Of a DNA stretch of 27,856 nucleotides, positions 1-27,856 are shown piece by piece (within the stretch, counting starts at the first letter, position 1; each line of letters starts with the position of its first letter). The stretch is from a virus. Both the position numbers and the translations under genes were made by a program. The DNA lies in the IMG/VR virus record IMGVR_UViG_3300032134_000014, positions 1 through 27,856 of that record, one strand, 5' to 3'. The notes under the pieces were generated by a model. It worked only from the letters and a program-made list of their open reading frames with translations. It did no database searches and was not told the DNA's origin.

Positions 1-1
1 G

Positions 2-511
2 AATGAATTCCTTGCTGCACTATCACTTTTTGAAAAACCAAGCTTGGATTTCAAGGATGACTTTGTTGTAATGACAGAAAATGGTACGGTTTTGAAATAT
101 TGGTATTCTGACCCATCCGTAGTTACAACAGTAACCAAAGAAATTACAATGCCAGAATGTGAGGTTAATTTTTCTTTTGCAAATGATTTGTTGTCTAATG
201 TACAAAAGGCAGCAGCTGTAATTGGTGTTCCCGATATGGTACTTGAAGGAATGGACAGTGGTGTTGCTTTGTTGAAAGTTACTGATAAGAAAAATGCAAC
301 GGCAAATGATTATGCGGTTAAGATTGATGTCAATAATCAAGATGAAAAAAACTTACCATATAAGTTTTGGTTCAAAGTTGAAAATTTAAAACTTTTGTCT
401 GGCACATATGATGTATCAATTTCTTCCAAAAACATTAGTCATTTTGTAAATGGAAATGTAGATATTAAATATTGGATTGCTCTGGAACCAGAGTCCAAGT
501 ATGATGCTTGA
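2..511 (+). CDS. 45: Sliding clamp gp45 (5'-truncated by window start)
   Basis: DNA polymerase processivity clamp, a trimeric ring that holds gp43 on DNA and in T4 also activates late transcription. The reading frame is open from base 2 with no start codon in the window, so this is the C-terminal part, about 169 of an expected ~225 residues. The pattern follows T4 gp45: a F-L-A-A-L-S-L-F segment at the beginning, D-P-S-V-V near the middle, and a C-terminus Y-W-I-A-L-E-P-E-S-K-Y-D-A that parallels T4's Y-V-V-A-L-E-A-D-S-T-H-D-F. The clamp loader gene follows after 17 bases. The TTG at 44 is internal and is not a start. Identity rests on recalled T4 sequence plus gene order. Confidence 0.9.
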   Translation, partial: NEFLAALSLFEKPSLDFKDDFVVMTENGTVLKYWYSDPSVVTTVTKEITMPECEVNFSFANDLLSNVQKAAAVIGVPDMVLEGMDSGVALLKVTDKKNATANDYAVKIDVNNQDEKNLPYKFWFKVENLKLLSGTYDVSISSKNISHFVNGNVDIKYWIALEPESKYDA

Positions 512-528
512 TATAAGGAATTTATATA

Positions 529-1464
529 ATGGAAACCTTTTTGTGGGTAGAATTGTATCGCCCCAAGGATATAGGATCATGCGTACTTCCTAATAATCTG
601 AAAAGTACATTAACTGATTTTGTTAGTGAAGGTAATTTACCAAATCTAATTCTATCAGGAACTTCAGGCGTAGGTAAAACTACTGCTGCAAAAGCCATGT
701 TAGATGAGTTGGGTTCAACTCATATGATGATTAATGGTAGTGAAGAATCTGGCATTGATGTTCTACGAACCAAAATTAAAAACTTTGCGTCTACTGTATC
801 ACTTCATGGTGGACGTAAATATATTATTTTGGATGAAGCAGATTATCTAAATCCACAGTCAACTCAACCAGCCTTGCGTGGGTTCATGGAAGAGTTTCAT
901 AAAAATTGTGGTTTCATTCTTACATGCAATTATAAAAATCGCCTGATACCGCCATTACATTCTCGTTGTAGTGTTGTGGATTTCTCTATTCCTAATTCAG
1001 AGAAGCCAAAACTTGCTAAAGAATTTATGGAAAGAGTTGTTACAATTCTAAATGATCAGAATGTAGAACATGATAAAAGAGTTGTTGCCGAGGTAATCAA
1101 TAAATACTTTCCAGACTGGCGTAGGGTATTAAATGAACTTCAACGGTATTCTGTATCAGGTGCAATTGATGCTGGTATGCTTGTTGATATTGCCGAGGTA
1201 AATATCAAAGAGCTGATGCACTCTATGAAGAAGAAGGAATTTACTAATGTTCGTAAATGGGTTGTCAATAATCTTGATAATGATCCTGTACGTTTGTTCC
1301 GCCGCATTTATGATAATCTTTATGAGTTTGTGGATGGTAGTAGCATACCCCATGTGGTTGTTGTTTTGGGGGAGTATCAATATAAAGCGGCGTTTGTTGC
1401 AGATCAAGAAATAAATCTGATGGCTTGTTTCACCGAGATTATGGCAAGGGCTAAATTCAAATGA
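529..1464 (+). CDS. 44: Clamp loader large subunit gp44 (AAA+ ATPase)
   Basis: ATPase subunit of the gp44/gp62 clamp loader, which opens the gp45 ring and places it on primer-template DNA. The protein has 311 residues (T4 gp44 has 319). Walker A is G-T-S-G-V-G-K-T at about residues 44-51, Walker B is Y-I-I-L-D-E-A-D at about 98-105, and the clamp-loader S-R-C motif is at about 145-147. The start is a W-V-E-L-Y-R-P segment typical of clamp loaders (T4: E-Q-K-Y-R-P). An AAGGAA ribosome site lies 8 bases before the ATG. The stop overlaps the next start as ATGA. Its partner gp62 is not next, as it is in T4, but lies beyond three oxygenase genes. Confidence 0.95.
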   Translation: METFLWVELYRPKDIGSCVLPNNLKSTLTDFVSEGNLPNLILSGTSGVGKTTAAKAMLDELGSTHMMINGSEESGIDVLRTKIKNFASTVSLHGGRKYIILDEADYLNPQSTQPALRGFMEEFHKNCGFILTCNYKNRLIPPLHSRCSVVDFSIPNSEKPKLAKEFMERVVTILNDQNVEHDKRVVAEVINKYFPDWRRVLNELQRYSVSGAIDAGMLVDIAEVNIKELMHSMKKKEFTNVRKWVVNNLDNDPVRLFRRIYDNLYEFVDGSSIPHVVVVLGEYQYKAAFVADQEINLMACFTEIMARAKFK

Positions 1465-2093
1465 CAGAAAAAATCCCTCTAGCTAGAAATGAAATAAAAA
1501 ATTACGATATAAATGTAACTAGACCCATTTATATCAAAAACATATTTGATGAGGTTGGTTCTGATTTACATTCTTCTCTGATAAGAATTATTCGCAAAAC
1601 AGGGGATGAATGGAAAAGACGATTGACTGTTGTTCAGGCCGATATTACAAATCTAAACATGCATCATCAGCATCCTAGTTTTAATCAGTTATGTGATATC
1701 GTAATTCCATATGCTGAAAAAATGGGATCAACTCCTATCAAATGTAGAGCTTCGGATTGTTGGGGTGTTTTATATAATAAGAATGATTTTGCGGTTGCAC
1801 ATGCACATTGGCCAAATATATGGTCATGGGGGTACTATGTAAAGGTGCCAGGAGGTTCAAGCCCTCTAGTTTTTCCAGAAGGTAAAGAAGGAAATTATTA
1901 TGTATTTCCACAAGTAGGAGATTTAGTTATCTTCCCTGCTTGGATAAAACATGAAGTTCCACCATCTACGGTTGATGAAGATAGAATGTTGGTTGGTGGA
2001 AATCTTGAAAGAATTCCTCATAAGGATTTGCCATTACCCAGCACAGAAGAAATAAAAAAGGTGGTTCAGCCTTATACCGAAAAGAGTAGTTGA
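1461..2093 (+). CDS. Putative 2OG-Fe(II) oxygenase, phage type (1 of tandem trio)
   Basis: Protein of 210 residues resembling the phage family of putative 2-oxoglutarate/Fe(II) oxygenases (TIGR02466-like). The C-terminal half fits a double-stranded beta-helix core: A-H-A-H-W at about residues 113-117 would supply the first metal ligands, followed by W-S-W-G-Y-Y-V-K. A distal His sits in W-I-K-H-E-V-P-P (about 164), and an Arg about 11 residues on (E-D-R-M, about 175) could bind the 2OG carboxylate. The first ligand motif is H-x-H rather than H-x-D, so the second ligand is uncertain. The start overlaps the gp44 stop (ATGA) and the next gene starts directly after this stop, suggesting coupled translation. 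The substrate is unknown. Confidence 0.6.
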   Translation: MTEKIPLARNEIKNYDINVTRPIYIKNIFDEVGSDLHSSLIRIIRKTGDEWKRRLTVVQADITNLNMHHQHPSFNQLCDIVIPYAEKMGSTPIKCRASDCWGVLYNKNDFAVAHAHWPNIWSWGYYVKVPGGSSPLVFPEGKEGNYYVFPQVGDLVIFPAWIKHEVPPSTVDEDRMLVGGNLERIPHKDLPLPSTEEIKKVVQPYTEKSS

Positions 2094-2675
2094 ATGATTG
2101 ATGTATATGATGATGTTTTAGAAGAACACAATGCTATATTAGTTGATGAAGAAGTTAAAAAGCTATCATGGAAATATGATTACCCATCTGAGCCTAGTAA
2201 ACCAAATAAACACTGGCATATTCTTTGCGGGCACAATAAAGAAGAATGCGATAAATCAAATTTTTATTGGGCTCATACTATATTTAATATGTTCATGGAT
2301 AAGCTTGATTTCAAATCTAAATATAATGTTGATAACTATATTCGTATATATTGCAATGCTCATACGCATGGAATAGAGCCACATCTTCATATAGATGATG
2401 GTGATTTCACAATGATATACTATCCTCGAATGGATTGGAAAAAGGAATGGGGTGGCGGCACTTTGGTTGATGATACTCTTGTTCCTTATGCTGGAAATAA
2501 ATTGGTTGTATTTACTGCTAGTCTTCTTCATAAAGCCATGCCGGTGTCCAGAGAATGTTATCAGTTAAGAACTTGCGTTGTTTTTAAATGTAATGTAATT
2601 GATAATGCTAAAAAAACAGTTGAGTTTTATAAGAATGCTATTGAGCAAGGAAATTATAAAATAAAGTTTGAATAG
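2094..2675 (+). CDS. 2OG-Fe(II) oxygenase, prolyl-4-hydroxylase-like (2 of trio)
   Basis: Protein of 193 residues with a full set of candidate 2OG-dioxygenase residues: H-I-D at about 99-101, a distal His in L-L-H-K-A at about 146, and an Arg in Q-L-R-T at about 159. Between them runs a W-G-G-G-T-L segment and the strand N-K-L-V-V-F-T-A-S, the usual layout of prolyl-4-hydroxylase-like folds. Fe(II), O2 and 2-oxoglutarate would be used to hydroxylate a substrate that the sequence does not reveal. Marine T4-like phages often carry such genes. The ATG directly follows the TGA of the gene before, with no good ribosome site of its own, so it is probably translationally coupled. Confidence 0.75.
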   Translation: MIDVYDDVLEEHNAILVDEEVKKLSWKYDYPSEPSKPNKHWHILCGHNKEECDKSNFYWAHTIFNMFMDKLDFKSKYNVDNYIRIYCNAHTHGIEPHLHIDDGDFTMIYYPRMDWKKEWGGGTLVDDTLVPYAGNKLVVFTASLLHKAMPVSRECYQLRTCVVFKCNVIDNAKKTVEFYKNAIEQGNYKIKFE

Positions 2676-2686
2676 GAGAATTAAAA

Positions 2687-3394
2687 TTGTCGGAGAATAA
2701 AACAGTTCATTTTGAAACTATACCACAATTAACGTTGGGGTTTGCTGGCATAGGCTTAGGTGAGGTGAATATTATTAATAAGTATATTGATGATAACACC
2801 AATAGATTGCCAGATTTATCGTCACAACTAGTAGGGCAAATAAAGCAAGATGAAAAATCAAAACAACTAGAATTTGATTTAAACGATACTGTTCCTAAGC
2901 AGTTAAGTAGGTTTTTTATTATGTGTGCAAAAGAATATGCTGCTGAACATCCAATGTCTGATCGTGTTAAAGAAATTATTGGGCCCAAAGAAGAATATGT
3001 TGTTAAAACAATGTGGTCGGTACATAGCTATGCTGGTGACTACAATCCTCTGCATGAGCATGGAACTGCCAGTGGAAGAGGCGTATCTATGATTGCATTT
3101 TTAAAACTCCCGTCACAAATATCTGAGATAGCAGACGACATGAAAGAGGGTGAAATCGGTGTGCAACATGGCAATTCTGGTAGTACAGATGGTTTAACTC
3201 AATTTGTTTGGGGTAGAGACAGTATGTATGATATACCTAGATTTAAACATCCTTCCTTTGGATATGTTCAGCCAGAAGTAGGTAAGGTTGTAATATTTCC
3301 AATTTGGTTGCTTCATCAAGTCGCACCATTTTTTGGTGAAGGTGAAAGGCGCACAATGTCTTGCAACATAGATATTATTAATAGTCATGTATGA
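2687..3394 (+). CDS. Putative 2OG-Fe(II) oxygenase, phage type (3 of trio)
   Basis: Protein of 235 residues. The start is taken as the TTG at 2687 because a GGAG lies 8 bases before it. Candidate metal ligands are H-E-H-G at about residues 123-126 and the distal His in W-L-L-H-Q-V at about 210, with E-R-R-T at about 220-223 supplying a possible 2OG-binding Arg. The order of motifs (L-H-E-H, a G-x-V-S-x-I-A-F-L-K-L strand, G-K-V-V-I-F-P-I-W-L-L-H) matches the same phage oxygenase family as the gene at 1461, so the two are likely related. Its 3' end overlaps the start of gene 62 by 8 bases. The substrate is unknown. Confidence 0.6.
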   Translation: MSENKTVHFETIPQLTLGFAGIGLGEVNIINKYIDDNTNRLPDLSSQLVGQIKQDEKSKQLEFDLNDTVPKQLSRFFIMCAKEYAAEHPMSDRVKEIIGPKEEYVVKTMWSVHSYAGDYNPLHEHGTASGRGVSMIAFLKLPSQISEIADDMKEGEIGVQHGNSGSTDGLTQFVWGRDSMYDIPRFKHPSFGYVQPEVGKVVIFPIWLLHQVAPFFGEGERRTMSCNIDIINSHV

Positions 3395-3782
3395 ACTGAA
3401 AGATTATCTTAGTGCAATAAATTATACAAAAGAGCCTCTCATGGATACTGAGGATGAGCAATGGGAAAAGAAATATTATCCATTTATAGTAAATAAATGT
3501 GTTGCTCCGTTTCCAGATACCGTTATGTTGTTGAATGAGATTAATCAACTACATCATCTAGATAAGAAACTCCAATTTGATTTTTTGATAAATAGTTTAC
3601 GACCAAGAAAAAGGTATACTCCTTGGCTGAAGGCGAAGAAATTAAAAAATCTAGAGTATGTTAAAGAGTTTTATGGATACAATAATGAGAAGGCTAAGGC
3701 CGCTCTTGATATACTAAATGATGAACAAATTTCTGCCATAAAAGCAAAATTAAATAAAGGTGGAAGAGATGGAAGAAATTAA
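3387..3782 (+). CDS. 62: Clamp loader small subunit gp62
   Basis: Non-ATPase subunit of the gp44/gp62 clamp loader. It has 131 residues, clearly shorter than T4 gp62 (187). The central segment N-K-C-V-A-P-F-P-D-T-V-M-L-L-N-E-I-N, followed by F-D-F-L-I-N-S-L-R-P-R-K-R-Y, parallels T4 gp62 (Q-F-P-E-C-M-P-A-V-Y-A-M-N, then H-F-N-Y-L-M-A-A-V-P-R-G-K-R-Y-G-K-W). The start overlaps the preceding oxygenase gene and the end overlaps regA. Position directly before regA and gene 43 is as in T4 and supports the call. Confidence 0.85.
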   Translation: MYELKDYLSAINYTKEPLMDTEDEQWEKKYYPFIVNKCVAPFPDTVMLLNEINQLHHLDKKLQFDFLINSLRPRKRYTPWLKAKKLKNLEYVKEFYGYNNEKAKAALDILNDEQISAIKAKLNKGGRDGRN

Positions 3783-4173
3783 TTGGACACAGGAGCATAT
3801 GCTAGAAGTTGGGTTGAAAGAACCTGACGATTTTTTGAAGGTACGAGAGACACTATCTCGTATTGGTGTTGCTTCCCGAAAAGAAAGAAAACTATATCAG
3901 TCTTGCCACATATTGCATAAGCAGGGACGATATTATATTGTGCATTTCAAAGAACTATTTGCTCTTGATGGAAAGAAAACCAATCTGTCTGAAAATGATA
4001 TTGCACGACGAAATACGATTGCAAATCTATTGAAGGATTGGGGATTGATTAATATAATTGGAGAGGTAACAGATGTAGCTCCATTGAGCCAGATCAAGGT
4101 GCTTTCGTTTGGTGAAAAAAATGAATGGACATTAGAAACCAAATATAACATAGGTAAGAAGAAAGAAACTTGA
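3769..4173 (+). CDS. regA: RegA translational repressor
   Basis: RNA-binding protein that represses translation of many T4 early mRNAs by covering their start regions. The match to T4 RegA is strong over the core: E-P-D-D-F-L-K-V-R-E-T-L-S-R-I-G, then L-Y-Q-S-C-H-I-L-H-K-Q-G-R-Y-Y-I-V-H-F-K-E, and L-L-K-D-W-G-L-I. The length is 134 residues against 122 in T4, with about a dozen extra N-terminal residues. The ATG at 3769 is preferred over the in-frame GTG at 3760 because AAGGTGG at 3757-3763 would be its ribosome site. It overlaps the 3' end of gene 62 by 14 bases and is followed by a promoter for gene 43. Confidence 0.95.
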   Translation: MEEINWTQEHMLEVGLKEPDDFLKVRETLSRIGVASRKERKLYQSCHILHKQGRYYIVHFKELFALDGKKTNLSENDIARRNTIANLLKDWGLINIIGEVTDVAPLSQIKVLSFGEKNEWTLETKYNIGKKKET

Positions 4174-4198
4174 CAAATAGCTTTAAAGGTGTTATAGT
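4170..4198 (+). promoter_or_regulatory. Sigma70-type promoter for gene 43
   Basis: TTGACA at 4170-4175, a 17-base spacer, then TATAGT at 4193-4198. This is close to the bacterial housekeeping consensus and lies in the short gap after regA, overlapping its stop codon. The expected transcription start, about 7 bases downstream, falls on or next to the ATG at 4205, so an mRNA from it would be leaderless or nearly so. No Shine-Dalgarno sequence is seen before that ATG. Confidence 0.7.
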
Positions 4199-4204
4199 TA
4201 TTAT

Positions 4205-6691
4205 ATGAATTTTTATACAAATGTGCTTCAGTGGGGCAACAATCTTCTTGTTCGTGCTGTCGTAAATAATAAGCGTGAAAATTTTAGAATAAGATATTCT
4301 CCCACACTTTATGCTCCTGTAGAAAAGAAAACTCCATACAAAAATCTTGATGGCGGTTATGTCACTGATTTGACATTTTCTACCATGAAAGAAGCTAAGG
4401 AGTGGGTGGACAGTCATAAATCTCAGCCAGAACTTATATATGGTAATACTCAATATCCTTACACTTATATTGCTGACACTTACAAGGGTAGAGTTGATTG
4501 GGATTTAGAGAAGCTTCTCATAGTCACGATTGATATTGAGGTTCAATGTGAAAACGGATTTCCTTCACCAGAACTTGCTGAAGAAGAGCTTCTATCTATC
4601 ACCATTAAAAATCATCAGAGCAAACGTATTGTTGTTTGGGGTATTGGTGATTTTGAAACAGATCGTGAAGATGTAACATATATAAAATGTGAGAGCGAAG
4701 TACATCTACTAAAAGAGTTTCTTGTGTTTTGGGAAAAGTATTGCCCTGATATTGTTACGGGATGGAATTCTGAATTCTTTGATATACCATATGTTTGTAA
4801 TCGTATCAAAAAGTTGTTTGGAGAGGAAGAGCTGAAACGTCTGTCGCCGTGGGGTGGAGTAAAGGATAGATCATTTTATCGAATGGGCCGGGATCATCAG
4901 ATATATGATATACAGGGTATCGCTGCACTTGACTATTTTGATCTATATCGCAAGTTCACATATTCTGCTCAAGAATCCTATCGGTTAGATCATATTGCAT
5001 TTGTGGAATTGGGTGAACGCAAAGAAGGCAATCCCTTTGAAACTTTTCGTGAATGGTATACAAAAGATTATCAGTCATTCATTGAGTATAATATCAATGA
5101 CGTTGAGCTTGTTGACAAATTAGAAGACAAAATGGGTCTTATCCAATTATGTTTAACTATGGCCTATGATGCCAAGGTTAATTATGTGGATGTTCTCGGC
5201 TCTGTTCGCTATTGGGACATTCTGATATATAATTATCTGCGAGAAAAGAATATTGTTATTCCACCAAAACGTAAATCAGAAAAGATAGAAAAATTTGAAG
5301 GTGCTTATGTAAAAGACCCTCAAGTTGGTATGCATAAATGGGTTATGAGTTTTGATTTGAATTCTCTATATCCACATTTGATTATGCAATATAATATTTC
5401 ACCAGAGACACTTATGCCTAGTGAAATAAAAGAAGGAATGGTTGATAAAATACTTGATGGTAAGATTAGAAATACCACTGATCATTGCATGACTCCCAAT
5501 GGTGCATTCTTTCGGAAAGACAAACGAGGATTTTTGCCAGAAATAATGGAGACTATGTACAATGACCGTACAAAATACAAAAGACTTATGCTCGAGGCTA
5601 AGCAACAATATGAGGACACTAAAGACCCTCGACTACTCAAACACATTTCATTATATAACAACATCCAAATGGCAAAGAAGATTTCTCTCAATTCGGCGTA
5701 TGGTGCTATTGGGAATAATTGGTTTCGCTATTTCGATCTTATGGTTGCTACTGCCATTACAACATCTGGCCAGTTATCTATACGATGGATTGAGAAATCT
5801 CTTAACATATATCTCAATAAAATCTTGGAGACAAAAAATGAAGACTATGTTATCGCATCTGATACCGATTCGGTTTATATCACTTTTGACGTATTGGTTA
5901 GTAGGGTGTTTAAGGAGGGAGGAACACCTGAGAAAATTACCGATTTCTTGGACAAGGTTGCAAGTGAGAAGTTGGAACCTTTTATTCTCAAAAGTTATAC
6001 GGCTCTTGCTAAGACTATGAATGCATATGAACAAAAGATGCAAATGTCAAGAGAGGTGATTGCTGACAAAGGAATCTGGACTGCAAAGAAAAGATATATT
6101 TTAAACTCATGGGATATAGAAGGAGTTCGTTATAAAACTCCACAACTTAAAATCATGGGCATTGAAGCAGTCAAGTCATCCACTCCAGCTGTATGCAGAC
6201 AAAAAATTAAGGATGCATTGAACATCATCATGACAGGTGATGAGAAAGAATTAAATAATTTCATTCAAGAATTCAGAGATGAATTTATGAATTTGCCACC
6301 AGAAGATATTGCATATCCTCGCTCGGTAAATGGACTTAAAAAGTTTAGTTCCTCTAATGGTATGTTTGCAAAGGGAGCTCCTATTCATTGCAAAGGTGCA
6401 ATTCTATATAATCATTTGGTGAAGAAACACAAGATGTCAAATAAGTATCCTATTATACAGGAAGGCGATAAGATAAAGTTTCTGCATATGAAGCAACCTA
6501 ATATCTATACCTCAAGTGCATTTTCTTTTTTAACTTCTTTTCCAAAGGAACTTGACATTATTGATCGAATAGACTATGATGAACAATATACTAAATCGTT
6601 TGTAGAACCGTTAAGATTTATCACTGAGAAGATACTGTGGAAAATTGATGACAGCTATGGAACACAAGGTACGCTAGAGGATTTCTTTTAA
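4205..6691 (+). CDS. 43: DNA polymerase gp43 (family B)
   Basis: Replicative DNA polymerase with 3'-5' proofreading, 828 residues (T4 gp43 has 898). Exonuclease motifs: D-I-E at about 110-112, N-S-E-F-F-D ending at about 193, and Y-N-I-N-D with Asp at about 299. Polymerase motifs: A, D-L-N-S-L-Y-P at about 384-390; B, K-x3-N-S-A-Y-G at about 491-499; C, D-T-D-S at about 553-556. The C-terminus ends in L-E-D-F-F, resembling the clamp-binding tails of family B enzymes. The N-terminus (M-N-F-Y-T-N-V, then G-N-N-L-L-V-R) aligns with the start of T4 gp43, which supports the ATG at 4205 although no ribosome site precedes it. Confidence 0.98.
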   Translation: MNFYTNVLQWGNNLLVRAVVNNKRENFRIRYSPTLYAPVEKKTPYKNLDGGYVTDLTFSTMKEAKEWVDSHKSQPELIYGNTQYPYTYIADTYKGRVDWDLEKLLIVTIDIEVQCENGFPSPELAEEELLSITIKNHQSKRIVVWGIGDFETDREDVTYIKCESEVHLLKEFLVFWEKYCPDIVTGWNSEFFDIPYVCNRIKKLFGEEELKRLSPWGGVKDRSFYRMGRDHQIYDIQGIAALDYFDLYRKFTYSAQESYRLDHIAFVELGERKEGNPFETFREWYTKDYQSFIEYNINDVELVDKLEDKMGLIQLCLTMAYDAKVNYVDVLGSVRYWDILIYNYLREKNIVIPPKRKSEKIEKFEGAYVKDPQVGMHKWVMSFDLNSLYPHLIMQYNISPETLMPSEIKEGMVDKILDGKIRNTTDHCMTPNGAFFRKDKRGFLPEIMETMYNDRTKYKRLMLEAKQQYEDTKDPRLLKHISLYNNIQMAKKISLNSAYGAIGNNWFRYFDLMVATAITTSGQLSIRWIEKSLNIYLNKILETKNEDYVIASDTDSVYITFDVLVSRVFKEGGTPEKITDFLDKVASEKLEPFILKSYTALAKTMNAYEQKMQMSREVIADKGIWTAKKRYILNSWDIEGVRYKTPQLKIMGIEAVKSSTPAVCRQKIKDALNIIMTGDEKELNNFIQEFRDEFMNLPPEDIAYPRSVNGLKKFSSSNGMFAKGAPIHCKGAILYNHLVKKHKMSNKYPIIQEGDKIKFLHMKQPNIYTSSAFSFLTSFPKELDIIDRIDYDEQYTKSFVEPLRFITEKILWKIDDSYGTQGTLEDFF

Positions 6692-7273
6692 ATGAATACA
6701 AAAATTACTGACTTAGTTGATATGGATGAAGTTAAGTTAAACATGGCTCGTTGCACATGGAAACTTTTACGTGCTGGTCTTGAAGAGTGGACTCCAGAGG
6801 TTGCAAATGCAGTGCCTCGTGGAAAACTATATGAGATCAAATATATGTTGTCTCGTTTACCTTATACAATGAAGGGGGTGCCTTATGCACATTCATTAAC
6901 TGTAATCGAAAATTATGGATATGTTAAAAAGACTATAAAAGATACTGTAACTACTGATCACTTTTTTTGTTCTTACACCACTGGTGAATTTGCATTAGAT
7001 AATCCAGACACTTATCTTGCAGATGGTACTTTGGAAAAATTTTCAATGGAGTTATATCCCTTTACGTTTTTAACCAATTGGTTAACCCAAGAAGAAAATA
7101 AGAAACTAAGCAATTTGAAAGGAATAGAATTAACACAAGACAAATATGCTAAACTTGGTATAAAATTATATATAGATGACGAACAGGTAGAAAATCCCGA
7201 ATTGCCTGCAGGGTTTACAGAGTGGGAAGATGAAAAATATTTTCCCAACAGTCTCTATAGACTTTGTGCTTAA
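6692..7273 (+). CDS. Unknown protein downstream of gene 43
   Basis: Protein of 193 residues that I do not recognise. It has no signal peptide and no membrane segment. It is mixed in charge with many aromatic residues, for example a Y-P-F-T-F-L-T-N-W-L segment in the C-terminal half followed by an acidic tail region (D-D-E-Q-V-E-N-P-E). The ATG directly follows the polymerase stop (TAA-ATG), so translation is probably coupled to gene 43. It ends 8 bases before the chosen start of the methyltransferase gene. Position suggests an accessory protein of replication or DNA modification, but no motif supports either. Confidence 0.7.
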   Translation: MNTKITDLVDMDEVKLNMARCTWKLLRAGLEEWTPEVANAVPRGKLYEIKYMLSRLPYTMKGVPYAHSLTVIENYGYVKKTIKDTVTTDHFFCSYTTGEFALDNPDTYLADGTLEKFSMELYPFTFLTNWLTQEENKKLSNLKGIELTQDKYAKLGIKLYIDDEQVENPELPAGFTEWEDEKYFPNSLYRLCA

Positions 7274-7281
7274 AGGACAAT

Positions 7282-8496
7282 ATGAGGTATTATCGTTATA
7301 CGCTGGATGATTTAAAAGAGTCGTCAGACAGAAAACTATTCACCTACATATCATTCTTTGCAGGCGGCGGTGGTTCTTCTGCTGGTTATAAACTTGCTGG
7401 TGGTGACTGTCTATTTGTAAATGAATTTCAGCAAGTTGCAGTTGATACTTATCTTGCGAACTGGCCAGATACTCCACATATATGTGGTGATATTAAAAAT
7501 GTCACAGGAAAACAGATTATGGAAATGACAGGCCTTAAAGTTGGTGAATTGGATATTCTCGACGGTTCTCCACCATGTCCGCCATTTTCAATGTCCGGCA
7601 CAAAACAAAAAGGTTGGAACAAGGAGAAGATGGCATATGGTATGAAGCAACAGAATATTGAAGACCTAACATGGGAGATGATTCGTATTGCTGGTGAGAT
7701 GAAACCAAAAGTTATCATATGCGAGAACGTCAAAGGTTTAACGATGGAATATGCAAAGCAGCATTTAGATCGTATGGTAACAGACTTTGAAGGTCTTGGT
7801 TACACAACTAACTTTAAGGTTCTTAATGGTATACATTTTGGAGTACCACAGAAACGCCAGAGAGTGTTTATTGTGTCAGTACGCAATGATGTTATGGATG
7901 ATATTGGCATGCCGTGGATGGCGATCTATAATGGGAACATATTTCCAGATGGTGCAATGCATGAGGAACCTACACTAGAAGATGCAATAGGTGATCTACG
8001 ACTCGATAACGAAAATAATGTTGAGGCATATGAGTTGCGTGAGACAATGAAGAAAAGTGCTAAATATAAATGGTTAAAACGTCTACCCAAGAATCCTGAT
8101 AAGGTTGTATCAGTGGGTTCGGATGTAGTAGGGCCCTGGTACGACAAGGTGATTGCACATAGAAAGAAGTGGGGAAAAAGTATTCCAGAAGCAAAGAGTT
8201 CATTCTATCAGAGTCGTAGAGTTCCTTGGCATCAAGCAAGCCATACATTGTCAGAACAGGGCCTTATGACCTCATTATCAGTTCATCTTCATGTTGAAGA
8301 AGATCGTGTATACACCACCAAGGAAGCAAAACGAATAATGACTTTGCCAGAAGATTACATTTTAATAGGAACATTGAATGAGAAACTTGCAAGAATTGGA
8401 TTGATGGTAGCACCGATGATGATGAAATATCTTGCAGAAAGTATATATGAGAAAGTGCTGAAGGGCTATCATGAAATACATAACAGCAAAAACTGA
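7282..8496 (+). CDS. C5-cytosine DNA methyltransferase
   Basis: Transfers a methyl group from S-adenosylmethionine to C5 of cytosine in DNA; 404 residues. Motif I is S-F-F-A-G-G-G-G-S-S-A-G at about 24-35. The catalytic loop is G-S-P-P-C-P-P-F-S with the nucleophile Cys at about 99. E-N-V is at about 148-150, and Q-K-R-Q-R-V-F-I-V (motif VIII) at about 190-198. Late motifs A-K-R-I-M-T-L-P-E-D-Y and a C-terminal V-A-P-M-M closing motif are present, so the enzyme looks intact. The ATG at 7282 is preferred to the TTG at 7264 because AAAGGA lies just before it. It overlaps the TET-like gene by 26 bases, suggesting 5mC is the substrate of the next enzyme. Target sequence unknown. Confidence 0.95.
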   Translation: MRYYRYTLDDLKESSDRKLFTYISFFAGGGGSSAGYKLAGGDCLFVNEFQQVAVDTYLANWPDTPHICGDIKNVTGKQIMEMTGLKVGELDILDGSPPCPPFSMSGTKQKGWNKEKMAYGMKQQNIEDLTWEMIRIAGEMKPKVIICENVKGLTMEYAKQHLDRMVTDFEGLGYTTNFKVLNGIHFGVPQKRQRVFIVSVRNDVMDDIGMPWMAIYNGNIFPDGAMHEEPTLEDAIGDLRLDNENNVEAYELRETMKKSAKYKWLKRLPKNPDKVVSVGSDVVGPWYDKVIAHRKKWGKSIPEAKSSFYQSRRVPWHQASHTLSEQGLMTSLSVHLHVEEDRVYTTKEAKRIMTLPEDYILIGTLNEKLARIGLMVAPMMMKYLAESIYEKVLKGYHEIHNSKN

Positions 8497-9418
8497 TCTT
8501 GGAGAAAAAGAAACATTTGAAAGGTGGAATGGTAAATTCTACCAAGAATCTGATCTAGATCAGATTGTTTATGCGACAGAAGATACTGTTGTAATGCGAC
8601 CTGATGCTACTCTTGATGGTAAAGGTGTTCCTATTGCATATGTTATTACAAATGCATTTCCCAATGACAACATAAGGAACATTTTGTATTCTATTGAGGA
8701 AACTTCAGTGATGAGAGCAAATTGTTCTGGCCCTATTGATAAAGAAGAAATGGCTGCAAAGGGATTAATTGAAGGAAAAGATTATAAATTACGAAGCCCC
8801 AATTCTTATTATGTAAAAACAAAATCTGGTGGTTGGGGAATGATTGCTTATGCAAATGAAATTAATTCTGTTATGGTTGGTGTAAAAAGAGGACGATTTA
8901 CAGGAAAGATCAATATTTCGAATCCTGATAGGTGGAAAGAATTAAAAGAACTTTGCTATTATAATGAAGAGGCAATGAAGAAAGCTGATCCTGAGTTACA
9001 TCAACGCCAAAGGAAATTTGCAGAAGAAACAATCAGCACAGAACATCGTCATGGCATGATAACAACTTTGAGTGCTAATCGGTATAGTGCATTACAAAGT
9101 AAAGCCATGAGTGTTCATAGTGATGGTAAAGATGTAGAATATACAACTATGTGCTGCTTCCGACAAGGTGATTATGAAGGGGCATACTTATCTTTTCCAA
9201 GGTGGGGAGTGGGATTGGATTTGCCAGATAATAGTGTATGTATTGCAGATTCACAATCTCTGCATTGCGTCACAGATATTCGTGGATCAGGACAACGATT
9301 TACCACAGTAGCATATACTGATCGCTCTTGTGCTACCTTGGGAAACATGGGAAAAAGTGAAAGATTGATTGGAAGATTTGCGAAAAAAGAAATTGGTAAT
9401 TTAGAAGAGTTTATTTGA
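8471..9418 (+). CDS. TET/JBP-like 2OG-Fe(II) dioxygenase (5mC oxidase)
   Basis: Protein of 315 residues. The C-terminal third has the dioxygenase core: H-S-D at about 216-218, a strand G-A-Y-L-S-F-P-R-W, then G-L-D-L-P-D-N-S-V, a distal His in D-S-Q-S-L-H-C-V at about 265, and Arg in G-S-G-Q-R-F-T-T-V-A-Y at about 276. This order and spacing fit TET/JBP nucleic-acid dioxygenases better than prolyl hydroxylases. Phage TET enzymes that oxidise 5mC to 5hmC next to a methyltransferase and glycosyltransferases are known from marine viral DNA. Here the gene overlaps a C5-cytosine methyltransferase by 26 bases, with GAAGGG as ribosome site, and a T4 alpha-glucosyltransferase homologue lies 2 kb on. 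The ~200 N-terminal residues are not recognised. Confidence 0.75.
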   Translation: MKYITAKTDLGEKETFERWNGKFYQESDLDQIVYATEDTVVMRPDATLDGKGVPIAYVITNAFPNDNIRNILYSIEETSVMRANCSGPIDKEEMAAKGLIEGKDYKLRSPNSYYVKTKSGGWGMIAYANEINSVMVGVKRGRFTGKINISNPDRWKELKELCYYNEEAMKKADPELHQRQRKFAEETISTEHRHGMITTLSANRYSALQSKAMSVHSDGKDVEYTTMCCFRQGDYEGAYLSFPRWGVGLDLPDNSVCIADSQSLHCVTDIRGSGQRFTTVAYTDRSCATLGNMGKSERLIGRFAKKEIGNLEEFI

Positions 9419-9426
9419 AAAAATAC

Positions 9427-9455
9427 TTTACAAATACATTATGCTGTAGTATAAT
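9427..9455 (+). promoter_or_regulatory. Sigma70-type promoter for the 9486 gene
   Basis: TTTACA at 9427-9432, a 17-base spacer, then a perfect TATAAT at 9450-9455. Transcription would start near 9462, leaving about 24 bases of leader with an AAAGAGATAA ribosome-site-like stretch before the ATG at 9486. It lies in a 67-base gap, one of the longest in the window, and marks the start of the AT-rich glycosyltransferase block. Confidence 0.7.
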
Positions 9456-9485
9456 ATTGAAACTATATAATAAAGAGATAAAATT

Positions 9486-10928
9486 ATGACCCCTATTATT
9501 GAAGATGAAGACCGATTTGCCAACACACTACTAACAAATTGTGTTGCCGCAATATTAGTATGGAATGATGTTCTACAATGCGATATTTCATATTACTTTA
9601 GAAAAACTTTTGGAAAACCATCTAAGGTGGAAGAACTAAAAAAGTATAGAGGTTCTTCACAGGGTAAGAATAGAGCAAATCCAAAAATTTTAAAAGCAAT
9701 AGAGAAATCATCAAAACCACCAAGGATTAGAGTTTTAGAGCATAATGTTCTTCATCATGATTTAGGTTTTCATGAGCAGAAAGCTGTGATGTTACACAAC
9801 TTTCCAATAGGCGGTCATGACAAGAAGTCAAAAGATTGTTTCAATGAGAAATACCCAACTGATGGCATTTCAAAAGATTGCATGAGGAGTCACATTGCTG
9901 CTGATCTTTTGAGAGAAAAGATAAAGAAGCACCAAGACCCAAATGATGCATTTAAGTTTCCAACTGGCTTTTCAACTAAAGAAGAAATAAAATATTTGAA
10001 AAAAAATAATTTATTCGTGCAAGCTAGATGGGAAAAAGAGGGCAGTAACGATGCAGTTGAATATTACAAAATAAAAATGGAGGAAAAACCATATCCTAAT
10101 GAATGGTTAGGGAAGTTTTGGTTATTAATGCCTAGGGAAGGTAGTAATCAACCAATTGGTACAGGCAGTAATTATCACCCAAGAATTTTAGACGGTAATC
10201 AAAGTGGTGCAGCTTGTATCAGAGTTCCAGATATGCCTGGTTTGAATGATATCAGAATACCATATGAAGATCACTGTCTAATAAACGAAACTGATTTAGA
10301 AACAATAGGTAATGAATTAAATGCAGAGCCGGAGATAAAATCAGATTATGTTGATGATGAGGACATATTAAGAAATTTAAGAAATACATTAGTAAGAAAT
10401 AAATTATTTACGAAGAAAGGAAATCCACAAATTGATCATTATCTGGTGAACAAACTCTTTAAGCCTTTACACAAAACCAACAGAGAAATACGCTGGTATA
10501 AGAATCAAATTAAAAAAGAGTATAAAGAAGAAAAAGAAACAAAAGAACGACTCCAACTAGGATACTATGACTTTCGTGAAACTGCTCTAAAAGATAATGA
10601 TGGAGATAATAATAATAAAAGAAAGTTTGATGAACTTGTAAAACCTATAGGTTTAGGCAAATTTTGCAAATGGCATCAAGTTACTGATGGTTTTGAAGAA
10701 AAAATTTCAAAGAGGATACAGCATGATAAAAATGGAGTCACGCCAAAGAAACTTTTGACCTTTGTAACATTTCCAATGGAAGCTGGTTATCTTAAAAGTA
10801 AGAACGATGATAAATTTTGGGAGTGGGAAATAAAAAAGTTTAGTGAAGTTTGTGAAGTAACAATAGCTTTATTAAATCCAACTGGCAAGGAGTACACTTT
10901 ATTTGACCAATCTAGTATTCCAAGTTAA
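9486..10928 (+). CDS. Unknown 480-residue protein in the modification cassette
   Basis: I do not recognise this protein. It is rich in Lys, Asp and Asn, with no signal peptide or membrane segment. A His-rich stretch, H-N-V-L-H-H-D-L-G-F-H-E-Q-K-A-V at about residues 85-100 and then I-G-G-H, could bind metal, but it fits no motif I can name. A basic/acidic helical stretch near the middle (K-K-E-Y-K-E-E-K-E-T-K-E-R) may be coiled coil. It has its own promoter and overlaps the following glycosyltransferase gene by 26 bases, so the two are probably co-expressed. Its place between the TET-like oxygenase and two glycosyltransferases suggests a role in making or attaching the DNA modification; this is inference from context only. 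Confidence 0.8.
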   Translation: MTPIIEDEDRFANTLLTNCVAAILVWNDVLQCDISYYFRKTFGKPSKVEELKKYRGSSQGKNRANPKILKAIEKSSKPPRIRVLEHNVLHHDLGFHEQKAVMLHNFPIGGHDKKSKDCFNEKYPTDGISKDCMRSHIAADLLREKIKKHQDPNDAFKFPTGFSTKEEIKYLKKNNLFVQARWEKEGSNDAVEYYKIKMEEKPYPNEWLGKFWLLMPREGSNQPIGTGSNYHPRILDGNQSGAACIRVPDMPGLNDIRIPYEDHCLINETDLETIGNELNAEPEIKSDYVDDEDILRNLRNTLVRNKLFTKKGNPQIDHYLVNKLFKPLHKTNREIRWYKNQIKKEYKEEKETKERLQLGYYDFRETALKDNDGDNNNKRKFDELVKPIGLGKFCKWHQVTDGFEEKISKRIQHDKNGVTPKKLLTFVTFPMEAGYLKSKNDDKFWEWEIKKFSEVCEVTIALLNPTGKEYTLFDQSSIPS

Positions 10929-11583
10929 TATAAAACCTAACGGAGTTAAAACTTCTGGCAGAAAAAAGTTTGCATACTCTAATTCTCTTTATGATTTTTC
11001 AAATCAAAGAGCTAAAGATTATGCAGATAAAGTTGGTGCAGATTATTTTTGTTTGAATAACACAGATTGGTTAGGTAACAACTACGCACCTTGCTATCAT
11101 AAGTTGTATGTTTATGAATTACTCAATAAATATGAGAAAGTATTTTACTTAGATTCTGATGCTATAATTACAAAGTTGTGTCCAGATATATTTAAGTATA
11201 GTAAATTTTCAGCTGTGTTAGATAATGCGATACACACTCCAAGTGGTAAAAAAAGATTACAAAGAAAGTTAGATATACATAATATAAAAAAACAACATGA
11301 TTATTTTTGTAGTGGAGTAATACTATTTGATAAAAAGTTTTTACAAACAACTAAACAATATTGGAAAGATGAATTAGATTATTGGAAAGACATTAAAAAT
11401 GGCCAACATGACCAATCTACACTTAATGTATTGATTTCAAAATACTATGGAAAATACAATTTATTAGATGCAGATTGGGGTGCTCATTGGAAAATTGGTA
11501 AATTCATAAAACACTATAGTGGGCCCACACAAACATCAGAATGGACAGAAGAAAAGTTTTTGAGTTGGGAAGAAAAAATATGA
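10903..11583 (+). CDS. Glycosyltransferase, GT8/glycogenin-like
   Basis: Protein of 226 residues with a GT-A-type layout: first strand N-L-V-F-Q-V-N-I, then a D-Y-F-C-L-N strand, Y-A-P-C-Y-H-K-L-Y-V, and F-Y-L-D-S-D-A-I-I with the metal/nucleotide-sugar D-x-D at about residues 84-86. Later come F-C-S-G-V-I-L-F and H-D-Q-S-T-L-N, both typical of GT8-like enzymes. It would move a sugar from a nucleotide sugar to an unknown acceptor. The TTG start at 10903 is supported by AAGGAG 10 bases upstream and by the protein beginning at its first strand. It overlaps the neighbours on both sides (ATGA with the next). It could add a second sugar to glucosylated 5hmC, or act on a host glycan. Confidence 0.8.
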   Translation: MTNLVFQVNIKPNGVKTSGRKKFAYSNSLYDFSNQRAKDYADKVGADYFCLNNTDWLGNNYAPCYHKLYVYELLNKYEKVFYLDSDAIITKLCPDIFKYSKFSAVLDNAIHTPSGKKRLQRKLDIHNIKKQHDYFCSGVILFDKKFLQTTKQYWKDELDYWKDIKNGQHDQSTLNVLISKYYGKYNLLDADWGAHWKIGKFIKHYSGPTQTSEWTEEKFLSWEEKI

Positions 11584-12755
11584 AAGTGGCTATTGTTCTT
11601 GGCAGAGGCATCGAAGGGTGCGGTGTTACAAAATACACCGTAGAGCTAGAAAGATGGTTACTTAATAATTCTTATAATCCTACAATATATGCATCTAAAG
11701 ATAAAAAATGGTCTAGGAATGATGCACATAAAATTAAAAACTTAGTTCATGTTCGTTTTGATAAAGATAGTTTTGATGAAGTATATGAGGGGTGTAGAAG
11801 TTCTGATATAATAATTTTTAATTCGTTACCATCTATAGGCCACAGTAAAAGATGTCAAGATAATTTTGCAAAACTTTTAAATTTAAGTGTTTGTAAAATC
11901 TTAATACAACACGACCATAATAAATCTTCATTAAAGAGAAATGCTCTACTACAAGATTCATATGAAAAATCAGATATACTATTTGCACATTCCACCACAG
12001 GAGATTTTGCTGATATGGTAAATACTCCAAATCTATTTGACATGAGAGATAGAAAAATTAATCTGATGCAGCCAGGTATATCATTTGTAGATTATGAAAA
12101 GTATTATAAGCCTATTAGTGAGCAAGACAAAAACCATCACAAATGGATAGGTAGAACTGCAAGATGGAAAGGTTATGATTTAATGTTTAATTTTCATAAC
12201 AACTATCTTAAAGATTTAAACCAACTAACTACTTTTGAGGGTATTGAGAAAAGTCCAGTTTTTATAGAGTTTAAAAATGAATACGAGTTTTATGATGAAT
12301 TAGGACAAAGCCCAGAAGATATTAATTATCAAGAAAGGTATGGAAAAAAACCAACTGTTTTTTCTCAATATATAAATTCAGAATTATTAGACAGATTATC
12401 CAAATGTGGTTTTGGATATCAACTAAGTATATTGGATAATAGATTTATAGAAAAGTCTTTAGAATTTACTCACTTAGAAATTGTTGCTGTAGGCGCAATA
12501 CCAATATTTAGAAAAGAGTATGGTGATGCTTGTATTCACCGTCATTATGATAAACCTCTAACAGAATTAGATAGTGGGACAGTGTGGTTATCTAATGATA
12601 ATATGGAAGAATGTAAAAACTTAATAGACGAATTATTAAATGATGATATTTTGAGAGATGAGTATAGAAATAAAGCATTTGAATTTTATTCCCATTATGA
12701 TTCTAAATATGTCATGGTTGATTTGATGAAAATTGTGGATGGTACAAAATGCTAG
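11580..12755 (+). CDS. agt: DNA alpha-glucosyltransferase (T4 alpha-GT homologue)
   Basis: Protein of 391 residues (T4 alpha-GT has about 400) that matches the T4 enzyme along its length. The N-terminus G-R-G-I-E-G-C-G-V-T-K parallels T4 A-R-G-L-E-G-C-G-V-T-K. Q-H-D-H at about 110-113 is shared, as are W-I-G-R-T-x-x-W-K-G at about 189-198, Y-I-N-S-E-x-L-x-R and G-F-G-Y-Q-L-S near 264-283, S-L-E-[FY]-T-H-L-E at about 293-300, and P-L-T-x-x-D-S-G. T4 alpha-GT transfers glucose from UDP-glucose to 5-hydroxymethylcytosine in DNA (GT-B fold). Start: ATG at 11580 overlapping the previous stop, with GGGA upstream; the in-frame ATG at 11541 would add 13 residues not seen in T4. AT-rich codon use. Confidence 0.92.
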   Translation: MKVAIVLGRGIEGCGVTKYTVELERWLLNNSYNPTIYASKDKKWSRNDAHKIKNLVHVRFDKDSFDEVYEGCRSSDIIIFNSLPSIGHSKRCQDNFAKLLNLSVCKILIQHDHNKSSLKRNALLQDSYEKSDILFAHSTTGDFADMVNTPNLFDMRDRKINLMQPGISFVDYEKYYKPISEQDKNHHKWIGRTARWKGYDLMFNFHNNYLKDLNQLTTFEGIEKSPVFIEFKNEYEFYDELGQSPEDINYQERYGKKPTVFSQYINSELLDRLSKCGFGYQLSILDNRFIEKSLEFTHLEIVAVGAIPIFRKEYGDACIHRHYDKPLTELDSGTVWLSNDNMEECKNLIDELLNDDILRDEYRNKAFEFYSHYDSKYVMVDLMKIVDGTKC

Positions 12756-12782
12756 AATTAAATACAACAGAAGGGTTTATGA

Positions 12783-13805
12783 ATGAGTGATTTTTTAAAA
12801 AATGTAATTAAGGATGTAGGAAATGAATATGCATCTTTGGTGATTGACGGTGTAGAAGCGGGTGATGTAGATTCCTTCATAGATACGGGCTCTTACATTT
12901 TCAACGGACTACTATCTGGTTCGCTTTACGGTGGACTGGCTGCTAATAAAATTACTGCTCTTGCGGGGGAGAGTGCAACTGGTAAGACTTACTTTCTTAT
13001 GGGCATTGTTAAAAACTTTCTTGACAAAGACCCCAATGCTGGTGTAATTTACTTTGAAAGTGAATCTGCAATCACAAAGCAGATGGTAATGGACAGGGGT
13101 ATAGACCCTAATCGTATGGTCATGATGCCTGTGACAACCGTACAGGAATTTCGTACACAATCTCTAAAGGTTCTGGACTCGTATCTTGCACAGAATGAAG
13201 CAGACAAAAAACCTTTATTCTTATGTCTTGATTCACTTGGTATGCTGTCTACTACCAAAGAAGTAGAAGATACTGCTGATGGTAAAGAGACAAGAGATAT
13301 GACAAGGGCCCAAATCCTTAAAGCTACATTTCGTGTGTTGACTTTGAAGCTGGGTCGTGCCAAGGTTCCTATGGTTGTCACTAATCATACCTATGATGTT
13401 GTTGGTTCCATGTTTCCTCAAAAAGAAATGGGTGGAGGCTCTGGTTTGAAATATGCTGCATCATCTATCATCTATCTGTCCAAAAGGAAAGAGAAAGACG
13501 GTACAGAGATTGTTGGTAATATTATTCATTGCAAGAATCATAAATCACGTTTGACTGTAGAGAATAAGATGGTTGATGTTCGTTTGACATATGACAAAGG
13601 ACTTGATAGATATTATGGTTTGTTAGAACTTGCAGCGAAGTATGAGATATTCAAGAAATTGGCAACACGATACGAGTTGCCTGATGGGATGAAGCAATAT
13701 GGTAAAACAATTTTGAACAATCCAGAAACATATTTTACTGAAGAGATTATGCAAAAATTAGAAACTGCTGCAATGAAAGAATTTAAGTATGCTACAAGTG
13801 ATTGA
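12783..13805 (+). CDS. uvsX: UvsX recombinase (RecA-like)
   Basis: Strand-exchange ATPase for phage recombination and recombination-dependent replication, 340 residues (T4 UvsX has about 390). Walker A is G-E-S-A-T-G-K-T at about 62-69, unlike T4's G-P-S-K-S-F-K-S and nearer classical RecA. Shared T4 features are V-I-Y-F-E-S-E at the glutamate strand, [10 protein letters not shown] (Walker B), D-M-T-R-A-Q, V-V-T-N-H-T-Y and [10 protein letters not shown]. The C-terminal region is shorter than in T4 and lacks its long acidic tail. AGAAGGG precedes the ATG. The 3' end overlaps the next gene by 17 bases. Confidence 0.95.
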
Positions 13806-14316
13806 GAATTGTTGCTCTACATCATACCTTGATATGCTAAAATTTGCTGCAATGAATAGCGCAAATTGGAATCTCAAATATCCAATTGGTATGCCATTTG
13901 AAGATAAACACCTTAAACTTGATGTTATAGAAAATGAACCAGTAGATGAAATGTTAGCTGGAATGGCAATGGGACTTCTTATTCAGATTTATGAATCAAA
14001 AACATATGATGGTATTGCAAGTAAAGATTTGTTTTATCCAGAGGTTTCGTATTGCGGCATAAGTATGAAGGACAGACATAGGCTAGATAATAGACATATT
14101 GACCATGAGCATGATACGGATTACATCAAGATTGTTGGGTTGCTAAACAGTAATTGGAATTCCAAAGACGGTGGATTATTTTTGCATGGTGATGAATCAA
14201 TTCCTATGGTTCCTACTCATTTTGTTGTGTTTGATCCAAGAGTTCAACATTGCGCTTCTGAAATTACTACGCATGAAAAGCGTTTGGGAATTGATTTCAC
14301 AGTAAAGAAAAAATAA
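13789..14316 (+). CDS. 2OG-Fe(II) oxygenase-like protein after uvsX
   Basis: Protein of 175 residues with R-H-I-D at about 102-105 (H-x-D metal site), the strand [10 protein letters not shown], a D-G-G-L-F-L-H-G turn, [10 protein letters not shown] with distal His at about 154, and E-K-R-L-G-I-D with Arg at about 165. This is the compact 2OG-dioxygenase core common in T4-like marine phages. The substrate is unknown. It overlaps uvsX by 17 bases, and its last base is the first base of the next gene, so it belongs to the uvsX-41 operon. Confidence 0.75.
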
Positions 14317-14867
14317 TGGACAATTTTGTTAGAATTTATAATGATGTGATGACAGAGGAGAAGTGCCAATATTTTGTAGACAAATTTGAAGCCCATCCAG
14401 AAATGCAGGAACTTCAAAATAATAGTCAAGGCAAAACTTTGACTATGATGAATTTAATGTCCTCTCCCGACACTCCATTTAAAGAAGATTTGAATTTTCT
14501 TAGCAATTTATTCATGGAAAATGTTGAGAAATATAAAGAAGATTGTCGTATAAAACCATTTCAGTTTCCAGAAAAATTTGGTGTAGAAGCATATAAAATT
14601 AAACGATATCTGCCGAATACAACAGATGAGTTTCCTGCTCATGTAGATGTTAGAGACTATGCAACGGCTAGACGTTTTCTGGTTATGTTTGTATATCTCA
14701 CAGATAATTATGCAGGGCAAACAGAGTTAGAAGTCCTAGCTGGTTCGTCGCCTTGTAGAAGTGGTTCTATTTTACTTTTTCCTCCACTGTGGCCTTGGAT
14801 ACATGCTGGAAAAGCGCCTGTGAAAAATCCAAAATATATCATAGGAAGCTATTTACAATATGTCTGA
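14316..14867 (+). CDS. 2OG-Fe(II) oxygenase, prolyl-4-hydroxylase-like
   Basis: Protein of 183 residues with F-P-A-H-V-D at about 106-111 (H-x-D), R-F-L-V-M-F-V-Y-L-T-D, a S-G-S-I-L-L-F-P-P strand, W-I-H-A-G with distal His at about 163, and N-P-K-Y-I-I-G-S-Y, where Lys at about 173 stands where prolyl 4-hydroxylases use Lys for the 2OG carboxylate. All expected residues are present, so it is probably active. Protein substrate (proline) or another target cannot be told. It overlaps the genes on both sides (1 base upstream, 8 bases downstream). Confidence 0.8.
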   Translation: MDNFVRIYNDVMTEEKCQYFVDKFEAHPEMQELQNNSQGKTLTMMNLMSSPDTPFKEDLNFLSNLFMENVEKYKEDCRIKPFQFPEKFGVEAYKIKRYLPNTTDEFPAHVDVRDYATARRFLVMFVYLTDNYAGQTELEVLAGSSPCRSGSILLFPPLWPWIHAGKAPVKNPKYIIGSYLQYV

Positions 14868-15168
14868 TATAAAGAATAGGTATACATTCGTTTCACAGGA
14901 AGAAGAGGATTTTGCTTCCATCATGATTAAGGATGGCAAGTTCAAGGATGTAATATATAATTATGGTAAGGTATCAATTCCAGAAGAAGATAATTTAAAT
15001 GAAGATGGAACCTTGCCTTTTCGTTTTGAATATACTATAATAGACAATGTAGGAATTCCAAGAGACAATTTTGATGAAGAGTTCTTTACTCTCATTGGTG
15101 ATATTTTAGTTGATATCATACATGAGCAATCAGAGGAAGATAATGTTAAATATGTCACAGACGATTGA
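14860..15168 (+). CDS. Small acidic unknown protein before gene 41
   Basis: Protein of 102 residues, strongly acidic, with D/E-rich runs at the start (S-Q-E-E-E-D-F), middle (I-P-E-E-D-N-L-N-E-D-G) and end (E-Q-S-E-E-D). I do not recognise it. The C-terminal half (E-E-F-F-T-L-I-G-D-I-L-V-D-I-I) looks helical. Its 5' end overlaps the oxygenase gene by 8 bases and its 3' end overlaps the helicase start by 26 bases, which suggests it is translated with gene 41. A role as a small replication or helicase accessory is possible from position only. Confidence 0.7.
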   Translation: MSDIKNRYTFVSQEEEDFASIMIKDGKFKDVIYNYGKVSIPEEDNLNEDGTLPFRFEYTIIDNVGIPRDNFDEEFFTLIGDILVDIIHEQSEEDNVKYVTDD

Positions 15169-16525
15169 ACGAACAACTCTAACACAACTTGTAACCAATG
15201 AGCAATATGCTCGTAAAGTATTGCCGTTCATGAAGAGAGATTATTTCTCTGATAGAACAGAGAGAACCATCTTTGAAGAGATAACAAAATTTGTAGATAA
15301 ATATAATAAAATTCCAACGCAGACTTCTCTGGAAATTGAGGTGCAGGGAAGAAAAGATTTAAATGAGGATGATTATAAAAAAGTTGTTGCTGTCATTCAG
15401 ACACTCAGCTCTACTGATGTAGATTTTGATTGGTTAGTAGATACTACAGAAAAGTTTTGTAAAGATAAGGCGGTGTACAATGCTATTGTTGAAGGCATAT
15501 CTATTATTGAAGGAAAAGATAAGGATCGTGGGCCAGATGCTATTCCTAGTATACTTACTGATGCCTTGGCTGTTGGTTTCGATAATGCTGTTGGTCATGA
15601 TTACCTTGATGATTCTGAATCACGATTCGATTATTACCATACGGTAGAAGAGAAGATTCCATTTGATTTAGAATTTTTCAATAAAATAACCAAAGGTGGA
15701 CTTCCACCCAAAACTCTAAACATTGCTCTTGCAGGCACAGGTGTTGGTAAAAGTTTGTTTATGTGTCATGTTGCAGCAAACTGTCTTAGTCAAGGTAAGA
15801 ATGTACTTTACATCACCTTGGAGATGGCAGAGGAGAGGATTGCAGAACGTATTGATGCAAACCTTATGAATATCTCTATGGAAGATTTGCATGATTTACC
15901 CAAGCAGATGTTTGACAACAAAATTGCCAAGATTATCAAATCAACTTCTGGTAAACTTATCGTCAAAGAATATCCAACTGCATCAGCTCACTCTGCACAT
16001 TTTAGAGGGCTGATTAAAGAATTGGCAATCAAGAAGTCATTTAAACCAGATATTGTTTTCATAGATTATTTGAACATTTGTGCATCTAGTCGATTTAAAG
16101 GAGCGCAAAATGTTAACTCTTACATGTATATCAAGTCGATTGCAGAGGAACTTAGGGGATTGGCAGTTGAAACAAATGTTCCAATTATGTCGGCAACACA
16201 AACCACTAGATCAGGTTTCTCCAACTCAGATGTTGGTCTTGAAGATACGTCTGAAAGTTTTGGCTTACCCGCTACTGCTGATCTCATGTTTGCACTCATT
16301 TCTAACGAAGAACTTGATGAGCTCAACCAAATCGCAGTCAAGCAACTCAAGAACAGGTACAACGATCTAACAGTAAATAAACGATTTGTCATTGGAATTG
16401 ATCGTGCAAAAATGAGATTGTTTGATATTAAAGTATCTGAGCAAGATAGCCTTGTAGATAGTGGTCAAGAAGACTTCACAGAACCCGTGTTTGACAACAC
16501 AGACTTTGGCGGTTTCAAAGTATGA
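15143..16525 (+). CDS. 41: Replicative DNA helicase gp41 (DnaB family)
   Basis: Hexameric 5'-3' helicase that unwinds the fork and works with primase; about 460 residues (T4 gp41 has 475). The N-terminal domain begins L-T-Q-L-V-T-N-E-Q-Y-A. The RecA core has F-N-K-I-T-K-G-G, Walker A A-G-T-G-V-G-K-S, N-V-L-Y-I-T-L-E-M-A-E-E, F-I-D-Y-L-N-I (Walker B), S-A-T-Q-T-T and G-L-P-A-T-A-D-L-M, all close to T4 gp41. Three starts are possible: TTG 15110, ATG 15143 and ATG 15152. I chose 15143 because GAGGA at 15133-15137 is correctly spaced; 15152 is the next best. Transcription probably continues from uvsX. Confidence 0.95.
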   Translation: MLNMSQTIERTTLTQLVTNEQYARKVLPFMKRDYFSDRTERTIFEEITKFVDKYNKIPTQTSLEIEVQGRKDLNEDDYKKVVAVIQTLSSTDVDFDWLVDTTEKFCKDKAVYNAIVEGISIIEGKDKDRGPDAIPSILTDALAVGFDNAVGHDYLDDSESRFDYYHTVEEKIPFDLEFFNKITKGGLPPKTLNIALAGTGVGKSLFMCHVAANCLSQGKNVLYITLEMAEERIAERIDANLMNISMEDLHDLPKQMFDNKIAKIIKSTSGKLIVKEYPTASAHSAHFRGLIKELAIKKSFKPDIVFIDYLNICASSRFKGAQNVNSYMYIKSIAEELRGLAVETNVPIMSATQTTRSGFSNSDVGLEDTSESFGLPATADLMFALISNEELDELNQIAVKQLKNRYNDLTVNKRFVIGIDRAKMRLFDIKVSEQDSLVDSGQEDFTEPVFDNTDFGGFKV

Positions 16526-16526
16526 C

Positions 16527-16559
16527 TTGACATTCACCAAACTCTGTGTTATATAAATA
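16527..16559 (+). promoter_or_regulatory. T4-type late promoter with an added TTGACA
   Basis: The octamer TATAAATA at 16552-16559 is exactly the T4 late-promoter sequence recognised through gp55, and I found no other exact copy in the window. A TTGACA sits at 16527-16532. With a 17-base spacer it would pair with TATATA at 16550-16555, so the site might also serve host sigma70. Transcription would start near 16565, leaving a short leader that includes GGAG at 16577-16580 before the ATG at 16588. It marks the switch from replication genes to head-type genes. Confidence 0.75.
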
Positions 16560-16587
16560 GTTTAAACATTACGCATGGAGATATTGA

Positions 16588-18036
16588 ATGAGTTTGCAAA
16601 AATATGTTCGGCAACTTAAGCCACGAACAGAAAATTACATTCCGCCGATAGATAAGGTTCAGAATCTTCTTGAATCCGCTAAAGGTATCAATATAGAAGT
16701 ATTACAAAAAGAATTACCTCGTTCTAATATATTACGATCTCAAGTTCTTTTTGATGCTATAAAAAACCAAACTCCATTAAAAACCACCAAAGGATCAGTA
16801 ACCTTAAACTGGATATCTGATGTTGATAGAATTGCTGCTGAGAGTGGTGATTATTCCTCTGCTTTTGAAAGTCGGCCATCACGATATAAACCAGCATTTG
16901 TTACCGATAAAGGTGATAAAATTAAACTTAATGATATTTTAAAAACTGATGCATTTGGTGGTGGTAAAGGTTCTGGTGGTGGAGCGGAACAAACAGGTTT
17001 AATGGAATGTGCCCAGTGTATCTATGCAGCTGCAATATTCAGTGGAGTAAAGTTAACAGAGGGGGATGAACTTGATGCATCGTCTTGGGGAACATACAGT
17101 TCTTCATTTGATATAGACGAATCCCTAGATGCAATCGCAGATGGATTTTCACAAGCATGGATGGACTCCAGTATTTTAATTGGCAATCAACTAAAGAAAA
17201 ATATAAAAGGTACAAACTATACTTGGCATAGAGGTTCTACCTTTGTTAAAGAAATAGAGGAAAAGTTTAAGAATTTAAATAAAGCAGAGAAACCTAAACC
17301 ATTTTCCAATATTAATAAATGGACTCCTGCTGATATATGGGCAGTAAAAAATGGGAAAACTTTTGATTTTAATCAATTTTCATCTTTGGGCGAATTTACT
17401 AACGAATTAAAAGAATTATACGATAGTGGAGATTTAATTGGTATTTCCTTGAAGTTTGTCTCTAGAAGTGTTACAGTAGAAGAGAAAAATATAACTGGAT
17501 TTATTAGACGGCCAGTAAAATATGGCGGTTACGAGAAACCGAAGGATTTTTTCAGTTCAAAGGATTTGTATATTTTATTGGGAAAACAAAGGATGCAACT
17601 AAGAACTTTTTCTCCTGTATCAAGTTGGCAGGGAGAATCTAAGGGAACAGCAGCTGCAGCTGGTAAGATAGGCGGTGGTGTGTTAGAATCTATCATGATT
17701 AAAAATAGCACTTTAACAAAATTCCCTTATACTAATGCCCAATTGAAGACATTAGCTACAAAACCGACACCAGCATTTTTGGATGAAATGTATGAGATGT
17801 ATGTAGGATTAGTATCAGGTACAGCAGACCCTAAAAATAAATGGGTTAAAAAAGCAAGTGCAAAAACGATTGGTCGAGTAAGTGGAGCAGATTGGAGATT
17901 TTCTAAGTTTAGAAGTATGTTCTTTGTTGCACAGTTAGAAGACAATAAACGCATAGCAGATAAAGTATGCGACAACATTGCAGCATATTCTTTGTCTGCA
18001 TCTGACGATGCTGCTCCTCATGTGGTGTACAAATGA
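16588..18036 (+). CDS. Unknown late protein, 482 residues
   Basis: First gene after the late promoter, with a good GGAG ribosome site. I do not recognise a named family. It has a Gly-rich loop (A-F-G-G-G-K-G-S-G-G-G-A-E-Q) at about residues 127-140, then K-W-T-P-A-D-I-W-A-V-K near 249-259 and L-I-G-I-S-L-K-F near 289-296. The last two, an acidic residue followed by a strand ending in I-S-L-K, resemble the D...K pattern of PD-(D/E)xK nuclease-like folds, which is only a hypothesis. A second G-K-I-G-G-G-V motif lies in the C-terminal third. No signal peptide or membrane segment. ATGA overlap with the next gene links it to the internal-protein set; a virion protein is likely. Confidence 0.75.
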   Translation: MSLQKYVRQLKPRTENYIPPIDKVQNLLESAKGINIEVLQKELPRSNILRSQVLFDAIKNQTPLKTTKGSVTLNWISDVDRIAAESGDYSSAFESRPSRYKPAFVTDKGDKIKLNDILKTDAFGGGKGSGGGAEQTGLMECAQCIYAAAIFSGVKLTEGDELDASSWGTYSSSFDIDESLDAIADGFSQAWMDSSILIGNQLKKNIKGTNYTWHRGSTFVKEIEEKFKNLNKAEKPKPFSNINKWTPADIWAVKNGKTFDFNQFSSLGEFTNELKELYDSGDLIGISLKFVSRSVTVEEKNITGFIRRPVKYGGYEKPKDFFSSKDLYILLGKQRMQLRTFSPVSSWQGESKGTAAAAGKIGGGVLESIMIKNSTLTKFPYTNAQLKTLATKPTPAFLDEMYEMYVGLVSGTADPKNKWVKKASAKTIGRVSGADWRFSKFRSMFFVAQLEDNKRIADKVCDNIAAYSLSASDDAAPHVVYK

Positions 18037-18980
18037 AAACCTTTAAAGAGTTATATGAGGCCTTAGATTTTGCTCCTACGCATTCATTAAGTTTATCGGA
18101 ACTTATTTTTACTCATGCAATGGGCGGGCAAGATATGTCCGATACTTCCTGGGTAAGAGGTGGTCCCGGTTCGTCAGCTAATAGTATGTGGTTGCCTCTA
18201 TCTGGTTCCATGTTTAAAAGAATATTCCCGAAAGAAGTTAGAGCAACAGTTTTTCATGTAACAAGAATGTCTAATTTTGAGCAGCTGTATTCAATCCAAA
18301 ACTCAAGGCGTTCCATATCTGCATTTACAAATATGGATAGGCAACCGATTTATAGAGGCATTCAAGGTGGCAGTGGTCTTGTCGTTGAAGTGGATGGAAA
18401 CATTCTTGCAGCAGCCAGAGAAGACCTTATGTCTATTCCCGAAACATCTGGTAGAAGGATGATGGCGTTCAATTGGTTTAGAGGCCCGTGGGGTTCAGAC
18501 GATGTAAAGAAAATGCAAAAAGGACTTGAAATATTATTGAAAGTATTAATCAAAAAATATGGAAAGTCGTTTGATGGAGATGAACCAAAAGGTAAAGATG
18601 ATTTTGAAAAATGGATGTACATGCATGGGACGTATAAAAATTCTAAAGTAAAAAATGTTGGTAGAATAATGCAATCACTTATAAAGGATTATTTGGATGG
18701 TGTTGAAAAAGTATTCAAACAAAATTCCAAACAGGTTCAAAATGTATTGACTCGTTATATGCAACGCCGCAAAACTGATGATAACTGGGATGAGATTGTA
18801 ACTGATGATTTTGAAATCAAAAAGGTATGGATAATTGAAGATTCAGATGAGCTAACGCCTGGTGATGCTGAAGAATTTAAAACTAATATATCATTTACAA
18901 AGTTGCCAGTTGAGATTACTAATGCCCAGAAGATGGAAGCACATGTAAGAGATGTTGCGAAGAAGGCTACAGGTGGGTAA
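18033..18980 (+). CDS. Putative head-packaged protein with capsid-targeting peptide; ADP-ribosyltransferase-like?
   Basis: Protein of 315 residues starting M-K-T-F-K-E-L-Y-E-A. This copies the T4 internal-protein capsid-targeting peptide (M-K-T-Y-Q-E-F-I-x-E-A), which gp21 cuts after [LI]-x-E, here L-Y-E before Ala 10. The body has T-V-F-H-V-T at about 72-77, S-I-S-A-F-T at about 94-99, and V-V-E-V-D-G-N, then S-G-R-R-M-M-A-F-N-W. The His-strand, Ser-x-Ser strand and Glu order recalls ADP-ribosyltransferases, and T4 packages and injects the ADP-ribosyltransferase Alt, but I cannot confirm the fold. The C-terminal third is charged and probably helical. Overlaps the previous gene by ATGA and lies 2 bases before the next. 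Confidence 0.6.
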   Translation: MKTFKELYEALDFAPTHSLSLSELIFTHAMGGQDMSDTSWVRGGPGSSANSMWLPLSGSMFKRIFPKEVRATVFHVTRMSNFEQLYSIQNSRRSISAFTNMDRQPIYRGIQGGSGLVVEVDGNILAAAREDLMSIPETSGRRMMAFNWFRGPWGSDDVKKMQKGLEILLKVLIKKYGKSFDGDEPKGKDDFEKWMYMHGTYKNSKVKNVGRIMQSLIKDYLDGVEKVFKQNSKQVQNVLTRYMQRRKTDDNWDEIVTDDFEIKKVWIIEDSDELTPGDAEEFKTNISFTKLPVEITNAQKMEAHVRDVAKKATGG

Positions 18981-18982
18981 TA

Positions 18983-20224
18983 ATGATAAGCTTTAGAGAA
19001 CTAACAGAAGACAAAGGTGGCAAAAATCTTCATCTTGAGCATCTAGAGGATGAGATCATCAACTATGGTGTAGATGGTGGACGTGCTGCTCTTAACTTCC
19101 TACGCTCACTTAGAGATATGATGGCGGGTGCAAGTCGGTCTTCTGTAAACATGACAGTAAAGTGGGATGGGGCTCCTGCTATATTTGCTGGTATAGACCC
19201 CGACGATGGTAAATTTTTTGTTGCAAAGAAAAGTGTCTTTAACGTATCCCCTAAATTATATAAGACAGAAGCAGAAATTGATGCAGATTTATCGGGAGCG
19301 CTGAATGCAAAGTTTAAAGTCGCACTTAAAGAATTTTCCAAGTTGGGTATCAAAGGAGTACTCCAAGGCGATCTCATGTTCACGGATGATGTGGAAACAT
19401 CGACTATTAACGGCAATGGGTATCTTACTTTTCAGCCTAACACTATTGTTTATGCTATACCTGATAATTCTGAATTAGCAAAAACTATTAAAAAAGCAAA
19501 GGTCGGTATTGTCTGGCATACCACATACACAGGTGATGCATTACAGGACATGAAAGCATCCTTTGGTGCAAACATATCTTCACTGAGAAAACCATCAAGC
19601 GTATGGATGGATGACGCAACATACAAAGATGTGTCTGGTAGGGCAACATTTAATGCAGCAGAGACAGAGAAAATTACTGCAACACTATCACAAGTTGGTA
19701 CTACCTTTAGAAAAATTCATGCGGGTCAACTAAACTCATTTCTTAAATTACAACAAAGTATGACAGGAGCTCTTGCCGGGGCATCATTAAAGACATATAA
19801 TAATAGCATGGTTCGTGCTGGTGAGAAAATAACAAATCCTATGTCACATGCCAAAGGATATGAGGCTTGGGTTTGGGATTCTATTCAGAAACAGATTGAT
19901 AAGGCAAAGAGTGAGCCGGGTAAGGATAAGTATAGAAATATTCAAAAAGAATATGTGAGAGAAGTAAAAAAATACACAAGAAATTTAATACAAATTATTA
20001 CATTTCAGAATCTACTTGTTGACGCCAAAATGCAAATAGTCAAAAAACTAAATAGTGTTAAGGGATTGACTGATACATTCATCAAGACCACAAATGGATT
20101 TAAGGTAACTAATCCCGAAGGGTTTGTTGCTATTGACAGAATAAGTGGTGGCGCTGTTAAACTTGTAGACCGCATGGAGTTCTCGTATAACAACTTCACC
20201 GCAATAAAGGCATGGGACAAATGA
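18983..20224 (+). CDS. Nucleotidyltransferase/ligase-like protein (KxDG) with capsid-targeting-like start
   Basis: Protein of 413 residues starting M-I-S-F-R-E-L-T-E-D, again fitting the capsid-targeting pattern with L-T-E as the likely cut. Near the N-terminus is V-K-W-D-G-A-P-A-I-F at about 59-68: K-x-D-G is motif I of ATP-dependent DNA/RNA ligases, where the Lys takes AMP. Downstream F-F-V-A-K-K-S (78-84), V-L-Q-G-D-L-M-F (126-133, like motif III) and V-G-I-V-W-H-T (174-180, like motif IV) follow in the right order. The C-terminal half is helical and unfamiliar. I infer a covalent nucleotidyltransferase-superfamily member packaged in the head, perhaps to seal or modify nucleic acid early in infection. 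Proteins with this KWDG segment occur in marine T4-like phages as hypotheticals. Confidence 0.6.
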   Translation: MISFRELTEDKGGKNLHLEHLEDEIINYGVDGGRAALNFLRSLRDMMAGASRSSVNMTVKWDGAPAIFAGIDPDDGKFFVAKKSVFNVSPKLYKTEAEIDADLSGALNAKFKVALKEFSKLGIKGVLQGDLMFTDDVETSTINGNGYLTFQPNTIVYAIPDNSELAKTIKKAKVGIVWHTTYTGDALQDMKASFGANISSLRKPSSVWMDDATYKDVSGRATFNAAETEKITATLSQVGTTFRKIHAGQLNSFLKLQQSMTGALAGASLKTYNNSMVRAGEKITNPMSHAKGYEAWVWDSIQKQIDKAKSEPGKDKYRNIQKEYVREVKKYTRNLIQIITFQNLLVDAKMQIVKKLNSVKGLTDTFIKTTNGFKVTNPEGFVAIDRISGGAVKLVDRMEFSYNNFTAIKAWDK

Positions 20225-20601
20225 AGAATTTTAAAGACTTCTATGAAGCTGTTGCGTCTGTTTTGCAACGAAAAAAACTTGCTCGGCGCATGTCAAAGAT
20301 GGCTAGAATGCCTGCCATTAAAATGAAAAAGAAGCGTGCTGCATTAAGAATGCGTACTCCTGGCAAATTAGCTCTCCTTGCAAGAAAGAAAACTATTCAA
20401 TCATTTAGAGATAAATTTTATCCTACCTATGGTGGGATGTCTTTGCAGCAACGAGTTATTGTAGACAATAAAATCATGCAGAAGTATGGTAAAAAGATAG
20501 ACAAGGTTTCTAAGAAACTTCTTATGAAACTTAAAAAGACTGAATTGGAAAGAGTGAAGAAGGCAAGAGCTTCAGTAAAACTAAAGATGCAAGAGAAATA
20601 A
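20221..20601 (+). CDS. Very basic internal-head-type protein with capsid-targeting peptide
   Basis: Protein of 126 residues. The ATG at 20221 overlaps the previous TGA (ATGA) and gives M-K-N-F-K-D-F-Y-E-A, the capsid-targeting pattern; the in-frame ATG at 20212 would hide it behind three residues and is rejected. After the likely cut at F-Y-E before Ala, about one residue in three is Lys or Arg (38 of 116 by my count), with few acidic residues. That composition fits a DNA-binding, charge-neutralising internal protein packed with the genome, like the small basic T4 internal proteins IPI-IPIII. No domain is recognised. Confidence 0.7.
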   Translation: MKNFKDFYEAVASVLQRKKLARRMSKMARMPAIKMKKKRAALRMRTPGKLALLARKKTIQSFRDKFYPTYGGMSLQQRVIVDNKIMQKYGKKIDKVSKKLLMKLKKTELERVKKARASVKLKMQEK

Positions 20602-20604
20602 AAA

Positions 20605-23600
20605 ATGCGTAAATTTAGAGATTTGGTAGAGGCAAAAGAAACTATTGTTTTTGCCTTTGGTCGTTTTAATCCACCTACAACTGGCCATGAGAAATTGATT
20701 CAAAAAACTGCTTCAGTTGCTGGGTCTAATCCTTTTCGCATTTATCCATCTTTTACCACCAATCCTAAGAAAGACCCTCTTCCTCATTCTATTAAAGTAG
20801 CATATATGAGAAAGATGTTTAAGAAGTATGCGAAAAATATCATTGCAGATAATGACGCAAAAACAGCAATACACATAGCAGAAAAACTCTATAATGAAGG
20901 GTTTAAGAATCTGGTTATGGTTGCTGGTTCTGATCGTATCAAAGAGTTTTCTACACTTCTAAACAGATATAACGATGCACCAGATAAGAAGGGAAATCAA
21001 CTCTTTAAGTTTGATTCTGTTAATGTTGTGTCTGCTGGAGAACGTGATCCTGATGCCGAGGGTGTAGAAGGTATGTCTGCATCTAAAATGAGAGCTGCTG
21101 CTTCTGATGGAGATATGGATTCATTTTTACAGGGAGTTCCTTCTGGATTTGCTGATGGTAAGAAACTCTATAGAAATGTTCGCAAGTATATGGGTATTCG
21201 TGAAGAGCGTGACATGGGTGATATGAATAATTATGAAGAACTACGAGACGCATATCTTACAGGTAAGGTCTGGAATGTAGGTGATGTTGTAGAAGCTAAT
21301 GGGATTGTTGGTGAGATTGTTCGCAAGGGTACGAATTATCTTTCGTTAGTATCAGAGGATGGTAAGGTTCATAAAGCATGGTTGCATGAGATTAATGAAG
21401 GTGTAAAAGATTTGCCGCCTCATTTGCAGAAGCTAGTTAAGCAGTTGGAAAAGAAAGAAAAGGAACTAGAGAAAAAGGGATTGAAGGTCAAAACTTTTAT
21501 CTATAACCCAGATACAGGAAAGCCTGATATTGAACTTGGTGAAGAAGTTGAGCTTGATGAAATTGCTCGTTTCTTGGCAAGACCTCTTACGCCGTATGCT
21601 GCTGCCGCCGGCAGGTATGCTGGCCGAGCTATAAAGAAATATTTTTCCAAGGCGGATGCTAAACCTAAAACTCATAAGGGCCCAGGTAAACCTGGGCAAA
21701 GTAAACAATGGAAACCATATAAGAAAGGCCAGGCTAAGAAAGAATTTGATGAAATCGAAACTCAACTTCAGAGTAAAGGCACACCAAAAGATGTAAAAGT
21801 TAAATTAAAAAAATTAAATACTCCTGCTAAATTAGATGCTGCAGCCGCTAGAGGTAAGGAAATAAAAGTATCGCCTGCTCATTCTCGTCGTCTTGGAAAT
21901 ACTGGACAAACACCTACAAAGGGCCCAGGAGCTTTAGAAAAACCAAAGGTAGATAGAGTATCTAAACAATTGGACCCCGGCGGTTCAGGTGCAGAAAAAC
22001 CTTTAGCCATAGATAGGGGCCCAGGAAAAGCTCCGTGGGTGTTAGGTGGAAATACACGGTTGCGAGTTAGTGCAGATAAATTACAGCAGAATACGCCAGT
22101 GAGAGTGATAAAAAATGAATTTAAATTGGAAGAAGTTGAGCTTGATGAAGGAAAAAAAGAATCATATCCAGTACGGCAGTTAATTGATCCTAAAAAAGAG
22201 GTGCTGGTTGTCAAGAAGAATAGTGTCATTGTTATTGATAAGATTAACCAAGACTATTATTTGAAAAAGGGTTGGTCACTTGCTGAAGAAGATGTGCTTG
22301 ATGAAAGAAATTACAAATTAGAATATGCGAATTACCAAGGTAGACCAGAACAGATTGAACGGCGCTCTTCTAGGAACAAAGCTCGGAGGGCAATGGGTGA
22401 TAAAGCAGTTAAGGGTATGGACGTTGGGCATATTGATAATGATCCTATGAACAATGATCCCAGTAATTTGGGCAACGAAGACCCATCTGAGAATCGTAGA
22501 GAGCCACGGTTGAGAGAAGATAAACTTAATGAGGAGTGGTGGAATAAGGTATTTGCAAAAATTAGTCAGATGAGTCATCCTAAATCTTATGGAAAAATGA
22601 TCCAAGATTATGCTGAACTAATGAAACAAGACAAATATAGAAAGCATCCAAATATGGCTGCTGATAAAATTGCTCGTGAATATGGTGGAGTTGGTGGCAG
22701 AGAATTTATTAAGTATATTAATAAATTGGTTGCTAAGAAGATACTTCCTCAAGAGCTGAAGGCAGAGTACGAAATGGAGAATACTATCATGTTTACATTC
22801 AAAGAATTTGTGGATGAAATACAAGAAGATACGAAACAACAGGCACCAATCGGTGATCCGCCTCTAGGTGTTACTAAAAGCCAATGGGCTAATCCTGCTG
22901 TTCGAAAAATTATTAGAGATAAGGGTGTTATGTCTAAAGGGCCAAATGATAAGGTTGATGCTAAAACAACACCACCGCCAAAAGCAGAAATTAAACCATC
23001 TGCTCCAGCCGCAAAGCCTGAAAAAGTTAAAGCACCAGTTGCTAAAACAGCACCACCGCCAAAAACAGAAATTAAACCATCTGCTCCAGCCGCAAAGCCT
23101 GGCAAAGTTAAAGCAACTGCTGCTAATACAAGAAATTATGACAAAACCCTTGCAATACAGAAAAGACTTATTGCACAAGGTGCTAAGATTAAAGCAGATG
23201 GACTTATGGGTCCAAACACTAGAGCTGCTATGAAAAAGTTTGGGTCTAAACCTGTTAGTCCTAAGAAAACTACAGTTCCAAAATCTACTGCTCCAGTGCC
23301 ATCCATGCCAAAAGTACCAGTTAAAAAGGTAGAGGCAAAACCTTTAGCGCCACCGCCCAAAACTAAACATGATGTTTCTACAAGAGCAGGAAGACGGAGC
23401 TGGTATAATGCAAGGGTGGAAAGGGCTAGAAAAGCAGGACATCCAAATCCAACCATGTATGCTTCACAAGCTGCACTTGAAACTGGTTGGGGCAAATCAA
23501 AATCAGCTAAAGGTAATTTAGTTGGAATGAAGGCTCGCAAAGACCAAGCTGGTGAAACAAAAAGTCATACAGAATATGTTAAAGGCAAAAAAGTAAAAGG

Positions 23601-24366
23601 AACTGGTCGTTTTGCAAAATTTGGTTCTGAAGCGGGTGGTATTGCACAGCATGGTAAAGAATGGAAAGGCGGATTAACAAAATCTGGTGGTCGTAAATAT
23701 GCAACTGATCCAGATTATGAGAAAAAGATTGCAGCTATTACCAAAGGTTATGGTACTAAATCTATCACCGATTCATTTGGTGTTAACGAAGACCAAGTTG
23801 TATCAAGAAAAGTATCAGATACGGGTGCTAAAACAACAAAATTTAAAAGTGGAGCAACTGCAACAACTGATGCCGGTGGTACTGTTCATAGAAGCGCAAC
23901 AGGTCAGCAGACAAAGCATGTATCCCCAAGAATAGGTGGAGTGCGAACTACTACTAGACCTTCTGTTGCAGCAGGGCCAGGGCCTCGTGGAGTAACAAAA
24001 ACACAGGATTATAAAGGTAAAGTAAGGGGTGCGAATGTTGATCTGACCGTTGGGCCCGCCGGAAAAGCTAAAAGGTTAACTACACAATCGAAAGATGTGA
24101 AAGTAAGTGCTACACCAAAGCAAGCAACCGTAAAGGTTGGCCCGGCTAGTGTTACTCGTAAAATTACAAAAGAAGAAATGACTTTTAAAGATTTTGTAAA
24201 TCAAATACAAAAGGGCCCTATTAAAGAAGTTCTTGCTAAAGATGCAGATATGGGGGATTATATCGATGATTTCGCTAAATCTGATGCACCACAATTCAAA
24301 GGCAAGTCTAAGGAAAAACGTAAAGAGATGGCAATTGCTGCTTACTATGCGAAGAAGGAAAGTTAA
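20605..24366 (+). CDS. Head polyprotein: cytidylyltransferase-like, HNH-like, peptidoglycan-binding and glucosaminidase domains
   Basis: Protein of 1253 residues starting M-R-K-F-R-D-L-V-E-A (capsid-targeting pattern, cut after L-V-E). Residues ~11-196 are a cytidylyltransferase/NMN-adenylyltransferase fold: G-R-F-N-P-P-T-T-G-H at 19-28 and M-S-A-S-K-M-R at 157-163. A small SH3/KOW-like part follows (~210-265). E-E-V-E-L-D-E cut-site motifs lie at 313-319 and 509-515, and E-E-D-V-L-D-E at 561-567. Residues ~569-639 look HNH-like (G-H-I-D-N-D with His ~609, then N-D-P-S-N-L and S-E-N-R-R-E). After a Pro/Ala repeat, ~841-880 is a peptidoglycan-binding domain (D-G-L-M-G-P-N-T-R-A-A-M) and ~923-1048 a FlgJ/GH73-type glucosaminidase (Q-A-A-L-E-T-G-W-G-K-S, Glu ~959). 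I infer a packaged polyprotein cut by the prohead protease, with one module attacking the cell wall. Confidence 0.8.
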   Translation: MRKFRDLVEAKETIVFAFGRFNPPTTGHEKLIQKTASVAGSNPFRIYPSFTTNPKKDPLPHSIKVAYMRKMFKKYAKNIIADNDAKTAIHIAEKLYNEGFKNLVMVAGSDRIKEFSTLLNRYNDAPDKKGNQLFKFDSVNVVSAGERDPDAEGVEGMSASKMRAAASDGDMDSFLQGVPSGFADGKKLYRNVRKYMGIREERDMGDMNNYEELRDAYLTGKVWNVGDVVEANGIVGEIVRKGTNYLSLVSEDGKVHKAWLHEINEGVKDLPPHLQKLVKQLEKKEKELEKKGLKVKTFIYNPDTGKPDIELGEEVELDEIARFLARPLTPYAAAAGRYAGRAIKKYFSKADAKPKTHKGPGKPGQSKQWKPYKKGQAKKEFDEIETQLQSKGTPKDVKVKLKKLNTPAKLDAAAARGKEIKVSPAHSRRLGNTGQTPTKGPGALEKPKVDRVSKQLDPGGSGAEKPLAIDRGPGKAPWVLGGNTRLRVSADKLQQNTPVRVIKNEFKLEEVELDEGKKESYPVRQLIDPKKEVLVVKKNSVIVIDKINQDYYLKKGWSLAEEDVLDERNYKLEYANYQGRPEQIERRSSRNKARRAMGDKAVKGMDVGHIDNDPMNNDPSNLGNEDPSENRREPRLREDKLNEEWWNKVFAKISQMSHPKSYGKMIQDYAELMKQDKYRKHPNMAADKIAREYGGVGGREFIKYINKLVAKKILPQELKAEYEMENTIMFTFKEFVDEIQEDTKQQAPIGDPPLGVTKSQWANPAVRKIIRDKGVMSKGPNDKVDAKTTPPPKAEIKPSAPAAKPEKVKAPVAKTAPPPKTEIKPSAPAAKPGKVKATAANTRNYDKTLAIQKRLIAQGAKIKADGLMGPNTRAAMKKFGSKPVSPKKTTVPKSTAPVPSMPKVPVKKVEAKPLAPPPKTKHDVSTRAGRRSWYNARVERARKAGHPNPTMYASQAALETGWGKSKSAKGNLVGMKARKDQAGETKSHTEYVKGKKVKGTGRFAKFGSEAGGIAQHGKEWKGGLTKSGGRKYATDPDYEKKIAAITKGYGTKSITDSFGVNEDQVVSRKVSDTGAKTTKFKSGATATTDAGGTVHRSATGQQTKHVSPRIGGVRTTTRPSVAAGPGPRGVTKTQDYKGKVRGANVDLTVGPAGKAKRLTTQSKDVKVSATPKQATVKVGPASVTRKITKEEMTFKDFVNQIQKGPIKEVLAKDADMGDYIDDFAKSDAPQFKGKSKEKRKEMAIAAYYAKKES
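21550..21648 (+). repeat. Duplicated small-residue helix segment, copy 1 (other copy 26478-26580)
   Basis: Codes V-E-L-D-E-I-A-R-F-L-A-R-P-L-T-P-Y-A-A-A and then A-G-R-Y-A-G-R-A-I-K-K. The second copy, in the gene at 24399, reads E-L-D-E-F-A-R-L-V-A-R-P-L-V-P-Y-A-A-A-A then G-T-A-A-G-Q-A-I-R-K. Both begin at an L-D-E site, so cutting would release this segment at a new N-terminus. The A/G-rich stretch could form a tightly packed or membrane-associated helix. Confidence 0.75.
22963..23124 (+). repeat. Two-copy 81-base in-frame tandem repeat (Pro/Ala/Lys linker)
   Basis: Units at 22963-23043 and 23044-23124, each 27 codons, differ at only a few bases. They code K-T-[TA]-P-P-P-K-x-E-I-K-P-S-A-P-A-A-K-P followed by a Lys/Val/Ala tail, a flexible linker in front of the peptidoglycan-binding domain. 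The two halves are similar enough to suggest a recent duplication. Confidence 0.9.
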
Positions 24367-24398
24367 AAAACCTAAATACTATAAAATAGGATAAAAAA

Positions 24399-26780
24399 AT
24401 GACTGTATACACAAAAACAATGACAGAATCACTTGCAGAAATGCGTAGTCTTCAAGAAAATAATATGGACCTGATGAAGAAAGCAGTTAATGGCTCTATG
24501 CAAACTCTTAAAATGAAAGATGGCAAGCTGAAAATGGATAAGGTCACAGCTTCTGCCATCATGCAAATATTTGATAAAGTAAATCCTGCTAATCAGAAGA
24601 AAATGGAACAGATGATTAATGATGGAAATAAGTCAGGAATTATGAAGTTGCAGAAATTTGCCATGTCTAAAGTTACTGGCTTCAAGAGTGAAGAAGTTGA
24701 GCTTGATGAAGTTGCTGCTAGAGGCAAGAAATTTGATGATTCTAAAATTGGTATTGGTACTCCTGTTGAAATTAAAGATAAATCAGGTAAGGCCCATAAA
24801 GGTCGGGTAGTTAAAGTAAATCGTAAAGATGATAAAGTTACCATTTCTATTGATGGTGGTGGAACGGTTATTGCCCCTCGTTCAAAACTGTCTATTGTTC
24901 GTGAAGAAATTGAGCTTGATGAAGCACCAAAGTACGAACTCTACCATAAAGATTTTTCCACTGCTATGCAATACGCATACAAGATGGCAAAGAAACTCCA
25001 CGGCATAACTGTTAAACCAAGTGAGATTGATGATAAGGTTGCCAGTGGCCCCAAAAAACCATCAGAGGGTAAGACAAACAGCTATCGTCTGGAAGGTGAC
25101 AAGGGTGCTATCCAAGTTCAAGTATACAACAAGGGTGGTAATAGACCATACGAGCTAAACTTTTATAAGGAAGAAGTTGAATTTGATGAAAATAAATTGC
25201 CTGATATGAGAGATGCTCTCTTGCAAGTCAGGACGGAAAAACCAATTCAACTTGATGAAGCAGCAACGTCAAAAGTTCTTGCTCACGGCGGTAAGGGGCA
25301 GTATAAAGTAGTCAGTGGCCCCGCACAAGATGGCAGTCGTGAAACCGTAGTCAAGTTTAAAGGTAAGGTAGTTAGTACGGGTGATTTTGACCGTGGTGCT
25401 GATGGTTGGTATATGAACATCAAGGGCAAGAAAGGCCAAGAGTTCTTTGACGATGCCCAGAAGATGGCCGACTATTTTGCGAAGAATAAAATTACAGAAG
25501 AATCTGACTTTAATAAGATGCTTGGTAAAGCATTTAAGGATACAGAAGATAAGCATAGATATTATGGAAGAAAACATAATATCCCTACCCCTATGAGAGG
25601 GCAGCATCCTACAGGAACAACTTCTGGATGGAACCCCGAAACAAAAACCTGGGAATATGATGTAAAACTTAATAAGCCTAAAAAGAAATCACAACCTAAA
25701 TCCGAAGAAGTTGAGCTTGAAGAAGGTAAAATGAAAGAGCTTCATGGGTATATTGAAGATGGTAAGTCTGCTGAGTGGATTGCAAAGAAAATGGGAGTTG
25801 ATGTCAAAACAATTAAAGCACTTATGAGCGAAGCATATGAACTTGGTACAAATGAGTATCGGGAATATCTTGAAAGATTGACGCCGGGTGAATTTGATGA
25901 AGGATGGTTTAAAGATTTGGTTGATAAGAAAACCGGCGCTAAAGCAGCTGACCAAGGTCATCAAGGCAATGGTTCTAAGAAATCTGATAAGCCTAAAAAA
26001 TCACCGCTGCAAAAAGTATTGGATGCTATTAAAGATCGCTTTACTACTAAAGAAGAGTATATAATTTTCCTTAATAATATTAATGAAGCCTCTGCTCGTG
26101 CTGATGCAATGCGGTCAATGAAATCAGACCCATCTATGGAACAAGACCCATTTTCAAAGGATGATGCCGCATCAGATGAAGATATAAAGGGTGCAACCAA
26201 GAACATTATTATGCAAATGCGTAAGGCAGTATCTTTACGAGGAACTTTTCCTGTAGAATTTGGTGATAAGAAGAAGGTGAAAATTCCAGTAAAGATTGCA
26301 CAAGCAGTTCAGGATAAATATAATTCCTTTAGAAAACCAGCAGACAAAGAAAAGTTCCAAGCTAGGGTTGCAAAGTCTCATAAGGATATGTTGCTTGCAT
26401 TAAAGGAAAATGTTGAAGTAAAATCTTTTAGAGATTCGGTTTTAGATAGAATTGATGAAAAGATAGAAAAACAACAAGAACTTGATGAATTTGCTCGTTT
26501 AGTGGCAAGACCTCTTGTGCCGTATGCTGCTGCAGCAGGAACAGCTGCTGGCCAAGCTATTAGAAAAGGTGCCAAATGGGTAGGTGGTGCCTTGACTGGC
26601 CCGGCGGCAAAAAGTTTAGCAAAATGGGAAATCGGCGCCGCTGCAGCTGATAAAGCCCTTGATAGTAAGCGAACAGGTCGAAAGAGGACCGGCCATTTCG
26701 GCCAGGCCCTTGGGTCCGCCAGGGCAAATCGGATGAAAATGTTAAAAAAAGCACAAGCACAAAGAAAAAAGGATAATTAA
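24399..26780 (+). CDS. Multi-module head polyprotein with repeated L-D-E cleavage motifs
   Basis: Protein of 793 residues with an AGG ribosome site 8 bases upstream. Its start, M-T-V-Y-T-K-T-M-T-E-S-L-A-E-M, differs from the M-x-x-F type but holds an L-A-E. [LIF]-x-E motifs end near residues 104, 175, 264, 287, 441, 563 (I-N-E before Ala), 687 (I-D-E) and 697, splitting the protein into modules: a helical leader, a KOW/SH3-like ~70-residue unit (T-P-V-E-I-K-D-K-S-G-K), a ~90-residue unit starting Y-E-L-Y-H-K-D-F that I recall from marine T4-like phages, further small units, and an A/G-rich basic C-terminal segment. I infer a prohead core or internal protein cut into many pieces. The C-terminal coding end (about 26580-26740) is GC-rich. 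Confidence 0.75.
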   Translation: MTVYTKTMTESLAEMRSLQENNMDLMKKAVNGSMQTLKMKDGKLKMDKVTASAIMQIFDKVNPANQKKMEQMINDGNKSGIMKLQKFAMSKVTGFKSEEVELDEVAARGKKFDDSKIGIGTPVEIKDKSGKAHKGRVVKVNRKDDKVTISIDGGGTVIAPRSKLSIVREEIELDEAPKYELYHKDFSTAMQYAYKMAKKLHGITVKPSEIDDKVASGPKKPSEGKTNSYRLEGDKGAIQVQVYNKGGNRPYELNFYKEEVEFDENKLPDMRDALLQVRTEKPIQLDEAATSKVLAHGGKGQYKVVSGPAQDGSRETVVKFKGKVVSTGDFDRGADGWYMNIKGKKGQEFFDDAQKMADYFAKNKITEESDFNKMLGKAFKDTEDKHRYYGRKHNIPTPMRGQHPTGTTSGWNPETKTWEYDVKLNKPKKKSQPKSEEVELEEGKMKELHGYIEDGKSAEWIAKKMGVDVKTIKALMSEAYELGTNEYREYLERLTPGEFDEGWFKDLVDKKTGAKAADQGHQGNGSKKSDKPKKSPLQKVLDAIKDRFTTKEEYIIFLNNINEASARADAMRSMKSDPSMEQDPFSKDDAASDEDIKGATKNIIMQMRKAVSLRGTFPVEFGDKKKVKIPVKIAQAVQDKYNSFRKPADKEKFQARVAKSHKDMLLALKENVEVKSFRDSVLDRIDEKIEKQQELDEFARLVARPLVPYAAAAGTAAGQAIRKGAKWVGGALTGPAAKSLAKWEIGAAAADKALDSKRTGRKRTGHFGQALGSARANRMKMLKKAQAQRKKDN
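26004..26087 (+). repeat. Recurrent 'x-E-E-Y-x-x-x-L' module, copy 1 (others 27263-27363, 27553-27624)
   Basis: Three stretches in two genes code the same pattern: a basic helix (K-V-L-D-A-I-K; A-W-Q-A-I-K; K-V-L-G-A-L-G), then S/T-x-E-E-Y, then a hydrophobic turn ending in a cut-site-like motif (I-N-E before Ala; L-D-E before Met-Met-Val-Gln-Glu twice). The last two copies are almost identical from E-E-Y onward at DNA level (27337-27378 and 27598-27639). Confidence 0.7.
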
Positions 26781-26781
26781 A

Positions 26782-27856
26782 ATGGCTAAGAAATATTTAG
26801 ATACAAAGCAAAGCACCATTGAAGCCTCTGTTTTAGATGTTTGGGCTAAATCTTCAGAAGAGCAGGAAGCAATTCGGAATGCTGCTGAAATGATGGTTCA
26901 AGAAAAAATGACTGATAGACAACGTATGGCAAGAGAAGCTGGGAGACGCAAACAAGGCCCAGGGGCTGGTAAGACAGCCGGACTACCGCCTAAAGGCCAT
27001 CATACAGAGTTGCGGCCGGGCCCCGATCCCGCCGATCCATGGACTGGCACGAAGACCGGCAAAGGCCCAGCTGTCACACCGTCTGCCGCCAAGGCAGGTA
27101 TGAAAAAACGCAGTTTTGGAGGTCGGAATACACCTGACCGCCCGTTTGGACCGGGCTCTAAGCCGCCGGTCCAGGCCGTGGACCCGAACCCACTCCATAC
27201 CGCTAAAAGAGGACAGCCAACAAAATTATCTCGCCAGCAACCAATTGCGACACCAAAAAGGGGTAAGATTAGTAGAGCTTGGCAAGCAATTAAAGGTTTT
27301 CTCTCTAAAGAAGAGTTTATAAACAGTTTATCCACAGAAGAGTATGAAATTTTTCTTGATGAAATGATGGTTCAAGAAGATGACGAACATGTTGTTAAGC
27401 AAGCATTAATGAAACGAGATGGTTTAGATCATAGTAAAGTTTCTGATGGTGGTGTTCATGCTGATTATCGTGCAAAGGCACGAAAGCTATTAGATAAGCA
27501 TGGTAAGGATGCAATGTATCATGCTCCTCCCGCTCGGCGTCTTCCTTCAAGGAGTAAAATTGGTAAAGTTCTTGGTGCCCTTGGACGCTTATCTAATGAA
27601 GAGTATGAATTTGTTCTTGATGAAATGATGGTTCAAGAAGAAACTTCAAATCAAGATATGGAAAAAGGAAGGTTTGCAAAGTTGCAGCGCATCAAGAAAG
27701 ATGCTGAGAAACATGCGAAAATAGCAATGGGTGATCGGTATAAAAGTGCGGTGCAATCCGGCGATACGCCCGGCAAGATGGCTATGCGTGGTGTGACCCC
27801 TGGTTCTCCCACGCTTACTGGCACAGGAATTCCAGACCTTAGAAGGAAGAACTTAG
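26782..27856 (+). CDS. Head-type polyprotein, 3'-truncated by window end
   Basis: An open frame of 358 codons starts at the ATG at 26782 (AAAGGATAATTAAA before it) and has no stop before the window ends, so the C-terminus is missing. The start M-A-K-K-Y-L-D-T-K-Q is not the M-x-x-F type. M-M-V-Q-E occurs three times (about residues 38-42, 195-199 and 282-286), twice as E-E-Y-E-[IF]-[FV]-L-D-E-M-M-V-Q-E. Residues ~50-155 form a Gly/Pro/Lys/Arg-rich low-complexity stretch coded by unusually GC-rich DNA. The rest is basic and helical, with no enzyme motif seen. The L-D-E motifs and the position just after the other polyprotein genes suggest another prohead-protease-processed internal protein. 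Confidence 0.75.
   Translation, partial: MAKKYLDTKQSTIEASVLDVWAKSSEEQEAIRNAAEMMVQEKMTDRQRMAREAGRRKQGPGAGKTAGLPPKGHHTELRPGPDPADPWTGTKTGKGPAVTPSAAKAGMKKRSFGGRNTPDRPFGPGSKPPVQAVDPNPLHTAKRGQPTKLSRQQPIATPKRGKISRAWQAIKGFLSKEEFINSLSTEEYEIFLDEMMVQEDDEHVVKQALMKRDGLDHSKVSDGGVHADYRAKARKLLDKHGKDAMYHAPPARRLPSRSKIGKVLGALGRLSNEEYEFVLDEMMVQEETSNQDMEKGRFAKLQRIKKDAEKHAKIAMGDRYKSAVQSGDTPGKMAMRGVTPGSPTLTGTGIPDLRRKNL

What the first reader, a model, noticed from the sequence alone, without database searches (positions are those of the whole stretch)
7282..12755. Post-replicative cytosine hypermodification cassette: methyltransferase, TET-like oxygenase, glycosyltransferases
Seen: an intact C5-cytosine methyltransferase overlaps a protein with TET/JBP-type H-x-D...H...R residues, followed by an unknown gene, a DxD glycosyltransferase and a T4 alpha-glucosyltransferase homologue. 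Known: phage TET enzymes from marine viral DNA oxidise 5mC to 5hmC near glycosyltransferase genes, and T4 alpha-GT glucosylates 5hmC. Inference: the cassette makes 5mC, then 5hmC, then glucosyl-5hmC on finished DNA at the methyltransferase's target sites, giving sequence-specific rather than global modification as an anti-restriction shield.
Basis: partly seen in the sequence, partly recalled or inferred. Interest (0 to 1): 0.9.

Follow-up and report, generated by a model that had tools for sequence, protein, structure and literature searches.

The report
TET-route glucosyl-cytosine cassette in T4-like phage
A marine relative of phage T4 appears to make the same kind of sugar-coated cytosine as T4 by a different route: it methylates finished DNA, oxidises the methyl group with a TET-type enzyme that probably rides on the DNA replication clamp, and then adds glucose with a T4-type enzyme.

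Summary
Genes 7282-12755 encode a C5-cytosine methyltransferase, a TET/JBP oxygenase, an unknown protein, a GT8-like glycosyltransferase and a T4 alpha-glucosyltransferase (AGT) homologue. The TET model's 26 best PDB matches are all TET/CMD1 enzymes; H216, D218, H265 and R276 are invariant in 89 sequences.

New here:
(1) The cassette occupies the polymerase-uvsX interval that holds gene 42 (dCMP hydroxymethylase) and beta-gt in T4.
(2) AGT relatives split into a methyltransferase+TET branch and a gp42 branch; no locus held both. The complete relative Melnitz lacks gp42 and gp56.
(3) 87 of 88 TETs carry a terminal peptide (G-[SN]-L-E-x-F-[FIL]) like the clamp-binding PIP box ending the same phages' polymerase, suggesting TET docks on the sliding clamp.
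(4) The methyltransferase's nearest solved relative is the carboxymethyltransferase CmoX (GC motif), but its key Arg350 is Leu in 66 of 66 and CmoA is absent, so it is read as a methyltransferase, probably at GpC.

Phage C5-MTase/TET/GT cassettes are already published (Burke 2021), so this is a new variant of a known kind. Chemistry and clamp docking are inferred, not measured.

The parts
7282..8496 (+). C5-cytosine DNA methyltransferase (SPPC at residues 102-105 of the 7264 ORF; Leu380 at the CmoX Arg350 position)
   Evidence: PF00145 E 5.7e-55; nearest PDB 8YF3 SpCmoX E 7.6e-79; Leu380 in 66/66 sequences; alignment with SpCmoX
8471..9418 (+). TET/JBP-type Fe(II)/2-oxoglutarate dioxygenase (H216, D218, H265, R276)
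   Evidence: PF12851 in 30/30 aligned sequences; invariant residues; AlphaFold2 model pLDDT 78, top 26 PDB hits all TET/CMD1
9392..9415 (+). C-terminal PIP-like peptide of TET (IGNLEEFI), proposed sliding-clamp docking site
   Evidence: L311 88/89 and F314 89/89 conserved; same style as the polymerase tail; 0.6% background
9486..10928 (+). 480-aa protein of unknown function in the variable slot after TET; possible GIY-YIG-like N-terminus (weak)
   Evidence: no database match; one close relative L084, 58%; distant slot proteins L051, L068, L071, Melnitz gp7; Y54-x-G56-S57, E97, N120 invariant in five
10903..11583 (+). GT8-like glycosyltransferase (DSD motif), proposed second sugar transfer
   Evidence: PF01501, 31 bits, cut-off 24.3; next to AGT in L018, L019, L094
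11580..12755 (+). DNA alpha-glucosyltransferase, T4 AGT homologue
   Evidence: PF11440 E 6.8e-67; PDB 1y6f E 7e-79; tree and invariant residues
6692..7273 (+). 193-aa protein of unknown function before the methyltransferase; relatives occur inside other TET cassettes
4205..6691 (+). gp43 DNA polymerase, C-terminal PIP box QGTLEDFF (landmark and comparison peptide)
   Evidence: PIP box definition in PMC3012046
12783..13805 (+). uvsX recombinase, downstream landmark of the gene 42/beta-gt slot
   Evidence: position and order

Best explanation
This is a post-replicative cytosine hypermodification operon that replaces T4's gene 42 pathway. Proposed steps: the methyltransferase makes 5mC at its target dinucleotide, probably GpC; TET oxidises 5mC to 5hmC in duplex DNA; AGT transfers glucose from UDP-glucose to 5hmC in alpha linkage; the GT8-like enzyme probably adds a second sugar. 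TET probably docks on the phage sliding clamp gp45 through its C-terminal PIP-like peptide, so oxidation follows the replication fork. The product would shield phage DNA from restriction and other defences. Shown by sequence or structure comparison: enzyme families, catalytic residues, gene order, the gp42-or-TET partition and the tail peptide. Inferred: the reactions, the GpC site, the order of steps, clamp binding and the protective role.
For: Family and PDB matches. TET fold: top 26 PDB hits are CMD1, NgTET1, CcTET and TET2 at E 1e-9 to 2.5e-6; other 2OG oxygenases start at 1.8e-5. MT lies immediately before TET in 57 of 75 loci where both are seen, and directly after gp43 in 45 of 46. Same gp43-uvsX interval as T4 gene 42/beta-gt. 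AGT partition: all 18 TET-labelled rows lie on one branch and all 5 gp42-labelled contig rows on another. No PF00303 or gp56 in complete Melnitz, with T4 as positive control. Leu instead of CmoX Arg350 in 66/66, and no CmoA in window or Melnitz. PIP-like tail on 45 of 48 TETs versus 22 of 525 other ORFs, Fisher p about 1e-46 without correction for relatedness. Two phage TETs outside this lineage lack the tail. T4 AGT itself binds gp45 (PMC13216743).
Against: No nucleoside data exist for this phage. The window is a 27.9-kb fragment, so gp42 elsewhere in its own genome is not excluded. The window TET scores below Pfam's gathering threshold on its own. AGT is only about 37% identical to T4 AGT, so its sugar donor could have changed. 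Two unknown proteins (6692 and 9486) lie in the operon. T4 AGT-gp45 binding did not explain the dominance of alpha-glucosylation in T4 (PMC13216743), so clamp docking may matter little.
Confidence: 0.8

Rival explanations
1. The methyltransferase is a CmoX-type carboxymethyltransferase making 5-carboxymethylcytosine, so the cassette does not pass through 5mC and 5hmC.
For: Its nearest solved relative is SpCmoX (8YF3, E 7.6e-79), far above M.HhaI (1.2e-20). One TET contig, L014, carries a CmoA homologue (52%) next to TET.
Against: The Cx-SAM-binding Arg350 is Leu in 66/66 sequences. No CmoA in the window or complete Melnitz and no CmoY in any fetched locus other than S-B43. The published CmoX genome S-B43 has no TET match. 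A hydroxyl-directed glucosyltransferase does not fit a carboxymethyl product.
Confidence: 0.06
2. T4-style pre-replicative pathway: a gp42 outside the window supplies hydroxymethyl-dCTP, AGT glucosylates all C, and MT/TET do something else.
For: The window is a fragment. AGT in T4 and in the L100-L104 contigs goes with gp42.
Against: No TET-bearing locus holds gp42, including complete Melnitz and contigs of 44-61 kb. gp42-linked AGTs form a different branch. The slot of gene 42 is filled by MT/TET.
Confidence: 0.05
3. The cassette is a phage restriction-hypermodification module: the slot protein after TET (480 aa here) is a nuclease that cuts DNA lacking the phage mark, and the modification protects the phage's own DNA. 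(An addition to the best explanation rather than a replacement of it.)
For: In other cassettes the slot holds HNH, ResIII-helicase+HNH or helicase proteins. The 480-aa family conserves Y-x-G-S, Glu and Asn spaced as in GIY-YIG nucleases (judged by eye).
Against: No profile or fold match for the 480-aa protein; the model is poor (pLDDT 59). Other slots hold ParB-like, epimerase or glycosyltransferase-like proteins. Free-standing homing endonucleases (T4 has segA and mobB beside its GT genes) explain nucleases equally well.
Confidence: 0.2
4. The C-terminal TET peptide is part of the TET fold or a conserved hydrophobic tail of another kind, not a clamp-binding motif.
For: No binding data; the window's version ends in Ile rather than the canonical aromatic and lacks the leading Gln.
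Against: The tail is predicted disordered (residues 297-315, pLDDT under 50), Leu and Phe are conserved while neighbours vary, the same peptide ends the polymerase, and besides TET and gp43 it recurs mainly on TAGT and other glycosyltransferase-like proteins.
Confidence: 0.3

Closest known systems
Phage C5-methyltransferase/TET/glycosyltransferase hypermodification clusters (Burke et al. 2021 PNAS, not held; described in PMC12730594 and PMC11404850)
   Same: C5-MTase plus TET plus glycosyltransferases making glycosylated 5hmC from 5mC after replication
   Different: Here the cassette is built into a T4-like replication module in the gene 42/beta-gt slot, uses a T4 AGT homologue, and TET carries a PIP-like tail. 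Whether Burke et al. also saw AGT partners could not be checked.
T4 gp42 plus alpha-glucosyltransferase pathway
   Same: Homologous AGT, same genomic interval, same predicted end product (alpha-glucosyl-5hmC)
   Different: hmC is predicted to be made on DNA from 5mC at target sites instead of in the nucleotide pool at every C; no gp42 or gp56 in the complete relative
CmoX/CmoA/CmoY 5-carboxymethylcytosine system, Synechococcus phage S-B43 (PMC12783734)
   Same: Methyltransferase is a near relative (about 39% identity); GC-motif C5 transfer used as a handle for further modification
   Different: Leu replaces Arg350, CmoA and CmoY absent, TET and glycosyltransferases present
Methylophilales phage Melnitz (PMC9004378)
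   Same: MT (77%) and TET (59%) in the same slot after gp43
   Different: Melnitz has a P-loop kinase and an unknown protein instead of GT8 and AGT; its authors noted only a methylase and a separate 2OG oxygenase
Chlamydomonas CMD1 and Naegleria NgTET1
   Same: Best structural matches of the TET model
   Different: Eukaryotic; CMD1 adds a vitamin C-derived group to 5mC; sequence identity about 10-13%

Membership tests
TET/JBP dioxygenases (PF12851) | Profile match to Tet_JBP | tested here: met
   Window E 4.9e-6 (under the gathering score); 30/30 aligned sequences match, best 1.8e-14
TET/JBP dioxygenases (PF12851) | HxD...H iron triad and 2OG-binding Arg conserved | tested here: met
   H216, D218, H265, R276 invariant in 89
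TET/JBP dioxygenases (PF12851) | TET-type double-stranded beta-helix fold | tested here: met
   Top 26 PDB hits all TET/CMD1
TET/JBP dioxygenases (PF12851) | Oxidises 5mC in DNA | not testable with these tools
   Needs an enzyme assay
T4 DNA alpha-glucosyltransferase (PF11440) | Full-length match and residues conserved with T4 AGT | tested here: met
   E 6.8e-67, 1y6f E 7e-79, invariant residues incl. D115, R204, E306 in T4 numbering
T4 DNA alpha-glucosyltransferase (PF11440) | Transfers glucose to 5hmC in DNA | not testable with these tools
   Needs an enzyme assay
C5-cytosine DNA methyltransferases (PF00145) | Profile match and PPC catalytic Cys | tested here: met
   E 5.7e-55; Cys105 in 66/66
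CmoX DNA cytosine carboxymethyltransferases | Arg at SpCmoX position 350 | tested here: not met
   Leu380 in 66/66
CmoX DNA cytosine carboxymethyltransferases | CmoA Cx-SAM synthase in the genome | tested here: not met
   None in window or complete Melnitz; window genome incomplete
T4-type pre-replicative hmC pathway | gp42 dCMP hydroxymethylase present | tested here: inconclusive
   Not found in complete Melnitz and TET contigs; window genome incomplete
Sliding-clamp (PIP-box) clients | Terminal Qxxhxxaa-type peptide | tested here: inconclusive
   PIP-like I-G-N-L-E-E-F-I without Gln and with one aromatic; definition from PMC3012046
Sliding-clamp (PIP-box) clients | Binds gp45 | not testable with these tools
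   Needs pull-down or structure
GIY-YIG nucleases (for 9486-10928) | Profile or fold match to GIY-YIG | tested here: not met
   No Pfam match, no PDB fold match from a poor model
Glycosyltransferase family 8 | Pfam match above cut-off | tested here: met
   31 bits against 24.3

The most novel reading that the evidence does not exclude
In T4-like marine phages, the DNA-modifying enzymes that act after replication (TET, TAGT and GT9-like glycosyltransferases) carry the same clamp-binding peptide as the replicative polymerase. Hypermodification would therefore be performed by a sliding-clamp-tethered assembly behind the fork, and this route has replaced T4's nucleotide-pool route at the same genomic position while keeping the same glucosyltransferase.
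Probability: 0.55. Interest if true: 0.75.

Novelty: new variant of a known kind. Interest (0 to 1): 0.62.

Why it matters
One glucosyltransferase family served by two unrelated sources of hydroxymethylcytosine, exchanged at one chromosomal position, is a natural experiment on how T-even-type DNA modification evolved. If TET docks on the clamp, it explains how a methyltransferase/oxygenase pathway keeps pace with T4-speed replication, and gives a concrete parallel to T4 AGT binding gp45. The cultured relative Melnitz makes the first two steps directly testable by nucleoside mass spectrometry.

Tried and rejected
Single-sequence PDB search with TET, and a profile search: no hit; the fold comparison was needed. 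Unknown 480-aa protein: no Pfam, PHROG or phage hit; collection scans found only L084 or nothing; AlphaFold2 from 5 sequences gave pLDDT 59 and no fold match. The GIY-YIG idea rests on a few spaced residues only and is not claimed. Carboxymethyl route: considered seriously because of 8YF3, rejected on Arg350 and CmoA. gp42 elsewhere: searched in relatives, not found. Two helper alignments of other slot proteins failed on coordinates and were not pursued. The key prior paper (PNAS 2021) is not held, so its details were taken only as cited by others. Two literature searches gave mostly unrelated papers.
Full report
Setting. The window is a 27,856-base virus record. Its gene order is T4-like: gp45, gp44, gp62, regA, gp43, then the reported cassette, then uvsX and gp41 (these gene names rest on order and on relatives in annotated records). 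The polymerase is 64% identical to that of Methylophilales phage Melnitz and about 53% to those of T4-like cyanophages.

Observation. All five reported genes are present and intact. The methyltransferase matches PF00145 at 5.7e-55, the second protein Tet_JBP at 4.9e-6, the fourth GT8 above its cut-off, and the fifth PF11440 at 6.8e-67. T4 AGT matches along its whole length, E 7e-79. The start codons shared with relatives put the methyltransferase at 7282 and AGT at 11580.

Is it a TET? The window protein is below Pfam's gathering score on its own, but all 30 aligned sequences match the family, best 1.8e-14. H216, D218, H265 and R276 are invariant in 89 sequences. An AlphaFold2 model from 29 sequences (pLDDT 78) has CMD1, NgTET1, CcTET and human TET2 as its first 26 PDB matches; AlkB-like and other 2OG oxygenases follow with E-values at least seven times worse.

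Linkage. A scan of viral contigs gave 80 loci with TET relatives, and further ones came through AGT. Of 92 TET loci, 75 show the methyltransferase, 57 with it immediately before TET; in 45 of 46 loci with both visible, the methyltransferase follows gp43 directly. In a group of loci TET lies just before gp43 instead, usually 46-49 bases away. The core is therefore conserved inside the replication module, while the genes after TET vary: ParB-like, HNH, helicase-HNH, P-loop kinase, TAGT, epimerase or GT-like proteins (the ParB-like call rests).

Same slot as T4 gene 42. T4 reads 43-imm-42-beta-gt-segA-uvsX-40-41. The window reads 43-6692-MT-TET-480aa-GT8-AGT-uvsX-oxygenase-oxygenase-41. The TET pathway thus sits where T4 keeps its hydroxymethylase and beta-glucosyltransferase.

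One glucosyltransferase, two sources of hmC. Twenty-four contigs encode AGT relatives. Those 56-73% identical to the window's AGT lie with MT/TET; those 46-48% identical lie with a homologue of T4 gp42 (57-59% identity over the long matches) and no TET. In the tree, all 18 TET-labelled rows fall on one branch and all 5 gp42-labelled contig rows on another; unlabelled rows are on truncated contigs. The T4 row has a long branch, so its exact place is unsure. PF00303 and gp56 are absent from complete Melnitz while T4 gives both. Melnitz itself has no AGT, so it tests the hmC source of this lineage and not the whole pathway. This association is the best sequence evidence that TET supplies the substrate of AGT.

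Which C5 transfer? The nearest solved structure is SpCmoX, a DNA cytosine carboxymethyltransferase that acts at GC. Its Cx-SAM-binding Arg350, Asn304 in M.HhaI, is Leu in 66 of 66 sequences of the window's family. CmoA is absent from the window and Melnitz; S-B43, which has CmoA and CmoY, gave no TET hit. I therefore read it as a SAM-dependent methyltransferase, and by kinship with SpCmoX a GpC site is likely but unproven. GpC is not depleted in the window: observed/expected 1.18, 1056 sites per strand.

A clamp-docking tail. 87 of 88 complete TETs carry a G-[SN]-L-E-x-F-[FIL]-type peptide, with small variations, at or near the end. L311 and F314 are conserved in 88 and 89 of 89 while neighbours vary, and the tail is predicted disordered. 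The polymerases of the same phages end in QGTLEDFF-type peptides. In T4/RB69 the gp43 C-terminus is a PIP box that binds gp45 (PMC3012046). The motif is in 0.6% of internal 9-mers and in 22 of 525 other ORFs; 16 of these 22 are TAGT (9), a GT9-like family (5; GT9 judged by eye from its sequence) and a GT-like protein (2). TETs of two phages outside this T4-like lineage lack it. T4 AGT binds gp45 in vitro and beta-GT does not, although this did not explain the share of alpha-glucosylation (PMC13216743). Docking is therefore a well-motivated inference, not a demonstration.

Second sugar. In T2 and T6, TAGT adds a second glucose to alpha-glucosylated hmC (PMC13216743). AGT here is preceded by GT8 (window, L018, L019, L094) or accompanied by TAGT (for example L092, L095, L096, L097), so GT8 as the second-sugar enzyme is a reasonable guess.

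Novelty. Phage C5-methyltransferase/TET/glycosyltransferase clusters are published (Burke et al. 2021, as described in PMC12730594 and PMC11404850). I found no held paper reporting the T4 AGT partner, the gene 42 slot exchange or the PIP-like tail, but no search was aimed at the tail alone and the PNAS paper itself could not be read.

Noticed in passing
L014:1-7350, ORF of 238 aa between TET and gp43: A CmoA homologue (52% to S-B43 CmoA) lies next to TET, suggesting that carboxymethyl and TET chemistries may meet in one phage; the methyltransferase there is cut before the diagnostic residue.
   Followed up: partly
window 1461-3394 and 13789-14867: Up to five further small oxygenase-like proteins flank the replication genes; only the 13789 and 14316 proteins were scanned (weak 2OG-FeII_Oxy_3; phrog_61 2OG-Fe(II) oxygenase). 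The three at 1461-3394 were judged by eye.
   Followed up: no
L063:9102-10001, L051:5171-6052, L059:12246-13127: A cassette-associated family (about 294 aa) starts H-P-A-K-I-G-D-I-x-Y-S-L-P-A-V, resembling GT9/heptosyltransferases, and ends in the PIP-like peptide in 5 of 5 complete members.
   Followed up: partly
L037:5028-6068 and nine relatives: The commonest slot protein after TET has a ParB-like stretch (G-x-x-I-A-G-H-H-R-x-x-G), as reported for CmoX cassettes.
   Followed up: no
L079:1190-3001, L019:4936-6720, L087-L089: A 600-aa ResIII helicase with C-terminal HNH domain sits between methyltransferase and AGT or next to the methyltransferase, a possible restriction partner.
   Followed up: no
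L066:1620-2345, L062, L065: An NAD-dependent nucleotide-sugar epimerase (PF01370 E 1.3e-21) directly follows TET and precedes TAGT, suggesting a sugar other than glucose.
   Followed up: no
phages collection: Five records named Cyanophage carry AGT homologues; their hydroxymethylcytosine source was not examined.
   Followed up: no
window 6692-7273: The gene between gp43 and the methyltransferase has relatives within other TET cassettes, often paired with the ParB-like slot protein; function unknown.
   Followed up: partly

Follow-up and report, generated by a model that had tools for sequence, protein, structure and literature searches.

How is the acceptor of a T4-type DNA alpha-glucosyltransferase (AGT) made in a marine T4-like phage that encodes this enzyme in one gene run with a DNA cytosine C5-methyltransferase (MT) and a TET-like dioxygenase? 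In T4 the acceptor, 5-hydroxymethylcytosine (5hmC), comes from nucleotide-level hydroxymethylation by gp42. The question is raised by IMG/VR virus record IMGVR_UViG_3300032134_000014, of which the whole stretch analysed, 27,856 bases, is called the window here. According to its gene annotation, the window holds a T4-like replication region, in the order end of gp45, gp44, three 2OG-oxygenase-like genes, gp62, RegA, gp43, a gene for 193 residues, a five-gene run, and then UvsX followed by a DnaB-like helicase (gp45, gp44 and gp43 being named by likeness to T4 proteins). The five genes of the run, encoding MT, TET, a 480-residue protein, a family-8 glycosyltransferase (GT8) and AGT, are tightly packed, with overlaps of 26 bases between MT and TET, 26 bases between the 480-residue gene and GT8, and 4 bases between GT8 and AGT (ATGA, the ATG of AGT lying on the stop of GT8). 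The relevant features are the following.

4205..6691, + strand: gp43 DNA polymerase, 64% to phage Melnitz; flanks the module on the left and serves to mark the lineage of the phage
7264..8496, + strand: putative DNA cytosine C5-methyltransferase (MT); frame opens with TTG at 7264, likely start ATG at 7282 (MRYYRYT); PF00145, 5.5e-55
8471..9418, + strand: predicted TET/JBP-type Fe(II)/2OG dioxygenase, from Tet_JBP matches of relatives, active-site residues and predicted fold
9486..10928, + strand: 480-residue protein with no assigned family, from a slot of varying content that separates TET from the sugar transferases
10903..11583, + strand: family-8 glycosyltransferase (GT-A type), a candidate for adding a second sugar; PF01501, 2.5e-7, above cut-off
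11580..12755, + strand: T4-type DNA alpha-glucosyltransferase (AGT), as judged from Pfam, PHROG and PDB sequence matches and the tree
12783..13805, + strand: UvsX recombinase, which borders the module on the right; PHROG 97 UvsX, 7.7e-89

An MT with catalytic motifs, a TET and glycosyltransferases thus lie adjacent in the window, as an MT-TET-GT cassette. The earlier note had placed the AGT beside an MT-TET pair; the three do share one gene run, but the genes for the 480-residue protein and GT8 separate TET from AGT. We consider it highly probable that the run represents a post-replicative hypermodification module, in which an AGT of the gp42-associated kind was joined once to the MT-TET route and then passed among such phages.

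Two other regions of the window also encode enzymes of possible interest. Three more 2OG-Fe(II) oxygenase-like genes lie in tandem upstream of gp62 (1461-2093, 2094-2675 and 2687-3394, the middle one scoring below the cut-off), and a 1253-residue open reading frame (20605-24366) combines a cytidylyltransferase-like N-terminus with an internal glucosaminidase domain.

The AGT open reading frame (ATG at 11580, stop at 12753-12755, + strand, 391 residues) matches PF11440 as the sole Pfam-A family at E<=0.001 (6.1e-67, 226.6 bits where the cut-off is 25, covering profile positions 1-353 of 355), and matches to polysaccharide glycosyltransferase families were absent from this Pfam-A search. It is also matched by PHROG 2888, alpha-glucosyltransferase (1.6e-86), and a PDB sequence search at E<=0.001 returned the three sequences of T4 AGT only (E 2.2e-78, residues 1-382). 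Identity to T4 AGT is 38% in a 12-row alignment. The agreement from N- to C-terminal motifs noticed earlier is borne out, since EGCGVTK and SLEFTHLE (SLEYTHLE in T4) both fall within the aligned residues 1-382. The window AGT keeps H114, D115, H116, R204, E306 and E311 of T4, which are invariant across the aligned gp42-linked AGTs. Among 27 positions of T4 AGT picked for their conservation in two alignments (A1 and A4), 26 are identical in all covering rows of AGTs linked to MT and/or TET (20 rows, referred to as TET-type), and all 27 in 78 gp42-type rows. The protein branches within the phage AGT tree (69 rows, polysaccharide transferases not being among them). By these sequence comparisons its relationship to the T4 enzyme is of orthologue grade, and a chance resemblance is excluded. 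Two of the 20 TET-type rows have Leu in place of His114; comparison with alignment A1, in which the window AGT and the other displayed rows have His, identifies them by elimination as L033 and L034. The position is otherwise invariant in the phage AGTs checked.

We infer the sugar, anomer, acceptor and activity of the window AGT from this relationship. T4-like phages do vary in their sugar, as in the arabinosylation described for RB69 (PMC6024577), and the second transferase next to AGT varies too. An enzyme that uses the same acceptor with another sugar (e.g. arabinose, GlcNAc or galactose), yielding a product other than alpha-glucosyl-hmC, is nevertheless unlikely, as the window AGT keeps every tested position that is conserved between T4 AGT and the gp42-types.

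The variation in the second transferase follows a simple pattern. GT8, whose DxD motif (LDSDA) is invariant in five of five aligned sequences, occupies the slot that is taken in relatives by TAGT, the type of the beta-glucosyl-HMC-alpha-glucosyltransferase of T2/T6. The AGT records with MT and/or TET number 22 among the matches listed, 14 with both in view; seven have a TAGT, five a family-8 enzyme, none has both and ten have neither in view. TAGT (PF20691) directly adjoins AGT in sister loci, passes the Pfam cut-off in four of four cases tested, and is related to a beta-glucosyl-HMC-alpha-glucosyltransferase of a T4-like (Klebsiella) phage (E 1e-9, 24-25% identity). In T6 it is such an enzyme that adds the second glucose (PMC11078745). 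By analogy, GT8 of the window may add a second sugar, an assignment made with less assurance than that of AGT.

Another variable position lies between MT/TET and AGT, where the gene differs by phage (window 9486-10928, L007:4345-6114, L009:8412-10001 and L034:2502-3815), the types being the 480-residue protein, a ResIII-type helicase with an HNH-like end, another ResIII-type helicase and a 438-residue protein without assignment. The 480-residue protein has no Pfam or PHROG match, and its only relatives are found in L008 (59%) and L203 (24%); a pattern scan of IMG/VR for relatives returned none, though these two were already known. Its AlphaFold model, based on three sequences, is poor (pLDDT 41). 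The slot genes are perhaps nucleases that spare modified DNA.

To establish what accompanies AGT elsewhere, 129 AGT places were compiled from scan loci and phage records, after removal of duplicate loci of the same record. The window query gave 18 loci and two alignments gave the best 80 of 381 and the best 80 of 372 (79 distinct), so that all tallies are samples nearest to the query, as is the best 80 of 293 used for TET. Labels for gp42, MT and TET were assigned by profiles within the AGT locus; five cyanophage AGT records were counted in the searches and stand outside the labelled set. Among the matches listed, 80 places have gp42 (78 by locus and two phage records with PF00303, the gp42 family, by whole-record search), 20 have MT and/or TET, 29 have neither, and none has both kinds. 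The 20 MT/TET-type places, window included, comprise 13 with both genes, five with TET only and two with MT only, again among the matches listed, and the linkage recurs in varying order (MT-TET-x-AGT, MT-x-AGT-TET and MT-TET-AGT-TAGT). Most of the places with neither label have no more than 1.1 kb of sequence before AGT, or belong to T4-type records in which gp42 falls outside the 10-kb flank; one (L028) ends 170 bases after AGT, and the two AGT-like rows of phage G belong to a single record, which has two PF00303 genes. A true exception is L052, in which AGT lies on 14.9 kb (4.2 kb upstream, 9.5 kb downstream) with neither gp42 nor TET; it maybe has a third source of acceptor, or a broken pathway.

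The gp42 relatives beside other AGTs keep Cys148 and Asp179 of T4 gp42 in 77 of 77 cases among the matches listed. Asp179 presumably marks the use of dCMP, and by their sequences these relatives are dCMP hydroxymethylase types. In 70 of 85 gp42-labelled loci (duplicates included; among the matches listed) a PF00145 C5-methyltransferase directly follows AGT. These enzymes (e.g. L016:5613-6812, L037:11230-12423 and L083:11221-12411) are divergent, with PC, EN and QxRxR kept, and their retention in phages that make hmdCTP is unexpected.

The claim that MT and TET are the only visible source of 5hmC holds for the window as a 27.9-kb fragment, in which no PF00303 gene was found. The genome is probably larger than 140 kb, as its nearest isolate has 141 kb, and in T4 gp42 and AGT are about 10 kb apart; a gp42 outside the fragment could then supply 5hmC at the nucleotide level, with AGT acting as in T4 and MT-TET making a separate mark. 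We regard this as quite improbable, because none of the 129 AGT places, among the matches listed, has gp42 together with MT or TET in its locus, and gp42 lies mostly within about 2 kb of AGT in environmental gp42-type loci. Moreover, PF00303 was absent from the TET-type records searched whole, including contigs of 61,484, 48,581 and 44,533 bases, and from the complete genome of the isolate, Methylophilales phage Melnitz.

The AGT phylogeny marked by gp42 or TET, as the earlier note had suggested, was constructed with IQ-TREE from 69 representatives, the other 60 of the 129 rows being left out as more than 95% alike to a kept row or at most 200 residues long; the outgroup was a pair of AGT-like genes (34-39 bits) from Bacillus phage G. 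The TET-type rows (10 after thinning, plus the unlabelled L028) form one clade (100/99) that lies inside the gp42-types: its sister is a gp42-type AGT, L035 (98/95), and T4-type and other gp42-types surround it. The label thus changes once on the tree, and since all TET-type AGTs fall in one clade, the mutual exclusion with gp42 represents approximately one evolutionary event, seen many times. A change from gp42 to TET is the likely direction, though not a firm one, because the outgroup branch is very long (3.24 changes per column in the root branches).

The distribution of AGT over phage lineages is different. In the TET scan (best 80 of 293), numerous T4-like phages show MT-TET next to gp43 and no AGT. 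Among the matches listed, 21 TET loci have flanks of 2.5 kb or more in each direction, and seven of these carry AGT. On a gp43 tree made by a quick method (43 of 65 rows kept, 22 left out), the AGT-bearing TET phages require four changes. They are scattered within one clade among AGT-less TET phages and Melnitz, while two of them (L012 and L014) lie on a separate polymerase branch. L007, which has AGT, and L185, which has MT-TET, are nearly identical in gp43; the 6.5 kb of L185 contain no AGT, and neither do the 4.1 kb that follow TET in L186, a record like L185. The nearest gp43 neighbour of the window, L147, owes its AGT-less label solely to a contig that stops 84 bases beyond TET, and other contigs labelled 'TET only' in this tree are also short. 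A gp44 tree was set aside as too sparse, with identical rows in different groups. Because AGT is scattered on the gp43 tree and occurs in two polymerase lineages, it appears to have been plugged into MT-TET phages and to move as a module. Such a module would be gained and lost on a background of MT-TET, in many cases together with a second sugar transferase of exchangeable type. The modular swap proposed in the earlier note, of AGT onto an MT-TET route, is therefore supported by genomics, through the single state change on the AGT tree and the scatter on the gp43 tree.

A small gene resembling P-loop kinases is present in some MT-TET loci that show no AGT (L020:7557-8090 and L148:3196-3726), with weak AAA_18 matches below the cut-off. 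The one in L148 is a member of a set of 15 similar genes from TET loci, among the matches listed; such genes possibly provide an alternative decoration of 5hmC.

With 26.3 bits against Pfam Tet_JBP, the window TET stays under the cut-off of 34.9 and is not assigned to that family by sequence. The TET of a relative (L012) passes with 51.1 bits, and Tet_JBP was detected at E<=0.01 in all 14 aligned members. H216-x-D218, H265 and R276 are invariant in two alignments (14 of 14 and 24 of 24 rows); by analogy to TET, we take H216, D218 and H265 to be the iron triad and R276 the arginine that binds 2OG. No PDB match at E<=1 could be found by sequence, either with the single protein or with a 14-row profile. 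A predicted model (pLDDT 82.5) has human TET2 as its best solved match (Z 19.3 over 250 residues, 3.4 A). The top 13 rows of the fold search are all TET2, CMD1 and NgTET1 (Z 19.3 to 15.8, with CMD1 and NgTET1 at about 16 to 17), the next row being a 2OG-Fe(II) oxygenase with Z 14.3, and AlkB having 13.7; CMD1, NgTET1 and TET2 are also the top ranks in Foldseek. By its modelled fold and invariant active-site residues, the product of 8471-9418 is a TET, and its C5-cytosine MT partner suggests, by analogy, 5mC as substrate.

The MT retains the nucleophile Cys in SPPCPPFS, as well as ENV and QKRQR. Its nearest solved relative is SpCmoX (8yf3, E 7e-79), followed by HhaI, which raises the question whether it is a carboxymethyltransferase, with TET and AGT acting on something else. 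In SpCmoX the carboxylate is bound by Arg350, the counterpart of which in HhaI is Asn304 (PMC12783734). A Leu is found in this column in the window MT (codon 8401-8403, in RIGLMVAP) and, among the matches listed, in all 65 of the 67 TET-paired MTs that cover it. Because of this Leu the window MT is not a carboxymethyltransferase by the Arg350 test, and the neighbouring TET fits methyl transfer; a CmoX identity was rejected and that reading is given very little credence. From its sequence, the window MT would transfer methyl. The Leu is a possible diagnostic residue of TET-coupled methyltransferases. Phage TETs reportedly prefer Gp5mC, as stated by Burke in 2021, and 20.8% of the C in the window falls in GpC. 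SpCmoX acts on GC motifs (PMC12783734).

GT8 enzymes are common in the synthesis of surface sugars, and for those of pelagimyophages a role in modifying the host surface (O-antigen) has been proposed, with the argument that restriction systems are rare in SAR11 (PMC7029224). That AGT and GT8 of the window would act in this way is hardly plausible, as AGT matches only the DNA alpha-glucosyltransferase family, shares its gene run with DNA-modifying genes within the replication region, and is recurrently linked to MT/TET or gp42.

We propose that the post-replicative module operates as follows. First, MT would methylate cytosines of the phage DNA at short sites, perhaps GpC, as its family and motifs suggest. 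Secondly, TET would oxidise 5mC in DNA to 5hmC, in keeping with its fold and active-site residues. Thirdly, AGT would transfer glucose from UDP-glucose to 5hmC in alpha linkage, on the basis of its orthology to T4 AGT. Finally, and least firmly, GT8 may add a second sugar, as TAGT would in sister phages. With MT and TET in place of gp42, 5hmC would arise post-replicatively and be confined to methylated sites.

The window resembles T4 in that its AGT belongs to the same family from end to end, with the same conserved residues and T4-like replication genes around it. It differs from T4 in that gp42 was not found in the fragment, MT and TET being present instead, and in that AGT shares a gene run with the enzymes that would make its acceptor. 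Phage methyltransferase-TET-glycosyltransferase cassettes were reportedly described by Burke in 2021. Phages are stated often to carry a C5-methyltransferase, a TET and a couple of glycosyltransferases, leading to glycosylated cytosine (PMC12730594, citing Burke 2021). Compared with these known cassettes, the first transferase of the window is a T4-type AGT of the gp42 lineage, in a T4-like phage, and the swap is visible in a tree. The nearest isolate, Melnitz (MZ577097, complete, 141,548 bases), shares the order gp43-MT-TET-unassigned gene...UvsX with the window (59.5% for TET, 64% for gp43), but has MT-TET and no AGT. In the searched text of its description MT is a plain methylase, and words starting with 'dioxygenase' or 'glucosyl' do not occur (PMC9004378). 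The SpCmoX/CmoA/CmoY carboxymethylcytosine system likewise uses a C5-methyltransferase homologue to make a handle for later additions (PMC12783734); in the window MT the key Arg is Leu, and the handle would come from oxidation by TET. Other accounts, as far as their available text goes, include a survey of AGT, BGT and TAGT in 753 phages that does not treat TET as a source of 5hmC (PMC13216743), a report of no TET in jumbo phages (PMC7824862), a 2OGFeDO protein in freshwater pelagimyophages, where GT8 of pelagimyophages is read as a surface enzyme (PMC7029224), and a beta-glucosyl-HMC-alpha-glucosyltransferase with thymidylate synthase in pelagiphage podoviruses (PMC9599517). A T4-type AGT in an MT-TET cassette was not found in a literature search that reached few subscription papers. 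The kind of system is already known; that a known T4 enzyme would here serve a different source of acceptor is well supported by comparative genomics.

As the TET route would modify methylated sites only and leave the nucleotide pool unchanged, it would have different gaps in protection and a different exposure to defences that read alpha-glucosyl-hmC. GmrSD is one such defence. Another is Brig1 (PMC11078745), which excises that base. A tentative extension, to which we give somewhat less than an even chance, is a plug-in sugar code of marine T4-like phages, in which MT-TET marks chosen sites after replication, AGT adds the first glucose only there, TAGT or the family-8 enzyme adds the next sugar, and swaps between close relatives change the product met by defences that recognise particular bases (e.g. 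Brig1). Whereas nearly all cytosines are glucosylated in T4, the modification would then be limited to specific sites. The TET-type AGTs, which would have evolved on 5hmC made by TET, would also be useful for sequencing chemistry. The best-studied family of DNA glucosyltransferases would not be tied to the nucleotide-level route to 5hmC, and the decorating enzyme and the enzymes that make its acceptor would represent separate modules, recombined by evolution.

Follow-up and report, generated by a model that had tools for sequence, protein, structure and literature searches.

The window analysed here, a 27.9-kb IMG/VR fragment (27,856 nt) from a T4-like marine phage, encodes a sliding clamp, clamp loader, DNA polymerase, UvsX and helicase, in a gene order resembling that of Methylophilales phage Melnitz (Kyanoviridae). 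No RNA family was found in the window. The gene for gp21 is also absent, and in the window's own phage would sit outside the fragment. Most of the features considered belong to a cluster of ORFs with CTS-like starts, including two polyprotein ORFs with repeated sites, or seams (Table 1). A tail fibre or diversity-generating element was considered and rejected: the neighbourhood is wrong, and there is no reverse transcriptase or template repeat among the ORFs. Elsewhere, the region 7264-12755 contains a DNA cytosine methyltransferase-like ORF, an oxygenase and two glycosyltransferases, likely a pathway from 5mC through hmC to glucosyl-hmC. Because methyltransferase-like, Tet/JBP-like and alpha-glucosyltransferase ORFs are encoded, the DNA of this phage may, judging by gene content, contain glucosylated hydroxymethylcytosine. 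Three 2OG-Fe(II) oxygenase-like ORFs also lie in tandem at 1461-3394, two of the three exceeding the Pfam cut-off.

Table 1. Features of the window, by position; a slash marks the presumed cut.
Feature	Position	Strand	Remarks
Tet/JBP-like 2OG oxygenase	8471-9418		
GT8 glycosyltransferase	10903-11583		
T4-like DNA alpha-glucosyltransferase	11541-12755		E 7e-67
ORF of unknown function	18033..18980	+	CTS-like start MKTFKELYE/A, cf. T4 IPIII MKTYQEFIAE/A
DUF6267 protein	18983..20224	+	CTS-like start MISFRELTE/D
Small basic ORF	20212..20601	+	CTS-like start MKNFKDFYE/A
Sister polyprotein ORF, 1253 aa	20605..24366	+	CTS-like MRKFRDLVE/A
Sister-ORF seam, GEEVELDE/IA	21534..21562	+	
Sister-ORF seam, LEEVELDE/GK	22122..22150	+	
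Sister-ORF seam, AEEDVLDE/RN	22278..22306	+	Boundary retained in L001 next to swapped module
Seam polyprotein ORF, 793 aa	24399..26780	+	CTS-like N-terminus MTVYTKTMTE/S
Seam 1, SEEVELDE/VA	24684..24713	+	E of LDE is residue 104; following module replaced in L001
Seam 2, REEIELDE/AP	24897..24926	+	
YELYHKDF module, ~85 aa	24924..25184	+	Mobile between ORFs and positions
Seam 3, KEEVEFDE/NK	25164..25193	+	
Weaker site, KPIQLDE/A	25239..25262	+	
Seam 4, SEEVELEE/GK	25698..25727	+	
HTH-like module GKMKELHGYIEDGKSAEWIAKKMGVDVKTIKALM	25725..25892	+	Weak HTH matches
Weaker site, GEFDE/GW	25884..25904	+	
ASARADAM module, ~110 aa, after INE/A	26079..26414	+	First module in Melnitz gene 20
LDE/FARLVARPLVPYAAAAG module	26478..26567	+	DNA 81% identical to 21550-21639 (repeat family D4)
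Third ORF of cluster	26782..27855	+	Runs off contig; LDE/MMVQE present twice

The modules of ORF 24399-26780 (NCORE, KOW-like, YELYHKDF, KVLAHGG, HTH-like, ASARADAM and ARLVARP) are about 20-190 residues long. The sites in its first half are EEVELDE/V (residue 102), EEIELDE/A (173), EEVEFDE/N (262) and PIQLDE/A (285), and in its second half EEVELEE/G (440), GEFDE/G (499), DRIDE/K (685) and QELDE/F (695), plus INE/A (561). The first-pass annotation of this DNA had noted at least eight [LIF]-x-E motifs here, several of them near-identical DNA copies, and both observations hold. The seams are directly visible, as is their excess: eight [LIF][DE]E motifs compare with a mean of 1.16 after shuffling, and four EE[VI]E[LF][DE]E with a mean of 0.00, neither count being reached in 2000 shuffles. 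The bare [LIF]xE count (13, against a shuffled mean of 7.9) was set aside as too weak to stand alone, since 68 of the 2000 shuffles reach it. Near-identical site DNA makes up repeat families D1-D3, with GAAGAAGTTGAGCTTGATGAA, for example, inside the copies at 24683, 22122 and 21534.

The pattern is wider than that annotation had described. The upstream sister ORF has the same sites, with seams around a cytidylyltransferase, an HNH-like stretch and a glucosaminidase, and a 90-nt module from the LDE at 21550 recurs at the LDE at 26478 with 81% identity. A tandem 81-nt repeat (91%) at 22959-23120 encodes a Pro/Lys-rich spacer that separates the HNH-like part from the glucosaminidase. In the third ORF, two 53-nt repeats (91%) at 27328-27641 encode EEYE-FLDEMMVQE, possibly another type of seam; its positional counterpart, Melnitz gene 21, has one EEVELDE/G.

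In T4, gp21 cleaves after L/I-X-E (PMC9026906). The seams meet what would be required of a gp21 substrate, namely L or I at P3, E at P1 and a small residue at P1'. With P3 left free, L or I is found in 92% of seams, and with P1 left free, E in 98%; at P1', A (33%) and G (21%) are well above both background (8.6% and 6.4%) and control xxE positions (4.6% and 4.8%). P2 is D in 85% of seams; the clearest head substrates (FLSE/A, YITE/A, FIAE/A) have S, T or A there. Melnitz gp21 is 38% identical to T4 gp21, and Melnitz gp23, the major capsid protein, has FLSE/A where T4 carries FLTE/A. CTS-like starts recalling that of T4 IPIII recur in the cluster and are present in 39 of 94 seam ORFs, compared with 81 of the 575 remaining ORFs in those loci. 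ORF 24399-26780 is among those with such a start, but its version has M in place of L/I at P3. The virion record within the cluster is limited to one domain of the sister ORF, through an orthologue: its cytidylyltransferase is 40% identical to GC190 of cyanophage S-SM1, a protein that starts MKKFSAFLNE/A and was detected in purified virions (PMC3037559). Cutting of the seams by a T4-type prohead protease is well supported, if only indirectly, by the residue patterns, the CTS-like starts, the gp21 of Melnitz and the S-SM1 virion record; no cleavage data for these proteins were found.

Since cleavage has not been directly seen, the seams might instead be flexible acidic linkers of an uncut multidomain protein of the polyvalent type, where breakpoints accumulate because only joints made in linkers survive selection. 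Linkers are the best recombination points in any multidomain protein, and phages are known to encode polyvalent proteins of 2-15 domains (PMC5512222). This would leave unexplained the preference for L/I at P3, E at P1 and A/G at P1', and it is considered unlikely, also in view of the breakpoints and codons described below.

Relatives in IMG/VR were compared using ORFs with repeated seams from about 360 loci. In one of these (L001), the counterpart of ORF 24399-26780 keeps the N-terminal module and first seam, and from there to the following seam another module takes over; in its sister ORF the module ahead of the HNH-like part also differs, seam to seam. Loci L266-L274 have many further differences of this kind, and between L233 and L289 a block is swapped from EEVELDE to EEVDLDE within flanks that are 98-99% identical. 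At the protein level, 89 of 195 homology breaks (at least 70% identity) fall inside the 11-aa site footprint, where 16.5 were expected; with the sites moved 20-40 aa, only 2-15 do. Homologous segments start where the motif starts and end immediately past its E. At the DNA level an event was defined as a module change with flanks at least 85% identical, counting only events in frame on both sides. There are 88 distinct events, not fully independent by descent. Sites coincide with 47 left ends and 40 right ends (8.3 expected each); in 31 events both ends are at sites (1.0 expected), these coming from 9 of 18 contig groups. About half of all ends in the 88 events are away from any recognised seam. 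Pure indels are at a site in 28 of 34 cases, and their direct-repeat overlaps range from 2 to 45 nt, commonly 21-28 nt.

Decoy positions were not enriched, with 4 and 10 ends at other acidic patches (6.3 expected) and 1 and 6 at lysine patches (7.9 expected). A breakpoint excess confined to seams, and missing from other acidic patches, is not what a linker explanation leads one to expect. According to the first-pass annotation, relatives that have gained or lost modules should show their breaks at the repeats coding for LDE, and the protein- and DNA-level counts, together with the negative decoys, bear this out. Seen directly in individual loci, exchange of modules at seams is strongly supported by these genome comparisons as a whole. 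Single-linkage clustering of the modules was discarded because it fused unrelated ones into a family of 189, and 14 representative modules were tracked in its place. These occur in 70 architectures, a mosaic multi-domain organisation such as that of polyvalent proteins; DUF5824, YELYHKDF and other modules are found in both ORF types.

Seams also share their DNA. Codons for the same residue in different seams of one ORF agree at 0.84, compared with 0.54 expected, with 95 of 102 ORFs above expectation; agreement is weaker (0.79 against 0.57) in loci from a codon-neutral DNA scan, which were not picked by protein family. Of 219 seams whose flanks are unlike, 75% use CTT for Leu, and conservation of the seam DNA drops sharply at the edges of the motif. 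This uniformity of synonymous codons in otherwise unrelated seams, which linkers would not account for, is read as descent of the seams by copying. It fits exchange at the seam and is no proof that the DNA drives it.

The repeats could also have arisen by convergence on a favoured protease peptide combined with codon preference, with DNA likeness irrelevant to exchange. Single-site ORFs from the unbiased scan favour CTT too (16 of 28), and the exact seam DNA turns up at eight unrelated loci in bacteria, for the most part in ordinary cellular genes. Elsewhere in the loci of the seam ORFs, however, Leu within [ED]L[DE] is CTT in only 31%, and the seam-size direct-repeat overlaps of the pure indels are not expected from convergence, which remains a minor possibility rather than one to be dismissed. 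The 22-mer was separately considered as a mobile element in itself and rejected, because its cellular occurrences are those same eight. In T4, recombination between homologies of just 2-10 bp is documented (PMC9391042), so a 21-bp seam would be long enough. Of the idea put forward in the first-pass annotation, a cassette in which small internal proteins can be added or exchanged by recombination at the site-coding DNA, exchange at the seams stands, and physical use of the site DNA is unproven. That recombination does use it, rather than selection keeping in-frame site-to-site joints, is likely.

Internal modules have a median length of 84 aa and 93% are net positive; the sample contains 51 multi-member families and 174 singletons. 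Structures were predicted for single modules only, the full-length attempt being abandoned because MAFFT stacked fragments of different modules on one region. YELYHKDF (mean pLDDT 79) and ASARADAM (core pLDDT about 94) are predicted to fold; for neither did a fold search give a match better than chance or a solved relative. Pfam found no embedded peptidase in ORF 24399-26780 or the sister ORF, and the modules gave only weak sub-threshold matches.

The polyproteins might be scaffold or core filler, cut to clear the head and made of modules without a host role. In T4, gp21 breaks gp22 and gp67 down into several pieces, which mostly exit the head (PMC9026906), and Melnitz gp22 has a similar SLEE/GK site. 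Melnitz, however, has this gp22 of its own beside gp21 and gp23, and modules that are diverse, exchanged and basic, with enzyme domains in the sister ORF, are unlike filler, which appears distinctly unlikely. The T4 precedent matters in another way: when a core protein of T4 is cut at several sites, most of its fragments are lost from the head, so modules might be expelled rather than kept.

T4 IPI, which is injected, blocks a restriction enzyme in a setting of glucosylated hydroxymethylcytosine (PMC3012670). As the window phage possibly has such DNA, anti-defence cargo is by analogy a reasonable guess and no more. With injection itself inferred, an effector function of injected modules could equally well prove right or wrong. 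Three observations in relatives may be added. An intein-like insertion (Cys...ITGN/S) splits a KSKFDVYP/SAYANGWAAKWYKEKGG module in an 11-site seam polyprotein (L055, ORF starting 5450, - strand). A 143-aa ORF between two polyprotein genes (L001:4559-4990), with the CTS-like start MKTFKTLLTE/I, looks ADP-ribosyltransferase-like by eye only and has no Pfam match. Melnitz gene 2 (L004:82-1131), distant from the cluster, encodes a RimK-like ATP-grasp protein with the CTS-like start LTQKFSQFITE/E and may be packaged.

The reading preferred here, a head-targeted polyprotein cut at its seams by a gp21-type protease, with basic modules probably injected and modules exchanged at the seams, is considered probable. 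A T4-type capsid-targeting N-terminus would bring the polyprotein into the prohead core, and a gp21-type prohead protease would cut each repeated [LI]-D-E seam just after its E. The small, mostly basic modules released in this way would remain with the DNA and, like the internal proteins of T4, would probably be injected. As the seams are 21-22 bp of almost identical DNA, recombination between them would allow in-frame gain, loss, swap and reordering of modules, and recombinants would automatically be flanked by cut sites. That gp21 does the cutting, and that the modules are packaged, injected and act as effectors, are inferences; for these ORFs there is neither a virion proteome nor a cleavage assay. 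As whole modules of relatives are added, dropped and reordered exactly at the site DNA, one short sequence probably doubles as protein cut mark and gene splice seam.

The internal proteins that T4 injects are anti-defence factors, of which IPI blocks GmrSD. Marine phages of the T4 type rank among the most common viruses; to our knowledge, their equivalents of these proteins are largely unnamed. It is suggested only tentatively, the balance leaning slightly towards doubt, that the seams make up a self-perpetuating cassette for exchanging injected phage proteins, in which cut site and recombination seam are the same 21-22 bp and a module between two seams would therefore be packaged, released and open to further exchange. 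If true, T4-like phages would have in this cassette a general means of shuffling a store of small anti-defence proteins, and it would be a clear case of a protein-processing signal that also serves as a DNA exchange seam. It would also give a simple parsing rule, by which an ORF is split at [LI]DE and every piece is a candidate head-delivered protein, and the dozens of module families would be a ready list for anti-defence screens.

No published description of a seam polyprotein was found among open-access papers. The closest relatives are Melnitz genes 18, 20 and 21 (MZ577097), annotated just as hypothetical proteins, which have the same locus, CTS-like starts, YELYHKDF and ASARADAM modules, and seams. 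The N-terminus of gene 20, the homologue of ORF 24399-26780, is MTRYNKTMSEALSEVRS, 61% identical to the first 18 residues of the window's ORF. Module order is reversed, however, with ASARADAM first and YELYHKDF last, and most of the window's modules are missing. Polyvalent proteins (Iyer et al. 2017, PMC5512222) likewise combine many unrelated domains per polypeptide in mosaic order and are thought to be delivered with the DNA. In the part of that source available, release is attributed to embedded peptidase domains and no repeated seam is mentioned, whereas the window implies a separate structural protease and has a seam conserved in both protein and DNA. T4 gp22 and gp67 and SPN3US gp53 (PMC10052503) resemble the window in having several prohead-protease sites per chain, but there the sites serve to degrade scaffold or propeptide and here they flank exchangeable modules. 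The T4 internal head proteins (IPI, IPII, IPIII and Alt) share the CTS-like N-terminus, an L/I-x-E maturation site, small basic products, variable gene content and neighbours of the same virion-protein class. In T4 there is one gene per protein and whole genes are exchanged; the window has many products per ORF, with 6-10 modules and repeated sites in a single ORF, and exchange takes place inside it. Because one gene gives many products, the seam polyprotein is not a standard member of that class, and would work like a T4 internal-protein set fused in one chain.
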